From Sphaerotilus uruguayifluvii (GTDB taxonomy: Bacteria; Pseudomonadota; Gammaproteobacteria; Burkholderiales; Burkholderiaceae_C), in assembly GCF_013294065.1 (NCBI RefSeq), contig NZ_JABSNM010000007.1:62001-126000 (forward strand): a stretch of DNA of 64,000 nt. Reading direction: 5' to 3'. Position numbers and translations under genes: made by a program. Position 1 is the first letter of the stretch; every line of letters begins with the position of its first letter. Below are positions 1-64,000 of this stretch, one piece after another. The notes beneath the pieces were generated by a model. The model searched no databases. It had not been told where the DNA came from and saw only the letters and a list, made by a program, of their open reading frames with translations.

Positions 1-114
1 CTGCCCGGCCGGCTCGCCCGCCGGACCGCGGATCAGCGCCTCATGCGACCAGACGCGGCCGCTCGGCGCATGCACGATCGGCTGGAACGCGAAGGAGAAG
101 GCCGAGCGGTCCAT
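1..114 (-). CDS. EAL-domain cyclic-di-GMP phosphodiesterase, N-terminal fragment cut by window edge
   Basis: Only the first 38 codons lie in the window. The ATG is at 112-114 and the reading frame runs off the left edge. The visible protein contains FAFQPIV followed by HEALIRG, the usual opening of an EAL domain, in which the E of EAL binds a metal ion and the domain hydrolyses cyclic-di-GMP to pGpG. There is no sensor domain in front of the EAL start, so the protein probably takes its input from a partner. That partner is likely the BLUF protein just upstream, whose stop lies 11 bases before this ATG. A TGAGGT at that stop can serve as ribosome binding site, which suggests translational coupling. 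The rest of the domain cannot be judged. Confidence 0.85.
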   Translation of the reverse strand, partial: MDRSAFSFAFQPIVHAPSGRVWSHEALIRGPAGEPAGQ

Positions 115-125
115 GGTCGTCGACC

Positions 126-578
126 TCAGGCGGCGCCGTCGCGCCGTCGCCAGCGGCCGGCGCCGAAGGCCTGCAGCAGCTTGCGCGCGCGGCCGCTGTC
201 GATCGCGCTCAGCGCGGTGCCGCCGCGGAAGAAGTCGTTGGCGCCCTCGACGCTGCGCAGCAGCTCGTCGTCGACCTGCACGAAGCCCATCGACCACTGG
301 GCGAAGCTGCGCCGCGCGACCGGCTCATGGATGATGCGCACGATCTCCGCATGGCGGGCATCGGCGGCGATGCGCGCGTACAGCGCGTCGACCGTCGCCG
401 CCGGGCCCTCCAGCACCTGGAAGAAGCTGCCCCGGTCATGCAGCAGCATGCCGGTCACGCCCAGCGCGGCGTTGTTGCGCCGCGCCACCGCCAGCAGATC
501 GACCAGCTGGTCGAACGAGAAGGGCCGGGTGGCCGAGCTGGCGTAGATGCAGTGGACGAGATCGGACTCGGTCGCCAT
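126..578 (-). CDS. BLUF-domain blue-light photoreceptor
   Basis: This 150-residue protein is essentially one BLUF domain, which binds FAD non-covalently and reports blue light by hydrogen-bond switching. The key residues fall at the family spacing: Tyr12 (in CIYAS), Asn36 (in RRNNAALG), Gln54 (in GSFFQVLEG), Trp95 and Met97 (in WSMGF). These match AppA Tyr21, Asn45, Gln63, Trp104 and Met106. The last 45 residues are a short helical, basic tail. CAGGAG precedes the ATG. The next gene downstream encodes an EAL domain, so the pair looks like a split version of single-chain BLUF-EAL proteins such as BlrP1. Light control of cyclic-di-GMP breakdown is the natural inference. A YcgF-type anti-repressor role is less likely with the EAL protein separate. 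Confidence 0.93.
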   Translation of the reverse strand: MATESDLVHCIYASSATRPFSFDQLVDLLAVARRNNAALGVTGMLLHDRGSFFQVLEGPAATVDALYARIAADARHAEIVRIIHEPVARRSFAQWSMGFVQVDDELLRSVEGANDFFRGGTALSAIDSGRARKLLQAFGAGRWRRRDGAA

Positions 579-597
579 CGTGGACTCCTGGGGACGG

Positions 598-620
598 GAC
601 GGCCGGTTCTTTCGGCCGTC
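598..620 (-). terminator. Hairpin between crotonase gene and BLUF gene
   Basis: GACGGCCG and CGGCCGTC form a perfect 8-bp stem around a 7-base loop, in the 85-bp gap after the crotonase stop and before the BLUF start. No T-run follows on either strand, so it would be a weak intrinsic terminator or an mRNA 3'-end stabiliser. Confidence 0.35.
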
Positions 621-663
621 CGTGCCCGGGACTTGATCCGTACCGCTGCGCAGGGGCGCCGTC

Positions 664-1479
664 TCAGTCCGGGCGGGCCCAGGCCGGCGGGCGCTTGTCG
701 ATGAAGGCCTGCACGCCCTCGAGCGCGCTGTCGTCCATCATGTTGCAGGCCATGGTCTGCACCGCGCTCTGGTAGGCGGCCTCCTGGCCCATCTCGAGCT
801 GGCGGTAGAACAGCGCCTTGCCCATCGCGATGGCGGCGCGCGGCTTGGCCAGGATGCTGTCGACCAGCCGGGCGACCTCGGCGTCGAGCGCCTCGGCCGG
901 CACGACGCGGTTGACCAGGCCGCGCTGGCGCGCCTCCTCGGCGGAGATGAACTCGCCGGTGACCAGCATCTCGAAGGCCTGCTTGCGCGGCACGTTGCGC
1001 GACAGCGCCACGCCGGGCGTGGCGCAGAACAGGCCCAGGTTGACGCCGCTGACCGCGAAGCGCGCGCGGTCGACGGCCACCGCGAGGTCGCAGGCCGCCA
1101 CCAGCTGGCAGCCCGCGGCGGTGGCCACGCCCTGGACCTTGGCGATCACCGGCACGGCCAGGCGCTGGATCGTCGTCATGACCCGGCCGCAGCGGCCGAA
1201 CAGGTCCTGGTAGTAGGGCAGGCTCGGCTCGGCGCGCATCTCCTTCAGGTCATGCCCGGCGCAGAAGGCCCGGCCGGCCGCAGCCAGCACCACCGCACGC
1301 AGCGTCTCGTCGCCGGCCAGCGCGTCGAGCTCGGCCTGCAGCGCCGCCAGCATCGCCTCCGACAGCGCGTTGAAGGCGTCGGGGCGGTTCAGCGTCAGCG
1401 TGACGACGCCGTGCGCGTCGCGCGCGACCTGCAGGATCGGTGCGGTGACCGGTGCGGTGTCCGGGGGGGTGTTGTTCAT
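664..1479 (-). CDS. Enoyl-CoA hydratase/isomerase (crotonase) family protein
   Basis: The 271-residue protein has the crotonase fold signature: an oxyanion-hole segment FCAGHDLKEM near residue 80 and the second backbone loop ATAAGCQLVAACDLA near residue 125. These bind the thioester of an acyl-CoA. It resembles the ECHDC3-like branch more than classical FadB-type hydratases. Positions that hold the two catalytic glutamates in rat mitochondrial hydratase appear as Gln (GCQLV) and a non-acidic residue (SGVNLG), so classical hydratase chemistry is doubtful. The start chosen is the ATG of MNNTPP, preceded by a strong GAGGAG; a longer frame reaches 1548 but has no ribosome site. The gene is divergent from mltB, 59 bp away. 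Confidence 0.85.
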   Translation of the reverse strand: MNNTPPDTAPVTAPILQVARDAHGVVTLTLNRPDAFNALSEAMLAALQAELDALAGDETLRAVVLAAAGRAFCAGHDLKEMRAEPSLPYYQDLFGRCGRVMTTIQRLAVPVIAKVQGVATAAGCQLVAACDLAVAVDRARFAVSGVNLGLFCATPGVALSRNVPRKQAFEMLVTGEFISAEEARQRGLVNRVVPAEALDAEVARLVDSILAKPRAAIAMGKALFYRQLEMGQEAAYQSAVQTMACNMMDDSALEGVQAFIDKRPPAWARPD

Positions 1480-1526
1480 CGGGGTCTCCTCGGGGTGGGT
1501 GCTCGGCGCAGCATAGCGGCAGCGGC

Positions 1527-1532
1527 GACAAT
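1527..1532 (+). promoter_or_regulatory. -10-like element placing transcription start at the mltB ATG
   Basis: GACAAT ends 6 bases before the mltB ATG and no Shine-Dalgarno sequence lies between. Initiation 7 bases downstream of the hexamer would begin at the start codon and give a leaderless mRNA. No good -35 is visible, so this is tentative. Confidence 0.3.
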
Positions 1533-1538
1533 CACGCC

Positions 1539-2621
1539 ATGTCAGCAACCCCGAATCCGCTGCGCCGCCATCTCGCGGCGCTGATCGCCGCCGCAGCCGG
1601 CACGCTCGTGCTCGGACAGGCCCCGGTCGCCGCGGCCCAGCCGGTGCCGAGCCCGCCGCCCGGCTACGAGCGCCGCGACGACGTGTCCGCCTTCGTGCGC
1701 CAGCTCGTCGAGCGCCATCCCGAGCTCGACGAGGAGGTCGTCGCGACCGCGCTGGCCGATGCCCGCTACCAGCCGCAGGTCGCGCGGCTCATCATGCCGG
1801 CGGCCAGCCCGGCGGCCAAGAACTGGAAGGTCTACCGCTCGCGCTTCCTCGACACGCTGCGCGTGCGCGAGGGCGTGGCCTTCTGGCGCGACAACGCGCG
1901 CTGGCTGCAGGCGGCCGAGGAGCGCTGGGGCGTGCCGGCGCAGGTCATCGTCGCGATCATCGGCGTCGAGACCATCTACGGCCGCCAGACCGGGGGCTTC
2001 CGCGCGATCGACGCGCTCTCGACGCTGGCCTTCGACTTCCCGCGCGGCCGCAGCGACCGCTCGGCCTTCTTCCGCGACGAGCTGGAGGCGCTGTTCACGC
2101 TGGCCGCACGCGACCGCGTCAACGTCATGACGATCAAGGGCTCCTACGCCGGCGCGCTGGGCATGCCGCAGTTCATGCCCAGCTCCTGGCTGAAGTTCGC
2201 GGTCGACCTCGACGGCGACGGCCGCATCGACCTGCACCGCAGCGTGCCCGACGTGATCGGCAGCGTCGCGAACTTTCTCGCCGCCAACGGCTGGCAGCGC
2301 GGCCTGCCCACGCATTTCGACGTGCTGCCGCCGCCCGAAGGGCCGGACCGCGAGGCGCTGCTCGCGCCGGACATCCTGCCGAGCTTCGGCGCCGCGCAGA
2401 TGGCAGAGCGCGGCGCCAGCCTGAGCCCGGCGGGCCAGCAGTACGCCGGCCGGCTCGCGCTGGTGGAGCTGCGCAACGGCGTCGAGCCGCCCTCCTTCGT
2501 CGCCGGCACCGACAACTTCTGGGCCATCACCCGCTACAACTGGTCCGCCTACTACGCGATGGCCGTCATCGAGCTGGGCCAGACGCTGGCCTCGCTGCGC
2601 ACGGTCGCCGACGGCCGCTGA
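1539..2621 (+). CDS. mltB: Lytic murein transglycosylase B
   Basis: The 360-residue protein cleaves the MurNAc-GlcNAc bond of peptidoglycan, leaving 1,6-anhydro-MurNAc ends. A signal sequence occupies about residues 8-36 (LIAAAAGTLVLG), with no clear lipobox, so the protein is probably periplasmic rather than a lipoprotein. The family core follows: VIVAIIGVETIYGRQ, with the catalytic Glu in GVET, then GSYAGALGMPQFMPSSW and a DLDGDGRIDL loop that resembles a calcium-binding EF-hand. Length and motif order fit the MltB/SltB1 family. The ATG at 1539 is chosen because the signal peptide starts there. It has no ribosome site but carries a -10-like hexamer just upstream. The ABC-F gene follows 20 bp after the stop. 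Confidence 0.93.
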   Translation: MSATPNPLRRHLAALIAAAAGTLVLGQAPVAAAQPVPSPPPGYERRDDVSAFVRQLVERHPELDEEVVATALADARYQPQVARLIMPAASPAAKNWKVYRSRFLDTLRVREGVAFWRDNARWLQAAEERWGVPAQVIVAIIGVETIYGRQTGGFRAIDALSTLAFDFPRGRSDRSAFFRDELEALFTLAARDRVNVMTIKGSYAGALGMPQFMPSSWLKFAVDLDGDGRIDLHRSVPDVIGSVANFLAANGWQRGLPTHFDVLPPPEGPDREALLAPDILPSFGAAQMAERGASLSPAGQQYAGRLALVELRNGVEPPSFVAGTDNFWAITRYNWSAYYAMAVIELGQTLASLRTVADGR

Positions 2622-2641
2622 AGCCCCCTGCCCCCGATCCC

Positions 2642-4609
<1,968 letters not shown>

Positions 4610-4616
4610 GTCCGGC

Positions 4617-4637
4617 GGGCGCAGCCTGCCTGCGCCC
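4617..4637 (+). terminator. Hairpin after the ABC-F gene
   Basis: GGGCGCAG and CTGCGCCC form a perfect 8-bp stem with a 5-base loop, 8 bases after the ABC-F stop. There is no T-run. A TGCACAAT further down (about 4651-4658) could be a -10 element for the DUF4337 gene. Confidence 0.4.
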
Positions 4638-4744
4638 CGGGCGACGCTGCTGCACAATCGCGCCTCCCTGCCCTCCCCGCGCGGCGCATCGCGTCGCGTC
4701 GCGCGTCTCCCCTTGTCTTCATTTCCCACCAGGAGCATTCGACG

Positions 4745-5323
4745 ATGTCCGGTCACGGTTTCCATGTCCACGGTCCGCACGACCACGAACTCGAGCACGC
4801 CGCGCATCACGGCGACAAGGACCCGTTCGCCAGCCGCATCGCGGTGACGACCGCGGTGCTGGCGACGGTCGGCGCGCTGTTCGGCTACATGGGCGGCGCG
4901 ACCCAGGCCAATGCCGGCCTGTACAAGAACAACGCCGCGATCAAGAAGACCGAGGCGTCCAACCAGTGGAACTACTACCAGGCCAAGAGCGGCAAGCAGA
5001 ACCTCTCCGAGCTGGCGATCGCGCTGGTCCCGCAGGAGCAGCGTGACCGCTACCGGCAGGAGATCGACCGCTACAAGCAGGAAAAGGCCGACATCAAGGC
5101 CAAGGCCGACGCGCTCGAGGCCGAGGCGCACCAGTGGGACGAGCGCTCCGACGCCGAGATGCACCTGCACCACCGCTGGGCCCAGGCCACCACCGCGCTG
5201 CAGATCTCGATCGCGCTGGCGGCGATCGCGCTGCTGACGCGGCGCAAGTGGCTGGAGGTCGGCATGTACGGCGTCGCGGTGGCCGGCGTCGGGCTGGGCG
5301 TGGCGGCGGTGATGCATCTGTGA
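4745..5323 (+). CDS. DUF4337 domain membrane protein
   Basis: This 192-residue protein matches the DUF4337 family, whose function is unknown. The N-terminal 28 residues are histidine- and acid-rich (HGFHVHGPHDHELEHAAHHGD), a possible metal-binding tail. One membrane segment lies near residues 34-55. A long charged coiled-coil stretch follows (about 85-135, repeating Lys/Glu/Ala), and two membrane segments end the chain (about 150-165 and 172-191). The coiled coil therefore probably sits on the periplasmic or cytoplasmic face between membrane anchors. AGGAG precedes the ATG at good spacing. It appears to be a single-gene unit. Confidence 0.85.
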   Translation: MSGHGFHVHGPHDHELEHAAHHGDKDPFASRIAVTTAVLATVGALFGYMGGATQANAGLYKNNAAIKKTEASNQWNYYQAKSGKQNLSELAIALVPQEQRDRYRQEIDRYKQEKADIKAKADALEAEAHQWDERSDAEMHLHHRWAQATTALQISIALAAIALLTRRKWLEVGMYGVAVAGVGLGVAAVMHL

Positions 5324-5381
5324 TCCCCGCGGGTCCGTGGCGGCATCGTCCGCCATGGCAGGCATGGCAGACTCGCGTCCC

Positions 5382-6479
5382 ATGCGACGCGATCCCTTGA
5401 CGATGCCCGCTGCGGAGCTGCCGCTGTTCGGCGACGCGTCGCCGGCGCCGGCCCGCCCGGCCGAATCCTGCCGGCCGACCCGGGCTGCCGCCCCGCCGGA
5501 TCTCTCCGCACGCTTCACCGCCCGCCTCGCCCGGCTCGCCCGCCGGGCCGAGCAGGACGGCTGGGAGCCGGAGGTCGACTGCGCCACGTCGCCGGCCCAG
5601 GTCATCGACGAGCCCTGCCGCAGCCTGCTGCGCGCAAACGACTCGCCCGACATCGCCTTCGACCTGTCGATCAATCCCTATCGCGGCTGCGAGCACGGCT
5701 GCCTCTACTGCTGCGTCCGCCCGGTCCACGGCCCCGACTTCGAGACGCGCATCTTCGCCAAGACCAATGCCGCCGACCGGCTGCGCGAGGAGCTGCGCCG
5801 CCCGGGCTACCAGCCGCGCCCGATCAACATCGGCTCGGCGACCGACGCCTACCAGCCGGCCGAGCGTCGGCTGGGCATCACCCGCGCGCTGCTGGAGGTG
5901 CTCGACGAGGCCCGCCACCCGCTGGGCATCGTCACCCGGTCCGGCGGCATCGTGCGCGATCTGGAGCTGCTGGCCGCCATGGCCGCGCGCGGCCAGCTGC
6001 TGGTCTTCGTCAGCATGAGCACGCTGGACGCGCGGCTGTCGCGCCAGCTCGAGCCACGGGCATCCCGCCCGGCCCGGCGGCTGGCGGCCATCCGCGCGCT
6101 GGCGCAGGCCGGGGTCTGGGTCGGGGTCAACGTGGCCCCGGTCATCCCGCGGCTCAACGAGGACGAGATCGAGTCGATCCTCGAGGCCGCCGCGCAGGCG
6201 GGAGCACGCTCGGCCCACTGGACGGCGCTGCAGCGGCCCGGGCAGACCGGGCTGCCGCTCCCGCCGTGGCTGGACGAGGCGCTGCAGGACAGCCCGGAGC
6301 CGGGCCTCGGCACCTGGGCCGAACGGATCGGGCAGCGCATCGAGGCGGCGGCCGCGCGCCATGGCCTGGCACGCGAGGTGCCCGAGCTGGACCGCTCGGC
6401 CTTTCGCCCGCCCCGGCCGCCGCGGCCCGGACAGGCCGCGCATTTCGACCGGCGCAGCGGCCAGGGCGAGCTGTTCTGA
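5382..6479 (+). CDS. PA0069-family radical SAM protein, shortened
   Basis: The cluster-binding motif GCEHGCLYC (CxxxCxxC) and the family segments INPYRGCEHGC, DFETRIFAK, NIGSATDAYQP and VAPVIPRLNEDEIE place this 365-residue protein among PA0069-like radical SAM enzymes, relatives of spore photoproduct lyase with no proven substrate. It would bind one [4Fe-4S] cluster and cleave S-adenosylmethionine. Two features are odd. The residue after the third cysteine is another Cys where I expect Phe. The stretch between the cluster motif and DFETRIFAK, and another stretch in the C-terminal third, seem shorter than in relatives I remember. The start is uncertain: GTG at 5337 and ATGs at 5355, 5364, 5382 and 5403 are in frame, and none has a clear ribosome site. 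Confidence 0.82.
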   Translation: MRRDPLTMPAAELPLFGDASPAPARPAESCRPTRAAAPPDLSARFTARLARLARRAEQDGWEPEVDCATSPAQVIDEPCRSLLRANDSPDIAFDLSINPYRGCEHGCLYCCVRPVHGPDFETRIFAKTNAADRLREELRRPGYQPRPINIGSATDAYQPAERRLGITRALLEVLDEARHPLGIVTRSGGIVRDLELLAAMAARGQLLVFVSMSTLDARLSRQLEPRASRPARRLAAIRALAQAGVWVGVNVAPVIPRLNEDEIESILEAAAQAGARSAHWTALQRPGQTGLPLPPWLDEALQDSPEPGLGTWAERIGQRIEAAAARHGLAREVPELDRSAFRPPRPPRPGQAAHFDRRSGQGELF

Positions 6480-6489
6480 GTCCCGACTC

Positions 6490-7332
6490 TCAGTGCATCA
6501 GGTCGTCGACCGAGGCGACCGCCAGCCGGTGATCGGGCAGATGCGCCGTCAGCCAGTCCATGTCGAGCTTCAGATGCTGGACCAGGTCCGGATGGGTCGA
6601 CTGCAGCGCCTCCATCGGATCGAGCTCGCGCTCGCGCGCCTCGGCGATGACGCCGGCCAGGCGCAGCACCGCGCCCATGCGCGAGAACGGGCGCATCTCC
6701 ATCGGGTGCGCGGCCGCATTGAAGGCGGTCACCAGCAGGTTCGGGAAGCGCCAGTGGCGCGCCAGCTCGGCGGTGATCTCCGGATGCGAGCAGCCCAGCA
6801 GCGAGTTCTCGAAGCTGATGCGGCTGTCGATCTCCAGCGACAGGCGGCCGATGCGCTGCGTCATGTCGGGGTCGACCATCATCATCAGCAGCTGGCCGGT
6901 GCGCAGCATCAGGCCGCCGAGATAGGCGGCGTCCTCGTCGTCCTGGAGGAAGCGCGCCAGCGGCTGCGCGTAGGCGGCCGTAGCCAGCGTGGTGCGCCAG
7001 AAGGCCAGACGGTCGAAGCCGGGAATCGACGGGAACATGCCGACCATGCAGGCCGACAGCGCCAGGTCGCGCAGCGTGCGCGTGCCCAGCGCCATCGCCG
7101 CATCGTTGAGCGAGGTCACCGAGCGCGACGGGCTGTAGCGGGCCGAGTTCGCCAGCCGCAGCACCCGGGCCGACAGCGTCTGGTCACGACCGATCAGGCC
7201 GGCGAGCTCGTTCAGCGACAGGTCGTCGCGGTCGAAGGAGCGCAGCAGCTTGTTGGCCACCTCGGGCATGGCCGGAAGCGCACAGGCTTGCTGGACGAAG
7301 CGATCGGTGCGGGACGTGACGACAGCATTCAT
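6490..7332 (-). CDS. HDOD domain signalling protein
   Basis: The 280-residue protein is a single HDOD domain, a catalytically dead relative of HD phosphohydrolases. Family segments visible are LPAMPEVANKLL, LAGLIGRDQTLSARVLRLAN and the repeating helical core around CSHPEITAELARHW. HDOD proteins usually act as scaffolds in cyclic-di-GMP, chemotaxis or type IV pilus signalling. No GGDEF, EAL or receiver domain is attached. The ATG at 7330-7332 has an AGGAGG at ideal spacing; a frame running up to 7614 is upstream sequence, not protein. It is divergently arranged with a coiled-coil membrane protein across a 308-bp gap. Confidence 0.88.
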   Translation of the reverse strand: MNAVVTSRTDRFVQQACALPAMPEVANKLLRSFDRDDLSLNELAGLIGRDQTLSARVLRLANSARYSPSRSVTSLNDAAMALGTRTLRDLALSACMVGMFPSIPGFDRLAFWRTTLATAAYAQPLARFLQDDEDAAYLGGLMLRTGQLLMMMVDPDMTQRIGRLSLEIDSRISFENSLLGCSHPEITAELARHWRFPNLLVTAFNAAAHPMEMRPFSRMGAVLRLAGVIAEARERELDPMEALQSTHPDLVQHLKLDMDWLTAHLPDHRLAVASVDDLMH

Positions 7333-7640
7333 GGGCGGACCTCCTCGGTCGGGGATGAGACCTCGCTCTTCGGCGCACGAGGCCGGGCCTTGAACAAGGA
7401 CTGACCCGCTTGTGAAAGGCAGCACGAAGGTGTAGGTCCGCATCGGCGCCGGCTGGAGAGCTCCGGCCAGGGGCCTGCGGACTGCCGCAGGATGCGTGGT
7501 ACGTGATCGGTTTGTGCGAATTCGAAGTGCGAAATGTGCCGCCATATCCGGCGATCGCGCCAGGGCTGGGCGAACAGAATCACCCGCAACGACACGCGCA
7601 CACGATACCGACAATGAACGCCAATCGAGGACATGCTGCG
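7333..7640. promoter_or_regulatory. Divergent 308-bp control region between HDOD and coiled-coil genes
   Basis: No gene is seen here. It contains a perfect inverted repeat CCTGCGG-ACTG-CCGCAGG (7474-7491), a second imperfect dyad around GGAGAGCTCC (about 7455-7464), and a direct repeat GTGCGAA-TTCGAA-GTGCGAA (7514-7533). The first two would lie in the 5' leader of the HDOD transcript. The direct repeat is a candidate protein site. No convincing -35/-10 pair was found for either side. Confidence 0.4.
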
Positions 7641-8474
7641 ATGAACGAGCGGATCCACCACATCTCTCCCTCGACCCGCAAGCCCGAGATGCCGCTGCCG
7701 GCCGCCTTCGACGACACGCTGGCGATGCTGGCCCGCAAGGTCGGCGAGCAGACGGTCCGCCTGGACCTGAACACCCAGGAACTGCTGAAGCACCAGGACA
7801 CGCTGGCCGAGCAGCAGGCCGGCCTCGAGCACCTGGTCACCGACTACTACCAGCTGCGCGAGCAGAGCCAGGACGGCCATCGCCGCGTGGTGGCGCTGAA
7901 CAAGGAGATCCAGGCGCTGCGCGAGACGCTGATGCGCCAGGTCGAGGAGGCGCTGGCCTCCGGCGCCGAGGGCGTCGACGCCCGGATCGCGCAGGCCAGC
8001 GAGGAGGCCGCGCGGCTGAAGACGCAGGTCACCGAGCAGATCGGCACGCTCACCGGCAAGATCAGCGCGATCGGCGACCAGATCACCGCGCTGGGCGAGC
8101 GCAACGACGGCGTGATGACGGAGCTGACCAACACCCGTCGCTCGCTGGCCCGCTACGTCGACACCAAGTTCGCGCAGCAGCAGGCCGACCACCAGAAGAC
8201 CGCCGCCGACGTCGCGGAGATCGCCTTTGCGCTCGACCGCGAGATCAGCGCGCGCAAGGCCGACCTGGAGCAGATGGAGGCCGCGATCGCCAAGCAGCGC
8301 GAGCTGCTGGACATGCAGTCGCGCGACATCGACACGCGGCTGGGCCGGCTGCGCGACGACATCTCGACGCAGCGCGACGAGGGTCAGTCGCGCCTGAAGA
8401 TCGTCAACATCGCGCTGGCCGGCCTCGGGGTGGCCGTCGTCGGGCTGCTGGCGCTGGTGCTGGTGACGATGTGA
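7641..8474 (+). CDS. Coiled-coil protein with C-terminal membrane anchor
   Basis: I do not recognise a named family for this 277-residue protein. After about 20 residues it is one long heptad-rich helix region, with many Gln, Glu, Ala and Leu residues (for example LNTQELLKHQDTLAEQQAG and LEQMEAAIAKQRELLDM). It ends in one hydrophobic segment (about 255-275, IVNIALAGLGVAVVGLLAL). It is therefore likely a tail-anchored inner-membrane protein with a large cytoplasmic coiled coil, loosely like the helical part of chemoreceptors but without the conserved signalling tip. The ATG at 7641 is preferred because GAGGA lies 9 bases upstream; an in-frame ATG at 7614 lacks one. Its last 91 bases overlap the 3' end of the convergent permease gene. 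Confidence 0.75.
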   Translation: MNERIHHISPSTRKPEMPLPAAFDDTLAMLARKVGEQTVRLDLNTQELLKHQDTLAEQQAGLEHLVTDYYQLREQSQDGHRRVVALNKEIQALRETLMRQVEEALASGAEGVDARIAQASEEAARLKTQVTEQIGTLTGKISAIGDQITALGERNDGVMTELTNTRRSLARYVDTKFAQQQADHQKTAADVAEIAFALDREISARKADLEQMEAAIAKQRELLDMQSRDIDTRLGRLRDDISTQRDEGQSRLKIVNIALAGLGVAVVGLLALVLVTM

Positions 8475-9565
8475 GCCGCGGCCGCCGTCGCGGTCGGCAC
8501 CGGCGGTGCCGGCTCGACGTTGTCGGCCAGCAGATCCCACACCGCGATGAACAGCGCCGCGATCGCCGGCCCCAGCACGAAGCCGTGCAGCCCCAGCAGC
8601 GACATGCCGCCCAGCGTCGAGATCAGCACCAGGTAGTCGGGCAGCCGGGTGTCCTTGCCCACCAGCAGCGGGCGCAGCAGGTTGTCGGCCAGACCGATCA
8701 CCAGCACGCCCCAGGCCGCCAGCGCCGCGGCAGCGCCGAAGCGGCCGTCGGCCGCGAACCACAGCGCCACCGGCACCCACACCAGCCCCGCCCCGACGGC
8801 CGGCAGCAGCGACAGCAGCGCCATCATCACCGCCCAGAGCACCGGCGCACGCACGTCCAGCACCATGAAGGCCAGGCCGCCGAGCAGGCCCTGCACCAGC
8901 GCCACGACGATGCTGCCCTTGACGGTGGCGCGCACCACGGTGGCGAACTTGCCGATCAGCCGCGTCTTGTGCGCCGCCGCCAGCGGAATGGCGTCACGCA
9001 CCCGGCGGCTGATGCGCGCACCGTCGCGCAGCAGGAAGAACATCAGGTAGAGCGCCAGCGCCAGCGACAGCACCGACTCGAACAGGTCCTGTCCGGCCAG
9101 CAGCATCTGCGCGGCGATCGCCTGGCCGCCGCGAGAGATCGCCGCGAGCAGCCGCTCGCGCAGCGAGGCCGCGTCCTCGAGTCCGAACTGGTGCAGCAGG
9201 CCCGAGAGCACCGGCGGCAGCCGCCCGATCAGCTCGTCGACATGCCGCGCCAGGCGGGCGGGATCGCTGCCGAAGTCGCGGTACAGCGCCATCACCTCGG
9301 CCGACAGCGCCAGCCCGAACAGCACCAGCGGCACGATCACCACCAGCACCGTCAGCAGCACCGTCAGCGCCGCGGCCGAGCCCGGGCGCGCCTGCAGCAG
9401 CCCATGCCCCAGCAGACGCCGGTGGATCGGCATCGCCATCATCGCCAGCACCGCGCCCCAGAACACCGGCGCCCACAGCGGCAGCAGCACCAGCACGAAG
9501 GCCAGGCTGGCGAGCACCAGCAGGATCAGGAAGGATTTCTGCTGCAGGATGCGGCGGTTGTACAT
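8384..9565 (-). CDS. AI-2E transporter family (PerM-like) permease
   Basis: The 393-residue integral membrane protein fits the AI-2E exporter superfamily. It has two or three N-terminal membrane segments (about 10-50 and 70-95), a central soluble helical section (about 100-160) and a membrane block (about 165-335). That block contains the family signature near LLPAVGAGLVWVPVALW and GLADNLLRPLLVGKDTRLPDYLVL. Substrates are unproven for most members; some export autoinducer-2 or act in ion homeostasis. The C-terminal 40 residues are Ala/Thr/Ser/Pro-rich and atypical. They are encoded opposite the end of the coiled-coil gene, so the stop has probably been extended through its neighbour. The ATG is at 9563-9565. 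Confidence 0.88.
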   Translation of the reverse strand: MYNRRILQQKSFLILLVLASLAFVLVLLPLWAPVFWGAVLAMMAMPIHRRLLGHGLLQARPGSAAALTVLLTVLVVIVPLVLFGLALSAEVMALYRDFGSDPARLARHVDELIGRLPPVLSGLLHQFGLEDAASLRERLLAAISRGGQAIAAQMLLAGQDLFESVLSLALALYLMFFLLRDGARISRRVRDAIPLAAAHKTRLIGKFATVVRATVKGSIVVALVQGLLGGLAFMVLDVRAPVLWAVMMALLSLLPAVGAGLVWVPVALWFAADGRFGAAAALAAWGVLVIGLADNLLRPLLVGKDTRLPDYLVLISTLGGMSLLGLHGFVLGPAIAALFIAVWDLLADNVEPAPPVPTATAAAAHIVTSTSASSPTTATPRPASAMLTIFRRD

Positions 9566-9632
9566 GGCGGGCACGGCCTCGGGGCAGGATCGGGACAGGA
9601 CAGCGGCGTCGGTCCCATCGTGCCTCGCCGTG

Positions 9633-11798
9633 CTAGGCCGAGGCTGCCGGCTGCAGCCGCTCCCCGCTGTCGGACACGGCCGACAGGCGCGCCGCCGGCC
9701 GGTCGCAGCCGCTTCGGCCGACCCAGTCCTGCAGCGCCTGCACATCCATCGGGCGAGCGAACAGGAAGCCCTGCAGCACGTCGCAGCCGATCGCGGCCAG
9801 CGCCTGGCGCTGCGCCTCGGTCTCGACGCCCTCGGCGACCACCTCCATGTCGAGCGCATGGGCCAGCCGCACCACCGCCTCGAGCACCGCACGCGCCTGC
9901 ACGTCGCTGTCGACGCCGATGATCAGGCTGCGGTCGATCTTCAGCTGCGAGGCCGGCAGGCGGCGCAGATAGGACAGGCTGGAATAGCCGGTGCCGAAGT
10001 CGTCGATCGACACCCGCACGCCTGCGGCGTCGAGCTCGTCGAGCACGCTGCAGCCGTCCTTCATCGACTCCATCATCGCCGTCTCGGTCAGCTCGCACAC
10101 CAGCAGCGTCGGATCCAGGCCGTGGCGCGCCAGCGTGCCGAGAATGCGCCGGGCCAGATCGGGCTGGCGCAGCTGCTGCGCCGACAGGTTGATCGCGACC
10201 CGGCATTGCCAGCCGCGCTTCTGCCACTGCGCCAGCTGCGCGCATGCCTCCTCGATGACCCAGTCGCCGATGCGACCGATCAGGCCGAAGCGCTCGGCCA
10301 CCGGGATGAAGACGGCCGGACTGATCATGCCGCGCTCGGGATGGCGCCAGCGCAGCAGCGCCTCGACGCCATGCAGCCGGCCCTCGCCGCTGGTCAGCTT
10401 GGGCTGGTAGTGCAGCGACAGCTCGCCGCGGCGCAGCGCGTCGCGCAGGCCCTGCTGCAGATGCAGCTGGTCGGAGGAGTCCTCCGCGCTCATGTGGCTG
10501 TCGTAGCAGAGCAGGCAGCCGCCGCCGCTGCGCTTGGCCGCATGCATCGCCGCGTCGGCGCAGCCCAGCAGCACGTCGCCCTGGCCATGGCGCGGCCCGA
10601 AGGCCAGCCCGATCGAGCATGACAGCGACACCGGCTTCTCGGTCAGCAGGTAGGGCTGCTGCAGGTCGACCAGCAGCCGGCGGGCCAGGTCCAGCGCCCG
10701 CGGCTCGGCCTCCTCGCCCTCGAGCAGCAGCACGAACTCGTCGCCCCCGAGGCGCACCGCCAGATCGACCGGCCGGCAGCGCCGACGGATGCGCCGCGAC
10801 ACCTTGCCCAGTAGCCGGTCGCCGGTGGCGCGGCCGAGCGAGTCGTTGATCGCCTTGAAACCGTCGAGGTCGATGAAGACCAGCGCGACCGGCACGCCGT
10901 CCTGCGAGCCCGGTCGGCCCAGCCGGTCCTCCAGGCCCATGCGGTTGGCCAGCCCGGTCAGCGGATCGGTCAGCGCGCGCCGGCGCAGTTCCTCGTTGGC
11001 GGTCTGCAGCTCGGCGTTCGCGCTGGCCAGCGAGCGCGAGAGCTGACGCTCGCGGCGCCGCCGGCGCGCATCGAAGATCGCGGTGCCCAGCGCCACGCAC
11101 AGCACCAGCGCGGTGAACAGCAGCACCGCCAGCAGCAGGCCGCGGCCGCCCAGCGCATCGGCGCTCAGGCAGACGACGCCCTCGGGCAGGCGTGCCGCCG
11201 CCATCGCGGTGTAGTGCATGCCGCAGATCGCCGCGGCCGTCACCACCGAGGCGCGCAGCTGCGCACGCAGCCGCTCGGCGCCGCCGAGCGCACGCATGCG
11301 CACGAAGATCTCCAGCGCCGCCGCCGAGGCGATCAGCGCGATCAGCACCGAGGCGCCCACCAGCGGCCAGTCCCAGTCGATGCCGGGCTGCAGGTCGATC
11401 GCGGCCATGCCCAGGTAGTGCATCGAGACGATGCCGGCCGCCATCACCAGCGAGGCCACCAGATGCAGGCGCCGGTCCACCTGCCGGTGCGCGGCCACCG
11501 CCATCGCCATGCCGGCGGCCACCAGCGCCGCCAGCCAGGACAGCGCGGTCAGGTCATGGCGATAGCCCAGCGGCAGCGGCGGCTCGAAGGCCAGCATGCC
11601 GACGAAGTGCATCGACCAGACGCCGGTCCCCATCGTGAGCGAGCCGCCCAGCCACCAGGCATGCGCCACCGCCCCGTCGAGGTCGCGCACCCGGCGCGAG
11701 AGCTCGAGCGACACATAGGACGCGAAGGTCGCCACCAGCACCGACAGCAGCACGGTGCCGGGGTGCCAGCCGACATCGAGATAGGAGACGGCATTCAT
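9633..11798 (-). CDS. MHYT-GGDEF-EAL membrane protein (cyclic-di-GMP turnover)
   Basis: The 721-residue protein starts with a seven-helix MHYT sensor domain carrying the three expected motifs, MHFVGM (63), MHYLGM (126) and MHYTAM (194). This domain is proposed to bind copper and sense gas or redox state. A GGDEF domain follows with an intact active site (GGDEF at 351-355) and an RPVD inhibitory I-site exactly 5 residues upstream. An EAL domain comes next with EAL at 479-481, NLSAQQL, CELTETA, DDFGTGYSSL and VAEGVET. All catalytic residues of both enzymes appear present, so the protein could both make and hydrolyse cyclic-di-GMP. AAGGGGG precedes the ATG. The last 35 residues are an unmatched tail. 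It lies between psd and the permease, all leftward. Confidence 0.95.
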   Translation of the reverse strand: MNAVSYLDVGWHPGTVLLSVLVATFASYVSLELSRRVRDLDGAVAHAWWLGGSLTMGTGVWSMHFVGMLAFEPPLPLGYRHDLTALSWLAALVAAGMAMAVAAHRQVDRRLHLVASLVMAAGIVSMHYLGMAAIDLQPGIDWDWPLVGASVLIALIASAAALEIFVRMRALGGAERLRAQLRASVVTAAAICGMHYTAMAAARLPEGVVCLSADALGGRGLLLAVLLFTALVLCVALGTAIFDARRRRRERQLSRSLASANAELQTANEELRRRALTDPLTGLANRMGLEDRLGRPGSQDGVPVALVFIDLDGFKAINDSLGRATGDRLLGKVSRRIRRRCRPVDLAVRLGGDEFVLLLEGEEAEPRALDLARRLLVDLQQPYLLTEKPVSLSCSIGLAFGPRHGQGDVLLGCADAAMHAAKRSGGGCLLCYDSHMSAEDSSDQLHLQQGLRDALRRGELSLHYQPKLTSGEGRLHGVEALLRWRHPERGMISPAVFIPVAERFGLIGRIGDWVIEEACAQLAQWQKRGWQCRVAINLSAQQLRQPDLARRILGTLARHGLDPTLLVCELTETAMMESMKDGCSVLDELDAAGVRVSIDDFGTGYSSLSYLRRLPASQLKIDRSLIIGVDSDVQARAVLEAVVRLAHALDMEVVAEGVETEAQRQALAAIGCDVLQGFLFARPMDVQALQDWVGRSGCDRPAARLSAVSDSGERLQPAASA

Positions 11799-11880
11799 CG
11801 TCCCCCTTTGTCGGCCCGCCCGCGCCGTGATTGAGTGGGAATGCCCCGGGGCGACGGCCGGCAGGCCGGCCTGTGCCGGA

Positions 11881-12753
11881 TCAGCGCGCGGCCATCGCCT
11901 CGCCCAGGCGGATCGCCCGGGTCGGGCGCCAGTCGGGGTGGAAGCGCAGCGGCGCCTGGCCGGCGGCCGCCTTGGGGAACAGCATCACCACGGTCGAGCC
12001 GAGCAGGAAGCGGCCCATTTCCTCGCCCTGCTTCAGCAGGACCGGCGCCTGGCCCGGCGCGTCGTAGCGCCAGTCGCGCAGCGCGCCGGAGCGCGGCGGG
12101 TTGACGATGCCGTGCCAGACGGTGGCCATGCTGCCGACGATGGTCGCGCCCACCAGCACCAGCACGAACTCGCCCAGGCCGTCGCCGCGGTCGAAGACGC
12201 AGACCACCCGCTCGTTGCGGGCGAACAGGCCGGGAACGCCGCGCGCCGTCGTCGGATTGACCGAGAACAGCTCGCCCGGCACATGGATCATGCGCAGCAG
12301 CCGCCCGGCGCAGGGCATGTGGATGCGGTGGTAGTCGCGCGGGCTCAGGTAGAGCGTCGCGAACAGGCCGTCGTCGAACTGCGCCGCCAGCTGCGCGTCG
12401 CCGCCGACCAGCGCGGTGGTCGAGTAGCGGTGGCCCTTGGCCTGGAAGACCTGATCGCGCTCGATCGGACCGAACTGGCTGATCGCGCCGTCGACCGGGC
12501 AGATCAGCTCGGCCTGCGCCAGCGGGCGCGCGCCCGGCTTCAGCGGCCGGGTGAAGAACTCGTTGAAGGTGGGATAGGCGGCGGGATCCGGGTTCAGCGC
12601 CTCGGCCATGTTCACGCCGTAGCGGCGGATGAACCAGCGGATCACCGCGGTGGTGCGCGCGCCGGCGGCGCGGTTCGCCTGCCGGCCGGCCAGCTCGGTC
12701 AGCGCCTGCTTGGGCAGGAGGTACTGGGGCAGGACGGCAAGGCGATCGTTCAT
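11881..12753 (-). CDS. psd: Phosphatidylserine decarboxylase proenzyme
   Basis: This 290-residue protein makes phosphatidylethanolamine from phosphatidylserine at the inner membrane. It is made as a proenzyme that cuts itself between Gly and Ser of LGST (Ser about 253), creating the pyruvoyl prosthetic group on the small alpha subunit. The rest of the autoprocessing triad is visible: Asp in CPVDGAIS and His in SPRDYHRIHMP. Length and motifs fit the ordinary bacterial Psd type. The ATG chosen (12751-12753) starts MNDRLAVLPQYLLP, a normal N-terminus; a longer frame to 13068 crosses the promoter. A TAGAAT on the coding strand about 30 bases upstream is a plausible -10. Confidence 0.95.
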   Translation of the reverse strand: MNDRLAVLPQYLLPKQALTELAGRQANRAAGARTTAVIRWFIRRYGVNMAEALNPDPAAYPTFNEFFTRPLKPGARPLAQAELICPVDGAISQFGPIERDQVFQAKGHRYSTTALVGGDAQLAAQFDDGLFATLYLSPRDYHRIHMPCAGRLLRMIHVPGELFSVNPTTARGVPGLFARNERVVCVFDRGDGLGEFVLVLVGATIVGSMATVWHGIVNPPRSGALRDWRYDAPGQAPVLLKQGEEMGRFLLGSTVVMLFPKAAAGQAPLRFHPDWRPTRAIRLGEAMAAR

Positions 12754-12784
12754 GGATGACGGCAGACAGAGACGGAAGTCGCGG

Positions 12785-12790
12785 ATTCTA
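12785..12790 (-). promoter_or_regulatory. -10-like TAGAAT for psd
   Basis: On the minus strand TAGAAT lies 31 bases upstream of the psd ATG. No strong -35 is seen at 16-18 bases further up. Confidence 0.35.
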
Positions 12791-12893
12791 GCGACCGGTT
12801 CCTGGGCGGCCCCATGCGGGCCGGGCTGTCGGACATCGCCCACGCCCGTCGGCCCCTTTGTCCGGCAGACCGGGCGCCTCGTGGCAGCGATCA

Positions 12894-12905
12894 TGACCCT
12901 TGTCA
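12894..12905. promoter_or_regulatory. CRP/Dnr-type dyad before the 71-residue protein gene
   Basis: TGAC-CCTT-GTCA is a perfect dyad of the Crp/Fnr superfamily form TGA-N6-TCA. It lies 23 bases upstream of the start codon of the small gene at 12929, in the intergenic region shared with psd. Similar dyads occur at 49797 and 56354. The reader protein is unknown. Confidence 0.4.
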
Positions 12906-12928
12906 CGAACCACTCAAGGAGCATGCCC

Positions 12929-13144
12929 ATGAACACCTCGAACGCACGCATCACCGGCCCGGTCGAATACCGCCTGGGTGACGGTCCGAAGTGCCGCATC
13001 CCCCGTGGTCCGGTCGAGATCCAGCAGACGCCGCAGGACGTGACGATCAGCTGGGAGGCGGGCGACACGCACCAGAACGCGGCGCTGCCGCAGTCGGAGT
13101 TCCGCCGCTATCTCAACGAGAAGGCGATCGTGCTGACGCAGTGA
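12929..13144 (+). CDS. Small conserved-looking protein of unknown function (71 aa)
   Basis: I do not recognise the family. The 71-residue protein has no membrane segment, signal peptide or cysteine pair: its single Cys is in PKCRIP. It looks like a small beta-rich cytoplasmic protein (VEYRLGDGPKCRIPRG, then DVTISWEAG), ending in a charged helix (SEFRRYLNEKAIVL). An AAGGAG 7 bases before this ATG supports translation; another in-frame ATG at 12923 is too close to the ribosome site. A CRP-type dyad sits upstream, so the gene may answer to a carbon, energy or oxygen signal. It is convergent with the Hsp70 operon, 31 bp apart. Confidence 0.75.
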   Translation: MNTSNARITGPVEYRLGDGPKCRIPRGPVEIQQTPQDVTISWEAGDTHQNAALPQSEFRRYLNEKAIVLTQ

Positions 13145-13175
13145 GCGCCGACGCGGCGCCCCACGCCGCGTCGCC

Positions 13176-16010
13176 TCAATCCACCAGCACCAGCCCCGGG
13201 GGCAGCGACTCGCCGAACAGCGCCTGCTCGTCGGCGGCGTCGAGCTGCACCACCTCGCTCACCATGCGCGTCCAGCTCGGCGCCGCACCCGACATGGCCA
13301 GGCGCTCGAGCACCCTCGCCCGCCGGTCCGGATCCAGGTCCCGCACCCGGTCGCCGGTGAGGCGGGCGAGCTGCGCGGCCGCGAACGCGGCCATGCGCCG
13401 GCGGCGCCAGTCCAGCACCAGCAGCACGTCGATCCAGCGCCCCGCCACCTCGGCCGGCACCACGCCGTGCACGCTGCCATGAAAAGGCTGGCGCGCCCCC
13501 AGCCGGCCCAGCGCCCACAGCCGCAGCTCGTCGCGCTCGGGCGAGGCATTCGCCACCTTCTCGCCCTGCAGCGGCGCCAGCAGCCAGTCGCCGACCTCCG
13601 CCTTGTGCTCGGGCGGAATGCGCTCCAGCGCCGCGCCCAGGCGCACCATGTCGTCATGCCCGCCCTTGACCAGGCCGGGCGGCCTGGGCGGCAGCGGCGC
13701 GCCAGGGTGCTCGGCCGCCTGCAGGTTGTAGCCGAAGTCGTCGAGCAGGCGCAGCTGCGCCGCCTCGTCCAGGCCGCCGGCGACCCGGCGCCACAGCGTC
13801 CACCACTGGATCGCCACCTGCGCGTCGCCGCGGTGCTCCACGCCCGCCTCGAAGATCGTCCAGAGCTGGCCCAGACGCCAGCCGTCGAGCGGATCGCCGA
13901 AGCCCGGGCGCAGGCACCAGCCGGCCAGGTTCAGCCACACCCGCTCATGGTCGGCGGAGCGGCGACGGCCCCGGGCGCGCTGCCACAGCACGTCGAAGAG
14001 CCGCCGCGCCAGCGGCCGCGCCCAGCCCTCGCGCGGACCCAGCAGGGTTTCCAGCGTCTGGCGCAGCTGCTTGATCTCCTTAGGCGCCGGGCGGTCGCCG
14101 CCCGAGCGGGCGCCGAACAGCCGCTCGATCGCCGCGATCGCCTCGGGCAGGCGCGGCGCGATCTGCGCATCCTGAAGCGCCTGTGCCGGCTGCACCGCAT
14201 CGGCCGGGCCGCTGGCGCGCAGCTGGAAATCCAGTGCCCAGCGCCGGCGCGCGTCGTCCACCGCCACCGCCTGCAGCGCCAGCACGCCGATCTCGCTGAG
14301 CTGCGCCTCCAGCCGCACGGTGACCGAGGCCCCGCGCGCGCCGGCGGGGTCGTCCGCCTCGATCACGGTGGCCACCAGCGGCAGCGGGTTGAGCGCCTCC
14401 TCGCCCGACTCGCCCAGGTCGAGCAGCGCGCCCGGCGCGGGCGGCGGGCCGGCCTCGCCGCGCAGCGAGGCCAGCTGGAAGCGCACCGGCTGGCCCAGGC
14501 GCAGCCGGAAGGTGCGCTCATCAAGCGCCAGCGCCCGGCCGGCATCGGTGCCGCGCGGCAGCAGGCAGACCGCGCGGCCATCGTCCAGCCGCAGCACCAC
14601 GGTGCGCGCCGCGCCGCCGCCGATGCGCGGACCGCGCCCCTGGCGCGCCAGCGCATGCGCCACCGCGCCGCGCGCGACCGCCACATCCGGATCGGCGTTG
14701 TGCAGCAAGCGCGGCGCCACCCCGCCCCGCCAGCCCGCCAGCACCTCGACCAGCCGCGCCGCGAGCTGCCCGGCGCGGAAGACGCCGCCGTTGAGCAGCA
14801 CCGCATCCGGCAGCGACTCGCCCGGCAGCAGGCTGCGGCGCAGGAAGGCGGCCAGATGGCGGGTCACCGCCGCGTCGCTCGCATAGGGCAGGCCGAACTC
14901 GACCAGCGCGGTGCGGGCGCGCTGCGGCTCGGTCTCGAAGGGCACGTCGGGGAAGAAGCCGTCGACCAGCAGCGCCCTCACCTCCTCGCGGCCGAGCGTG
15001 ACGCTGCGCGCACCGCCCACCAGCTTCGAGCCGCCGCCCAGCAGCGTGACCGCCACCGACTCGGGCGCGTCGTCGGCCAGCAGCGTCTCCTTCGCGACCC
15101 GGCAGCGCGCCACCAGCTGCGACAGCCGCGCACCCGACAGCGACGGCGCCACGCCGCCGCCGGCCAGCCGCCGCTCGACCAGGTGCGCCAGCGCCAGGTC
15201 CATGTTGTCGCCACCCAGCATCAGGTGCTGGCCGACCGCGCGACGGCGCAGCGTCGGCGGCGCGCCGGCCTCGGGCGACTCGACGTCGATCAGCGTGAAA
15301 TCGCTGGTGCCGCCGCCCACGTCGCAGACCAGCACCCGGCGCACGCCGTCCAGCGCCTCGGCCAGGCGATCGCGGTGGCGCCAGACCCAGTCGCCGAAGG
15401 CCGCCTGCGGCTCCTCGAGCAGCTGTGGCTCGGGCAGTCCGGCCTCGCGCGCAGCCTGCAGCGTCAGCGCCCGCGCCGCCTCGTCGAAGGAGGCCGGCAG
15501 CGTCAGCACCAGGCGCTGGCGCTCCAGCGGCGCGTCGGGGTGATGGCGGTTCCAGGCCGCGCGCACCTGCGCCAGATAGCTCGCGCTCGCGGTGACCGGC
15601 GAGACGCGCGACACGCTCTCGTCGGCGCCCCAAGGCAGGATGGCTGCCAGCCGGTCGGCCTGCGGGTGCGACAGCCAGCTCTTGGCGCTGGCCACCAGCC
15701 GGCCCGGCACCTCGCCGCCGCGCTGGCGCGCCAGCACGCCGATCAGCGCCGGCGGCTCGGTGGTGTCGCCCACGGCGCGCTCGCCCCAGGGCAAGGCGCT
15801 CTCGGGCAGCTCGCCCGGCGCCGGGTGGTAGCGCACGCTGGGCAGCAGCGCCGGCCGGCCCAGCTCGCCCGGCGCGACCCACTGGTCGATGCCGAACAGC
15901 GTGATCGCACCGGCCTCGCCGCCGCGCTCGCCGCCCGCCCCCAGCGGCGCGCTGGCGACGACGGTGTGCGTCGTGCCCAGGTCGATGCCGACGACGAAGG
16001 CCGCCGCCAC
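13176..16010 (-). CDS. Hsp70 family protein with C-terminal DUF3731-type region
   Basis: The 944-residue protein has an Hsp70-type ATPase domain: phosphate-1 loop GIDLGTTHTVVA at residue 8, VCDVGGGTSDFTLIDV near 225 and LMLGGDNMDLALAHL near 262. Instead of a DnaK substrate domain and lid, it continues with a beta-rich region (about 480-600) and a long helical C-terminal part of about 330 residues that fits DUF3731. The function is unknown; the family is a conserved companion of the shorter Hsp70 upstream. The start is GTG at 16008-16010, 4 bases after the upstream stop, with TGAGGCG spanning that stop as ribosome site. This is the third gene of a tight three-gene operon. Confidence 0.88.
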   Translation of the reverse strand: MAAAFVVGIDLGTTHTVVASAPLGAGGERGGEAGAITLFGIDQWVAPGELGRPALLPSVRYHPAPGELPESALPWGERAVGDTTEPPALIGVLARQRGGEVPGRLVASAKSWLSHPQADRLAAILPWGADESVSRVSPVTASASYLAQVRAAWNRHHPDAPLERQRLVLTLPASFDEAARALTLQAAREAGLPEPQLLEEPQAAFGDWVWRHRDRLAEALDGVRRVLVCDVGGGTSDFTLIDVESPEAGAPPTLRRRAVGQHLMLGGDNMDLALAHLVERRLAGGGVAPSLSGARLSQLVARCRVAKETLLADDAPESVAVTLLGGGSKLVGGARSVTLGREEVRALLVDGFFPDVPFETEPQRARTALVEFGLPYASDAAVTRHLAAFLRRSLLPGESLPDAVLLNGGVFRAGQLAARLVEVLAGWRGGVAPRLLHNADPDVAVARGAVAHALARQGRGPRIGGGAARTVVLRLDDGRAVCLLPRGTDAGRALALDERTFRLRLGQPVRFQLASLRGEAGPPPAPGALLDLGESGEEALNPLPLVATVIEADDPAGARGASVTVRLEAQLSEIGVLALQAVAVDDARRRWALDFQLRASGPADAVQPAQALQDAQIAPRLPEAIAAIERLFGARSGGDRPAPKEIKQLRQTLETLLGPREGWARPLARRLFDVLWQRARGRRRSADHERVWLNLAGWCLRPGFGDPLDGWRLGQLWTIFEAGVEHRGDAQVAIQWWTLWRRVAGGLDEAAQLRLLDDFGYNLQAAEHPGAPLPPRPPGLVKGGHDDMVRLGAALERIPPEHKAEVGDWLLAPLQGEKVANASPERDELRLWALGRLGARQPFHGSVHGVVPAEVAGRWIDVLLVLDWRRRRMAAFAAAQLARLTGDRVRDLDPDRRARVLERLAMSGAAPSWTRMVSEVVQLDAADEQALFGESLPPGLVLVD

Positions 16011-16014
16011 CGCC

Positions 16015-17874
16015 TCAGCCCTCGATCGGCTGGCCGCGCATGTCGAACTCGACCTTCCAGCGCTCGGTGCCGCCCACCGGCACGGCGGCCAGCTCCAGCG
16101 TGCCGGCCTCGGTCACCGCGGCATGCAGCGTGACCGCCACCACCTCGCCGGGCGTGCGCCCCTGCGCCGGCAGCGTCGCCTGGATCTCGCCGGCCGGCAT
16201 CAGCTCGTCCGGGCCCCAGAAGTCGAGCAGCACGCCGGCGGTGTCCTGGCGACGCACCGTCGAGCCCAGGAAGCGGAAATGCACCGGCTCGCCGACCACC
16301 AGGCCGAACTGCGCGTCGATCGCCACGTCGGTGCCCTCCTCCATGCCGAAGGGCGCGACGCACAGCGCCTGGATCGGCGCCTCGAAGCCCGGCACCGCCG
16401 GCATCGAGGACTCGATGGCGACGTAGTAGGCCTGCGCAGTGCCGCCGCGGATGCGCACGCCCCGGCCCTGGCGCACATGGCCGTAGTAGGCCGCGCCGCG
16501 CGCCACCGCCAGATCCAGGTCGGCGCCGTCGAGCGCGCGCGCCTCGGGCGCGCCTTCGCTGCTCAGCCAGGCGTTGATCGTCTCCAGCAGCCGCTCGGCC
16601 AGCACGCCGGCGCGGAACACGCCGCCATTGAACAGGATCGCGGTCGGATGCAGGAAGCTGGCCGACTCGGACTGGCGCGCGGCCAGCTCCGGCAGCTCCG
16701 CCAGCGCCCCCACCTGCCGGCCCAGGAAGGCGGCCAGATGGCGGGTGACGGCCGCGTCCTGCGCATAGGGCAGGCCCAGCTGCTGCAGGCCGATGCGCGG
16801 GCGCTGCACCGGGCGCGCGGCGGCCTCCACCTTCGGGAAGAAGCCTTCCAGGATGACCGCGGTCACGTCCTCGCGGCTCAGCTCGGCGCGGATCGAGCCG
16901 CCGATCAGCTTCGAGCCGCGGCTGGGCACCACCAGCGGCTGCGCCGGCGCGGCCGCGTCCGACAGCAGCACCTCCTTGGCGGCGCGGCAGGCCTGGGTGA
17001 GCGCGCGCATCTGCCAGGCGTCGAGCGTCTTGCCCTCGGCGGCGAGCCGGCGCGCGACGGTGTGCGCCAGCGCCAGGTCCATGTTGTCGCCGCCCAGCAG
17101 GATGTGGTCGCCCACCGCGATGCGGGTCAGCTCGAGGTTGCCGTCGATCTCGCGCACCGCGATCAGCGAGAAGTCGCTGGTGCCGCCGCCGACGTCCACC
17201 ACCAGGATCACGTCGCCCGGCCGGACCGTCTTGCGCCAGCCGCCCTGGCTGTTCTGGATCCAGCTGTAGAGCGCGGCCTGCGGCTCCTCCAGCAGCGTGA
17301 CCGGGCCGAAGCCGGCCAGGCGCGCGGCCTCGGCGGTCAGCTCGCGCGCGGCCGGATCGAACGAGGCGGGCATCGTCACCGTGACCGACTGGCGCTCGAA
17401 GGGCGCGTCCGGATGCGCATGGTTCCAGGCCTCGCGCAGGTGCGCCAGATAGCGCCGCGAGGCCTCCAGCGGCGAGACGCGCTCGACCTCGGCCGGCGCG
17501 TCGGCCGGCAGGATCGGGCCGCGGCGATCGACGCCGGGGTGGCACAGCCAGCTCTTGGCGCTCGACACCAGCCGGATCGGCGTGGTGGCGCCGCGCGCAC
17601 GCGCCATCGTGCCGACCGAGGCGCCCGTCTCCACGCCCCAGGGCAGCGACAGGTCGCCGGCGGCCAGCTCGTCCGGGTGCGGCAGGTAGAGGAAGGACGG
17701 CAGCAGCGGCAGCGCCTGCACCGCGCCGGGCGCCGTCACCTGCGGCACCGCCAGCACCTCGTGCGCGGTCTTCTCGCCGTCGCTGGCAGCCAGATCGACG
17801 AAGGCCAGCGCGCTGTGCGTGGTGCCCAGGTCGATGCCGATGCTGTAGCGGATGTCGTCGTTGTCCTGGCTCAC
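16015..17874 (-). CDS. Hsp70 family protein (DnaK/YegD-like)
   Basis: The 619-residue protein has the actin/Hsp70 ATPase core: SIGIDLGTTHSALAF at residue 10, VVDVGGGTSDFSLIAV near 220 and HILLGGDNMDLALAH near 255. A shorter beta-rich C-terminal part (about 490-619) replaces the full DnaK substrate domain. It is not DnaK itself, because the EEVD-like tail and helical lid are missing. It probably works with the longer Hsp70 and the DUF2760 protein of the same operon on an unknown client. The start is a GTG whose last two bases begin the TGA stop of the upstream gene (GTGA overlap), so translation is coupled. Confidence 0.9.
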   Translation of the reverse strand: MSQDNDDIRYSIGIDLGTTHSALAFVDLAASDGEKTAHEVLAVPQVTAPGAVQALPLLPSFLYLPHPDELAAGDLSLPWGVETGASVGTMARARGATTPIRLVSSAKSWLCHPGVDRRGPILPADAPAEVERVSPLEASRRYLAHLREAWNHAHPDAPFERQSVTVTMPASFDPAARELTAEAARLAGFGPVTLLEEPQAALYSWIQNSQGGWRKTVRPGDVILVVDVGGGTSDFSLIAVREIDGNLELTRIAVGDHILLGGDNMDLALAHTVARRLAAEGKTLDAWQMRALTQACRAAKEVLLSDAAAPAQPLVVPSRGSKLIGGSIRAELSREDVTAVILEGFFPKVEAAARPVQRPRIGLQQLGLPYAQDAAVTRHLAAFLGRQVGALAELPELAARQSESASFLHPTAILFNGGVFRAGVLAERLLETINAWLSSEGAPEARALDGADLDLAVARGAAYYGHVRQGRGVRIRGGTAQAYYVAIESSMPAVPGFEAPIQALCVAPFGMEEGTDVAIDAQFGLVVGEPVHFRFLGSTVRRQDTAGVLLDFWGPDELMPAGEIQATLPAQGRTPGEVVAVTLHAAVTEAGTLELAAVPVGGTERWKVEFDMRGQPIEG

Positions 17875-18467
17875 AGTTCCACCTCCGCCTGCGCCACGAT
17901 CGACGCGTCATGTCCTTCGGCGAGCTGCGGCAGGCGCAGCTCGGTCACCTTCCAGCCGCGGTGGCTGAGCGTGCCGGTGAACGGCGCCTGGCCGACGACG
18001 TTGCCGGTCAGCCGCACCTGCGCGGCGTCGAAGCCGGCCGGCAGCGTGATGCGCGCACCCTCGTTCTCGGTGCGCACCGGCGCGAGCGTCATGTGTTCCT
18101 TGAGCACCTTGCGGCAGCCCTCGTGCACCAGCCGGGCGGCGGCGCCGATGTCGGCGTCGCCATAGGCGGCGATGTCCTCCTGCACGAAGTCGATCAGGCG
18201 CGCGTCGCGCTGCAGCAGGCCCAGCAGCTGCAGCGCCGCATCCGGCGTGGCCTCCTTCAGCGTGATGATCTGCGGCGGCGGGGGCGGAGGCGGCGGCTCG
18301 ACCGGCGCAGGCGCGGCCACCGGAGCCGGCGCCGGGGCGGGCGGGGCCACGACCACCGGCGGCTCGACCAGCCGGCGCGCCAGCTCGCCGCTGAACAGCA
18401 CCGACAGCGCCAGCGACAGGCGGCGGAAGAAGGAAGGCGGAGGCGCGGAGCGGTCTGGGTTCGACAT
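17871..18467 (-). CDS. DUF2760 domain protein, first gene of Hsp70 operon
   Basis: The 198-residue protein is built of an N-terminal hydrophobic or amphipathic segment (FFRRLSLALSVLFSGELA), a Pro/Ala linker (about 36-68, including eight consecutive prolines) and a globular DUF2760 domain (about 69-198). DUF2760 proteins have no established biochemical role but are regularly encoded directly before two Hsp70-like genes, as here. A co-chaperone or client-adaptor role is inference from that context. The ATG of MSNPDRS is taken as start. The gene is divergent from the large lipoprotein gene, with 194 bp between. Confidence 0.87.
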   Translation of the reverse strand: MSNPDRSAPPPSFFRRLSLALSVLFSGELARRLVEPPVVVAPPAPAPAPVAAPAPVEPPPPPPPPQIITLKEATPDAALQLLGLLQRDARLIDFVQEDIAAYGDADIGAAARLVHEGCRKVLKEHMTLAPVRTENEGARITLPAGFDAAQVRLTGNVVGQAPFTGTLSHRGWKVTELRLPQLAEGHDASIVAQAEVEL

Positions 18468-18661
18468 CGGGCGAGTCTGGTCTGGATCGGAACTTGATCT
18501 GGAAAATCCGGGGCAGCCCGGGGCTGCAGGCCGGGGATTCTATCGGTCCGGGGGCGCCCGCAGGCCCGGGCGGGGACATCCGGCGCAGCCCGGGGGAAAA
18601 GACGCTCAAGCCGGCATCTTCTCGGTCGATCGTGACGAAACACCCACCCGAGGAGACCCCG

Positions 18662-20701
18662 ATGTCAAGAATCCTGCGTGCCGGATGCGCCGCGCTGGCC
18701 AGCGCGGCCCTGCTGGGCCTGAGCGGCTGCGGAGGCGGCGGCGGCAGCGACGCGTCCGGCAGCACGCCCGTCACGGCCCGCCCGGCCGCGGTCACGCTGT
18801 CGGGCACCGTCGCCACCGGCGCCGCCTTCGAGGGCGCGACGCTGGTCGTCACCGACCGCAGCGGCGCGGAAGTCGGCCGCATCGACGCGGTCGGCGCCGA
18901 CGGCAGCTACACGCTGACGCTGGCGGCCGGCGCGCAGGCGCCCTTCGTGATCACCGCGACGCGCGACGAGCTGCGCCTGGTCAGCGTGCACGACAGCGCC
19001 AGCGACGCCACCGTCAACGTGACCCCGGTGACGACGCTGATCGCCGCGCGGCTCAGCCCCTCGGGCGATCCGGACCGGCTGGCCGCCGAGGTCGCCGCCG
19101 GCAGCGCACGCATCGATGCCGCCGCACTGGCCAGCCGGGTCGAGGAAGTCCGCTCGCTGCTGCAGCCGGTGCTGGACGCCACCGGCAACCGCGACACCGA
19201 CCTGCTGCGCGGCGCGATGCAGACCGACGGCCGCGGCCAGGACCGCCTGCTCGACAGCCTGAAGATCACCATCACGCCCGACAGCAGCGGCAGCAGCAAC
19301 ATCCAGGTCACCGTGCGGCAGCAGACCGCCGAGGACAGCGAGCCCGCCAGCATCAGCTTCAACAGCGCCAGCACCGCCGCGCCGCCGGCGCTGCCGACGG
19401 TCGCGGCCGCCGACCTGGTGCCCGACGGCAGCTCCGCGCTGATCGCCGACCTGCTGGCACGCGCCACCGCCTGCTACGCGCTGCCGCTGGAGAGCCGGGT
19501 CAGCCGCACCGACGCCGCGGCCGGCCCGGCCGACGTGCAGGCCACCGCCTGCCGGGACCTCTTCGTCGACGCCGATCCGGCCGGCTATCTGCACAACGGC
19601 GCGCGCGTGGGCCCGTCGGGCGCCTTCGGCGGCCTGTTCCGCGCCGGCGCGACCGGCCTGGTCTTCAGCCGTGGCAGCTACGAGTTCAGCCGCGTCAACG
19701 GCGACCTGGTCATCGGCTACACCACCACCACGACCGGTGGCAGCACCGACACCGGCGCGCTGGTCGTGCGCCGCGTCAACGAGGCCGGCTCCGGACGGCC
19801 GGTACTGCGCGTGATCGGCAACCAGTACGCGCACGACGGCGGCGTGGCCGCCTTCCATCAGCACCGGCGCTTCCTGTCGCTGGCGCAGTCGGGCTGGGAC
19901 TACCACAGCGTCGGCTACACGCTCAGCGTGGCCAACCGCACCGACGGCAGCGGCCACCCCGTCTACGACCGGGTCGTCGTCACCTCGCCGCGCGGCCACC
20001 AGCTCACGCTGCGCCCGACCAGCGGCAGCAGCTACCTGGTGCTGGTCAAGTCCGGCGGCACGCCGACCGGCACGAACTTCGTGCGCCTGCGCAGCCGCTA
20101 CGCGGCGGCCGACGCCAGCGGCCACCCCTCCGAGCGCGACACCTCGCTGTTCTTCGCACCGAACGACATGGAGGACACCGAGCTGTCGGGCCTGTCGGCG
20201 CACTCGGTCTGGAAGTTCGAGTACTACCTGGCCTCGGCGCCCGGCACGCTCGCGGCGACGCAGCACTACAAGACCCGCGCGCGGCCGCTGTCGATCGCCG
20301 AGCTGCGCCAGCGCGGCCTGGCCACGCTGACCGAGGCCGGACAGAGTGCCCTCGCCGCCGCCACCCTGCCGAGCAACGGCCGGCTGCCGCTGCCCGACAG
20401 CGGCGGCGTCACGCTGGACTGGCAGGTGCCCGCCGGTGCACTGGCGCCGACCGACCTGAAGCTCTGGGGCCGCGCCAGCGCCTCGGGCGGCAGCTTCAAC
20501 GACCAGCGGAGCGTGGCCTCGACCGCCCGCAGCGGCACGATCGGCTGCTCGGCGCAGACCACCAGCGACGCGCACTGCACCAGCGGCGGCGACTTCGTGC
20601 CGGCCGCCACCGCCGACGGCCTGCACCTGTGGGCACGCGACGGCGACGGCCGCGAGTTCGCGTCCTTCTACGCGATGTACCGGCTGGCCACGCCGCAGTG
20701 A
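18662..20701 (+). CDS. Large predicted lipoprotein of unknown function
   Basis: The 679-residue protein starts with a lipoprotein signal peptide ending in LSGC at about residue 23, followed by a Gly/Ser spacer (GGGGGSDASGS), so it should be lipid-anchored in the envelope. Residues 40-130 look like a carboxypeptidase-regulatory or Ig-like beta sandwich (TLSGTVATGAAFEGATLVVTD). The remaining 550 residues are extracytoplasmic beta-rich sequence with four or more cysteines that may pair. I cannot assign a family beyond that. The ATG at 18662 has GAGGAG at good spacing. Its leader is nearly identical to the one before the crotonase gene. Confidence 0.85.
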   Translation: MSRILRAGCAALASAALLGLSGCGGGGGSDASGSTPVTARPAAVTLSGTVATGAAFEGATLVVTDRSGAEVGRIDAVGADGSYTLTLAAGAQAPFVITATRDELRLVSVHDSASDATVNVTPVTTLIAARLSPSGDPDRLAAEVAAGSARIDAAALASRVEEVRSLLQPVLDATGNRDTDLLRGAMQTDGRGQDRLLDSLKITITPDSSGSSNIQVTVRQQTAEDSEPASISFNSASTAAPPALPTVAAADLVPDGSSALIADLLARATACYALPLESRVSRTDAAAGPADVQATACRDLFVDADPAGYLHNGARVGPSGAFGGLFRAGATGLVFSRGSYEFSRVNGDLVIGYTTTTTGGSTDTGALVVRRVNEAGSGRPVLRVIGNQYAHDGGVAAFHQHRRFLSLAQSGWDYHSVGYTLSVANRTDGSGHPVYDRVVVTSPRGHQLTLRPTSGSSYLVLVKSGGTPTGTNFVRLRSRYAAADASGHPSERDTSLFFAPNDMEDTELSGLSAHSVWKFEYYLASAPGTLAATQHYKTRARPLSIAELRQRGLATLTEAGQSALAAATLPSNGRLPLPDSGGVTLDWQVPAGALAPTDLKLWGRASASGGSFNDQRSVASTARSGTIGCSAQTTSDAHCTSGGDFVPAATADGLHLWARDGDGREFASFYAMYRLATPQ

Positions 20702-20732
20702 GCGCGGGGGGCCGCGGACGCGGCAGGCGGGC

Positions 20733-21323
20733 TCAGGCCGGCGCGAGCCAGCCCACCCGCCCCTGCCCGGCCTCGTCGAGCCGGGCCTTGAGCGCCGCGG
20801 CCCGGGTCTCGGGCAGCTGAAAGTTCAGCTCGACCTGCGCGCCGTGGCTCACCTCGCCCAGCAGCGCGCCGGCAGCCTCGAGCTCGCGGCGCATGCGGCC
20901 CTCCAGCGCATAGGGCACGGTGCAGCGCAGCGCGGTCATGCGCTGCAGCAGCACCTTCTCGGCGCCCAGCAGCGCCTGCGCGACCGCATCGGTGTAGGCG
21001 CGCACCAGGCCGCCGGCGCCCAGCTTCACGCCGCCGAAGTAGCGCACCACCGTCGCCAGCACGCCCTCCAGCTCCTGATGGCGCAGCACGTCGAGCATCG
21101 GCCGCCCGGCGGTGCCGCCGGGCTCGCCGTCGTCGTTGGCGGCCGACTGCCCGCCCGCCAGCAGCGCCCAGCAGACATGGGCCGCGCCCGGATGCTCCGC
21201 CTTCAGCCGCGCCACCACCTCGAGCGCACCGGCGCGGTCGGCCATCGGCTGCACGCAGCCGATGAAGCGGCTCTTCTTGATCAGCAGGTCGCTGTGGACG
21301 GGGGCGGCAAGGGTCTGGGGCAT
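20733..21323 (-). CDS. yigZ: IMPACT family protein, YigZ-like
   Basis: The 196-residue protein matches YigZ/UPF0029. It has the N-terminal IMPACT domain with KSRFIGCVQP near residue 17, DDGEPGGTAGRPML near 64 and VRYFGGVKLGAGGLVRAY near 92, followed by a ferredoxin-like C-terminal domain. Bacterial members are thought to bind nucleic acid or translation factors by analogy with eukaryotic IMPACT; their cellular role is unsettled. On the coding strand TAACAT lies 9 bases upstream of the ATG with no ribosome site between, a possible leaderless arrangement. It is divergent from the aminotransferase gene and convergent with the lipoprotein gene. Confidence 0.92.
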   Translation of the reverse strand: MPQTLAAPVHSDLLIKKSRFIGCVQPMADRAGALEVVARLKAEHPGAAHVCWALLAGGQSAANDDGEPGGTAGRPMLDVLRHQELEGVLATVVRYFGGVKLGAGGLVRAYTDAVAQALLGAEKVLLQRMTALRCTVPYALEGRMRRELEAAGALLGEVSHGAQVELNFQLPETRAAALKARLDEAGQGRVGWLAPA

Positions 21324-21441
21324 GGGGTGCGCATGTTAGAGCGGGTTCACGCACTCCTGCACATCCTGCCCCGGATTCTCCCGGCCGACGCCGCTTGCGT
21401 AGACTCTTCACATTCCCGCCCTTCTCGCCTGGAGACCCCCG

Positions 21442-22629
21442 ATGCCCACGCCCGCCCTCACCCGCCGCCTGCCGCAGGTGGGAACCACGATCTTCACCAC
21501 GATGAGCGCCCTCGCGCAGCAGCACGGCGCGGTCAACCTCGGCCAGGGCTTCCCGGACTTCGACGGCGACCCGAGGCTGATGCAGGCGGTAAAGGACGCG
21601 CTCGACGCCGGCCACAACCAGTACCCGCCGATGGCCGGCGTGCCGGCACTGCGCGAGGCGATCGCGGCCAAGATCGCCTCGCTGCACGGCCGCGCCTGCG
21701 ACCCCGGCCTGGAGATCACCGTCACCGCCGGCGCCACCCAGGCGATCCTGACCGCGGTGCTCGCGCTGGTGCACCCGGGTGACGAGGTGATCGTGCTCGA
21801 TCCCTGCTACGACAGCTACGAGCCCTCGATCCTGCTGGCGGGCGCGCGCGCGGTGCATGTGGCGCTGACGCCGGGCCGCTTCCGCCCCGACTTCGCCGCC
21901 ATCGCCGCGGCGATCACGCCCAGGACCCGCGCCATCCTGGTCAACACGCCGCACAACCCGACCGGCACCGTCTGGACCGAGGCCGAGATGCAGCAGCTCG
22001 CCGCGCTGCTGGCGCCCACCGACATCCTGGTGCTGGCCGACGAGGTCTACGAGCACATGGTCTACGACGGCGCCACGCACCAGAGCATCGCGCGCCATCC
22101 GGCGCTGGCCGAGCGCGGCGTGCTGATCTCCAGCTTCGGCAAGACCTACCATGTCACCGGCTGGAAGGTCGGCTTCGTCGCCGCGCCGGCGGCGCTGATG
22201 GCCGAGTTCCGCAAGGTCCACCAGTTCAACGTCTTCACCGTCAACACGCCGATGCAGCACGCGCTGGCGGCCTTCATGGCCGACCCCGCGCCCTGCCTCG
22301 GGCTGCCGGCCTTCTACCAGAGGAAGCGCGACCTGTTCCGCGCCGGCCTGGCCGGCACCGGACTGGCGCTGCTGCCCTGCGAAGGCACCTACTTCCAGTG
22401 CGTCAGCTACGCCGGCCTGGCGCCGGAGATCGCCGCGCTGCCGGAGGCCGCCTTCTGCGAATGGCTGACCCGCGAGGTGGGCGTGGCCGCGATTCCGCTG
22501 TCGGCCTTCTATCCCGACGGGCGCGACCAGCAGTTCGCGCGGCTGTGCTTCGCCAAGCGCGACGAGACGCTCGAGCGCGCGCTGGCGCGGCTGCGCCAGC
22601 ATCTGGTCCCGCGCGGTCCGCAGGTCTGA
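21442..22629 (+). CDS. PLP-dependent methionine aminotransferase, YbdL-like
   Basis: The 395-residue fold-type I aminotransferase has the class I/II signature: NLGQGFPDFDGDP near residue 32, VNTPHNPTG near 172 and SSFGKTYHVTGWKVG near 231, where Lys forms the Schiff base with pyridoxal phosphate. The overall pattern is that of YbdL and kynurenine/glutamine transaminase K relatives, which transfer amino groups from methionine or aromatic amino acids to 2-oxo acids. A role in methionine salvage (transamination of 4-methylthio-2-oxobutanoate) is likely but not shown by neighbours. GGAGAC lies before the ATG. A hairpin with a T-run follows 37 bases after the stop. Confidence 0.9.
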   Translation: MPTPALTRRLPQVGTTIFTTMSALAQQHGAVNLGQGFPDFDGDPRLMQAVKDALDAGHNQYPPMAGVPALREAIAAKIASLHGRACDPGLEITVTAGATQAILTAVLALVHPGDEVIVLDPCYDSYEPSILLAGARAVHVALTPGRFRPDFAAIAAAITPRTRAILVNTPHNPTGTVWTEAEMQQLAALLAPTDILVLADEVYEHMVYDGATHQSIARHPALAERGVLISSFGKTYHVTGWKVGFVAAPAALMAEFRKVHQFNVFTVNTPMQHALAAFMADPAPCLGLPAFYQRKRDLFRAGLAGTGLALLPCEGTYFQCVSYAGLAPEIAALPEAAFCEWLTREVGVAAIPLSAFYPDGRDQQFARLCFAKRDETLERALARLRQHLVPRGPQV

Positions 22630-22666
22630 GGGAAAGTCCCGATCTGATCGGAACCGTTTGCGCCAG

Positions 22667-22691
22667 AAAGAACGAACGATCGTTCTTTTTT
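22667..22691 (+). terminator. Hairpin plus T-run after the aminotransferase gene, also a palindromic operator candidate
   Basis: AAAGAACGA and TCGTTCTTT pair across ACGA to give a 9-bp stem, followed directly by three further T's (six in a row in total), as in an intrinsic terminator. The same bases include a perfect 12-bp palindrome GAACGATCGTTC (22674-22685), of the kind bound by TetR-type repressors. It lies 21 bases before the next ATG. Both readings fit the sequence. Confidence 0.55.
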
Positions 22692-22711
22692 GCGTGCCAG
22701 AATCGGCGCCC

Positions 22712-23449
22712 ATGCCGAATGCCGCCGATCTCGCCCCGCCGCCCCGTCGCCGCCTCTACCTGATGCGGCACGGGGCGGTCGACTATTTCCTGCCCGACGG
22801 CACGCCGCTGCCCCCGCACGAGGTGCCGCTGAACGCGGCCGGACGCGCCCAGGCCGATGCGGCCGGTGCGCTGTTCGCCGCGGCCGGCGTGGTCTTCGAC
22901 CGCGTCGTCGTCAGCGGCCTGCCGCGCACGCTCGAGACCGCGCGCCGGGTGCTGGCCGCCTGCGGCCAGTCCGGCCGGCCGATCGGCACCGAGCCGGACT
23001 TCGAGGAGATCCGCCCGGGCCGGCTCTCCAGCCTGGCGCCGGAGCAGCTGCGCGAGGCCTTCACCGGCGCGTTCGATCCGGCACCCGGCGAGACGATCGA
23101 AGAGCGGGCCTTTCTCGGCGGCGAGACGATCGGCGCGCTGCTCGACCGGGTGCGGCCGGCGATGGCGCGGCTGCAGGACGACGCCGGCTGGCAGACCGCG
23201 CTGCTGGTGCTGCACGGCGGCGTCAACCGCGCGCTGCTGTCGGGCTGGCTGTGCGGCGGCCGCGCCTTCCTCGGCCGGCTGGAACAGTCGCCGGCCTGCA
23301 TCAACATCGTCGATCTCGGCCCCGGCGGACAGGATGCGGTGCTGCGCGCCGTCAACCTCTCGCCCACCGACTGGCTGCAGCCCGACGAACGCACCACCAC
23401 GATGGAAAGACTGCTGGCGCAGTACGCCGGCGGCCTGACGACGCGATGA
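22712..23449 (+). CDS. Histidine phosphatase (phosphoglycerate mutase-like) family protein
   Basis: The 245-residue protein carries the phosphatase motif LYLMRHG near residue 15, where His takes the phosphate, and the second His in LVLHGGVNRALL near 170. It belongs to the histidine phosphatase superfamily of small-molecule phosphatases, which also includes cofactor-dependent mutases. It is the first gene of an operon with a Crp-type regulator (ATGA overlap) and a sugar- or acyl-CoA-kinase-like protein, so kinase and phosphatase may act on the same metabolite. The ATG at 22712 is used; no ribosome site precedes it, but CAGAAT lies 8 bases upstream. A GTG further up at 22658 is inside the hairpin region. 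Confidence 0.88.
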   Translation: MPNAADLAPPPRRRLYLMRHGAVDYFLPDGTPLPPHEVPLNAAGRAQADAAGALFAAAGVVFDRVVVSGLPRTLETARRVLAACGQSGRPIGTEPDFEEIRPGRLSSLAPEQLREAFTGAFDPAPGETIEERAFLGGETIGALLDRVRPAMARLQDDAGWQTALLVLHGGVNRALLSGWLCGGRAFLGRLEQSPACINIVDLGPGGQDAVLRAVNLSPTDWLQPDERTTTMERLLAQYAGGLTTR

Positions 23450-24150
23450 CCACCCCTGTCCTGACCCCCGAGGAACGCCGGAACATCGAATCCGGCCCCT
23501 GGTTCTCCAAGCTGTCGCCGGCGCTGCGCCACGACATCATCAGCCGCACCATCATCCGCCGCTATCCGGACGGCATCCAGATCGGCACCCGCGGCGCGCC
23601 GGCCACCGACTGGATCGCGGTGGCCAGCGGCGCGGTGCGGGTCAGCTCGGTGTCGATGTCGGGCAAGCAGATCACGCTGACCTATGTCGAGCCCGGCACC
23701 TGGTTCGGCGACATCTCGCTGTTCGACGGCCTGCCGCACACGCACGACGCGACCACGCACGGCCCGACCACGCTGCTGATCGTGCGCAAGCACGACTTCT
23801 TCGACCTGCTCTCGCGCCACCTGGAGCTGTCGGAGGCGCTGCTGCGGCTGAACTGCCGCCGGCTGCGGCTGATGTTCGCCTCCTTCGAGGACCTCAACAC
23901 CCGGCCGCTGTCGGCCCGTCTGGCCAAGCAGGTGCTGCACCTGTCGCGCAGCTACGGCATCAGCCACGGCGAGGAGATCCGCATCGGCCTGCAGCTGGCG
24001 CAGGAAGACCTGGCGCAGCTGGTCGGCGCCTCGCGCCAGCGGGTCAACCAGGAGCTCAAGAGCTTCGAGCGCGAGGGCGCGGTGCGGGTCGAGCCGACCC
24101 GGCTGGTGGTGCTCTCGCGCGAGAGGCTGATGGCGATCGCCGAGCGCTGA
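23446..24150 (+). CDS. Crp/Fnr family transcription regulator
   Basis: The 234-residue protein has an N-terminal cyclic-nucleotide-binding beta barrel (about 20-135, including GTWFGDISLFDGLPHTHD) and a C-terminal winged helix, in which GLQLAQEDLAQLVGASRQ near 187 is the recognition region. The N-terminal cysteine cluster of FNR is absent: the only cysteine I see is in RLNCRRLRL. Oxygen sensing by an iron-sulfur cluster is therefore excluded, leaving a nucleotide or another small ligand. The ATG overlaps the upstream phosphatase stop (ATGA). Three CRP-type dyads elsewhere in the window (12894, 49797, 56354) could be targets of this or another family member; that is inference only. Confidence 0.92.
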   Translation: MTTPVLTPEERRNIESGPWFSKLSPALRHDIISRTIIRRYPDGIQIGTRGAPATDWIAVASGAVRVSSVSMSGKQITLTYVEPGTWFGDISLFDGLPHTHDATTHGPTTLLIVRKHDFFDLLSRHLELSEALLRLNCRRLRLMFASFEDLNTRPLSARLAKQVLHLSRSYGISHGEEIRIGLQLAQEDLAQLVGASRQRVNQELKSFEREGAVRVEPTRLVVLSRERLMAIAER

Positions 24151-24194
24151 ACGCCGAACGCCCCCGATTCCGCCCCTGCCAGGAGATGCCTGCG

Positions 24195-25295
24195 ATGACC
24201 TCTTCCGCCCCGACCACCCGCCCGGTGGCCCCGCAGCATGCCTTCGACGCCGACGCGCTCGCCGCCTGGCTGCGCGGACGGCTCGACGGCTTCGACGGCC
24301 CGCTGCAGGTCGAGCAGTTCAGCGGCGGCCAGTCCAACCCGACCTTCCGGCTGCACACGCCCGCCGGGCAATGGGTGATGCGCGCCAAGCCGGGGCCGGC
24401 GGCGAAGCTGCTGCCCTCGGCGCACGCGATCGAGCGCGAGTACCGGGTGATGGGCGCGCTGGCCGCCACCGAGGTGCCGGTGCCGCGCATGCTACTGCTG
24501 TGCGAGGACGAGGCGGTGATAGGCCGCGCCTTCTACCTGATGGAGCATGTCGAGGGCCGGGTGCTGTGGGACCAGACGCTGCCGGGCATGACGCCGGCCG
24601 GGCGCGGCGCGATCTACGACGAGATGAACCGCGTGATCGCCGCGCTGCACCGGGTCGATCCGCAGGCGGTCGGCCTGGGCGACCACGGCCGCCCGGGCAG
24701 CTACTTCGAGCGCCAGATCGCGCGCTGGAGCCGCCAGTACCAGGCCTCGGTCACCGAGCCGATTCCCGAGATGGACCGGCTGATCGACTGGCTGCCGGCG
24801 CACCTGCCCGCGGCCGCGCGCGACGACACGCAGGTCGCGGTGGTGCATGGCGACTACCGGCTCGACAACCTGATCTTCCATCCGACCGAGCCGCGGGTGC
24901 TGGCGGTGCTGGACTGGGAGCTGTCGACGCTGGGCCACCCGATCGCCGACTTCAGCTACCACGCGATGTCCTGGCACATCCCGCCGGGCGCCTTCCGCGG
25001 CATCGGCGGCTGCGACCTGCCCGCGCTGGGCATTCCGGCCGAGGGCGACTATGTGCGGCGCTACCTGGCGCGCACCCGCCCGGGCATGACGGCCGACGCG
25101 GTCGAGGCGCTGCTGGCCGACTGGGACTACTACCTCGCCTACAACCTGTTCCGCATCGGCGCGATCCTGCAGGGCATCGCGCGCCGGGTGGTCGACGGCA
25201 CCGCCTCGAGCGCGCAGGCCCGCCAGGCCGCGGCCGGCGCCCGCCCGATGGCCGAGCTGGCCTGGCGGCACGCGCAGCGCGCCGGAGCGCGCTGA
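24195..25295 (+). CDS. Phosphotransferase (APH/choline kinase-like) family protein, ACAD10/11-type kinase
   Basis: The 366-residue protein has the protein-kinase-like phosphotransferase fold. A nucleotide-binding strand-loop FSGGQSNPTFRL lies near residue 44, a Lys in VMRAKPGP near 63, the catalytic loop VVHGDYRLDNLIF near 216 and the metal-binding Asp in VLDWELSTLGHP near 238. This subgroup resembles the kinase part of ACAD10/ACAD11 and LvaA, which phosphorylate hydroxyacyl-CoA or related small molecules rather than antibiotics. No acyl-CoA dehydrogenase gene is adjacent. Of two nearby ATGs, the second is chosen because AGGAG then has 9-base spacing. It follows the Crp gene by 44 bp in the same operon. 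Confidence 0.85.
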   Translation: MTSSAPTTRPVAPQHAFDADALAAWLRGRLDGFDGPLQVEQFSGGQSNPTFRLHTPAGQWVMRAKPGPAAKLLPSAHAIEREYRVMGALAATEVPVPRMLLLCEDEAVIGRAFYLMEHVEGRVLWDQTLPGMTPAGRGAIYDEMNRVIAALHRVDPQAVGLGDHGRPGSYFERQIARWSRQYQASVTEPIPEMDRLIDWLPAHLPAAARDDTQVAVVHGDYRLDNLIFHPTEPRVLAVLDWELSTLGHPIADFSYHAMSWHIPPGAFRGIGGCDLPALGIPAEGDYVRRYLARTRPGMTADAVEALLADWDYYLAYNLFRIGAILQGIARRVVDGTASSAQARQAAAGARPMAELAWRHAQRAGAR

Positions 25296-25316
25296 CCGCA
25301 GGAGTGTCCCGTCGCC

Positions 25317-26174
25317 TCAGCGCCGCGGCGTCGGCGGCGGCTGGGTGGGCGCCGGCATCGACATCGCCATCATGTCGCTGTCCATCGGCAGCTCCAGCAC
25401 CGACGGATTCTCGAAGCCCGAGGGCGGCCCCATCGCGCCGATGCGCCCCCCCTTGGTGACCGCCGAGATGCCCGGCCGCGCCGGAGCCGGCGCCGGGGCG
25501 TCGGGCTCGTCGACCGGCCGCTGCAGCGCCTGGCGGGCCGACAGCATCGCCGCCTCGGCCAGCGAGCGTGCGCCGTCGAGCATTTCCGGCTCGAGCGAGC
25601 CGGCCTCGGTGCGCAGGTGCACGCGGCCGCGCAGCGTCATCAGCACCAGCGGCGCGGACTCGCCGAGCCAGAGGTTGGCCGCGCGGCTGACGCGGCTGAG
25701 CAGGTCGCCGTCGAGCCAGCGCCGCGCGTGCACCGGCGAGGACGACATCAGCACGTAGCCCGCCGCCGACGAGGGCACCGCCACCTTCTCGAGCATCGAC
25801 AGCCAGCGCACCTCCTCGGGCAGGTCGGCGTCGATGCCGGTCTGGTGCGCGCTGGTCAGCGTCTGGTAGGCCTCGCCGCCGAGCTGCTGCGCCAGCCGGC
25901 GCGACATGATCATCATCTCCATCTGCCCGGGCAGGCCGGCGTCCAGACGGATGCGCAGCTCGTGGCCGCGGATGTAGGCGCGCTGCGACGGGCCCCACTC
26001 CAGCCGCGCCGGGATGCCGGTGCACTCGAACTCGACGACACGGCCCTCGCCGCGACGCACCCGCTTGAGCTGGTGGCCACGGCTGTGCGCCCAGCCGTCG
26101 AGAAGACGCGAGTCGGGCTCGTCCTGAGGACGGGAGCCGAACATCTTCTGCAGCTTCTGCAAGGCCTTGAACAT
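25317..26174 (-). CDS. Unknown 285-residue protein at the end of the ligase/transglutaminase operon
   Basis: I do not recognise a family. The protein is predicted soluble. An N-terminal basic helix (MFKALQKLQKMFG) leads into a mixed alpha/beta region (about 25-215) with no cysteine-rich or nucleotide-binding motif, apart from one Cys in EFECTG. The last 70 residues are low complexity, rich in Pro, Ala and Met (SDMMAMSMPAPTQPPPTPRR), probably disordered. It is the last leftward gene after three transglutaminase-like genes, 97 bp below the nearest one, so it may belong to their pathway, but it could also be its own unit. Confidence 0.7.
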   Translation of the reverse strand: MFKALQKLQKMFGSRPQDEPDSRLLDGWAHSRGHQLKRVRRGEGRVVEFECTGIPARLEWGPSQRAYIRGHELRIRLDAGLPGQMEMMIMSRRLAQQLGGEAYQTLTSAHQTGIDADLPEEVRWLSMLEKVAVPSSAAGYVLMSSSPVHARRWLDGDLLSRVSRAANLWLGESAPLVLMTLRGRVHLRTEAGSLEPEMLDGARSLAEAAMLSARQALQRPVDEPDAPAPAPARPGISAVTKGGRIGAMGPPSGFENPSVLELPMDSDMMAMSMPAPTQPPPTPRR

Positions 26175-26271
26175 GGTCACGGTCGGGGAGTGGCGGTTGC
26201 GCTGTCTCCTTATCGGCCGGACCGGCGCGCAGCTGAAATCGCGCGGATCCGCGGTGTTCCGGCCCAGGCCG

Positions 26272-27078
26272 TCACGGCGAGGGCATGACCGGCCCGATCT
26301 CGACCTGCACCAGCAGCTGCTCGCCGCCGCCGCCGCTGCGCACGCCGCGGATCGGCGAGCAGGCGGCGTAGTCCGGCCCGACCGCCAGCTGCACATGCCG
26401 CTCGTCGACCAGGCAGCCGTGCGTGATGTCGACGCCGATCCAGCGCCGCAGGTCCGGCTGCGGGCAGACCTGCGCCCAGGCATGGCTGGCGAGCTCGCCG
26501 GCGCCCTCGGTGTGGAAATAGCCGCTGACATAGCGCGCCGGCACGCCCAGCGCGCGGCAGGCGGCGATGAAGGCATGGGCCTGGTCCTGGCAGACGCCCT
26601 CGCCGCCCGCCCAGGCCTGCACGGCGCTTGTCGTCGCGTCGGTGCGGCCGCGGCAGTAGGCGACCTGCTGCGCCACCAGCGCGGCCAGCGCCAGCGCGCC
26701 GGCCTCGTCGCGCGGAGCCGCCGCACCCCGCTCGGCCAGATCGCGCCGCATCGCCACGTCGGAGCCGGCCAGCGCCGACGGCGCCAGATAGACATGCGGA
26801 TCGGGACCGAGCCGGTCGATCTCGACCGGCTCGCCCAGCGTCTCGACGATGCCCGAGGCCTCGCAGCGCAGCTCGCGCGCGCCGGCCTCGACCTGCATCA
26901 GGTGGCCCGGGTTGCCCCAGGCATCGGTGTGCGGCTGCAGTCGGCCGCTGGCGTCGAGACGCCATTCGACGATGCGCTGCGCCGCGGTGTCGCGCGGCGT
27001 CAGGCACAGGTTCTGGAGCGCCGCCCGCAGCGGGCGGGCATAGCGGTAGCGGGTCAGGTGACGGATCTTCAGTTTCAC
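26272..27078 (-). CDS. Transglutaminase-like cysteine hydrolase/transferase, short form
   Basis: The 268-residue protein has the bacterial transglutaminase N-terminal beta domain (KLKIRHLTRYRYARPL onward) and a papain-like transglutaminase core with a complete triad: Cys in GEGVCQDQAHAF near 165, His in ASHAWAQV near 200 and Asp in WIGVDITHG near 218. Such enzymes cleave or exchange amide bonds, and many act as proteases or peptide ligases rather than protein cross-linkers. No signal peptide is visible, so action is cytoplasmic. No ATG is available; GTG at 27076-27078 starts the conserved KLKIRHLT segment, and another GTG lies at 27105. A perfect 16-bp palindrome covers the chosen start. Confidence 0.88.
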   Translation of the reverse strand: MKLKIRHLTRYRYARPLRAALQNLCLTPRDTAAQRIVEWRLDASGRLQPHTDAWGNPGHLMQVEAGARELRCEASGIVETLGEPVEIDRLGPDPHVYLAPSALAGSDVAMRRDLAERGAAAPRDEAGALALAALVAQQVAYCRGRTDATTSAVQAWAGGEGVCQDQAHAFIAACRALGVPARYVSGYFHTEGAGELASHAWAQVCPQPDLRRWIGVDITHGCLVDERHVQLAVGPDYAACSPIRGVRSGGGGEQLLVQVEIGPVMPSP

Positions 27079-27091
27079 GGTCCGGACCGTG
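27076..27091. promoter_or_regulatory. Perfect 16-bp palindrome overlapping a transglutaminase start codon
   Basis: CACGGTCC-GGACCGTG is fully self-complementary, and its left end is the reverse complement of the GTG start. It could be a repressor site or an RNA hairpin controlling initiation. Confidence 0.4.
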
Positions 27092-27124
27092 CATGCAAGA
27101 TCCACGCCGCCACGGCGCCCTCGC

Positions 27125-28180
27125 TCATTCCATCGGCATCACCGTCACGCCGACACGCGGCACCGCACGGCCGCCGCCGCGGATCACCCCGCGCAGCGGC
27201 GCCACGTCGGCGTAGTCGCGGCCCCAGGCCAGCGTCACATGGTCGAGGCCGGCCGGCACCGCGTTGGTCGGATCGAGCGCGACCCAGCCATGCAGCGGAC
27301 ACCAGACCGCGACCCAGGCATGCGAGGCGTCGGCGCCGACCAGCCGCGGCTGGCCCGGCGGCGGCTGCGTCAGCAGATAGCCGCTGACATAGCGCGCCGC
27401 CAGTCCGAGCGAGCGCATCGCGCCGATCATCACATGGGCGAAGTCCTGGCAGACGCCCTGGCGCTGCGCCAGCGCCTCGGGCGCGCGGGTGTTGACCGAG
27501 GTCGCCAGCGGCCGGTACTCGAAGCGGCGGTGGATCAGGTGCATCATCGCCAGCGCCCCGGCCAGCAGCGGCACGCCGGGACGGAAGACCTCGGCGCCGA
27601 AGCGCGCCAGCGAGGCCTCGCGCGGCGCGTACAGCGAGCCCAGCGTGAACTCCACCGCCGGCTCGAAGCCGGCGCCGGGCCGGTAGTCGAGCCGCTCGGC
27701 GACCGCCTCCCAGGCCGGACTGGCCTCGGGCTGCAGCCGCGGCAGCGGCGCGATGTCGGCCACGAAGCTGGAGCTGACCACCAGCCGGTCATGCACCCGC
27801 GAATGCGAGAAGCCCACCCGGTGGTTGCCCCAGGGATCGAGGCTCTGCTGCACGCCCGGCGTCACCAGCACCCGCTCGTCGCCGGCGCGCAGCAGCCCGT
27901 CCGGATCGTCGGGCTCGCCGGGCGCGGCCGGCACGACATCGGGCTGCGGCGTGACCGAGAGCTGCCATTCCAGCACCTGCTGCAGCGGGGTGTGGCGAGG
28001 GCGCAGCATGCCCAGGTGGTGGGCCAGCTCGACCGGCGCGTCATAGTCGTAGCAGGTCTCGTGCAGCACGCGCAGCCGGCGCGGCGCCTGCGCCTCGGCC
28101 GCCTCGGAGGCGGGGGCCGCCGCCGCGATCGCGGGACGCTCGGGGGTCTCGGGGGGCTCTTGGATCTCGGGAAGCGTCAT
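27125..28180 (-). CDS. Transglutaminase-like protein, long form
   Basis: The 351-residue protein has a Pro/Glu/Ala-rich leader (about 1-35), a transglutaminase N-terminal beta domain (RRLRVLHETCYDYDAPV near 36) and the catalytic core. The core has Cys in RQGVCQDFAHVMIGAM near 243, His in DASHAWVAVWCP near 285 and Asp in WVALDPTNAVP near 300. The triad is complete. The family partners with alpha-E and circularly permuted ATP-grasp proteins in many bacteria. Its ATG overlaps the stop of the upstream ATP-grasp/alpha-E fusion (ATGA), so the two are translationally coupled and probably act together. No signal peptide is present. Confidence 0.9.
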   Translation of the reverse strand: MTLPEIQEPPETPERPAIAAAAPASEAAEAQAPRRLRVLHETCYDYDAPVELAHHLGMLRPRHTPLQQVLEWQLSVTPQPDVVPAAPGEPDDPDGLLRAGDERVLVTPGVQQSLDPWGNHRVGFSHSRVHDRLVVSSSFVADIAPLPRLQPEASPAWEAVAERLDYRPGAGFEPAVEFTLGSLYAPREASLARFGAEVFRPGVPLLAGALAMMHLIHRRFEYRPLATSVNTRAPEALAQRQGVCQDFAHVMIGAMRSLGLAARYVSGYLLTQPPPGQPRLVGADASHAWVAVWCPLHGWVALDPTNAVPAGLDHVTLAWGRDYADVAPLRGVIRGGGRAVPRVGVTVMPME

Positions 28181-30771
28181 TGCCAGACGGTGCGGTCGGC
28201 CGGGCCGACATGGGAGAACAGATGCCGGCTGATCTCGCCGGAGACGCCCAGCGCGGCCTGGTGGCATTCCTGCAGCGCGCTCATCAGGGCGCTGTGGCGA
28301 CCGTGGGCATCGCGGGTGCTGAGCGTCTCGAGCGACCAGTCCGACGGACGCGGCAGGGTCAGCGTGACCGCCTCGGCCCAGGCCGGATCGTGGCGGGCCA
28401 GCTTGCGCAGCCGCTCGCGCAGCGTGCGCGCCACCCAGGCCAGCGAGCGCGGGTTGTCGGTGTCCTGCACCAGCAGGTGCAGCAGCGGCGGCACCTCGCG
28501 GCGGGCCTGGAACTGCGCGCGGTAGGTGATGGTCGAGTCGAACAGGCCCAGCAGCAGCGCGAAGCCGTCGTCCAGGTCATGCAGCCCGGCCTGGAAGCCG
28601 GTCTCCAGCGCCTGCGCCAGCATGTCCAGCCGCTCGATCTGGCGCGCGACGCTGAGCAGGCGCCAGCCGTCGTCGCGGGTCATGCGGTCGGTCTGCGCGC
28701 CGGTGATCGCCGCCAGATGCAGCGCGGCCTGGTTGAGCACGCCCAGCACGTCGCTGAGCGGCTCGTGGCCCTCGCGTGCGCCGATGCCGGCGAGCTGGCG
28801 CGGGAACAGCTCGCTCAGGTGCTTGATCAGGCCCCAGTGCTCGGTCGAGAGCCGCTCGCGCAGCGCCTCGGCGCACTGGCGCAGCGCCTGCAGGTTGTAG
28901 CCGACGCTGAAGCTGCCGCGGGTGTCGCCGAGCGAATGGATCAGCGCCCGCTCGAACACCCGCGCGGCCTGCGACGAGCCCTGCACCGGCAGCGGCACCG
29001 CCGCGCCGATCATGCCCTGCCCGACCAGCAGCCGGTGCAGCACCTGCAGCACCGGCGCGCTGCCCGAGGGCAGCGCCTCCAGCGCCAGCCGCGCCAGCCG
29101 CACGCTGTTCTCGGCCCGCTCGGTGTAGCGGCCGAGCCAGAACAGGTTCTCCGCCGCGCGGCTGGTGACCACGCGGCGCCAGCCGGCCAGGTCGGCCGCG
29201 TCGAGCGGGCGCGGCAGCAGCGTGGTGGCGTCGACCTCGCCGTCGGTCAGCACCCAGGTGTCGGTGCTGGCCGAGCCGGACTGCATCGACAGGTAGGCGT
29301 CGACGCCGCTGCGCCGTCCGGCCACCCGGGTCAGGCCGCCGGGCAGCACCTGCCAGCCGCCGGCGCCGTCCGACATCGCGTAGACCCGCACCACCACCGG
29401 GCGCGGCTCGAGCCGGCCGGCATGCCAGACCGGCAGCTCGGAGGGACGCGCGGGCATCACCAGCGTGTGCGCGGCGCGGTCGGCGTCGATGCGCGCCTCC
29501 CATTCGCGCAGCGCCTGCGGCGAGAGCTCGCTGGTCATCACCGGCGCGAAGCTGCGCGTCACCGCACCGGCCGGGAAGGTCGGCACGATCAGGTAGTCGC
29601 GCAGCCGCGGGCGGGTGGCCTCCCAGACGCTGGCCTCGCCGCACCACCAGCTGGTGTGGGCGGGCAGCTTCAGGGGCTCGCCCAGCAGCCGGTCGGCGAT
29701 GCCGGGCCAGAAGGCGCTCAGGCCCGGGCTCTCGAGCACACCGGCGCCGGGCGCGTTGGCCAGCACCACCTCGCCGGCCCGCACCGCCTGCACCAGGCCC
29801 GGCACGCCCAGCGCCGAGTCCGGGCGCAGCTCCAGCGGGTCGAGCCACTCGTCGTCGACCCGGCGCAGCAGCACATGCACCTGCTCCAGCCCGCCGAGCG
29901 TCTTCAGGTAGAGCCGGTTGCCGCGCACCGTCAGGTCCGAGCCCTCCACCAGCGTGATGCCGAGGTAGCGCGCCAGGAAGACGTGCTCGAAGTAGGTCTC
30001 GTTGCGCGGGCCCGGCGTCAGCAGCGCGATGCGCGAGTGCGTCCCGGCCGGGCTGTCGCGCAGCAGGCCCTCGATCATCGTGCGGAAGGCCGAGGCCACC
30101 CGCTGCACCTTCAGCGCGCGGAATGCCTCGGGAAACTGCTGGCCGATGATCAGCCGGTTCTCCAGCAGATAGCCCAGGCCCGAGGGCGACTGGGTGCGCT
30201 GGCCGACCACCCGCCAGCCGCCGTCGGGCGCACGCGCCAGGTCGAAGGCCACCACATGCAGCCAGCGGTTGCCCGCCGGGCGCACGCCGTGCATCGGCCG
30301 CAGGTACTGCGGATGCGCCAGCACCAGCGAGGGCGGCAGCAGGCCCTCGTGCAGCAGATCCTGCACGCCGTAGAGATCGGCCAGCGTCGCGTCGAGCAGG
30401 CTGGCGCGCTGGCGCACGCCGGCCTCGATGTGGCGCCACTCGTCGGGCGTGATCAGCAGCGGCAGCAGCTCCAGCGGCCAGGAGCGCGCGCTCTCGCCGC
30501 CTTCGGCATAGACGTTGTAGGTCGCGCCGTCCTCGCGCACCCGGCGCTGCACCCGCGACTGCCGCGAGGACAGGTCCAGCCAGCCGGCCACGCCGTTGGC
30601 CTCGAAGAAGCGTTCCCACACCGGCGCCAGGCCGGAGGGGGTCGCCGGGGACCCGGACCCGACGAGCACCCCGCGCAGCTCGTCATGGTGTCCGGTCGTT
30701 CCGGCCAGCGCCGATGCGGCGGCCAGAAGGGCCGCCCCGGGCGTCTCGTCGGGAAGAAGACTCGATTGCAT
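28177..30771 (-). CDS. Circularly permuted ATP-grasp/alpha-E fusion protein
   Basis: The 864-residue protein joins a circularly permuted type 2 ATP-grasp domain (about 60-525) to an alpha-E helical domain (about 540-860). ATP-grasp family segments include GYLLENRLIIGQQFPE near 195, LTPGPRNETYFEHVFLAR near 245 and LPGGLTRVA near 470. The alpha-E part opens with AAENLFWLGRYTERAENSVR, containing the conserved ER motif. Enzymes of this type are predicted to form amide bonds with ATP. Compared with the stand-alone ATP-grasp protein of this cluster, the segment that carries Lys and the glycine loop ([12 protein letters not shown] there) reads YLIVPTFPAGAV here, so ATP binding may be lost. The ATG of MQSSLLPDE is chosen; it has no strong ribosome site. 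Confidence 0.88.
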   Translation of the reverse strand: MQSSLLPDETPGAALLAAASALAGTTGHHDELRGVLVGSGSPATPSGLAPVWERFFEANGVAGWLDLSSRQSRVQRRVREDGATYNVYAEGGESARSWPLELLPLLITPDEWRHIEAGVRQRASLLDATLADLYGVQDLLHEGLLPPSLVLAHPQYLRPMHGVRPAGNRWLHVVAFDLARAPDGGWRVVGQRTQSPSGLGYLLENRLIIGQQFPEAFRALKVQRVASAFRTMIEGLLRDSPAGTHSRIALLTPGPRNETYFEHVFLARYLGITLVEGSDLTVRGNRLYLKTLGGLEQVHVLLRRVDDEWLDPLELRPDSALGVPGLVQAVRAGEVVLANAPGAGVLESPGLSAFWPGIADRLLGEPLKLPAHTSWWCGEASVWEATRPRLRDYLIVPTFPAGAVTRSFAPVMTSELSPQALREWEARIDADRAAHTLVMPARPSELPVWHAGRLEPRPVVVRVYAMSDGAGGWQVLPGGLTRVAGRRSGVDAYLSMQSGSASTDTWVLTDGEVDATTLLPRPLDAADLAGWRRVVTSRAAENLFWLGRYTERAENSVRLARLALEALPSGSAPVLQVLHRLLVGQGMIGAAVPLPVQGSSQAARVFERALIHSLGDTRGSFSVGYNLQALRQCAEALRERLSTEHWGLIKHLSELFPRQLAGIGAREGHEPLSDVLGVLNQAALHLAAITGAQTDRMTRDDGWRLLSVARQIERLDMLAQALETGFQAGLHDLDDGFALLLGLFDSTITYRAQFQARREVPPLLHLLVQDTDNPRSLAWVARTLRERLRKLARHDPAWAEAVTLTLPRPSDWSLETLSTRDAHGRHSALMSALQECHQAALGVSGEISRHLFSHVGPADRTVWQ

Positions 30772-30877
30772 CGGCGCATCATGCACCGGAGCGCGGGACT
30801 TGCGGCTCCGGGAGAGCCGCAATCGTGTCCCGACGCGTACCGATGTTGCAGTTCCGGATCAGCCGTCGGAGCAGCGG

Positions 30878-33800
30878 TCAGCCCCGGCGCAGGTCCAGCG
30901 TGAACGGGAACTCCAGGCTGCGCTTCGTCTCGCCGACGACCATGCGACCCGGGGTATGGCCCATCGCGAAGAAGCGCGCCAGGCGGCGGCTCTCGGCCTC
31001 GTAGGAGTTCACCGGGAAGGTCTCGTGGTTGCGCCCGCCCGGATGCGCGACATGGTACTGGCAGCCGCCCAGCGAGCGCTCGTTCCAGGTGTCGACCAGA
31101 TCGAAGGTCAGCGGCGCGTGCACGCCGATGGTCGGGTGCAGCGCCGACGGCGGCTGCCAGGCGCGGTAGCGCACGCCGGCGACATACTCGCCGACCCGGC
31201 CGGTGGGCTGCAGCGGCAGCGGCACGCCGTTGACCGTCACCACATGGCGGCGCTCGACCAGGCCGCTGACATGCACCTCGATGCGCTCCAGCGACGAGTC
31301 CACATAGCGCACCGTGCCGCCGATCGCGCCCTCCTCGCCCATGACATGCCAGGGCTCGAGCGCGCTGCGCAGCGTCAGGTGCACGCCCTTGGCCGAGACC
31401 TCGCCGACCTTCGGGAAGCGGAACTCGAAATGCGGCGCGAACCAGGCGGCATCGAAGCCGTAGCCGGCGCGCTGCAGGTCTTCCATGACGTCCTCGAAGT
31501 CCATGCGCACGAAGCTCGGCAGCAGGAAGCGGTCATGCAGCTCGGTGCCCCAGCGCACCAGCGGCGCGCGGTAGGGCTCGTTCCAGAAGCGGGCGATCAG
31601 CGTGCGCAGCAGCAGCTGCTGCACGATCGACATGCGCGCGTGCGGCGGCATCTCGAAGGCGCGCAGCTCCAGCAGGCCCAGCCGGCCGGTGCTGGAATCG
31701 GGCGAGTACAGCTTGTCGATGCAGAACTCGCTGCGGTGCGTGTTGCCGGTGACGTCGATCAGCACGTTGCGCAGCGTGCGGTCGACCAGCCACGGCGGCA
31801 TGTCCTCGCCATAGACTCCCTTGTTGCGCTCGATCTCGCGCAGCGCGATCTCCAGCTCGTAGACCTGGTCGTTGCGGGCCTCGTCCACCCGCGGCGCCTG
31901 GCTGGTCGGGCCGATGAACAGGCCCGAGAACAGGTAGGACAGCGAGGGATGGTTGTGCCAGTAGACCAGCAGCGAGGCCAGCAGGTCCGGCCGGCGCAGG
32001 AAGGGCGAGTCCGCCGGCGTGGCGCCGCCCATGACCATGTGGTTGCCCCCGCCCGTGCCGGTGTGGCGGCCGTCGAGCATGAACTTCTCGGTCGACAGGC
32101 GCGTCTTCCAGGCCGCGTCGTAGAGGAACTCGGTGTGCTGGACCAGCTGGCGCCAGTTCTTCGCCGGGTGGATGTTGACCTCGATGACGCCGGGGTCGGG
32201 CGTGACCTGCAGCAGCGTCAGGCGCGGGTCGCGCGGCGGCGGGTAGCCCTCCAGCACGATCTTCACGCCCTGCGCGGCCGCGGTGGCCTCGATCGCGGCG
32301 AGCAGCTCGAGGTAGTCCTCCAGGCGCGCCAGCGGCGGCATGAAGACATACATCACGCCCGACGGGCTGCCGACCTTCTCGGCCTTCGGGCCGTTGGCGC
32401 GGCGCGGATCGCGCACCTCGACGCACAGCGCGGTGCGGGTGATCCAGTGCGCCGACTCGAAGCGCTGCGGATGGCGCGCCAGCTCCTCGGCGCTCAGGCC
32501 GTCGAGCGGCGACAGGGCGCGCGCGCGGCCGGTCCCGCCGACGTCGCCATCCGACGCGGTCTGACCGCGTGGGTCCCCGCCTTCGCGGGGATGACCGGCC
32601 ATGCTGCCGGTGGCGGGGCTGCCGTCGGCAGTGCCGTAGATGTCGCCGAAGCCGTAGTCGCCGTCGAAGGCGCCGCCCTGCAGCGCCACCGTGCCGCCCT
32701 CGGCGAAGCCGCCGCCGGCCACATGTGCGGCGTACTGCTGGCGCACCACATGGGCCGCGGGCAGCGCGTCGCGCGGCGCGAACGGATCCTGCTCGATCAG
32801 GAAGGGATAGTCCTTCTTCGCCACCCAGGGCAGCGAGTCCAGCGGCAGGCGGTAGCCCATCGGCGAGTCGCCGGGCACCAGGTACATGCGCTCGTCGCGG
32901 AAGAACCACGGGCCGGTGACCCAGCGCGGGCCGCCCAGCGCCGGGCCCTCGGCCGGCTTGATCGGCAGCACGTAGCCGATCTCCTGCTCCAGGCCCTGGT
33001 CGAAGACGCGGCGCAGGCGCATGCGCTCGAGCTCGTCGTCCAGCCGCGAGTCGAAGGGGTCGACGTTGACCGGCAGGCGGCGCTCGCGCCACAGGTAGTA
33101 CCAGGTGTCCTCGTAGCCGGTCTGCACGAACTGGTCGGTCAGGCCCAGGCGCGCGGTCAGGCCGAGCATGAAGCGCTTGGCATCGGCCGAGGTGTACTGG
33201 TGGTTGTCGCGCTCGTCGGCGAACAGCGACATGTCGTGCCAGCACGGCTGGCCGTCGGTGCGCCAGTAGGCCGACAGCGCCCAGCGCGGCAGCTGCTCGC
33301 CCGGGTACCACTTGCCCTGGCCGAAGTGCAGGAATCCGCCCTGGCCGTACTCGTCGCGCAGGCGCTGCACCAGCTCGGTGGCGTAGAGCCGCTTCGTCGG
33401 GCCCAGCGCGTCGGTGTTCCACTCGGCGCCGTCGCGGTCGTCGACCGACACGAAGGTCGGCTCGCCGCCCATCGTCAGGCGCACGTCGCCCGAGCTCAGC
33501 TCGGCGTCGACCTGCTCGCCCAGCGCCAGCACCGCCGACCACTGGTCCTCGGTGTAGGGCTTGGTCACGCGCGGGGATTCCCAGATGCGCGTGATCTTCA
33601 TCTCGTGCGCGAACTCGACCTCGCACTCGTCGACCGCGCCGGTGATCGGCGCCGCGCTCGAGGGCTGCGGCGAGCAGGCCAGCGGAATGTGGCCCTCGCC
33701 GGCCAGCAGGCCGGAGGTCGGATCCAGGCCGATCCAGCCTGCGCCCGGCAGATAGACCTCGCACCAGGCGTGCAGGTCGGTGAAGTCGACCTCGGTGCCG

Positions 33801-34456
33801 CTCGGGCCGTCCAGGGCCACGACATCGGACTTCAGCTGGATCAGGTAGCCCGAGACGAAGCGCGCGGCCAGGCCCATGTGGCGCAGCGTCTCCACCAGCA
33901 GCCAGCCGGTGTCGCGGCAGGAGCCCGAGGCCTTCGTCAGCGTCTCCTCCGGCGTCTGCACGCCCGGCTCGAGGCGGATGGTGTAGCGGATCTCGTTCTG
34001 CAGGCGCTGGTTCAGCCCGACCAGGAAGTCGATCGTGCGCACTTCGGTGCGGTCGATCGTGTCGAGGAAGGCCTGCAGCGCGGGCGTGGCCGGCGCCGGC
34101 TCCATGTACGGGGCCAGCTCCTGCTTCAGGCCGTCCTCGTAGACGAAGGGAAAGGTCTCCGCGCCCGGCTCGAGGAAGAAGTCGAAGGGGTTGTAGACCG
34201 CCATCTCGGCCACCAGATCGACGGTGACCTTGAACTGCGTGGTCTTCTCCGGGAAGACCAGGCGGGCGAGGTAGTTCGAGAACGGATCCTGCTGCCAGTT
34301 GATGAAGTGCGTCTCGGGCTCGACGCGCAGCGAGTACGACAGCACCGGCGTGCGGCAGTGCGGCGCCGGACGCAGGCGCACCACCTGGGGCGACAGCGTC
34401 ACCGGCCGGTCATACCGGTAGTGGGTGACGTGATGGAGAGCGACGTGAATGGACAC
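30878..34456 (-). CDS. Transglutaminase-DUF2126 putative amidoligase fusion
   Basis: The 1192-residue protein starts with a transglutaminase N-terminal domain (SIHVALHHVTHYRYDRPV) and a transglutaminase core with Cys in GSCRDTGWLLVETLR near 173, His in DLHAWCEVYLP near 223 and Asp in WIGLDPTSGL near 236. About 850 residues of DUF2126 follow, which Pfam lists as a putative amidoligase; visible conserved parts are LTMGGEPTFVSVDDRDG, GTGGGNHMVMGGA and RSEFCIDKLYSPDSS. A linker near residues 623-631 is encoded by an in-frame dispersed palindromic repeat. The start is GTG, with AGAAAG upstream; no ATG fits. It is cytoplasmic and the third gene of the leftward cluster. Confidence 0.9.
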   Translation of the reverse strand: MSIHVALHHVTHYRYDRPVTLSPQVVRLRPAPHCRTPVLSYSLRVEPETHFINWQQDPFSNYLARLVFPEKTTQFKVTVDLVAEMAVYNPFDFFLEPGAETFPFVYEDGLKQELAPYMEPAPATPALQAFLDTIDRTEVRTIDFLVGLNQRLQNEIRYTIRLEPGVQTPEETLTKASGSCRDTGWLLVETLRHMGLAARFVSGYLIQLKSDVVALDGPSGTEVDFTDLHAWCEVYLPGAGWIGLDPTSGLLAGEGHIPLACSPQPSSAAPITGAVDECEVEFAHEMKITRIWESPRVTKPYTEDQWSAVLALGEQVDAELSSGDVRLTMGGEPTFVSVDDRDGAEWNTDALGPTKRLYATELVQRLRDEYGQGGFLHFGQGKWYPGEQLPRWALSAYWRTDGQPCWHDMSLFADERDNHQYTSADAKRFMLGLTARLGLTDQFVQTGYEDTWYYLWRERRLPVNVDPFDSRLDDELERMRLRRVFDQGLEQEIGYVLPIKPAEGPALGGPRWVTGPWFFRDERMYLVPGDSPMGYRLPLDSLPWVAKKDYPFLIEQDPFAPRDALPAAHVVRQQYAAHVAGGGFAEGGTVALQGGAFDGDYGFGDIYGTADGSPATGSMAGHPREGGDPRGQTASDGDVGGTGRARALSPLDGLSAEELARHPQRFESAHWITRTALCVEVRDPRRANGPKAEKVGSPSGVMYVFMPPLARLEDYLELLAAIEATAAAQGVKIVLEGYPPPRDPRLTLLQVTPDPGVIEVNIHPAKNWRQLVQHTEFLYDAAWKTRLSTEKFMLDGRHTGTGGGNHMVMGGATPADSPFLRRPDLLASLLVYWHNHPSLSYLFSGLFIGPTSQAPRVDEARNDQVYELEIALREIERNKGVYGEDMPPWLVDRTLRNVLIDVTGNTHRSEFCIDKLYSPDSSTGRLGLLELRAFEMPPHARMSIVQQLLLRTLIARFWNEPYRAPLVRWGTELHDRFLLPSFVRMDFEDVMEDLQRAGYGFDAAWFAPHFEFRFPKVGEVSAKGVHLTLRSALEPWHVMGEEGAIGGTVRYVDSSLERIEVHVSGLVERRHVVTVNGVPLPLQPTGRVGEYVAGVRYRAWQPPSALHPTIGVHAPLTFDLVDTWNERSLGGCQYHVAHPGGRNHETFPVNSYEAESRRLARFFAMGHTPGRMVVGETKRSLEFPFTLDLRRG
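32570..32595. repeat. Dispersed palindromic repeat of the 'GTCATCCCCGCG...GGGGAC' type inside the DUF2126 gene
   Basis: The plus strand reads TGGGTCCCCG-CCTTCG-CGGGGATGAC, an inverted repeat common as an intergenic element in many proteobacteria and similar in form to Neisseria dRS3 elements. Reading across it gives HPREGGDP in the sense frame and WVPAFAGMT on the other strand, the familiar translation of this repeat. It lies in frame in a low-complexity linker of the transglutaminase-DUF2126 protein. No second copy was seen in the window. Confidence 0.75.
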
Positions 34457-34501
34457 GGCGGATTCTTTCTTGAAATGAAAAGACGACCCCGGCGATCGTA
34501 G

Positions 34502-34525
34502 GCACCGTGCATGACGGCACGGTGC
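34502..34525 (-). other. Intercistronic hairpin between alpha-E and transglutaminase-DUF2126 genes
   Basis: GCACCGTGC and GCACGGTGC form a perfect 9-bp stem around a 6-base loop, in the 105-bp gap between the two leftward genes. There is no T-run directly after it. It may be a processing or partial termination site, or a protein operator. Confidence 0.45.
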
Positions 34526-34561
34526 ACGACGCGTCGCCGGGGCGGCGAGACCGGTCCGGGA

Positions 34562-35518
34562 TCAGCCGACCGCGACGAGGAAGTCGCGGCTGATGCCCGC
34601 GCCCAGCTCGTTGACGCGGTCGAGGAACTGCGTCAGGTAGGCATGCAGGCCGGTGGCGAGGATCTCGTCGATGCGGCCGTATTCCAGGTCGGCATGCAGC
34701 CGGCCGGCGCGGCGCAGCGTCTCCGACGAGTGGTCGTTGGCCACCAGCTTCAGGTTGACCTCCACCTCCTGCGTGCAGGCGGCCAGCGAGCGCGGCATGT
34801 CCGGGCGCAGGATCAGCAGCTCGGCGACCTTGTCCGACTGGATGACGTTGCGGTAGACCTTGCGGTAGACCTCGAAGCCGGAGACCGAGCGCAGGATCGC
34901 CGCCCAGTGGTAGAAGTCGTACTCCTGGTCGCGGTCGTCGGCGGCGCCGTAGAAGTCGCTCTCGACCGCATGGAACTTGACGTCGAGCAGCCGCGCGGTG
35001 TTGTCGGCGCGCTCCAGGAAGGTGCCGATGCGCACGAAGTGCAGCGCCTCGTCCTGCAGCATCGTGCCGACCTGCACGCCGCGCGACAGGTGCGAGCGGA
35101 ACTTGACCCACTCGAACAGCGCGCTCGGGTCGCGCTCGAGCAGGCCGTCGCGCAGCAGGCGGTTGAACTCCAGCCAGGTCTGGTTGGTGGTCTCCCAGAC
35201 CTCGGTGGTCAGCGCGCCGCGCACCGCGCGGGCGTTCTCGCGCGCCGCGCGCAGGCAGCTCCAGATCGACGAGGGATTGCGCTCGTCGCGGACCATGTAG
35301 GTCATGACGGTGGCGGCGGTCACGTCGCCATAGCGGCGCGCGAAGTCGCCGCTGAGCTCGGAGATGCTCAGCAGGCCGCGCCAGCCCAGCTCGGAGACGG
35401 CAGCCGACTGCGGCAGCAGCGCGGTCTGGTAGTTGACGTCGAGCATCCGGGCGGTGTTCTCGGCGCGCTCCATGTAGCGCGACATCCAGAACAGGTGGTC
35501 GGCGGTTCGAGACAGCAT
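34562..35518 (-). CDS. Alpha-E domain protein
   Basis: The 318-residue protein is one all-helical alpha-E domain, named for its conserved ER motif, seen here as RYMERAENTARM near residue 15 and again as FLERADNTARLLD near 170. The family has no proven activity but is almost always encoded next to a circularly permuted ATP-grasp protein and transglutaminases, as here, and was predicted from such contexts to take part in peptide-bond-forming pathways. There is no signal peptide or membrane segment. AAGGA lies before the ATG. The ATP-grasp gene upstream ends 49 bp away. Confidence 0.92.
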   Translation of the reverse strand: MLSRTADHLFWMSRYMERAENTARMLDVNYQTALLPQSAAVSELGWRGLLSISELSGDFARRYGDVTAATVMTYMVRDERNPSSIWSCLRAARENARAVRGALTTEVWETTNQTWLEFNRLLRDGLLERDPSALFEWVKFRSHLSRGVQVGTMLQDEALHFVRIGTFLERADNTARLLDVKFHAVESDFYGAADDRDQEYDFYHWAAILRSVSGFEVYRKVYRNVIQSDKVAELLILRPDMPRSLAACTQEVEVNLKLVANDHSSETLRRAGRLHADLEYGRIDEILATGLHAYLTQFLDRVNELGAGISRDFLVAVG

Positions 35519-35567
35519 GGGGAAATCCTTGTCCTTGATTCTTGCGTGTTCTTCGGGTCTTCGCCGC

Positions 35568-36998
35568 TCAGTCCTCGAGCACCCAGGTGTCCTTGGTGCC
35601 GCCGCCCTGCGAGGAATTGACCACCAGCGAGCCCTCCTTCAGCGCCACGCGGGTCAGGCCGCCGCAGACCATCTGCACCTCGCTGCGGCCCGACAGCACG
35701 AAGGGGCGCAGGTCGATGTGGCGCGGCGCGATGCCCTTCTCGACGAAGGTCGGGCAGGTCGACAGGCTCAGCGTCGGCTGCGCGATGTAGTTGCCGGGAT
35801 TGGAGATCAGGTGCTCGCGGAACTTGGCGATCTCGTCCTTGCTCGCGGCCGGGCCGACCAGCATGCCGTAGCCGCCGGCGCCGTGCACCTCCTTGACGAC
35901 CAGCTCGGGCAGGTGGTCGAGCACGTAGCGGAAGTCGTCGGCCTCGCGGCAGAGGTAGGTCGGGACGTTGTTCAGGATCGGCTTCTCGCCGAGGTAGAAC
36001 TCGATCATCTTCGGCACGTAGGCGTAGATCGACTTGTCGTCGGCGACACCGGTGCCGATGGCGTTCGACAGCGTCACGTTGCCGGCGCGGTAGGCCGCCA
36101 GCAGGCCGGGACAGCCCAGCGTCGAGTCCGGGCGGAAGGCCAGCGGATCGAGGAAGTCGTCGTCGAGGCGGCGGTAGATCACGTCGACGCGCTTCGGTCC
36201 GCGCGTGGTGCGCATGAAGACGAAGTTGTCCTTGACGAAGAGGTCCTGGCCCTCGACCAGCTCGACGCCCATCTGCTGCGCCAGGAAGGCGTGCTCGAAG
36301 TAGGCCGAGTTGTACATGCCCGGCGTCAGCACGACCACCGTCGGGTCGTTGATGCCGCCCGGCGCGACCGAGCGCAGCGTCTCCAGCAGCAGGTCGGGGT
36401 AGTGCGCGACCGGGGCCACGCGGTGCTGCGCGAACAGCTCGGGAAAGAGCCGCATCATCATCTTGCGGTTCTCGAGCATGTAGCTCACGCCCGAGGGCAC
36501 GCGCAGGTTGTCCTCCAGCACGTAGTAGGTGCCCGAGCCGTCGGGGTTGGCCGCGCGCACGATGTCGATGCCGGCGATGTGCGAGTAGATGCCGCCGGGC
36601 ACGTCCACGCCGATCATCTCGGGCCGGTACTGCGCGTTGGCCAGGATCTGCTCCGGCGGAACGATGCCGGCCTTGACGATCTCCTGGCCGTGATAGACGT
36701 CATGCACGAAGCGGTTCAGCGCGGTGACCCGCTGGCGAAGACCCGCTTCCAGCTCGCGCCACTCGTGGGCGGGAATCACCCGCGGAATCAGGTCGAAGGG
36801 AATCAGCCGCTCGGTGCCTTCGCCGGAATCCTTGTCGCCGTAGACGGCGAAGGTGATGCCGACACGGCGGAAGATCATTTCCGCCTCTTCCCGGCGGGCC
36901 TGCATGACTTCCCCGGGCTGCTGCTGCAGCCAGCGCTCATAGGTACGGTAGTGGTCCCGGACGACCGGACCGCTCGCATTCATTTCATCGAACATCAT
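35568..36998 (-). CDS. Circularly permuted type 2 ATP-grasp protein
   Basis: The 476-residue protein belongs to the circularly permuted ATP-grasp type 2 family, predicted ATP-dependent carboxylate-amine ligases. Visible segments are [17 protein letters not shown] near 180, [19 protein letters not shown] near 235, [19 protein letters not shown] near 375 with the nucleotide-binding Lys and Gly loop, and [17 protein letters not shown] at the C-terminus. It seems an intact enzyme, unlike the fused paralog two genes on. It is the first gene of the leftward cluster. ATG at 36996-36998 or the next codon starts [10 protein letters not shown]; a frame to 37166 runs into comEC. It begins 43 bp after the comEC stop. 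Confidence 0.93.
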
Positions 36999-37041
36999 TG
37001 TTCTCGTCGTGGTGGTTGAGCGTAGGCAGGAAATAGCAATA

Positions 37042-39600
37042 TCAGGGCCAGCCAGGGTCCCCATCGGTTCCAGGATTCCTGTCCTCACCATCCTGCCAGT
37101 AGCGCCAGCGCTCCGCCCTGGCGCACCACGAGGAAGCGTCCGCACTGCTCCAGTGCCACGCACCACATCGGGTCGTCAGGATCAGATGAGTACCCAAGTC
37201 CCGGTATCTCTGGAGTACCGGCCACGCCGGATGTCCATAGGGATTGAATCGTCCCGATTGCACGATAGCCCATGTCGGCGTCACGGAATTGACAAAGTAC
37301 AAACCGGATGAGGAAGCACTGCCGTGGTGCGGCACCTGGAGCACCTCGGCGCGCAGCGCCTCGGGGTGACGCAGGCCCAGGGCCAGTTCCTGCTCCACGC
37401 CGATGTCGCCGGTCAGCAGCACCCGCCGGCCGCGGGCCGACTCGATGCGCAGCACGCACGAGAGCGCGTTCGAGCTCGCACGCCCCGGACCGGTGCGCTC
37501 GAGCACCTCGGCCTGCGGATGCAGGAACTCGAAGCGCACGCCGTCGTGCTCCCAGCGCAGCCCGTCGCGGCAGGGCTGGTGAGGCGTGCGGGCGCGCAGC
37601 GGGTGGCCGGGCTCGAGCGAGCTGTGCATCAGCCGCACCGGCAGCGCCTGCAGCAGCGAGGCGGCGCCGCCGACGTGGTCGGTGTCGCGGTGGCTGAGGA
37701 CCAGCCGGTCGATCGCGTCGATGCCCTGCGCGCGCAGCAGCGGCACCAGCACCCGCTCGCCCGCGTCGCCGCCCTCGCCGTGGCGGCCGTAGGCCGGGCC
37801 GGTGTCGTGCAGCAGCACATGGCGCGCGGTGCGGATCAGCACCGCGTGGCCCTGGCCGACATCGGCGGCGAGCAGCTCGAACTCGCCGGGCTGCGGCCGC
37901 GGCAGCGCCGGCCACAGCATCGGCAGCAGCGCCGGCAGCGCCAGCAGCCGCAGCCGCACCGGCGCGGGCAGCACCAGCGCCGCCGCTGCGACGATGCCCA
38001 GCGCACGCGCCCAGTCCGGCGCGGCCGGCGCGCTCCAGACCGCGCCCGGCCATGCCGCCAGCGGCGCGACCGCCGCGCGCAGCGCCTCGGCCCCCTGCAG
38101 CGCCGGCCACCACAGCGGCTCCAGCAGCAGGCCCAGCAGCGCCAGCGGCGTCAGCACCAGCGTGACCACCGGAATCGCCAGCGCATTGGCCGGCAGGCCG
38201 ACCAGCGGGATCTGCGAGAAGAACACCAGCGTCCACGGCGCCAGCCCGACGGTGGCGACCCACTGCGAGCGCAGGGCCTCGCGCGCACCGTCCCGGCACC
38301 GCCCGCGCCATCGATCGAACCATCGATCGCGCCACGGCCTGCGTCCGCCTCCGCCCGGGGCGCCGCCACCGGCCGCCTGCGTCGGAGCCGAGCCGAACAG
38401 CAGCGCCACCGCGACGAAGGACAGCCAGAATCCCGGCTGCAGCAGCGCCCACGGATCGGCCAGCGCCACCACCGCGGCGACCACGCCCAGCAGCCGGGGC
38501 GCCGGCCACTGGCGCGCGCCCTCGCGCAGCAGCACCACCAGCGCCAGCATCAGCACGGTGCGCTGCGACGGCACGCCCCAGCCGGACAGCAGCGCATAGC
38601 CGAGCGCCGCCAGCACGCCGGCACGCCGCGCCGCCCGGGGCGCCGGACAGCGCAGCGGCGCGCCCGGCAGCCGCCGCCACAGCGCGCCGGCCAGCACCCC
38701 GGCCAGCCACGCGAACATCGTGACGTGCAGGCCGCTGATCGCCACCAGATGGGCCAGGCCGGCGCGGCGGAACAGCGCCCAGTCGTCCTGCTCGATCGCG
38801 CCCTGGTCGCCGACCGCCAGCGCGGCGATCAGACCGGCGCCCGGTCGCGCGCCGAGCCGCGCGACGATGCGGTCGCGCTGGTCCTGGCGCCAGCGGTCGA
38901 TGCGGTGGCGCCCGCTCTCGCCCAGCGGCACCGCCAGGTCGGCAGGCACCGCCGCGCGCGGTGCGACCACGCCCGTGCCGCCGGCGTCGTCCTCGAAGGC
39001 GGCCAGCACCGCATCCGGCCCCTGCGGATTGACCCGGCCGCCGGGCGGGCGCAGCCGCAGCGTCAGCCGCCAGCGCTGGCCGGCGCGGGGCGCCTGAGCG
39101 CGCGCCGGCACCGGCTCGGCGGCGCTGGCGGGCCAGACCACGCGCAGGCGCGGCGGCAGCGGCGGCGGCGCGTCGCCGTTGACGCGGCTCCCGGCCGCGG
39201 TCAGCGTCGCCGGCCAGCCGGCCCGCTCGACCTCGAGCAGCCCGCGCCAGCGCCCGGCCTCCATCTGCGGCAGCCCGGCGACGACGCCCTCGACCTGCAC
39301 CAGCCGGTCCGACAGCGCCGGATCGAGCCGGTGGGACAGCCGCTGCGCCGCGCGCACGTCGGCCTGCAGCGCCGCCAGCAGCGCGCAGGCCGGCAGCAGC
39401 ACCCATGCGGCCGCGGTGCGCCGCCCACGCCGCGCGAGGACCAGGCCCGCGGGCAGCAGCGCCAGCGCAGCCCCCAGCAGCATTCGCCGCAGCGAGGCCT
39501 CCAGCGGGGCCGGCAGCTGCAGCTGCGCCGCGATGCCGGCCAGCACCGCGGCGGCCAGCAGGCCCAGCGGCAGCACCGGTGCGCCGGCGCGCATCTCCAT
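37042..39600 (-). CDS. comEC: DNA uptake channel protein ComEC/Rec2
   Basis: The 852-residue inner-membrane protein forms the channel for single-stranded DNA entry in natural competence. An N-terminal hydrophobic pair (about 8-65) precedes the soluble OB-type region. The Competence domain follows (about 225-500), with [18 protein letters not shown] near 283 and [13 protein letters not shown] near 340. The C-terminal metallo-beta-lactamase-like domain (about 575-830) has [21 protein letters not shown] and [10 protein letters not shown], so metal-binding residues for a nuclease are present. The last ~70 codons, from about 37300 to 37100, use AT-richer codons than the rest of the gene. A TACACT on the coding strand about 50 bases upstream is a possible -10. 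Confidence 0.94.
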
Positions 39601-39751
39601 CGCCCATCCCCCCGGTCCGGCTGCAGCCGGCCCTGTTCATGCGGGCCAGTGTAGGATCGCCCCCACCCGGGCGGGGCACGGGTCATCCGCGCTTGACAGC
39701 GCACCCGCCTCCGCACCGGAAAACGAAGAATCGATCCACCGGAACCCTCAC

Positions 39752-40210
39752 ATGAGCATTTCCCAGCGCCTCCAGGACCTCGGCATCAGCCTGCCGCCCG
39801 TGGCCGTGCCGGCCGCCGCCTACGTGCCCTTCGTGCGCACCGGCAACCTGGTCTTCCTGTCCGGCCACATCGCCAAGAAGGACGGCAAGCCCTGGGTCGG
39901 CCAGCTCGGCCGCGACATGGACACCGCCACCGGCCGCGAAGCTGCCCGCGCCATCGCCATCGACCTGATGGGCACGCTGCAGGCCGCCGTCGGCGACCTG
40001 TCGAAGGTGCGCCGCATCGTCAAGGTCATGAGCCTGGTCAACAGCACGCCCGACTTCACCGAGCAGCACCTGGTCACCAACGGCGCCTCCGAGCTGTTCG
40101 CCCAGGTCTTCGGCGACCAGGTCGGCGCGCATGCCCGCAGCGCCTTCGGCGTCGCGCAGATCCCGCTGGGCGCCTGCGTCGAGATCGAGCTGATCGCCGA
40201 AGTCGAGTGA
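39752..40210 (+). CDS. RidA/YjgF family protein (YjgH-type, 152 aa)
   Basis: The 152-residue protein fits the RidA superfamily, trimeric proteins of which RidA itself deaminates reactive enamine/imine intermediates. Visible family segments are GNLVFLSGHIAKKDGKPWVG near 30 and IPLGACVEIELIAEV at the end. The canonical RidA active-site arginine, expected in a segment like RSA(V/R)GVAQLP, corresponds to HARSAFGVAQIPLG, so an Arg is present. It is longer than RidA itself (about 128) and closer to the 150-residue subgroup, whose substrate is unknown. The ATG at 39752 follows the comEC promoter region; dsbB starts 17 bp after the stop, so they may be co-transcribed. Confidence 0.88.
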   Translation: MSISQRLQDLGISLPPVAVPAAAYVPFVRTGNLVFLSGHIAKKDGKPWVGQLGRDMDTATGREAARAIAIDLMGTLQAAVGDLSKVRRIVKVMSLVNSTPDFTEQHLVTNGASELFAQVFGDQVGAHARSAFGVAQIPLGACVEIELIAEVE

Positions 40211-40227
40211 GACTGCCGGGACGCCCC

Positions 40228-40764
40228 ATGAGCCTGACTGCCCTGCCCGCCCGGCACCCGCGCGCCACGCTGGCGCTGATCGCGCTGGCCTGCGTGGCCA
40301 GCGTCGCCGCGGCGCTGTTCGCACAGCACCGCCTGGACATGCAGCCCTGCCCGTGGTGCATCCTGCAGCGGATCCTCTTCCTGCTGATCGCGGCGGTGGC
40401 CACGCTGGCGGCCGCGCTGCCCGAGGGCCTCGGCGCGGCGCTGTCGCGCCGGCTCTCGGCGCTGCTGGTGGCGCTGCTGGCGCTGGCCGGCGCCGCCGCG
40501 GCGCTCTACCAGCACTTCGTCGCGGCGAAGCTGCCCTCGTGCGACCTGACGCTGGCCGACCGCCTCATCTCCGGCCTCGGTCTCGACGCCTGGCTGCCCG
40601 AGGTGTTCGAGGTGCGCGCCTCCTGCGCCGAGGCCGCGGTGTCGGTGCTGGGCGTGCCCTTCGAGTTCTGGAGCGCGGCGCTCTACCTGACGCTGGCGCT
40701 GCTGGGCCTGCTGCTGCTCGTGCGTCCCGTCGAGCGGCCTCGCGCGGTCTTCTCGCGGCGCTGA
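40228..40764 (+). CDS. dsbB: Disulfide bond formation protein B
   Basis: The 178-residue inner-membrane protein reoxidises periplasmic DsbA and passes electrons to quinone. Four membrane helices are visible (about 14-33, 46-62, 74-92, 146-168). The first cysteine pair is CPWC near 41-44; the second is formed by the Cys in LPSCDLT near 106 and the Cys in RASCAEA near 132. It is typical of the betaproteobacterial DsbB type. A GTG at 40207 overlapping the previous stop could extend it by 7 residues, but the ATG at 40228 starts the normal N-terminus. It is probably in one unit with the RidA-family gene. Confidence 0.93.
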   Translation: MSLTALPARHPRATLALIALACVASVAAALFAQHRLDMQPCPWCILQRILFLLIAAVATLAAALPEGLGAALSRRLSALLVALLALAGAAAALYQHFVAAKLPSCDLTLADRLISGLGLDAWLPEVFEVRASCAEAAVSVLGVPFEFWSAALYLTLALLGLLLLVRPVERPRAVFSRR

Positions 40765-40814
40765 TTTCTCGGCGCGGAGAGCGGGGATTGCCATCCGATT
40801 GTGAAATACTTGGC

Positions 40815-40865
40815 ATGAACCAACCCGTATTGCGCGTTCATGCCTTTCCAGTCGCCGCGACCTGA
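40815..40865 (+). other. Candidate leader peptide and hairpin upstream of the GspE-like gene
   Basis: A 16-codon frame (MNQPVLRVHAFPVAAT) starts at 40815, in the 185-bp gap after dsbB. Its codons (GTA, TTG, CGT-like choices) differ from the GC-rich usage around it. It has no good ribosome site. Five bases after its stop, a hairpin at 40871-40901 pairs GCCGG with CCGGC and an outer C-run with a G-run. The arrangement resembles a translated leader followed by an attenuator-like stem, but may be chance. Confidence 0.25.
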
Positions 40866-40949
40866 CCTGTCCCCCCGGATGCCGGAGCCCGGCTGCGGGG
40901 GTGCGGTCATCCACCCGCGGGACTGTGTCCGCAGGCCGGACGCACTCCA

Positions 40950-42479
40950 ATGTCGGGCATGAGCGCGCAGGACCTGACACGCCCCGGGAGCGCGGAGCTG
41001 GCCGAGCGCGTCGTGCAGCGCCTGATGCGCCGCTACAGCCTCGACACCCGCTGCCCCGCCCCCGACTCCAGCCTCGACCCGGCCTTCCGGCGCTGGCTGT
41101 CGCTGGCCAGCGGCATGATGCCGGCCGAGCTCGAACGGGCCGAACCCGGCCTGATCGACACCCGGCTGATCCCGACCGAACAGGCGCGCGAGCGCCTGTG
41201 CGTGGCCATGCGTGCGCCCGACCAGGCCACCGCGCTGGTGCTGGCCGATCCCTTCGACCGCGAGCAGCGCCTGTGGCTGGAAGCCCGGCTGCGCCAGGAA
41301 GGCCAGCTGCGCACCCGCTGGTATGTCGCGCCCGCGCCGGCTCTGCTGGCCTTCGTCGACCGGGTCGAACGGGTGCGCCAGGCGCAGGAGAGCGACCGCT
41401 TCGGCGTGCGCGGTCCGCGCCGCGACGACGCCGGCGCGGCGCAGGTGCCGCCGCTCGAGCCGCTGAACCGGCTGCTGCGCCGCGCGCTGGAGCGCCAGGC
41501 CAGCCACATCCACCTGCGCCCGCCCGGACCCGACGAGGCCGACGGCGGCGAGCTGCTGCTGCGGGTCGACGGCCGGCTGCGCCCGCTGCCGCCCGAGCCG
41601 CAGGACCTGGCGTCGAGCGAGGCCGGGCGACGCGCCGCGAACGCGCTGCTGGCCGAGGCGATGCGGCACGCGACCGGCCCCGACGGCCTGCTGCGCATCG
41701 CGCACGGCGGCGGCACGCTGGCGCTGCAGGCGCTGCGCCAGGACGAACGCATCGTGCTGCGCCTGCCCGAGCCGGTGCGGCCCGCGCCGGCGCTCGCGGC
41801 GCTCGGGCTGGAGAGCGCCAGCCTGGGCGCGCTGGCGCGCTCGCTGGCGCAGCCGCACGGGCTGTGGCTGCTCGCCGCCCCGCCCGGTCAGGGCCGCAGC
41901 CTGCTGCTGCAGGCGCTCGCGCGCGAGGCACGCGCCACCGGCCAGCATGTCGAGTGCCTGGCGCGCCCCGATGCGGCCCGGCTCGAGCGGGCGCTGCAGG
42001 CCGACCCGGACCGGCTGCTGATCGACGGTCTGCCCGACGGCGACGACGGCACGCTGGCCGCGCGGCTGGCCACGCTGGCGCTCGAGGGCCGGCCCGTGGC
42101 GATCGCGCTGGCCGCGACCACGCCGTGGGCGGCGATGCGCCGGCTCGAGCAGGCCGGCATGGACCGCGCGGTGCTGGCGCAGACGCTGCGCGGCCTGCAT
42201 GCGCAGGTGCTGCTGGCCTGCCCCTGCCCGCTGTGCGACGGCGACGGCTGCGAGGACTGCGACGGCCAGGGCCGCGCCGGGCGCATCGTCGCCTCGGCAT
42301 GGACCGAGGTCGACGCGACGCTGGCCAGCGCGATCGCCGAGGGCCGACCGGCGCCCCGCCTGGCCGCGCTGGCGCGCCGCGGCGGGCGCCCCGACCTCGC
42401 CCAGGCGGTGCTGGCGCGGGTCCGCGAAGGCCGCGCCGTGCCGGAGGAAGCTGCCCGTGCCGCTGCGCTGGCGCACTGA
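40950..42479 (+). CDS. Degenerate GspE/PilB-family secretion ATPase-like protein
   Basis: The 509-residue protein aligns in outline with type II secretion/type IV pilus ATPases. It has an N-terminal GspE domain, a segment ASHIHLRPP near 183 (normally ASDIHxEP), a Walker A position near 307, a Walker B position and a C-terminal zinc motif CPCPLCDGDGCEDCDGQGRAGR-like region near 425. The catalytic sites are eroded. Walker A reads APPGQGRS where GPTGSGKT is expected, the GExRDxET box reads IDGLPDGDDG, and the TLHTN His box reads AATTP. The zinc cysteines remain. It is therefore likely a non-hydrolysing paralog with a structural or regulatory role. An in-frame ATG also lies at 40959. The next gene overlaps its last 23 bases. 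Confidence 0.8.
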   Translation: MSGMSAQDLTRPGSAELAERVVQRLMRRYSLDTRCPAPDSSLDPAFRRWLSLASGMMPAELERAEPGLIDTRLIPTEQARERLCVAMRAPDQATALVLADPFDREQRLWLEARLRQEGQLRTRWYVAPAPALLAFVDRVERVRQAQESDRFGVRGPRRDDAGAAQVPPLEPLNRLLRRALERQASHIHLRPPGPDEADGGELLLRVDGRLRPLPPEPQDLASSEAGRRAANALLAEAMRHATGPDGLLRIAHGGGTLALQALRQDERIVLRLPEPVRPAPALAALGLESASLGALARSLAQPHGLWLLAAPPGQGRSLLLQALAREARATGQHVECLARPDAARLERALQADPDRLLIDGLPDGDDGTLAARLATLALEGRPVAIALAATTPWAAMRRLEQAGMDRAVLAQTLRGLHAQVLLACPCPLCDGDGCEDCDGQGRAGRIVASAWTEVDATLASAIAEGRPAPRLAALARRGGRPDLAQAVLARVREGRAVPEEAARAAALAH

Positions 42480-43281
42480 ACTGCGGCTCGACCTGCGCGC
42501 GCGCGGCTGCCAGGCGCAGCTGATCGGCGCGGGCTGGCGCGAGCGCAGCATCGCCTCGGCCAGCGGCAGCGGCCGCGGCGCGGCGGCGCTGGCCGCGGCA
42601 CTGTCGGCGCTGCGCCTTGCCGATGTCGAGACGCTGCCCGCGCAGGCGCGGCTGCGGCTGTCGGACGAATACGTGCTGCACCTGCTGCTGGTGCATGCCG
42701 GCCCGCGGGCGCGGGTGATGGAGGCCGCGTGCGCGCGCTTCGAAGCCGCGCTGGGCGCCTCGGCAGGACGGCGCGTCATGCTGGTGCGCGCCGGCCGGCA
42801 TCACTGGCTGGCCAGCGCGGTCGAGGAGCGCGACCTGACGGCCTGGAACGAGGCGCTGCAGCAGGCCGGCGTGCGCGCCGGGCCGGTCGCGCCGGCGCTG
42901 CATGACGAATGGCTGCGCGTGGGCCGCCACATCCGCGACGAGGATGCGGTGCTGGTGCTGCCGCGCGACGAGGGCGCGACGCTGCTGCGGCTGATCGACG
43001 GCGAGCCGGTCGACCTGCTGTGGGAGCGCTTCGACGGCGACGATCCCGGCTCGCTCGAGCGGCGGGTGCGCGCCTTCGCCGCGACCGCGCAGGGCCGCCG
43101 GCGCCGGCCGGCCTGGGCGCAGACCGACGGCCTGGGCGTCGCGGCCGAGCCGCCCGAGCCGGCCCAGGTGATCTACCTGCTGCCCGAGAGCGGCGCGCTG
43201 TGCCGCTATGTGCGCGACCGCGATCCCGGCACGCCGCCGCCGGCCCCGCTCCAGGATCAGGACGGCACGGACGCGACCTGA
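42457..43281 (+). CDS. Unknown protein overlapping the GspE-like gene, possible PilM/GspL-like partner
   Basis: This 274-residue protein is not recognised from motifs. GTG at 42457 is chosen because GGAGGAAG lies 7 bases upstream; the frame extends further up but only as antiphase sequence inside the previous gene. The first 60 residues look like paired beta strands (TELRLDLRARGCQAQLIG), then helices and strands in an order that could fit an actin-like cytoplasmic domain such as PilM or GspL (LRLSDEYVLHLLLVHAG, RRVMLVRAGRHHWLASAV). No membrane segment is seen. The 23-bp overlap with the degenerate GspE-like gene suggests joint function. Its 3' end overlaps the convergent histidine kinase gene by 25 bp. 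Confidence 0.7.
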   Translation: MPLRWRTELRLDLRARGCQAQLIGAGWRERSIASASGSGRGAAALAAALSALRLADVETLPAQARLRLSDEYVLHLLLVHAGPRARVMEAACARFEAALGASAGRRVMLVRAGRHHWLASAVEERDLTAWNEALQQAGVRAGPVAPALHDEWLRVGRHIRDEDAVLVLPRDEGATLLRLIDGEPVDLLWERFDGDDPGSLERRVRAFAATAQGRRRRPAWAQTDGLGVAAEPPEPAQVIYLLPESGALCRYVRDRDPGTPPPAPLQDQDGTDAT

Positions 43282-44714
43282 TCCTGCGGCGCGGCCGGCT
43301 CCGGCCCGGCCAGCATCACCGACACCCGGACGCGCAGCCCGCCCAGCTCGGGCGAACGGTCGACCTGGACGCCGAGCTGCAGCGCCAGCGCGATCCGGCG
43401 CACGATCGACCAGCCCAGGCCGCTGCCCGGACGCTCGTTGCCCAGCGCGCGGAAGAAGCGCTCGCCCAGGCGCTGCAGATGCTCGGGCGGCAGGCCCGGG
43501 CCGCTGTCCTCGACGATCAGCATCGCGCGCGCCGGGCCCGGCGTCGCCTCGTCCGCGCCCCCGTCCGCCGCCTCCGGCAGCTCGACCGGCGGCTGCACCG
43601 TGACGCGCACCGTCGCGCCGCTGGGGCTGTAGCGCAGCGCGTTGTCGATCAGGTTGCGCAGCAGCACCGCCAGCAGCGTGGGCTCGCCGCGCACCTGCAG
43701 CCAGCCCTCATCCTCCGGCGCCTCGAACTGCAGGTCCTGGCCCTCGTCGAAGGCGGTCGAGGCGATCTCGGCCACCTCGTCGCGGGCCAGCACCACCAGG
43801 TCGGCGCGACCCTGGCGACACTGCGGCTCGGCCTCCAGCCGCGCCAGCGTCAGCAGCTGCTGCACCAGGCGGGTGGCACGGTCGCAGCCGGCCAGCGTCG
43901 CCTGCAGCGCATGGCGACGCGCGGCCGGATCGGCCACCGCCAGCGCGGCCTGCGCCTGCGCGCGGATGCCGGCGATCGGCGTGCGCAGCTCGTGCGCGGC
44001 ATCGGCGGTGAAGCGCCGCTCCGAGCTCAGCAGCGCATGGGTGCGACCGAAGAGCTCGTTGAGCGCATGAATCAGCGGCAGCAGCTCGTCGGGCGCCTCG
44101 TCCAGGCGCACCGGCGTCAGCTCGGCCGGATCGCGCGCGGCCAGCTCGCGGCCGAGCCGGTCCAGCGGCACCAGCCCGATGCGCACCGCCCACCACACGC
44201 TCAGGCCCAGCAGCGGCAGGGCCACCAGCAGCGGCAGCAGCGAGCTGCGCAGCACCGCCTGCAGGATCTCGTCGCGCGAATAGCCCAGCTCTCCGATCAG
44301 CACGATCACGTCGGAGGCCTGGCGCGGCCGCGCCGCGTAGACCCGCCAGTCGCGCCCGGCCAGATGCGAGAGGTGGAAGCCCGGCTCCAGCGGCGCCAGC
44401 GGCTCGGCCGGCGCATTCCAGGAATGCATCTCCAGCACGCCGTCGCGCCAGACCTGGAAGGCCACGCGCGGCGAGTAGCGGTGCAGGTTGGAGGCCGGCG
44501 GCAGCGCCGCCTCGCCGCCGTCCTCGAGCTGCAGCGCGATCAGCAGCGCCGCCGACTGCGCCAGATGGCCGTCGAGCAGGTCGTCGAGCTCGCGCCGGGT
44601 GTCGACCCAGGCCAGCACCGCCGCGAGCATCCACAGCATCGACACCCCGGCCAGCACGCGGCCGAGCAGCCGCGCGCGCAGCGAGCTGCGCCGGCGGGCG
44701 AGGCGGCGGATCAC
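43257..44714 (-). CDS. qseC: Sensor histidine kinase, QseC-like
   Basis: The 485-residue inner-membrane kinase has two membrane segments (about 18-38 and 163-183) around a periplasmic sensor of about 125 residues. A short HAMP-like linker and the phosphoacceptor helix with AHELRTPI near 245 follow, then an ATP-binding domain with NLIDNALRYSP near 350, EDSGPGLPP near 400 and GSGLGWSIV near 430. It partners the response regulator upstream. The start is GTG overlapping the regulator stop (GTGA), giving coupled translation. QseC-type kinases respond to catecholamine or autoinducer-like signals in enterics, but the ligand here is unknown; the name rests on overall domain layout and pairing. Confidence 0.88.
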   Translation of the reverse strand: MIRRLARRRSSLRARLLGRVLAGVSMLWMLAAVLAWVDTRRELDDLLDGHLAQSAALLIALQLEDGGEAALPPASNLHRYSPRVAFQVWRDGVLEMHSWNAPAEPLAPLEPGFHLSHLAGRDWRVYAARPRQASDVIVLIGELGYSRDEILQAVLRSSLLPLLVALPLLGLSVWWAVRIGLVPLDRLGRELAARDPAELTPVRLDEAPDELLPLIHALNELFGRTHALLSSERRFTADAAHELRTPIAGIRAQAQAALAVADPAARRHALQATLAGCDRATRLVQQLLTLARLEAEPQCRQGRADLVVLARDEVAEIASTAFDEGQDLQFEAPEDEGWLQVRGEPTLLAVLLRNLIDNALRYSPSGATVRVTVQPPVELPEAADGGADEATPGPARAMLIVEDSGPGLPPEHLQRLGERFFRALGNERPGSGLGWSIVRRIALALQLGVQVDRSPELGGLRVRVSVMLAGPEPAAPQDQVASVPS

Positions 44715-45430
44715 GAGGCGGCGAGCGGCGCGTTGCCGGTGTCGGGCGCGGCCTCGGCCGACGGTGCGGCCGACTGCGCCGCGAAGGCGTAGCCGACGCC
44801 GCGCACCGTGCGGATGCGGTGCGAGCCGAGCTTGCGGCGCAGGTGGTGGACGTGGACCTCGATGGTGTTGCTGCCGACTTCCTCGCCCCAGCCGTAGAGA
44901 TGGTTCTCGAGCTGCTCGCGGGTCAGCACCCGGCCCGGGCGCAGCATCAGCACATGCAGCAGGCTGAACTCGCGGCTGGAGAGCTTGACCGCCTCGCCGT
45001 CGACCCAGACCTCGCGCGAGGCGGGCTGCAGGTCGACGCCGTTGCTGCTGAGGCGGTCCTGCGCCTGGCCGTGCGATCGGCGCACCAGCGCGCGCAGCCG
45101 CGCGGCCAGCTCGTGCAGGTCGACCGGCTTGACGACATAGTCGTCGGCCCCGATGTCCAGCGCCTGGATGCGCTGGGGCACGCCGTCGCGCGCGGTCAGC
45201 ACCAGCACCGGCGTGGCCACGCCCCGGTTGCGCAGGTTCTGCAGCACGTCGATGCCGTCGACCCGGGGCAGACCCAGGTCGAGGATCGCGGCGGTGTAGT
45301 TCTGGTTGAGCAGTTCGCGCTCGGCGGCAACGCCGTCGCGCACCCAGTCGACCTGGAAACCCAGGGCACGCAGGCCGGCACGCAGACCATCGCCGAGCAG
45401 CTGATCGTCTTCGGCAAGCAGCAATCGCAT
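44711..45430 (-). CDS. qseB: OmpR-family response regulator, QseB-like
   Basis: The 239-residue protein has a receiver domain with acidic pocket AEDD at 6-9, phosphoacceptor Asp51 in ILDLGLPRVDG, the switch Thr in VLTARD and Lys in VVKPVDL. A winged-helix DNA-binding domain (about 130-225) follows, with TREQLENHLYGWGEEVGSN and HHLRRKLGS. It is the first gene of the leftward two-component operon. GAGG lies 12 bases before the ATG. The last 15 residues (AAPSAEAAPDTGNAPLAAS region) are a low-complexity tail. The region upstream (45431-45511) contains no gene and should hold its promoter, though no consensus pair was identified. Confidence 0.92.
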   Translation of the reverse strand: MRLLLAEDDQLLGDGLRAGLRALGFQVDWVRDGVAAERELLNQNYTAAILDLGLPRVDGIDVLQNLRNRGVATPVLVLTARDGVPQRIQALDIGADDYVVKPVDLHELAARLRALVRRSHGQAQDRLSSNGVDLQPASREVWVDGEAVKLSSREFSLLHVLMLRPGRVLTREQLENHLYGWGEEVGSNTIEVHVHHLRRKLGSHRIRTVRGVGYAFAAQSAAPSAEAAPDTGNAPLAAS

Positions 45431-45510
45431 GATGTGAATTAATCCTCGCTAGACAGACTCCGATCGTAGTCCGGACCGATGAATCACGGCTTAGTCACCA
45501 CGTCGAAAGG

Positions 45511-45683
45511 GAAAAAAAAGGCCCTTCCGGAGGAAGGGCCTGAAAGCCCGCGCCACCGAAGCGGCACGGTGCGGGGGAACTGTGACGACTGCCGTGTTGT
45601 CGTCGCGCAGGCACGCGGACTTCACCGCGCGCGCCTGCAGGCACCTGCTGGGACTGCGTTCACCGCGAAGAGGTTCACAGATG
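45511..45683 (-). ncRNA. Candidate structured small RNA
   Basis: The 470-bp gap between qseB and the chemoreceptor gene has no convincing protein gene but holds a leftward transcript-like unit. It ends in a strong intrinsic terminator (45512-45541). Upstream of that on the minus strand are a hairpin near 45555-45580 (GCCGC/GTGGC arms) and a long hairpin at 45607-45638 (GCAGGC and CGCGG arms pairing with CCGCG and GCCTGC). A weak promoter-like pair TTGTCG (45714-45719) and TACCAT (45690-45695), 18 bases apart, would start RNA near 45683, giving about 170 nt. The terminator has no leftward gene to serve otherwise. The family is not recognised, and 5' end and promoter are guesses. Confidence 0.5.
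45512..45541 (-). terminator. Intrinsic terminator for leftward transcription
   Basis: AGGCCCTTCC and GGAAGGGCCT form a perfect 10-bp stem with a 3-base loop. On the minus strand it is followed by eight T's. No leftward protein gene ends here, which is why a small RNA is proposed. Confidence 0.88.
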
Positions 45684-45703
45684 TTACACATGGTACACAC
45701 CAT
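45681..45703. promoter_or_regulatory. Two adjacent small inverted repeats near candidate sRNA promoter
   Basis: ATGT-TAC-ACAT (45681-45691) directly abuts ATGGT-ACAC-ACCAT (45690-45703). They cover the proposed -10 region of the small RNA and could be an operator. Confidence 0.35.
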
Positions 45704-45900
45704 TTCCAGCCGACGACAAGACTACACCGCAAATCTTGGATTGCATTAAGGCCTGTTCCGCCCCAGGCACAAGCGGAATTGAAAAGTACCGCTGTTCCGG
45801 CAAAGGTCCCGGGCCCTTCAGCCGATCTTACGGGCCAGAGGGACTTGGCCACCATCCAAGTCCGATTGCTGGCTCACCGTGAAAAGACGCCTGGATTCCC

Positions 45901-47460
45901 ATGAACATCTGGACAGCCCCCGGCATTGCTCGCCGCCAATTCGTCATTTCTGCCGCCATGCTGACGCTGCTGGCCGGCGGCGCAGGGCTGGCGATCACCA
46001 AGCAGACGGACATCAAGCACCTGTCCCGGCAGGCCGAGACCGTGCGCACCGCGCAGGTGCGCGAGATCGCCCAGGCCGAGCTCATGGTCACGCAGGTGTC
46101 CCTGCAGCTGCGCCACGGCATGCTGGCGCGCAGCGCCGACGAGCGTCAGGCGGCCATCGACGACATCCTCAAGAAGCGCGAGCTGATCCAGAAGACGCTG
46201 GATGACTACAGGAGCCGGCTGTTCACCGAGAAGGGCAGGAAGGAATTCGAGAACATTCCTGACAGGCTGAAGACCTTCTGGATCAAGGGCGAAGCGAACC
46301 TGACGCTGGTGCAGCAGGGCCGCAGAGAGGAGGCCTTCGCCTTCCTCGTGGCGGAGACGATTCCCGCGCGCAACGCGCTGCTGAACGAACTGAAGAGGAA
46401 CGTCGCCTACCAGGACAGCGCCTTGCGCAGCGACATCGAGCGGATCGGCGCCGCCGCCGATGCCACGCTCTATGGGCTGCTGGCGGCGCTGGGCCTGCTC
46501 GCGGCCGGGCTGATCGGGTCGAGCCTCCATCTGGCCAGAAGCCTGCAGCGCCGGGTCGAGCAGTCGACACAGGTGGCCATCAGCGTCCGGGACGGCGACC
46601 TGTCGACCGCCGTGATCGATGCGCGGCGCGACGAGTTCACGCCCCTGCTGCAGGCACTGTCCGAAATGCAGCAGTCGCTGCGCAGCATCGTCGCGGGCGT
46701 GCGCGACAGCGCCCAGTCCGTCACGCAGGCCAGCGTGGAGATCGCCTCCGGCAACCAGGACCTGTCCTCGCGCACCGAGCAGCAGGCCTCGGCGCTGCAG
46801 CAGACCGCCGCGACGATGGACGAGCTCAGCAGCACGGTGCGCACCAATGCCGCCCACGCCCAGGAGGCGACCCAGCTCGCGCGCGACGCCGTGCAGGTCG
46901 CCACCAGCGGGGGCACGCTGATGGACGACGTGGTGCAGACGATGCAGGGCATCAGCGAGTCCTCGCGCAAGATCGGCGACATCATCGGCGTGATCGACTC
47001 GATCGCCTTCCAGACCAACATCCTGGCGCTCAATGCCGCGGTGGAAGCCGCACGTGCCGGCGAGCAGGGCCGCGGCTTCGCGGTGGTCGCCACCGAGGTG
47101 CGCAACCTCGCGCAGCGCTCGGCCGAGGCCGCGCGCGAGATCAAGGCGCTGATCTCGACCAGCGTCGGTCGGGTCGAGCAGGGCTCGGGCCTGGTCAGCC
47201 GGGCCGGCGCGACGATGAGCGACATCGTCCAGGCCATCGACCGGGTCAGCGGCATCATCACCGACATCAGCGAGGCCAGCCAGGACCAGCGCAGCGCGAT
47301 CGAGCAGGTCGGACAAGCCATCACGCACATGGACCAGAACACCCAGCAGAACGCGGCCATGGTCGAGCAGAGTGCCGCCGCGGCCCAGCAGATGCGCGAA
47401 CAGGCCGAGGGGCTGCTGCAGTCGGTGTCGTCCTTCCGGCTGGACTCGCGGCCGGCCTGA
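45901..47460 (+). CDS. Methyl-accepting chemotaxis protein
   Basis: The 519-residue chemoreceptor has two membrane helices (about 13-32 and 190-212) around a periplasmic region of about 155 residues that looks like a four-helix-bundle sensor. A HAMP domain (about 213-265) and the cytoplasmic signalling helices follow, with the conserved hairpin tip [19 protein letters not shown] near 365. Methylation-helix Gln/Glu pairs are visible on both sides. The C-terminus ends [10 protein letters not shown] and lacks a CheR/CheB-binding pentapeptide. The ligand is unknown. No strong ribosome site was seen before the ATG; the upstream 470-bp gap contains the candidate small RNA on the other strand. Confidence 0.93.
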
Positions 47461-47498
47461 GCGCGGGAGCGGCCCTCGGCGGGCGGCAAGGCGGCGAC

Positions 47499-47507
47499 TG
47501 CTACAAT
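47499..47507 (+). promoter_or_regulatory. Extended -10 promoter element for tRNA-Arg
   Basis: TGCTACAAT combines the TGn extension with TACAAT, 85 bases before the tRNA. No -35 match is obvious, which an extended -10 tolerates. Confidence 0.45.
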
Positions 47508-47591
47508 CGCCAGCTTTCCGGGATGCAGCGACGGCGGACGCCGTTCCTCCATCCATTCCTTGCGGCGCCTGCCTCCGCCGGCGCCACACGG

Positions 47592-47668
47592 CTGCCCGTA
47601 GCTCAACTGGATAGAGCAGCTGCCTTCTAAGCAGCAGGTCGGGGGTTCGAGTCCCTCCGGGCAGGCCA
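47592..47668 (+). tRNA. tRNA-Arg (anticodon TCT)
   Basis: A full cloverleaf is present. Acceptor CTGCCCG pairs with CGGGCAG, the D-arm is GCTC...GAGC, the anticodon stem GCTGC/GCAGC encloses CTTCTAA with anticodon TCT, and the T-arm is GGGGG-TTCGAGT-CCCTC. The discriminator G is followed by an encoded CCA (47666-47668). It reads AGA codons, which are rare in this GC-rich genome. Confidence 0.96.
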
Positions 47669-47789
47669 GCTCCACCGGCCGGCCCCCTGGCCGGGCGACG
47701 CATCGCTTTCAGCTTCCAGGCACCCATCCAGGGCCTGGTGCGCGGCCGCGCCCATCCGGGCCGGACGAATCACCCACCAGAAGGAACCC

Positions 47790-47990
47790 ATGAAAGTTGA
47801 TATGCACATCGTCGACTCGGTCACCGGCCGTTGCACCGTCGAGCGAATCCGGGGGCCGCGCCGCGATCTGCGCGCGCAGGTGAGAGCATGCGCGCGCCGC
47901 GACGGTGTCGCGTCCGCCTGGGCCTGGGCCGTCAAGCCCGAGGCCCGTCAGGGCCAGCGGATGCTGGAGTCGGCCGACGCCGATCTCTGA
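47790..47990 (+). CDS. Small basic protein of unknown function (66 aa)
   Basis: The frame encodes a 66-residue Arg-rich protein (VERIRGPRRDLRAQVRACARRDG) with no family I recognise and no membrane segment. AAGGAA lies 4 bases before the ATG. It follows tRNA-Arg by about 120 bp and ends 23 bp before the convergent sulfide dehydrogenase gene. Third-position G/C is high across the frame, consistent with coding, but the size leaves doubt. Confidence 0.5.
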   Translation: MKVDMHIVDSVTGRCTVERIRGPRRDLRAQVRACARRDGVASAWAWAVKPEARQGQRMLESADADL

Positions 47991-48013
47991 GTCGACCGGA
48001 AGCGGCGCCGCGA

Positions 48014-49348
48014 TCAGGCGAAGGTGTCGCTCATCAGCGACGTGAACCAGGTGTTCATCGCCTCCAGGTTGTCGCTGCTCCACCCCGCCGAAGCCCCGAA
48101 CGACTCCGGCACCAGCTTCATCGCCGCACCCGCCGGGTCGTACTGGAACATGGCGTGCAGCCATGAGGCCTGCTTCATCGTGATGGTGGAGAAGCATGAC
48201 GAGGTCGTCACCGGCTCGGGGTCCGGCCGGCCCCCGGCGAAGATCCGCGCCAGCGCATCCGCGCAGACCTTGGCCTCCTGATTGGCGATGTGGCCGGCCT
48301 TGGGCTGGGTGGTCGCGCTGGCGTCGCCCAGGATGTGGATCTTCGACGCCCCGGCCACCGTGCTCGAATAGTCCAGCACATCGACGCCGGCAAAGCGGCC
48401 CCCGGTGGCATTGGCCAGGCCGGCCGTCTGCACCAGCGCACCGGCGCGCTGGCCCGGAATCAGGTTGACGACGTTGGCGCGCAGGCTGCCGCCGCCGGCG
48501 AAATGCAGCGTCTTCGTCGCCGTGTCGACGTGGTCGATCGTCACGCCGCTCCGGTACTCCAGCACCGAGGCATGCAGCCCCTGGAAGGCCGGCGCGAAAT
48601 TCTCCTTCTCGACCACGATGTCCGGATTGGCGTCGAGCACGATGATCCTGCTGCGCGGCTTCTTCGCCTTGAGCCAGTCGGCCAGCAGGCAGGCGCGCTC
48701 GTACGGTCCCGGCGGGCAGCGGTACGGCGCCTTCGGGATCGTCAGCACGACGGTGCCGCCGGCCGGCATCGCGGCGAGCTGGGCGGCGAGCTGGGTGGTC
48801 TGCGTGCCGGCCTTCCAGGCGTGCGGCATCAGGCTGGCGTCGGTCAGGCCGACAACCGGATCGAAGTCGATGCCCGGCGCCAGCACGATGCGGTCGGCCG
48901 TCAGCACCTTGCCCGACGCCAGCGTCACCTTCACGGCGACCGGGTCGATCGCGCGCACCTCGTCGACGACGGTGATGACGCCGTACTTGCTCCTGAGCGT
49001 CGCGTAGCTGTAGTTCAGGCTGGCGAGCGTGCGCTGGCCGGTCAGGACCATGCTGCTCATGATGTTCGAGGTGTACGACGAGGCGCGCTCGACCAGCGTC
49101 ACCTCGACGCTGTCGCCCCACAGGCGCATGTACTTCGCGAAGGTCGCGCCGGCCATGCCGCCGCCGATGACGATGACGCGCGCCTTGGGCCGGGTCGGCG
49201 TGACGGCCAGGGCCTGCGCCTCCGGCGCGGCCAGATCCTGTGCCGAGAGCGATGCGGGGTCCTCGCCGCCGCCGCAGCCCGACAGCAGCGCCGACGGGCC
49301 CATGACGGTGGCACCCAGGCCGAGACCGAGGAAATGACGACGTTCCAT
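48014..49348 (-). CDS. fccB: Sulfide dehydrogenase flavoprotein subunit (FccB/SoxF-like)
   Basis: The 444-residue FAD protein fits the flavocytochrome c sulfide dehydrogenase family, which oxidises sulfide to sulfur or polysulfide and passes electrons to a c-type cytochrome. A twin-arginine signal (RRHFLGLGLGA) begins the chain, followed by LLSGC, a possible lipobox. The FAD-binding glycine motif is IGGGMAGATFAKYM near 61. The redox cysteines expected in the family appear in CPPGPYERACLLADW near 211 and TSSCFSTI near 382. HIANQEAKVCADAL near 350 is typical of SoxF. The monohaem cytochrome gene lies 17 bp upstream in the same direction. Action is periplasmic, folded and exported by Tat. Confidence 0.88.
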   Translation of the reverse strand: MERRHFLGLGLGATVMGPSALLSGCGGGEDPASLSAQDLAAPEAQALAVTPTRPKARVIVIGGGMAGATFAKYMRLWGDSVEVTLVERASSYTSNIMSSMVLTGQRTLASLNYSYATLRSKYGVITVVDEVRAIDPVAVKVTLASGKVLTADRIVLAPGIDFDPVVGLTDASLMPHAWKAGTQTTQLAAQLAAMPAGGTVVLTIPKAPYRCPPGPYERACLLADWLKAKKPRSRIIVLDANPDIVVEKENFAPAFQGLHASVLEYRSGVTIDHVDTATKTLHFAGGGSLRANVVNLIPGQRAGALVQTAGLANATGGRFAGVDVLDYSSTVAGASKIHILGDASATTQPKAGHIANQEAKVCADALARIFAGGRPDPEPVTTSSCFSTITMKQASWLHAMFQYDPAGAAMKLVPESFGASAGWSSDNLEAMNTWFTSLMSDTFA

Positions 49349-49365
49349 GGTGTTTTCCTCCGGGC

Positions 49366-49680
49366 TCAGCGTTGCGTCGACAGCCAGATCGACAGCAGGC
49401 GCAGCTGCGCGTCGGTGTAGCCCATCGCGTGCCTGACCATCAGCCCGCTGCCCTCCTTGCCGGAGCGCATCTCCAGCAGATCCTTGTAGATCTCGCCGGA
49501 CGGCTTGCCGGCCAGCGTCTCGAAGCCGGGTCCCTTGCCGTTCGTGCCGTGGCACTGGAAACAGTTCGAGGCCAGCAGGCGCCCCGGGGGCGGGGTCTGG
49601 GCGGACGAGCCCTGGCCGATGCACAGCAGAGCGGCGGTCCAGAGCAGGCTCTGGAGTCCCGGGCGGGAAGATGTCGACAT
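49366..49680 (-). CDS. Monohaem c-type cytochrome, FccA-like subunit
   Basis: The 104-residue protein has a signal peptide (about 1-27, LLWTAALLCIGQGSSA) and one haem site CFQCH near 40, with a distal Met candidate in GLMVRHAMGYTD near 85. It is a small class I cytochrome c, the expected electron acceptor of the flavoprotein encoded 17 bp downstream, as in one-haem flavocytochrome c sulfide dehydrogenases (SoxE/FccA). It is the first gene of a two-gene operon. A CRP-type dyad lies about 115 bp upstream. Confidence 0.9.
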   Translation of the reverse strand: MSTSSRPGLQSLLWTAALLCIGQGSSAQTPPPGRLLASNCFQCHGTNGKGPGFETLAGKPSGEIYKDLLEMRSGKEGSGLMVRHAMGYTDAQLRLLSIWLSTQR

Positions 49681-49794
49681 GGCGGTCGCCTCTGGGGGGT
49701 CGATGGGGCTGCGAAGAGGCCCGTGAGAGCCTGTCCTCCAGGGTCAGCCTCAGCCTGAAGCCGGCATGAATCCCCGGCCGCATTCCGGCCCCGG

Positions 49795-49812
49795 GCGTGA
49801 CAGCGGTCACGC
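49795..49812. promoter_or_regulatory. CRP-type dyad before the sulfide dehydrogenase operon
   Basis: GCGTGAC-AGCG-GTCACGC is a perfect 18-bp dyad containing GTGA-N6-TCAC, the CRP/Vfr core. It sits in the 221-bp gap between the cytochrome gene and tRNA-Pro. A CTGGCGCCAG palindrome adjoins it at about 49812-49821. The rest of the gap shows no gene. Confidence 0.5.
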
Positions 49813-49859
49813 TGGCGCCAGATAGATCCACGGGTATCGACGAATCCCGCGCGCGCCCA

Positions 49860-49891
49860 GAAACGAAAAACGCCTTGAAGATCAAGGCGTT
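49860..49891 (-). terminator. Intrinsic terminator for tRNA-Pro
   Basis: AACGCCTTGA and TCAAGGCGTT form a perfect 10-bp stem with a 3-base loop. On the minus strand a T-rich tail follows. It lies 11 bases beyond the tRNA 3' end. Confidence 0.85.
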
Positions 49892-49901
49892 GAAGAGTCG
49901 A

Positions 49902-49978
49902 TGGTCGGGGTGGTGGGATTCGAACTCACGACCCTCTGCTCCCAAAGCAGATGCGCTACCAGGCTGCGCTACACCCCG
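49902..49978 (-). tRNA. tRNA-Pro (anticodon TGG)
   Basis: Acceptor CGGGGTG pairs with CACCCCG. The anticodon stem TCTGC/GCAGA encloses TTTGGGA, giving anticodon TGG. The T-loop TTCGAAT is closed by GTGAG/CCCAC. The discriminator A is followed by an encoded CCA. An intrinsic terminator follows directly. Confidence 0.97.
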
Positions 49979-50004
49979 ACGAAGACCGCGACTATAGCAA
50001 ATTC

Positions 50005-50967
50005 TCAGACCTGGTCACGCAGCTCGGCGCGGCGCGGCAGATCGGGCCCGCGCCGGGTGCAGGTGATCGCCGCGGCCCGGGCGGCGAAGTCGGCCACCCG
50101 GCTCACCTCGTCGAGCGAGATGCCCGCCAGCGTCTGCGGCGTCAGCCGCCCGATCTCGGCCAGCGCGATCAGCGTCGCGGCCTGGAAGGTGTCGCCGGCG
50201 CCGACGGTGTCCTGCACCGTGACCTTCGGCGCGGCGACCTGAACCCGCCCGGCCCTCGTCCAGGCGAAGGCGCCCTCGCCGCCGCGCGTCATCATCACCA
50301 GGGCCACGCCGGCGGCCTGCCAGCGTGCCACCAGCGCCTCGATGTCCTCGCCCGGATAGAGGCGCTCGAAGTCCTCGTCGCTGAGCTTGAGCAGATGGGT
50401 GCGCGAGGCCATCCACTCGATGTGATCGCGCCAGACCGCCAGCGAGGGCTCGACGTTCAGGCGCACGTTCGGGTCGAAGGAAATGACCGTGTCGCGGTGG
50501 CGGGCCTCGACCAGCGCGCGCAGCGTCGAGCCGATCGGCTCGACCACGCAGCCGTAGGAGCCGAAGTGGATCGCCGCGACCTCCGCCGGCAGCGCGGCCA
50601 GGTGCCCGGGCAGCAGCTGGCGGTCGGCGCCGCCGTGGCCGTAGAAGCGGTAGCTCGGCACGCCGGCGGCATCCACGCCGACCAGGCTGAGCGTCGTCGG
50701 CGCATCGCAGCGCACCAGCGCTTCGGTCGAGATGCCTTCCTGCTCGATGCTGGCGAGGATGCGGTCGCCGAGAAAGTCGCGCGAGACCGCGCCGAGAAAG
50801 ACCGCGCGGCCGCCCATGCGCTGCACGCCGGCGGCGACGTTCAGCGGCGAGCCGCCGACGACCGCATCTAGGTGCAGGCCGTTCGGGGTCGCGCCGTTCT
50901 GGAACACGTCCAGCAGGGATTCGCCGCAGATGACGATGGGCAGGCTCGGGCTCATGGCAGGGGACAT
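50005..50967 (-). CDS. PfkB-family carbohydrate kinase (fructokinase-like)
   Basis: The 320-residue protein is a ribokinase-fold sugar kinase. The N-terminal signature VVGGSPLNVAAGVQRMGG lies near 41 and the C-terminal ATP/anion-hole signature DTVGAGDTFQAA near 253, with Asp as catalytic base. By neighbourhood it corresponds to FrcK, phosphorylating the sugar brought in by the divergently encoded ABC transporter. Fructose is the first guess. ATGs at 50965-50967 and 50953-50955 are both possible starts; neither has a clear ribosome site. It faces the transporter operon across 209 bp that hold a ROK-type operator. Confidence 0.85.
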   Translation of the reverse strand: MSPAMSPSLPIVICGESLLDVFQNGATPNGLHLDAVVGGSPLNVAAGVQRMGGRAVFLGAVSRDFLGDRILASIEQEGISTEALVRCDAPTTLSLVGVDAAGVPSYRFYGHGGADRQLLPGHLAALPAEVAAIHFGSYGCVVEPIGSTLRALVEARHRDTVISFDPNVRLNVEPSLAVWRDHIEWMASRTHLLKLSDEDFERLYPGEDIEALVARWQAAGVALVMMTRGGEGAFAWTRAGRVQVAAPKVTVQDTVGAGDTFQAATLIALAEIGRLTPQTLAGISLDEVSRVADFAARAAAITCTRRGPDLPRRAELRDQV

Positions 50968-51065
50968 CGGATGTGTTGGATTCGGGGACAACAGCGCAAA
51001 GGATTGCGCCTGTCTTGGGCCCCCATCGTCTCACTCCCCTGCACGAAGAGCACTAGGGAAATCAC

Positions 51066-51107
51066 TAAATCAAGCTAGTTGATTTAATTAGTCCCAAGCC
51101 CAAGAAT
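51066..51107 (+). promoter_or_regulatory. ROK-type operator and overlapping promoter of the sugar cluster
   Basis: TAAATCAA-GCTAG-TTGATTTA (51066-51086) is a perfect dyad with a 5-base centre, AT-rich in a GC-rich background, as for NagC/Mlc/FrcR-type ROK repressors. The right arm supplies TTGATT as -35 (51079-51084), and AAGAAT 17 bases later (51102-51107) is the -10. Repressor binding would block both the -35 and the divergent kinase side. The ROK repressor encoded at 54721 is the obvious candidate reader. Confidence 0.7.
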
Positions 51108-51176
51108 CCATCCCACACCTCACCTCACCACCGGGCCTGCACCGCGGGCCGTTCCTAGCGCAACGGAGACAACCAC

Positions 51177-52175
51177 ATGAAGCGTCTTTCCACCCTGGGC
51201 ATCGCCGCCGCTCTGGCCTGCATGGCCTCGTCGTCGATGGCGGCCGAGCCGGTGATCGGCCTGATCACCAAGACCGAGACCAACCCCTTCTTCGTCAAGA
51301 TGAAGGAAGGCGCCCAGGCCGAGGCCAAGAAGCTCGGCGCCAAGCTGCTGAGCGGCGCGGGCAAGGCCGACGGCGACAACGCCGGCCAGGTCACCGCGAT
51401 GGAGAACATGATCGCCGCCGGGGCCAAGACCATCCTGATCACGCCGAGCGACTCCAAGGCCATCATCCCGGCGATCAAGAAGGCGCGCGACCAGGGCGTG
51501 ATGGTGATCGCGCTGGACAGCCCGACCGATCCGGTCGACGCCACCGACGCGCTGTTCGCCACCGACAACTACAAGGCCGGCGTGCTGATCGGCCAGTACG
51601 CCAAGGCCGCGCTGGGCGGCAAGAAGCCGGTCATCGCGACGCTGGACCTGTTCCCCGGCCACCCGGTGGGCGCGCAGCGCCACAACGGCTTCCTGCAGGG
51701 CTACGGCCTGCAGTCGCTGGACGCGAAGAACAACGAGCTGGCCAAGCCGGCCGAGGTGGTCTGCATGGCCGACTCCTTCGGTGATCGCGCCAAGGGCCAG
51801 ACCGGCATGGAGAACTGCCTGCAGAAGAACGGCGACATCAACCTGGTCTACACGATCAACGAGCCGGCCGCCGCGGGCGCCTACAACGCGCTGAAGGCCG
51901 CCGGCAAGGAAAAGGACGTGGTGATCGTGTCGGTCGACGGCGGCTGCGACGGCGTCAAGGACGTCGCCGGCGGCAAGATCGCCGCGACCTCGCAGCAGTA
52001 CCCGCTGAAGATGGCCGCCATGGGCGTGGCCGCCGGCGTCGAGTACGCCAAGACCGGCAAGAAGGTCAGCGGCTACGTCGACACCGGCGTGACGCTGATC
52101 GCCCACAAGGCCGTCGCCGGCGTCGACAGCAAGGACACCAAGGTCGGCATCGACCTGTGCTGGGGCAAGAAGTGA
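51177..52175 (+). CDS. frcB: Sugar ABC transporter substrate-binding protein, FrcB-like
   Basis: The 332-residue periplasmic binding protein starts with a signal peptide (about 1-22, ending SSMAA). The mature part is a type I (ribose/fructose) fold: PVIGLITKTETNPFFVKMKEG near 25, the hinge segment ILITPSDSKAIIPAIKKA near 88 and VIVSVDGGCDGVKDVAGG near 245. The pattern is that of FrcB and other fructose or pentose binders. GGAGAC lies 6 bases before the ATG. Two strong hairpins follow the gene, which would keep its mRNA more abundant than that of the permease. Confidence 0.88.
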   Translation: MKRLSTLGIAAALACMASSSMAAEPVIGLITKTETNPFFVKMKEGAQAEAKKLGAKLLSGAGKADGDNAGQVTAMENMIAAGAKTILITPSDSKAIIPAIKKARDQGVMVIALDSPTDPVDATDALFATDNYKAGVLIGQYAKAALGGKKPVIATLDLFPGHPVGAQRHNGFLQGYGLQSLDAKNNELAKPAEVVCMADSFGDRAKGQTGMENCLQKNGDINLVYTINEPAAAGAYNALKAAGKEKDVVIVSVDGGCDGVKDVAGGKIAATSQQYPLKMAAMGVAAGVEYAKTGKKVSGYVDTGVTLIAHKAVAGVDSKDTKVGIDLCWGKK

Positions 52176-52216
52176 TGCCCGCGGCCGGTGACGCCGCCCG
52201 GCGCTGACACCGGCCC

Positions 52217-52298
52217 GCGCGCCGCTCCCCCGCGCAGGACGCGCGCGGCGCGCACCGCCTCCCGTTCTCCTCCCCCGGCCCTCGCTCGAGGGCCCGGG
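52217..52298 (+). other. Two intercistronic hairpins between frcB and frcC
   Basis: GCGCGCCGC pairs with GCGGCGCGC (52217-52253, 9 bp), and GGCCCTCG with CGAGGGCC (52277-52294) with flanking C/G extension. They occupy the 211-bp frcB-frcC gap and lack T-runs. Such stems usually protect the upstream binding-protein mRNA. Confidence 0.6.
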
Positions 52299-52386
52299 CA
52301 TTTCGGCTCCTGCCGTCGGCGGCCGGCGCCCGGCCCTGCGCCGCCCGGCCGCCCTCCTTTTCTCCATCCTCGCCAAGGATCTCCGC

Positions 52387-53346
52387 GTGTCCACCTTGAA
52401 AGACAAGCTGCCGCCGATCAGCCAGCTCGGGCCCTTCATCGCCCTGGTGATCGCCTGCACCATCTTCGGGATCACCACCGACAACTTCTTCAGCGGCGCC
52501 AACTTCGCGCTGATCCTCCAGCAGGTCATGGTGGTGGGCGTGATCGCCATCGGCCAGACGCTGGTCATCCTGACCGCCGGCATCGACCTGTCGTGCGGCA
52601 TGGTCATGGCGCTGGGCTCGATCGTCATGACCAAGATCGCCGACGACTTCGGCGTGCCGGCCCCGCTGGCCATCCTGCTGGGCATCGCCGTCACGGCCGG
52701 CTTCGGCCTGATCAACGGCCTGCTGGTCACCCGCATCAAGCTGCCGCCCTTCATCGTCACGCTGGGCACCTTCAACATCGCCTTCGCGATCACCCAGCTC
52801 TACTCCGGCGCGCAGACCGTCACCAGCGTGCCCGACCTGATGACCTGGCTGGGCGGCACCTTCCGCATCGGCGGCACGCCGATCGCCTACGGCACGGTGC
52901 TGATGGTGCTGCTGTACCTGGCGACCTGGTTCTGGCTGCGCGACACCTCCTCGGGCCGCCATGTCTACGCGGTGGGCAACAACCCCGAGGCGACCCGCCT
53001 GGTGGGCATCCCGACCGACCGCGTGCTGCTGGGCGTGTACGTGCTGGCGGGCGTGTTCTACGGCATCGCCTCGCTGCTGGCGGTGGCGCGCACCGGCGTG
53101 GGCGACCCCAACGCCGGCCAGACCGAGAACCTCGACGCGATCACCGCGGTCGTGCTCGGCGGCACCAGCCTGTTCGGCGGCCGCGGCGTGGTGCTGGGCA
53201 CGCTGGCCGGCGCCATCGTCGTCGGCGTGCTGCGCAACGGCCTGACGCTCATGGGCGTGTCCTCCGTCTACCAGGTGCTGATCACCGGCATCCTCGTCAT
53301 CATCGCCGTCACCGTCGACCAACTGTCTCGCAAGGGAGCCCGCTGA
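52387..53346 (+). CDS. frcC: Sugar ABC transporter permease, FrcC-like
   Basis: The 319-residue inner-membrane protein has eight or more hydrophobic helices and the RbsC-type signatures: VIAIGQTLVILTAGIDLS near 55, GLINGLLVTRIKLPPFIVTLG near 98 (in part) and GRHVYAVGNNPEATRLVGI near 190, the coupling helix region. It pairs as a homodimer with the ATPase encoded 1 bp downstream. The start is GTG with AAGGA upstream. It is the second gene of the operon. Confidence 0.9.
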   Translation: MSTLKDKLPPISQLGPFIALVIACTIFGITTDNFFSGANFALILQQVMVVGVIAIGQTLVILTAGIDLSCGMVMALGSIVMTKIADDFGVPAPLAILLGIAVTAGFGLINGLLVTRIKLPPFIVTLGTFNIAFAITQLYSGAQTVTSVPDLMTWLGGTFRIGGTPIAYGTVLMVLLYLATWFWLRDTSSGRHVYAVGNNPEATRLVGIPTDRVLLGVYVLAGVFYGIASLLAVARTGVGDPNAGQTENLDAITAVVLGGTSLFGGRGVVLGTLAGAIVVGVLRNGLTLMGVSSVYQVLITGILVIIAVTVDQLSRKGAR

Positions 53347-53347
53347 A

Positions 53348-54151
53348 ATGAGCGCCACCCCGCAACCCTACAAGATCGTCATGCAGGCCCGCGGCCTGGT
53401 GAAGCGCTACGGTCAGGTCACCGCGCTCGACGGCGCCGACTTCGACCTGCGTGCCGGCGAGATCCTGGCCGTCATCGGCGACAACGGCGCCGGCAAGTCC
53501 AGCCTGATCAAGGCGCTGTCGGGCGCCACCGTCCCGGACGAGGGCACGATCCACCTCGACGGCCAGGCGGTGCGCTTCCGCACGCCGATCGAGGCGCGCC
53601 GCGCCGGCATCGAGTGCTGCTACCAGGACCTGGCGGTGGCACCGGCGATGACCATCGCCGAGAACCTCTTCCTGGGCCGCGAGCTGCGCCGCGAGGGCTT
53701 CGCCGGCAACGTGCTGCGCATGCTCGACAAGAAGAAGATGCTCGATGTCGCGATCCAGCGCATGGCCGACCTGAAGGTGGGCATCCGCTCGATGACGCAG
53801 GCGGTGGAGACGCTCTCGGGCGGCCAGCGCCAGTGCGTGGCGGTGGCGCGCGCCGCCGCCTTCGCCAAGCAGGTGGTCATCCTCGACGAGCCGACCGCGG
53901 CGCTCGGCGTCAAGGAAGGCAACATGGTGCTGGAGCTGATCCGCCGGGTGCGCGACAAGGGCCTGCCGGTGATCCTGATCTCGCACAACATGCCGCACGT
54001 CTTCGAGATCGCCGACCGCATCCATGTCGCCCGTCTGGGCAGGCGTGCCGCCGTGCTCGACCCGAAGAAGATCAGCATGAGCGACACGGTCGCGGTGATG
54101 ACCGGCGCGATGCCGCCGGAGCAGATCCCGGCCGAGTGCCTGGCGCACTGA
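53348..54151 (+). CDS. frcA: Sugar ABC transporter ATP-binding protein, FrcA-like
   Basis: The 267-residue protein is a single ABC ATPase domain: Walker A GDNGAGKSSL near 44, signature LSGGQRQC near 155, Walker B VVILDEPTAALG near 174 and switch His in LISHNMPHVF near 215. The single domain, not the double one of RbsA/XylG, is typical of the fructose-type FrcA. AAGGGAG lies upstream, and one base separates the permease stop from its ATG. It powers sugar uptake. Confidence 0.9.
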   Translation: MSATPQPYKIVMQARGLVKRYGQVTALDGADFDLRAGEILAVIGDNGAGKSSLIKALSGATVPDEGTIHLDGQAVRFRTPIEARRAGIECCYQDLAVAPAMTIAENLFLGRELRREGFAGNVLRMLDKKKMLDVAIQRMADLKVGIRSMTQAVETLSGGQRQCVAVARAAAFAKQVVILDEPTAALGVKEGNMVLELIRRVRDKGLPVILISHNMPHVFEIADRIHVARLGRRAAVLDPKKISMSDTVAVMTGAMPPEQIPAECLAH

Positions 54152-54191
54152 AGACCACCGACACGCGCACACGCCTGGGGAAACGCACGCC

Positions 54192-54656
54192 ATGCTCAAG
54201 GGAATCGATCCGCTGCTGACGCCGGACCTGCTGAAGGTGCTGGCCGAGATGGGCCACGGCGACGCGATCGTCATCGCCGACGCCAACTTCACCGCCGCGC
54301 GGCTGGCCACCGAGGGCCGCAGCAAGCCGGTCATCCACCTGCCCGGGGCCGACGTGCTGCGCGCCTCGCAGGCGGTGCTGTCGCTGATGAACCTGGATGC
54401 AGCCGTCGAGCAGCCGGTGGCCTACATGAAGGTCTGCACCATGCCCGACGACTACCGCAGCCGGCTGCAGCGCGACGTGGTGGCGATGCTCGAGCGCGAG
54501 GGCCACGCGAGCAGCGCGCAATGTGAGGCAGTGGAAAGGTTCGCCTTCTATGATCGGGTCCGCGAGGCCTTCGCGATCGTGCTGACCTCCGACCTGCAGC
54601 CCTACGGCAACTTCCTGTTCAAGAAGGGCGTCATCGGAGAAGCGCTCGACGCCTGA
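54192..54656 (+). CDS. RbsD/FucU family sugar mutarotase
   Basis: The 154-residue protein fits the RbsD/FucU family, ring-shaped enzymes that interconvert anomers of free sugars. Family segments are MLKGIDPLLTPDLLKVLAEMGHGD at the start (in part), IVIADANFTA near 27, with a His in GHGD, and the closing PYGNFLFKKGVI near 139 with the conserved Tyr. It is nearer to FucU (fucose) than to RbsD by length. Its place in a fructose-type operon suggests that it prepares the anomer used by the kinase, and that the real substrate may not be fructose alone. Confidence 0.88.
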   Translation: MLKGIDPLLTPDLLKVLAEMGHGDAIVIADANFTAARLATEGRSKPVIHLPGADVLRASQAVLSLMNLDAAVEQPVAYMKVCTMPDDYRSRLQRDVVAMLEREGHASSAQCEAVERFAFYDRVREAFAIVLTSDLQPYGNFLFKKGVIGEALDA

Positions 54657-54690
54657 GGGCCGGACTGCCACCCTGCCCTGCTGCGTGACC

Positions 54691-54714
54691 GGCCCGCCTT
54701 CGTGCGGGCCTTCT
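54691..54714 (+). terminator. Terminator-like hairpin after the mutarotase gene
   Basis: GGCCCGC and GCGGGCC form a perfect 7-bp stem with a 6-base loop, followed by TTCT. It lies between the mutarotase stop and the ROK gene start, so the repressor may be read through at a lower level. It argues against translation starting at the GTG at 54685. Confidence 0.55.
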
Positions 54715-54720
54715 GCCATC

Positions 54721-55995
54721 GTGAACACGGATTCCGCCTCCTCCGACCCGACCTCCCGCCGCCCGCCGCGCGGCTCGAACCAGAACGGCATGCGCCAGTT
54801 CAACGAGCGGGTGGTGCTCCAGGCCATCCGGCTGCACGGCGAGCTGCCCAAGGCGGAGCTGGCCCGCGTCACGCGGCTGAGCACGCAGACGATCTCGATG
54901 ATCGTCAACGCGCTGCTCGACGAGGGCCTGCTGCTCAAGCGCGAGCCGCTGCGCGGGCGCATCGGCCAGCCCTCGGTGCCGATCGCGCTCGATCCGGACG
55001 GCGCCTGGTCGATCGGCGTGAAGGTCGGCCGCCAGCATGCCGACGTGCTGCTGGTCGACTTCACCGGCCGGGTGCACCACCGCGAGGGCCTGCCCTATGC
55101 CTGGCCGGATCCGGAGCACCTGCCCGCGACGCTGGCGGCGATGATCCGGCGCTGCCGCGAGGCGCTGACGGCGCGCCTGCTGCCGCTGGGCCGGCCGGAG
55201 CGGCTGTGCGGGGTGGGCGTGGCCGCGCCGCTGTCGATCGGCGGCTGGACCGGCCTGTTCGGCATGCCCGAGGCGCAGGCACGCGCCTGGGAGACGCTGG
55301 ACCTGCCGGGGCAGCTGGCCGGCGCCACCGGGCTGCCGGTGCATTTCGCCAAGGACACGGTCGCCGCCTGCCTGGCCGAGATGATCGGCGGCGAGGGGCG
55401 CCAGCGCCGCAGCTTCCTCTATTTCTTCGTCGACACCTTCATCGGCGGCGGCCTGGTGCTCGACAGCCATCTGCATCCGGGCGCGCACGGCAACGCCGGC
55501 GCGGTCGGCTCGATGCCGCTGGCCGTGCCGATGAACCTGGCCGCGGGCGGCAGCGGCGGAGCCGGCACGCAGCTGCTGGGCGCGGCCTCGCTGCTGAACC
55601 TGCAGCGACTGTACGAGACCGCCCGGCTCGACCCGGGCGCCGCGCTCGACGAGCGCGCGCTCGAGCCGCCGTGGGTCGCGCACACGCAGGCCTGGCTGGG
55701 CAACGCCTCGCGAGCGCTGGCGATGGCGATCACCGGCGCGAGCTGCGTGCTCGACCTCGACGACATCGTCATCGACGGCGTCGTCGACCGCCGGCTGCTG
55801 GCGCGGCTGATCACGCAGACCGGCAACGCGCTGGACCTGCACTGCTGGGAGGGCGTGCGCCGCCCGCGCCTGCATCCGGGCACCATCGGCTCGGACGCCC
55901 GAGCGCTGGGCGGCGCGCTGCTGCCGCTGCACGCCGACTTCGCGCCCGATCCCGAGGTCTTCCTGAAGATGGACCCGCGCGGCCGCGGCGACTGA
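54721..55995 (+). CDS. ROK family transcriptional repressor, FrcR-like
   Basis: The 424-residue protein has an N-terminal winged helix (FNERVVLQAIRLHGELPKAE and LARVTRLSTQTISMIVNALL near 30-60) and a ROK sugar-binding domain: GVKVGRQHADVLLVDFTG near 98 and GGGLVLDSHLHPGAHGNAGAVGSM near 245 (in part). The second corresponds to the substrate His and Gly residues of ROK proteins, but the zinc-binding CxCGxxGC motif is missing. It most likely represses the upstream sugar operon and divergent kinase by binding the dyad at 51066. GTG at 54721 is taken as start because the earlier GTG (54685) lies in the terminator stem; an ATG at 54790 would remove little of the HTH. Confidence 0.85.
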   Translation: MNTDSASSDPTSRRPPRGSNQNGMRQFNERVVLQAIRLHGELPKAELARVTRLSTQTISMIVNALLDEGLLLKREPLRGRIGQPSVPIALDPDGAWSIGVKVGRQHADVLLVDFTGRVHHREGLPYAWPDPEHLPATLAAMIRRCREALTARLLPLGRPERLCGVGVAAPLSIGGWTGLFGMPEAQARAWETLDLPGQLAGATGLPVHFAKDTVAACLAEMIGGEGRQRRSFLYFFVDTFIGGGLVLDSHLHPGAHGNAGAVGSMPLAVPMNLAAGGSGGAGTQLLGAASLLNLQRLYETARLDPGAALDERALEPPWVAHTQAWLGNASRALAMAITGASCVLDLDDIVIDGVVDRRLLARLITQTGNALDLHCWEGVRRPRLHPGTIGSDARALGGALLPLHADFAPDPEVFLKMDPRGRGD

Positions 55996-56003
55996 CGACG
56001 CGC

Positions 56004-56032
56004 CACCGGGCCGGCGACGCGCCCGCCCGGTG
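56004..56032. terminator. Bidirectional hairpin between ROK and GlsB genes
   Basis: CACCGGGC and GCCCGGTG form a perfect 8-bp stem around a 13-base loop, in the 40-bp gap between two convergent genes. There is no T-run. Confidence 0.45.
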
Positions 56033-56035
56033 CGC

Positions 56036-56287
56036 TCAGGTCGAGGCGCCGCGCAGCTTGCCGACGATGAACAGCAGCGCCGCCGCGCCGACCACCGACG
56101 CGAGGAAGCCCGCCGGCTGGCCCAGGGTGTACCAGTGCATCGCCTGCCCGACATAGCCGGCCAGCAGCGAGCCGCCGATGCCCAGCAGCGTCGTCAGGAT
56201 GAAGCCCAACGCCTGCGTGCCCGGCAGGATGGCGCGCGCCACCAGACCGATGACGAAGCCGATCAAGATCGTGCCGATGAGACCCAT
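56036..56287 (-). CDS. GlsB/YeaQ/YmgE family small membrane protein
   Basis: The 83-residue protein is mostly three hydrophobic, glycine-rich helices (GLIGTILIGFVIGLVARAIL, GFILTTLLGIGGSLLAGYVG, FLASVVGAAALLFIVGKL), the transglycosylase-associated (Tag/GlsB) family. Members are stress-induced inner-membrane proteins without a clear biochemical role. AAGGA precedes the ATG. A CRP-type dyad and an overlapping longer palindrome lie 65-95 bases upstream, so expression is probably regulated. Confidence 0.9.
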   Translation of the reverse strand: MGLIGTILIGFVIGLVARAILPGTQALGFILTTLLGIGGSLLAGYVGQAMHWYTLGQPAGFLASVVGAAALLFIVGKLRGAST

Positions 56288-56352
56288 GGTCACTGTCCTT
56301 CCAGAACGGGTTGCACCACCGGTTCGGTGGCGTTCCGATTCTGGCCGAATTC

Positions 56353-56382
56353 CGTGACCGATGTCACGACCAAGGTCGTGAC
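56353..56382. promoter_or_regulatory. Overlapping palindromes before glsB-like gene, one CRP-type
   Basis: CGTGAC-CGAT-GTCACG (56353-56368) contains GTGA-N6-TCAC. Its right arm is also the left arm of GTCACGACC-AA-GGTCGTGAC (56363-56382), a perfect dyad with 9-bp arms. Binding at one should exclude or shift the other. Both lie between the hrpA stop and the glsB-type start. Confidence 0.55.
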
Positions 56383-56424
56383 CGTGGCGCCACACCGGCC
56401 ACACCCGGCTCGGAACCGCCGGCC

Positions 56425-59400
56425 TCACATGGACATCTGCGCCCAGACCTTGTCCAGCCGCTTGGTGCTGACCGGCTGCGGCGTGCGTAGCTCCTGCGCG
56501 AAGAAGCTGATGCGCAGCTCCTCCATCAGCCAGCGGTACTCGTCGAGGCGGGCGTCGGGCGCGCCCTTGAGCTCGGCCACCCGCCGGCTCCAGCGCTGCT
56601 CGAGCGGGCGCAGCTCGGCCAGGCGCTGCGCATCGCGCGCCGGATCGCCCCGCAGCTTGTCGAGCCGCAGCTGCACGCCCTTGAGGTAGCGCGGCAGGTG
56701 CTGCAGCTGCGCCCACGGCGTCGTGGCGATGAAGCGCTTGCCCATCAGGCGCTGCAGCTGCGCGGCGATGTCGTCGGCGACGTCCTTGGGCGCGCGGGCG
56801 TCCTTGAGCTTGCGCTGCGCGGCGGCGAACTCCAGCAGCACCGTGCCGGCCTGGCGGGCGATCTCCTGCGCGATCAGGTTCAGCCGGGTGCGGCCCTCGT
56901 CGATGCGCGCCTGGAAGGAGGCGGCGTCATGCGGCAGCGGCTCGGCCAGGAAAGCGCGGTCCAGCGCCACGTCGATGATCTGCGCGCGCAGTTCCTCCTG
57001 CGTGCCCAGCGGCATGAAGGCCACCGCCATCTTCTGCAGGTCGGGAATGTTCTTCTCGAGGTACTTCAGCGGCTCCTTGAGGTTCAGCGCCAGCAGCCGG
57101 CGCAGGCCGGCGCGGTGCTTCGCCGCCGCCACCGCCGGCTCGTCGAAGACCTCGATCTCGACCTGCGTGCCGCGGTCGATCAGCGCGGGAAATCCGATCA
57201 GCGTCTGGCCGGCCTTGCGGATCTCCATCAGCTCGGGCAGCTCGCCGAAGGTCCAGGCGGTGTAGGCCTGGGGCGCGAGCGGCTCGGGTGCGGCCGACGG
57301 CGGCGGCGGGCTGGCCTTCGCGCTGCGGCTGCCCGCCGGCGCGGTCCCCGGCGCCGGCATGACCGCAGCGGCCTCGGCCGCCGGGGCGGCGCCCGTCTTC
57401 AGCGCCGCCAGCGCCTGGAAGGCCGACCGCGCCTGCCCGCCCAGCTCGGCCTTCAGCGCCGCCAGGTTGCGCCCGGTGCCGAGCTGGCGGCCGTGCTCGT
57501 CGACGACGCGGAAGTTCATGAACAGGTGCGGCGCCACCATGTCGAGCTTGAAGTCGTTGCGCTGCACCGCCAGCTGGGTGCGCTCGCGCACCGCCTTGAG
57601 CAGCGTCTCCAGCAGCGGCCCCTGCGCGAACGGGTTCAGCTCGACGAACTCGGCGACGAACTCGGCCAGCGGCATCAGCCGCGAGCGCGGCCGCTGGTGC
57701 AGGCTCTTGACCAGCGCCAGCACCTTGGCCTCCAGCATGCCCGGCACCAGCCAGTCGCAGCGCTCCTCGCTGACCTGGTTGAGCGCGTAGATCGGCACGG
57801 TGACGGTGACACCGTCCTTGGCATCGCCCGGCGCGTGCAGGTAGGTGGCGGTGCAGTCGATGCCGCCGAGGCGGATCGTCTTCGGGAAGGCCGCGGTGGT
57901 GATGCCGGCGGCCTCGTGGCGCATCAGCTCGTCGCGCGTCAGGTGCAGCAGCTTCGGGTTGAGCTTCTGCTCGTGGCGGTACCAGCGCTCGAAGCTCGCG
58001 CCGCTGACCACCTCCTGCGGCAGCTGCGCGTCGTAGTAGGCGAAGATCAGGTGCTCGTCGACCAGCACGTCCTGGCGGCGCGACTTGTGCTCCAGCTCCT
58101 CGACCTGGCGGATCATCTTCTGGTTGTGCGCCAGGAAAGGCAGCCGCGTCTCCCACTCGCCGTTCACCAGCGCCTCGCGGATGAAGATCTCGCGCGCGGC
58201 CACCGGATCGACGTTGCCGAAGTTCACCCGGCGCTGGTTGTAGACGACGATGCCGTAGAGCGTGGCGCGCTCGAAGGCGACCACCTCGCCCGCCTTCTTC
58301 TCCCAGTGCGGCTCCAGCAGCTGTTTCTTCAGCAGATGGCCGGCGATCGGCTCGATCCACTGCGGCTCGATGGCCGCCAGCCCGCGGCCGAACAGGCGCG
58401 TGGTGTCGACCAGCTCGGCGGCGATCAGCCAGCGCCCGGGCTTCTTCGACAGGTGCGCGCCCGGATGGCGCCAGAACTTGATGCCGCGCGCGCCCAGGTA
58501 CCACTCGTCGTCGTCGGCCTTGCAGCCGATGTTGCCCAGGAGGCCCGCCAGCATCGACTGGTGCACCTGCTCGTAGGTTGCCGGCGTGCCGTTCAGGCGC
58601 CAGCCGTGCTCGGCCACCACGGTGTGGAGCTGGCTGTGGATGTCGCGCCACTCGCGCACCCGGCGCGGGTTGACGAAGCTCTCGCGCAGGCGCTGCTCCT
58701 GCTGGCGGTTGCTGAGCTTGTGGGTGTCGACCTTCTGCCCGGCCCGGGCGGCGTCGGCGTGGCCGTGGTGGCCCCGGCCCTCCTCGATCCACTTCCAGAG
58801 CTTCAGGTAGCCCATGAACTCGGAGCGCTCGTCGTCGAATTTCCTGTGCTTCTCGTCGGCCGCCTGCTGGGCCTCGAGCGGGCGGTCGCGCACGTCCTGC
58901 ACGCTCAAGGCGCTGGCGATGACCAGCACCTCGTGCAGCGCCTCCCGGTTGCGGGCCTCCAGGATCATGCGGCCCACGCGCGGATCGAGCGGCAGCTTGG
59001 CGAGTTCCCGGCCGATGGCGGTCAGCTCGTTGGCCTCGTCGACCGCGCCCAGCTCGCCCAGGAGCGCGTAGCCGTCGGCGACCGCCTTGCGCGGCGGCGG
59101 CTCGATGAAGGGAAAGTCCTCGACCAGCCCCAGGCCGAGCGACTTCATCCGCAGGATCACCCCGGCCAGCGACGAGCGCAGGATCTCCGGATCGGTGAAG
59201 CGCGGCCGGCTCAGGAAGTCCTTCTCGTCATAGAGCCGGATGCAGATGCCGTTGGCGACGCGGCCGCAGCGGCCGGCGCGCTGGTTGGCCGCCGCCTGGC
59301 TGACCGGCTCGACCTGCAGCTGCTCGACCTTGTTGCGGTAGCTGTAGCGCTTGACCCGCGCGGTGCCGGCGTCGATCACGTAGCGGATGCCCGGCACCGT

Positions 59401-60402
59401 CAGCGAGGTCTCGGCCACGTTGGTCGCCAGCACGATGCGCTTTCCCCCGCCCGTCTCGAAGACACGGTCCTGCTCGGCCTGCGACAGCCGCGCGAACAGC
59501 GGCAGGATGTCGGCGTGGCGGTGCAGCGGCTGGTGGCTGAGGTGCTTCCTCAGGTGGTCGGCGGCCTCGCGGATCTCGCGCTCGCCCGGCAGGAAGACGA
59601 GGATGTCGCCGGCGCCGGCGCCGCGCCAGAGGTCGTCGACCGCATCGGCGATGGCGTCGTTCAGGTCGAAGTCCTTCGCCTCCTCGAAGGGCTTCCAGCG
59701 CTGCTCGACCGGGAAGGTGCGGCCGCTGACCATGATCACCGGCGCCGGCCCCTTGCGCGAGGCGAAGTGCTGCGCGAAGCGCTCGGCGTCGATGGTGGCC
59801 GAGGTGACGACGATCTTCAGGTCCGGCCGGCGCGGCAGGATCTGGCGCAGGTAGCCGAGCAGGAAGTCGATGTTGAGGCTGCGCTCGTGCGCCTCGTCGA
59901 TGATCAGCGTGTCATAGGCGCGCAGCAGCGGGTCGGTCTGCGTCTCGGCCAGCAGGATGCCGTCGGTCATCAGCTTGACCGAGGCGCCGGCCTGCAGCCG
60001 GTCCTGGAAGCGCACCTTGTAGCCGACCACCTCGCCCAGCGGCGACTTCAGCTCCTCGGCGATGCGCTTGGCCACCGAACTGGCGGCGATCCGGCGCGGC
60101 TGCGTGTGGCCGATCAGGCCCGTGCCGCCCGCGCCCAGGCCGCGGCCCAGCTCGAGCGCGATCTTGGGCAGCTGCGTCGTTTTCCCTGAGCCGGTCTCGC
60201 CGCAGACGATGACGACCTGGTGCTCGGCCATCGCGCGCGCGATCTCGTCGCGGCGCGCGCTGACCGGCAGGCTGTCCGGATAGGTGATCGGCGGCACCGG
60301 GTTGGCCGGGGCCGGCGGACGCGAGGAACGGGGCGGACGCGGCGGGCGGGCCGGCTTCGGGGCCGCCGGGGCAGCGGTCGGGGGAACGGTCGGGGAAGTC
60401 AC
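56425..60402 (-). CDS. hrpA: ATP-dependent RNA helicase HrpA
   Basis: The 1325-residue DEAH-box helicase has Walker A GETGSGKTTQLPK near 69, motif Ia HTQPRRIAA, DEAH in IIDEAHERS near 171, motif III VTSATIDAE near 200 and motif VI QRAGRCGR near 378. Helicase-associated, OB-fold and the long HrpA-specific C-terminal domains (about 640-1325) follow. The length matches E. coli HrpA (about 1300). A Pro/Ala-rich leader of about 40 residues precedes the helicase core. HrpA unwinds RNA, with roles reported in fimbrial mRNA processing and ribosome rescue. The start is GTG with no ribosome site, but GATAAT ends 8 bases upstream on the coding strand. Confidence 0.95.
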   Translation of the reverse strand: MTSPTVPPTAAPAAPKPARPPRPPRSSRPPAPANPVPPITYPDSLPVSARRDEIARAMAEHQVVIVCGETGSGKTTQLPKIALELGRGLGAGGTGLIGHTQPRRIAASSVAKRIAEELKSPLGEVVGYKVRFQDRLQAGASVKLMTDGILLAETQTDPLLRAYDTLIIDEAHERSLNIDFLLGYLRQILPRRPDLKIVVTSATIDAERFAQHFASRKGPAPVIMVSGRTFPVEQRWKPFEEAKDFDLNDAIADAVDDLWRGAGAGDILVFLPGEREIREAADHLRKHLSHQPLHRHADILPLFARLSQAEQDRVFETGGGKRIVLATNVAETSLTVPGIRYVIDAGTARVKRYSYRNKVEQLQVEPVSQAAANQRAGRCGRVANGICIRLYDEKDFLSRPRFTDPEILRSSLAGVILRMKSLGLGLVEDFPFIEPPPRKAVADGYALLGELGAVDEANELTAIGRELAKLPLDPRVGRMILEARNREALHEVLVIASALSVQDVRDRPLEAQQAADEKHRKFDDERSEFMGYLKLWKWIEEGRGHHGHADAARAGQKVDTHKLSNRQQEQRLRESFVNPRRVREWRDIHSQLHTVVAEHGWRLNGTPATYEQVHQSMLAGLLGNIGCKADDDEWYLGARGIKFWRHPGAHLSKKPGRWLIAAELVDTTRLFGRGLAAIEPQWIEPIAGHLLKKQLLEPHWEKKAGEVVAFERATLYGIVVYNQRRVNFGNVDPVAAREIFIREALVNGEWETRLPFLAHNQKMIRQVEELEHKSRRQDVLVDEHLIFAYYDAQLPQEVVSGASFERWYRHEQKLNPKLLHLTRDELMRHEAAGITTAAFPKTIRLGGIDCTATYLHAPGDAKDGVTVTVPIYALNQVSEERCDWLVPGMLEAKVLALVKSLHQRPRSRLMPLAEFVAEFVELNPFAQGPLLETLLKAVRERTQLAVQRNDFKLDMVAPHLFMNFRVVDEHGRQLGTGRNLAALKAELGGQARSAFQALAALKTGAAPAAEAAAVMPAPGTAPAGSRSAKASPPPPSAAPEPLAPQAYTAWTFGELPELMEIRKAGQTLIGFPALIDRGTQVEIEVFDEPAVAAAKHRAGLRRLLALNLKEPLKYLEKNIPDLQKMAVAFMPLGTQEELRAQIIDVALDRAFLAEPLPHDAASFQARIDEGRTRLNLIAQEIARQAGTVLLEFAAAQRKLKDARAPKDVADDIAAQLQRLMGKRFIATTPWAQLQHLPRYLKGVQLRLDKLRGDPARDAQRLAELRPLEQRWSRRVAELKGAPDARLDEYRWLMEELRISFFAQELRTPQPVSTKRLDKVWAQMSM

Positions 60403-60410
60403 GGGGCGGG

Positions 60411-60416
60411 ATTATC
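60411..60416 (-). promoter_or_regulatory. -10 element GATAAT 8 bases before hrpA start
   Basis: On the minus strand GATAAT is followed by 8 bases and the GTG start of hrpA, in the 19-bp gap after the kinase stop. It suggests an independent, nearly leaderless hrpA transcript. No -35 match was seen. Confidence 0.4.
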
Positions 60417-60421
60417 CGCGC

Positions 60422-62773
60422 TCAGCCCGCCCCCGCCCGGCCCAGGGCCAGCTCGAAGCGGCCGGCGGCCTCGGCCTGGCCCGGCAGCGCACGCAGCCGG
60501 CCGCGGTGGCGCCGCGCCACGATCTGCACGAACTGCAGCCCCAGGCCGACCCCGCCGGCATCGCCCGCCGGCAGGCCCTCGTCGTCGCCCTGGTTCAGGC
60601 GCTCGCGCTGCGCCGCCGACAGGCCCGGCCCCTGGTCGCACACCGTCAGGCACAGCGCCTCCGCCCCGGCCGCGTCCCCCGCCTCGAGCCGCATCAGGAT
60701 CGTGACCGCCCCGCCGGCCGGGCTGTGCTTGATCGCGTTGGAGACCAGATTGCCCACCGCGCGCTGCACCAGCGCCCGGTCCATCGGCCAGACCGGCGAG
60801 GCCGGCGAGGCTGGCGCGTCGGCCTGCCAGCCCAGGCGGACCTGCGCGGCCAGCGCCTGGGGCCGGAAGTCCGCCACCACCTCGTCGAGCAGCGCGGCCA
60901 CCCCGACCGGCTCGAGCTGCAGCGGCCGCGACTCGACATGCGCGACGCGGACGAAGTCGTCGGCCAGCTGCAGCGTGCGCGCGCCCAGGCGCTGCACCTC
61001 GTCCAGGAAGGCCTCGGGCGTCATGTCCATGCGGCCGCGCCGGACCAGGTCGGCCATCAGCATCAGCGCATTGGCCGGCGAGCGCAGGTCGTGCGAGACG
61101 AAGGCCAGCGCGCGGTCGCGCCGGCGCTGCGCCTGGCGGATGGCGCTCACGTCCGAGAAGGTCACCACCCAGCGCTGCTGCCCGAGCAGCAGCACCGGCG
61201 CGAAATGCAGCAGGAAGTCGCCCAGGCGCTCGGCGCGGGCCTCGACCACGCAGGCCGCCGGCTCGGCGGGCCCGGGCTGGAAGAGCGCCTCGAGATCGAT
61301 GCCCTGCGCGCCGGAGGCGGGCACGAACTCCACCAGCAGGCCCGGCAGCTCCAGCCCCAGCATCTCCTCGGCGCGCTCGAGCTCGAACAGGCGCGCCGCC
61401 AGCGCATTGGCCAGCAGCACCCGGCCGCGCTCGTCGGTCACCGCCATCGCGGTGGGCAGGCCGGCCAGCGCGTCCGACAGGAAGCGCCGCGCGCTGCGCA
61501 CCGTGTCGGTGGCGGCATGCAAAGCCTCGAGCCGCAGCGCCAGCGCGTCGCGCCGACGCGAGACGACGCCCGCCGTCCCGTCCGGATTCAGGCCGGCCTC
61601 CGGCACCAGCCGGCCGATCTCGGCATCGAGCGCGTCGACTGCCTGCTCCAGCCGCCGCCAGCTCCACAGCGGATAGGCCAGCACCGCCGCCAGCGCCCAC
61701 GACACCGGGCTCCACCACAGGCCGAGCCCGAGCGCCGCCAGGCTCGCGCCGATCCCCAGCGGCACCGCAACCACCGCCAGCGCCAGCGCCCTGCGGGCGC
61801 CGGAGCGCTGGATGCCGGCCATCAGGACCAGGATCAGCGCGGCCGACAGCGTCGCGCCGGCCAGCGGCGACAGCGGCCGCAGCGTGTCGCCGCTGCGCAG
61901 CGTGTACAGCGTGCTGGCCAGCACCTCGACACCGGGCATCGCGTGGTGCTGGCGGTTCACCGGCGTGGCCACGGTGTCGCCCAGGCCGGTGGCGGTCATG
62001 CCCACCAGCACATAGCGGCCGGCCAGCCGCTCCGGCGGCACCACGCCGCGCAGCACGTCCAGATAGGAAATGCGCTCGACGTGGCCAGGCGGGCCGCCAT
62101 AGCGGATCAGGAAGCGCTCGCCGCGCTGCCAGGCGGCACCGGGCGGCCGCGTGTCCTCCTCGTCGGTCGAGACCGGCAGCCCCGGCGCCGGCCGCTCGCC
62201 CGCGGCGCGCAGCAGGGCCAGCGCCATGTGCGGCACCGGCGACGACGCCGCGCCGGCGCTCAGGAAGGCATGGCGCATCACGCCGTCGGCATCGACCGAG
62301 GCCTCGGCGGTGCCCACGCCGACCCCGGGCGGCAGCCCGGTGACCGGCAGCAGCAGCCGCGGCGGCTGGCCCGGGCCCGCGGCGACCCAGTCCACCGACA
62401 TCACCACCGGAGCCGCGGCCGCGAGCTGGCGCGCCAGCAGCGCGTCCTGCGCCGGATCGGGATCGGGCTCGCTGAAGGTCACGTCCAGCCCGATGGCACG
62501 CGGCCGCGCCTCGGCCAGCCGGGCCAGCAGCGTGCTGTGAACCGCGCGCGGCCAGGGCCAGCGGCCGATCGCGGCGACGCTGGCATCGTCGATCGCGACG
62601 ATCACGATGTCGGGCGGCGACGGACGGCGCCACAGCGACAGGCCGACGTCATAGACCAGCCGGTCGGCGCGCCAGGTCCAGCCGCCCAGCGGCAGCACGA
62701 AGGCCAGCGCGGCCAGCACCAGGGCGACGCCGACGCCGGCCGGCAGGCGCAGCCGCCCGGCCCCCGGCGTCAT
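60422..62773 (-). CDS. CHASE2-PAS sensor histidine kinase
   Basis: The 783-residue protein has an N-terminal membrane helix (about 12-32), a periplasmic CHASE2 sensor (about 35-300, with DIVIVAIDDASVAAIGRWPWPR at the start, in part, and YVLVGMTATGLGD near 250) and three further membrane helices (about 303-370). A PAS-type domain (about 425-530) follows, then HisKA with FVSHDLRSPANALM near 560 and an ATPase domain with NLVSNAIKHSPAGG near 672, CDQGPGL and GVGLGLQFV. The start ATG overlaps the stop of the FecR-domain gene (ATGA). No response regulator is adjacent. CHASE2 kinases read unknown extracytoplasmic signals, probably through the FecR partner. Confidence 0.92.
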   Translation of the reverse strand: MTPGAGRLRLPAGVGVALVLAALAFVLPLGGWTWRADRLVYDVGLSLWRRPSPPDIVIVAIDDASVAAIGRWPWPRAVHSTLLARLAEARPRAIGLDVTFSEPDPDPAQDALLARQLAAAAPVVMSVDWVAAGPGQPPRLLLPVTGLPPGVGVGTAEASVDADGVMRHAFLSAGAASSPVPHMALALLRAAGERPAPGLPVSTDEEDTRPPGAAWQRGERFLIRYGGPPGHVERISYLDVLRGVVPPERLAGRYVLVGMTATGLGDTVATPVNRQHHAMPGVEVLASTLYTLRSGDTLRPLSPLAGATLSAALILVLMAGIQRSGARRALALAVVAVPLGIGASLAALGLGLWWSPVSWALAAVLAYPLWSWRRLEQAVDALDAEIGRLVPEAGLNPDGTAGVVSRRRDALALRLEALHAATDTVRSARRFLSDALAGLPTAMAVTDERGRVLLANALAARLFELERAEEMLGLELPGLLVEFVPASGAQGIDLEALFQPGPAEPAACVVEARAERLGDFLLHFAPVLLLGQQRWVVTFSDVSAIRQAQRRRDRALAFVSHDLRSPANALMLMADLVRRGRMDMTPEAFLDEVQRLGARTLQLADDFVRVAHVESRPLQLEPVGVAALLDEVVADFRPQALAAQVRLGWQADAPASPASPVWPMDRALVQRAVGNLVSNAIKHSPAGGAVTILMRLEAGDAAGAEALCLTVCDQGPGLSAAQRERLNQGDDEGLPAGDAGGVGLGLQFVQIVARRHRGRLRALPGQAEAAGRFELALGRAGAG

Positions 62774-64000
62774 GGCGCGAGCAGCACCGTGCCGCCGTCG
62801 GCCCCGGTCACGCAGCCGCCCTGCCCGCCGCGCAGGCAGTTGGGCACGTCGAAACGCTGCGGCGCGGTGTAGGGCCCGACGAAGCCGTCCGGGTCACGCG
62901 CACGCAGCCTCAGGAAGTAGCGCCCGGTGCCCGGCATCTTCACCTCCAGCACCGGCGTGTCGACGCGGCGCGCCAGCGCCAGCACCGAGAAGCTCGCGTC
63001 GCGCGCGAACTCGACGTCGAAGCTCTGGCCCGGCAGGCCCTCCCAGGCCATGCGCACCCCGTCCTCGTCGATGCGCGGCGGCGGCGGCGGCGCCGGAACC
63101 GGCCGCAGCTCGACCCGGTGCACCGCGCCGAACGGCCCCTGGTCGGTGGTGCTGCGCTCGCTGGCCACCCGCCAGAAATAGACCCCCGGCGACAGGCCGT
63201 CCACCGTCAGCGCCGGCGACGCCAGGCCGCGGCGGTCCTGCAGCGTCTCGCGGATCTCCTCGGTGCGCGACAGCTGCACCCGATAGCTGCGCGCCTCCTC
63301 GACCGTCGCCCAGGCCAGGTCCAGCCGGGAGCCGGACACGATGGCCTTCGGGCCCGGACTGATCGGCAGCGGCGGCTCGGGCCGGGCCTTCAGCGTGAAG
63401 GCATGGCGCGCGTCCAGGCCCTGCAGGCCGCGCGCATCCTCGGCGCGCACCCGCACCACATAGTCGCCATCGGGCAGGTGTGCAAAGCGCAGCTCGCCGG
63501 CCTCGACGCGCACATCCTCCAGCACCCGCTCGAAGCGGCTGTCGCTCGCCGCGGCCACCTGGCCGCGGAAGGCCGCGGCCCCCGGCTGCGTCAGGGCGGG
63601 AAAGCGCACCAGCACCTGGTCCCGCCATGACGGCCAGGTCGACAGGTCGGGCGCCACGGGCAGCCGCACCGGCGTCGGCACCGTGCCGCCGCGATCGACC
63701 ACGACGCCGAATCCGGCCTCCACCGGCCGGCCGGCGCGGCCCGCCGGGCCCTCGGTCATCACCACGCCCTCGAGCACCTCGTTGCGGGTCAGCTCGGCGA
63801 GCGCGTCGACGCTGACGCGGAACTCGGTGCCGCGCACGCCCAGCAGCCCCTGCGGCGTGCCGACCCGGAAGCCGGGCAGGCCGCCCGACACCTTCTGCGC
63901 CTTGACCTCCACCTGGCCGTCCTGAAGCCTGACGCCCGACAGCGACCCGCTCGCGCGGGGCAGGCGCTGCGACAGGTCCACCTGCAGCGTGCTGGCCGCG
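62770..64000 (-). CDS. FecR-domain periplasmic protein with fibronectin-like repeats, cut by window edge
   Basis: About 410 codons of the C-terminal part are visible and the frame continues past the right edge. The first part is a FecR domain (GSLSGVRLQDGQVEVKAQKV, then GTPQGLLGVRGTEFRVSV). Two or three beta-sandwich repeats of fibronectin type III character follow (for example SRLDLAWATVEEARSYRVQL and SPGVYFWRVASERS). The order FecR protein, then CHASE2 kinase, with overlapping stop and start, is a recurrent arrangement in betaproteobacteria, where the FecR protein probably feeds the sensor. A LysM domain or signal peptide may lie in the missing N-terminus. Confidence 0.85.
   Translation of the reverse strand, partial: AASTLQVDLSQRLPRASGSLSGVRLQDGQVEVKAQKVSGGLPGFRVGTPQGLLGVRGTEFRVSVDALAELTRNEVLEGVVMTEGPAGRAGRPVEAGFGVVVDRGGTVPTPVRLPVAPDLSTWPSWRDQVLVRFPALTQPGAAAFRGQVAAASDSRFERVLEDVRVEAGELRFAHLPDGDYVVRVRAEDARGLQGLDARHAFTLKARPEPPLPISPGPKAIVSGSRLDLAWATVEEARSYRVQLSRTEEIRETLQDRRGLASPALTVDGLSPGVYFWRVASERSTTDQGPFGAVHRVELRPVPAPPPPPRIDEDGVRMAWEGLPGQSFDVEFARDASFSVLALARRVDTPVLEVKMPGTGRYFLRLRARDPDGFVGPYTAPQRFDVPNCLRGGQGGCVTGADGGTVLLAP

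Follow-up and report, generated by a model that had tools for sequence, protein, structure and literature searches.

A two-module ATP-grasp, alpha-E and transglutaminase-like gene cluster with a predicted sigma-54 promoter in Sphaerotilus uruguayifluvii

A gene set predicted to make and cut amide bonds is already known from bacterial genomes, where it is common and unexplained; no demonstrated substrate or product was found for it in the literature searched. In Burkholderia cenocepacia H111, I35_5080-83, which encode DUF404/407, DUF403 and two transglutaminase-like proteins, are reported to require sigma-54 and NtrC (PMC5491218). PP_2685 and PP_2688 of P. putida were up on nitrate versus ammonium (PMC8050072), and PP2685-2687 were up under nitrogen limitation (PMC3325844), while the marine abundance of these domains is described as tracking that of urea-metabolism domains (PMC3597751). 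As to biochemistry, the ATP-grasp protein of the Anbu operon of Yersinia bercovieri was found to release phosphate from ATP; in the same study, neither an operon complex nor Anbu peptidase activity was observed (PMC6376114).

We analysed a locus of this kind in a 64-kb stretch of S. uruguayifluvii DNA, hereafter the window. The gene set, its two-module organization, the recurring sigma-54-type sites before each module and the loss of residues in one member were computed here. What is added to the earlier picture is the sigma-54-type sites, a predicted pseudo-ligase and a search for a precursor gene that gave no convincing match.

Gene content and conservation of two modules

The cluster and its immediate neighbours, all on the minus strand, are as follows.

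37042..39600, minus strand: comEC, presumably of unrelated function (PF03772, PF13567, PF00753)
35568..36998, minus strand: CP-ATP-grasp ligase, module A gene 1, 476 aa, catalytic motifs intact (CP_ATPgrasp_2, PF14403, 4.5e-168)
34562..35518, minus strand: free alpha-E protein, module A gene 2, 318 aa, two ER motifs (PF04168, 2.4e-97)
30878..34456, minus strand: transglutaminase-like domain plus DUF2126, module B gene 1, 1192 aa (PF09899, E=0; Bact_transglu_N, PF08379; Transglut_core, PF01841)
28177..30771, minus strand: degenerate ATP-grasp/alpha-E fusion, module B gene 2, 864 aa, predicted pseudo-ligase (CP_ATPgrasp_2, PF14403, 4.6e-134; Alpha-E, PF04168, 2.7e-55)
27125..28180, minus strand: transglutaminase-like protein, module B gene 3, 351 aa (PF01841, 4e-21); start overlaps the preceding stop (ATGA)
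26272..27078, minus strand: transglutaminase-like protein, module A gene 3 (optional elsewhere), 268 aa (PF01841, 2.7e-19); GTG start picked by eye
25317..26174, minus strand: neighbour, 285-aa protein of no known family, probably outside the system (no Pfam match)

The seven leftward genes announced in a preliminary description of this DNA are real, as all frames are open, with GC3 of 0.92-0.97, and six of them have Pfam families as described; NCBIfam assigned no family to any of the seven proteins. The tight order and single ATGA overlap claimed for them are likewise borne out: from the ligase downward the intergenic gaps are 49, 105, 106, -4, 46 and 97 nt, the fourth being the overlap at 28180-28177 between the fusion gene and module B gene 3. 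Some start codons in the cluster were assigned by eye, including that of the fusion gene, whose frame opens at TTG 30822 and for which ATG 30771 was adopted. Inspection by eye revealed no signal peptide in the cluster proteins.

Six of the seven genes form a conserved system made of two modules. Module A consists of the CP-ATP-grasp ligase, the alpha-E protein and an optional transglutaminase, to which Anbu is added in some genomes, and module B consists of the transglutaminase-DUF2126 protein, the ATP-grasp/alpha-E fusion and a transglutaminase. In the window, module B is inserted within module A and Anbu is absent. In other genomes the module A transglutaminase comes after alpha-E, and in 5 of the first 120 loci Anbu comes after it. 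Pseudomonas putida KT2440 has module A with Anbu, and module B occurs in relatives of the window organism in, for example, Sphaerotilus or Ideonella. The modules recur across genomes, jointly or separately; because the families remain adjacent well beyond the window's genus, the co-occurrence that the preliminary description had proposed to look for is indeed conserved. Among 199 genomes sampled from the phylum, 60 have DUF2126, and comEC adjoins the modules in many relatives.

The seventh gene (25317-26174) does not share this conservation, so that the earlier count of seven members becomes six plus one neighbour. Of 120 genomes of the family, 65 have a homologue, and it lies less than 20 kb from the ligase in just two, both of the window's own genus. 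In the other 63 the homologue is separated from the ligase by more than 20 kb (nearest, G098, at about 22 kb) or lies on a different contig, or there is no ligase match, although in some of them the assemblies are too fragmented for the distance to be judged. The gene also adjoins the cluster in loci L084 and L123. As a pathway member it was rejected on this lack of linkage, and its product is probably a bystander.

Other neighbours were examined in the same way. The only proteasome-family gene of the window genome (the sole PF00227 match) is hslV-like and lies beside hslU on another contig, which rules out an Anbu hidden elsewhere in the genome. In 14 of 140 loci a Peptidase_Mx zinc-peptidase gene is found no more than 1.4 kb from a module gene. 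A RidA-like gene accompanies the modules or comEC in 42 of the 140, every one inside the family, and is treated as lineage synteny, not as a part of the system. A small co-occurring peptide gene had also been suggested as something to seek; among ORFs of at least 30 aa within 1.5 kb of the modules, none recurring in at least 6 of 140 loci was convincing, in a search that shorter or faster-changing genes would escape and whose recurring ORFs were annotated in part. A 36-aa ORF is found directly before DUF2126 in 6 loci, and other short recurring ORFs overlap the RidA-like gene.

Predicted promoters and nitrogen control

Candidate regulatory sites were found upstream of the ligase gene.

37035..37050, minus strand: predicted sigma-54 promoter, TGGCCCTGATATTGCT, overlapping the comEC stop codon; its -24 element lies 52 nt before the ligase ATG
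37142..37156, minus strand: NtrC-like dyad, GCACTGGAGCAGTGC, inside the comEC 3' end
37316..37330, minus strand: second NtrC-like dyad, GCACCACGGCAGTGC, a weaker claim, inside comEC

In the window, four sites score at least 13.5, the cluster site included, and 6 NtrC-like dyads were observed versus 4.85 expected. Of 30 ligase loci, counting that of the window, 27 have a sigma-54-type site scoring at least 12.5 between -34 and -57. In 120 loci, which are related and whose promoter and dyad counts are thus not independent, 62 of 91 ligase genes have a site scoring at least 13.5 ahead of them, and the proportion is still 10 of 12 when another module gene stands before the ligase. For DUF2126 they are present in 58 of 67 cases when it starts a unit versus 0 of 31 when it is internal. 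The corresponding figures are 0 of 90 for alpha-E, 3 of 94 for the fusion gene and 4.3% for 4000 random stretches. Removal of near-duplicates left the reading unchanged (ligase, 59/84; DUF2126 at a unit start, 51/59; internal, 0/28). NtrC-type dyads were detected above 22 of 81 ligase promoters versus 1.8% of 3000 random stretches; above module B they are few (4/59).

The window genome has rpoN, and an ntrC that scores above the curated cut-off; with the putative -24/-12-type promoter and the upstream NtrC-like dyad, these are the sequence features expected of a sigma-54/NtrC regulon. Promoter sequences here and in relatives suggest that the cluster is switched on under nitrogen shortage, a pattern that agrees with the NtrC/sigma-54 control reported for Burkholderia cenocepacia (PMC5491218). 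Such control is not universal: of 29 module-gene starts outside the family, just 5 are preceded by a site scoring at least 13.5 and 10 by one of 12.5 or more. On a plasmid of Acidithiobacillus caldus, about 21 kb harbor ntrC, glnL, two Anbu-like genes, the ligase, alpha-E, an amino-acid permease and an amidase, and this region also has sigma-54-type sites.

Catalytic repertoire

The protein at 35568-36998, described earlier as an apparently intact CP-ATP-grasp, merits that description. The ATP-grasp metal- and nucleotide-binding motifs can be recognized in it, and E218, N220, K425, G431, G432 and N517-G523, in the reading-frame numbering of the window ligase (P0007), are kept in 93 of 93 sequences. 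We take the metal- and nucleotide-binding roles of these residues to be those of other ATP-grasp enzymes. The closest solved relative is 3n6x (E 6.9e-227), which is itself only a putative glutathionylspermidine synthase. Both ER pairs of the free alpha-E protein are present in 100% of 104 sequences.

The ATP-grasp half of the fusion protein, in contrast, matches the family yet lacks most of the positions conserved throughout the intact ligases. Among 112 fusion sequences, E218 is found in 1% and N220, Y433, N517 and S519 in 0%. From this residue loss, the second ATP-grasp (28177-30771) is likely to be a pseudo-ligase, and activity as a second ligase was rejected on the same ground. Of the two ATP-grasp units proposed before, the first stands as intact and the second is a predicted pseudoenzyme, so that two working units are not supported. 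Other positions count against the pseudo-ligase call: K425 is retained in 50% of the fusion proteins, the loop glycines G429, G431 and G432 in 15, 20 and 24%, and G521 (93%), D526 and W528 each in more than 90%.

Each of the three transglutaminase-like proteins of the window has a complete Cys-His-Asp triad, which the preliminary description had noted for the two without DUF2126. The three residues are at 100% in the DUF2126-fused protein (119 sequences) and in module B gene 3 (114 sequences); in module A transglutaminases (n=26), Cys occupies the expected column in 69%, reflecting either misalignment or real loss.

DUF2126 is reportedly among the families covered by Iyer et al. in 2009, and by eye its motif order presumably resembles that of glutamine synthetase (GS). 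A structure model built from 57 sequences (pLDDT 77.9, pTM 0.79) retrieved GS-fold enzymes, namely GS and gamma-glutamylmethylamide synthetase, in 19 of the 20 best-ranked Foldseek rows, many of which are chains of the same few proteins, with a best E of 0.21. An earlier model from 23 sequences (pLDDT 65.2) gave weak matches, the best being a GS relative at E 0.17, and no row for either model reaches E 0.001. Profile comparison by hhalign yielded no significant match to 19 GS or 6 GCS2 relatives (best E 0.12 and 0.089) and did not outperform an ATP-grasp set used as an unrelated control (E 0.16). A GS-like fold is suggested by the models, but the link is weak. The combination of one intact ATP-grasp ligase with DUF2126 and neighbouring Cys-His-Asp enzymes points to amide-bond chemistry, in agreement with the preliminary description.

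Possible functions and comparison with known systems

Our tentative preference is for an amide-bond system of two co-regulated modules induced by nitrogen limitation, with salvage as its most likely purpose. When nitrogen is short, NtrC with sigma-54 would turn on both modules. The intact ligase would activate a carboxylate with ATP and join it to an amine, and DUF2126, a suspected GS-like amidoligase, would probably do likewise. The three transglutaminase-like thiol enzymes might hydrolyse or exchange such amide bonds, and the fusion protein, its ATP-grasp half lacking most catalytic residues, might with its alpha-E half serve as a scaffold or regulator. The system would then most likely capture and recycle nitrogen from amines, peptides or amide-linked polymers, a guess made from the regulation. 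In its most specific form, the proposal is an unlikely one: two amidoligases and three thiol transamidases, around a dead ATP-grasp/alpha-E scaffold and with a sigma-54/NtrC promoter per module, would assemble and take apart a protein tag or a nitrogen carrier held by amide links.

The main rival to salvage, although we consider it improbable, is protein or peptide tagging for turnover during nitrogen starvation, in which the ligases would add a peptide or amino-acid tag to proteins and the transglutaminase-like enzymes, or Anbu in other genomes, would take it off or degrade the protein that bears it. A tagging role for the Anbu operon was put forward by earlier authors, whom PMC6376114 and PMC5666114 cite, and both the Anbu genes that follow module A in 5 of 120 loci and the nearby Peptidase_Mx genes fit it. 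However, Anbu is present in only 9 of 140 stretches, the window genome has only its hslV-like gene, no tag gene was recognized among recurring ORFs annotated in part, and in Y. bercovieri neither an operon complex nor Anbu peptidase activity was observed (PMC6376114). More doubtful still is the reading closest to that of the preliminary description, biosynthesis of a non-ribosomal peptide or a small metabolite with amide links, which would serve as storage, signal or osmolyte under nitrogen limitation and be trimmed or cyclised by the transglutaminases. In its favor, a ligase, a suspected amidoligase and thiol enzymes share one unit, and a non-ribosomal product would need no precursor gene, but a nitrogen-rich product would be costly under nitrogen limitation, and no transporter or carrier-protein gene was recognized among the partly annotated ORFs recurring within 1.5 kb in at least 6 of 140 loci. 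An amino-acid permease does lie near the ligase on the A. caldus plasmid.

That the sigma-54-type sites reflect chance or comEC coding constraint, with no nitrogen regulation in the window organism, seems very improbable. The window site does overlap the comEC stop, loose sigma-54 matches in the 64 kb number 3 versus 6.35 expected, and most module starts outside the family have no site. Against this, the site is present in L039, L040 and L048, which have no comEC match in the upstream stretch examined, it lies between -34 and -57 in 27 of 30 loci, and it precedes DUF2126 at unit starts (58/67) but not internally (0/31). The promoter evidence makes nitrogen limitation the condition in which to seek the product, and the module analysis indicates which genes to treat together and that the degenerate ATP-grasp is probably not a second ligase; together, they make the function testable with standard strains.

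Among described systems, I35_5080-83 of B. cenocepacia encode the same kinds of proteins as the window, DUF404/407, DUF403, a transglutaminase-like and a large transglutaminase-like protein (PMC5491218). In another strain that we scanned, whose cluster we infer to be the same from gene order, not locus tags, a site scoring 14.5 precedes the ligase, with a dyad 79 bp upstream of the site. There the genes run ligase, alpha-E, transglutaminase, DUF2126, fusion and transglutaminase, whereas module B of the window interrupts module A; identity to the window proteins is only 57% for the ligase and 39% for alpha-E, and 72% for DUF2126. The Anbu operon, as described in PMC6376114 and PMC5666114, has the ATP-grasp, alpha-E and transglutaminase order of module A, which in the window is interrupted by module B, and it contains Anbu, which the window genome lacks while having module B. 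In loci L068-L073, five of which have Anbu, the ligase is 65-69% identical to the window's. The peptide-synthesis neighbourhoods predicted by Iyer et al. (2009), as related in PMC6376114, PMC5666114 and PMC3597751, comprise the same families as the window.

Gene content and modular organisation

The seven leftward genes of the preliminary description are borne out by frames that are all open from 36998 down to 25317, with GC3 values of 0.92-0.97, the codon bias of real genes. Intergenic gaps are short, and the stop codon of the fusion gene does share an ATGA with the start of the next gene. Pfam assigned six genes and found no family for the seventh:

35568-36998 (-), circularly permuted ATP-grasp protein (the ligase)
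34562-35518 (-), alpha-E protein
30878-34456 (-), transglutaminase-DUF2126 protein
28177-30771 (-), ATP-grasp/alpha-E fusion protein
27125-28180 (-), transglutaminase-like protein
26272-27078 (-), transglutaminase-like protein
25317-26174 (-), seventh gene

The best DUF2126 match, in a collection of named genomes from which very near records may be missing, was on a Sphaerotilus contig (84% identity). Past the downstream end, on the opposite strand, lie APH-family phosphotransferase and cNMP-binding/Crp-like regulator genes (24186-25295 and 22690-24150, both +).

Three sets of loci were compared: 40 stretches picked for the ligase, 80 named loci picked for DUF2126 (the best 80 of a longer list), and 20 stretches outside the family, picked for DUF2126 from 60 genomes that have it (60 of 199 sampled in the phylum). 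Their gene orders resolve into module A, with ligase, alpha-E, sometimes a transglutaminase and sometimes the proteasome-related Anbu, and module B, with DUF2126, fusion and transglutaminase. Conserved co-occurrence across genomes was found: among the 140 loci, ligase and alpha-E are same-strand neighbours 101 times, DUF2126 and fusion 106 times, and fusion and transglutaminase 116 times. Outside the family, where presence counts, as elsewhere, are biased by picking loci for the ligase or DUF2126, all three module-B genes lie within the stretch in 19/20 cases, not always in a shared direction or order, and ligase and alpha-E in 11/20. The most frequent layout has the two modules divergently flanking comEC (20/120 loci); in the window, module B splits module A between its alpha-E and transglutaminase genes. 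Anbu was not found in the window genome, whose sole proteasome-family gene is hslV-like and adjoins hslU (both recognised by eye).

The membership of the seventh gene was not supported by this comparison. Ligase matches occur in 106 of 120 family genomes, a count including at least two (G008, G118) whose sole match resembles the fusion protein in score; homologues of the seventh gene occur in 65. Judged by coordinates, a separation of less than 20 kb between the two is confined to the window genome and a single further genome of its genus. In the set of 80 named loci, the seventh gene adjoins the modules in one Sphaerotilus and one further MAG. It is probably a bystander.

Other neighbours recur. 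In 14/140 loci, three of them outside the family, a zinc-metallopeptidase gene of the Peptidase_Mx family (PF15887) is found no more than 1.4 kb from a module gene (e.g., L157:7612-9021, L169:4201-5277, L182:6772-7821); the window genome carries two such genes, on a different contig. RidA/YjgF-family genes adjoin module B or comEC in 42/140 loci, none among the 20 outside the family (e.g., L116:16585-17028, L085:3653-4105). In 11/140 loci (L038, L042, L049, L052, L053, L055, L061, L087, L101, L111, L142), the modules have TgpA-type transglutaminase genes at a distance of up to about 5 kb; of the first 40 loci, 7 carry a MoxR-type AAA ATPase cluster, and most of these are TgpA-type loci too.

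ATP-grasp units and the DUF2126 fold

In 93 intact ligase sequences, E218, N220, K425, G431, G432 and N517-G523 are conserved at 100%. Among 112 fusion proteins, E218 is kept in 1%, N220, Y433, N517 and S519 in 0%, G429 in 15%, G431 in 20%, G432 in 24% and K425 in 50%; from ATP-grasp enzymes, we take the lost residues to be metal and ATP binders. Thus, where two ATP-grasp units had been described, the first stands as intact (motifs in 93/93), but the second is likely a pseudo-ligase. G521, D526 and W528 are each kept in more than 90% of the fusion proteins; their ATP-grasp fold is retained, so that a scaffold or regulatory role would come most naturally to this half.

A second model of DUF2126 (57 sequences) reached a pLDDT of 77.9 and a pTM of 0.79. 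Glutamine-synthetase (GS) family entries filled 19 of its 20 top Foldseek rows, although many of these rows repeat a small number of proteins as separate chains, and the best E value was 0.21. Profile comparison with GS was not significant and no better than the control; its best piece paired GGEPTF of DUF2126 with the GS motif GPEPEF. A GS-like fold is likely but unproven.

Sigma-54-type sites and NtrC-type dyads

Upstream of the ligase, scans of the window detected:

37050-37035 (-), sigma-54-type site TGGCCCTGATATTGCT, straddling the stop codon of comEC and lying 52 nt upstream of the ligase start
37142-37156, NtrC-type dyad 1
37316-37330, NtrC-type dyad 2

In isolation the sigma-54-type site would mean little, because 6.35 matches as loose are expected per 64 kb and the window holds four scoring at least as high, itself included. 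The site nevertheless holds up in relatives. At -34 to -57, a site scoring at least 12.5 precedes the ligase in 27/30 loci, the window's own included; in L014 and L028 the best site is elsewhere, and in L033 the best scores 11.

Starts preceded by a site at thresholds 13.5 and 12.5 (120 mapped loci; thirteen genes <300 nt from a locus end dropped)
Ligase: 62/91; 82/91
DUF2126, first in unit: 58/67; 61/67
DUF2126, internal: 0/31; 7/31
Alpha-E (control): 0/90; 7/90
Fusion gene (control): 3/94; 23/94
Random stretches (control): 4.3% of 4000; 21.1%

Removal of near-duplicates (95% identity) left 59/84, 51/59 and 0/28 for ligase, first and internal DUF2126 at 13.5. Fisher's test for first versus internal DUF2126 gave 9e-18, a value that overstates independence, the loci being related. 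A ligase behind another module gene still has its own site in 10/12 cases. Only 5/29 module-gene starts outside the family have a site at 13.5 or above, and 10/29 at 12.5 or above, so this predicted control is lineage-limited.

The dyad pattern GCAC-N7-GTGC, sought in the 300 nt above each promoter, was present for 22/81 ligase and 4/59 DUF2126 promoters, versus 1.8% of 3000 random stretches; the whole window holds six (4.85 expected). Both rpoN and ntrC are present in the window genome.

Proposed link to nitrogen limitation and comparison with other bacteria

The gene content points to amide-bond chemistry, and the promoter sequences to nitrogen limitation. Taken together, they favour nitrogen salvage or recycling via amide-linked intermediates as the putative function, ahead of two rival readings that are kept, protein tagging and small-molecule synthesis. 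No paper demonstrating a substrate for these enzymes came up in the literature searches, and analysis of the window cluster gave no result identifying one.

On plasmid mpAca1.1 of Acidithiobacillus caldus (NZ_CP005987.1 14489-37182), the neighbourhood of ligase and alpha-E includes ntrC, glnL and genes for an aliphatic amidase and an amino-acid permease; sigma-54-type sites precede both the ligase and glnL-ntrC. Two Anbu-like genes also lie there, with 42-43% identity to an Anbu; one passes the Pfam cut-off and the other falls short of it. The DUF2126 gene is in pieces, with transposase genes around. The cluster's domains are reported to be linked with urea metabolism in marine metagenomes (PMC3597751), and a regulatory region of a COG2308 (circularly permuted ATP-grasp) gene is among the nodule-competitiveness hits of Sinorhizobium meliloti SM11 (PMC8407117). 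In P. putida, PP_2685 and PP_2688 are reported as up on nitrate versus ammonium (PMC8050072), and PP2685-2687 as up under nitrogen limitation, PP2689, a putative endoribonuclease gene, being listed after them (PMC3325844). Independent support comes from B. cenocepacia H111, in which genes of the same kind (I35_5080-83) are reported to depend on sigma-54 and NtrC (PMC5491218). In another B. cenocepacia strain, whose ligase is 57% identical to that of the window, the same scan found a site scoring 14.5 ahead of the ligase and, 79 bp further upstream, a dyad.
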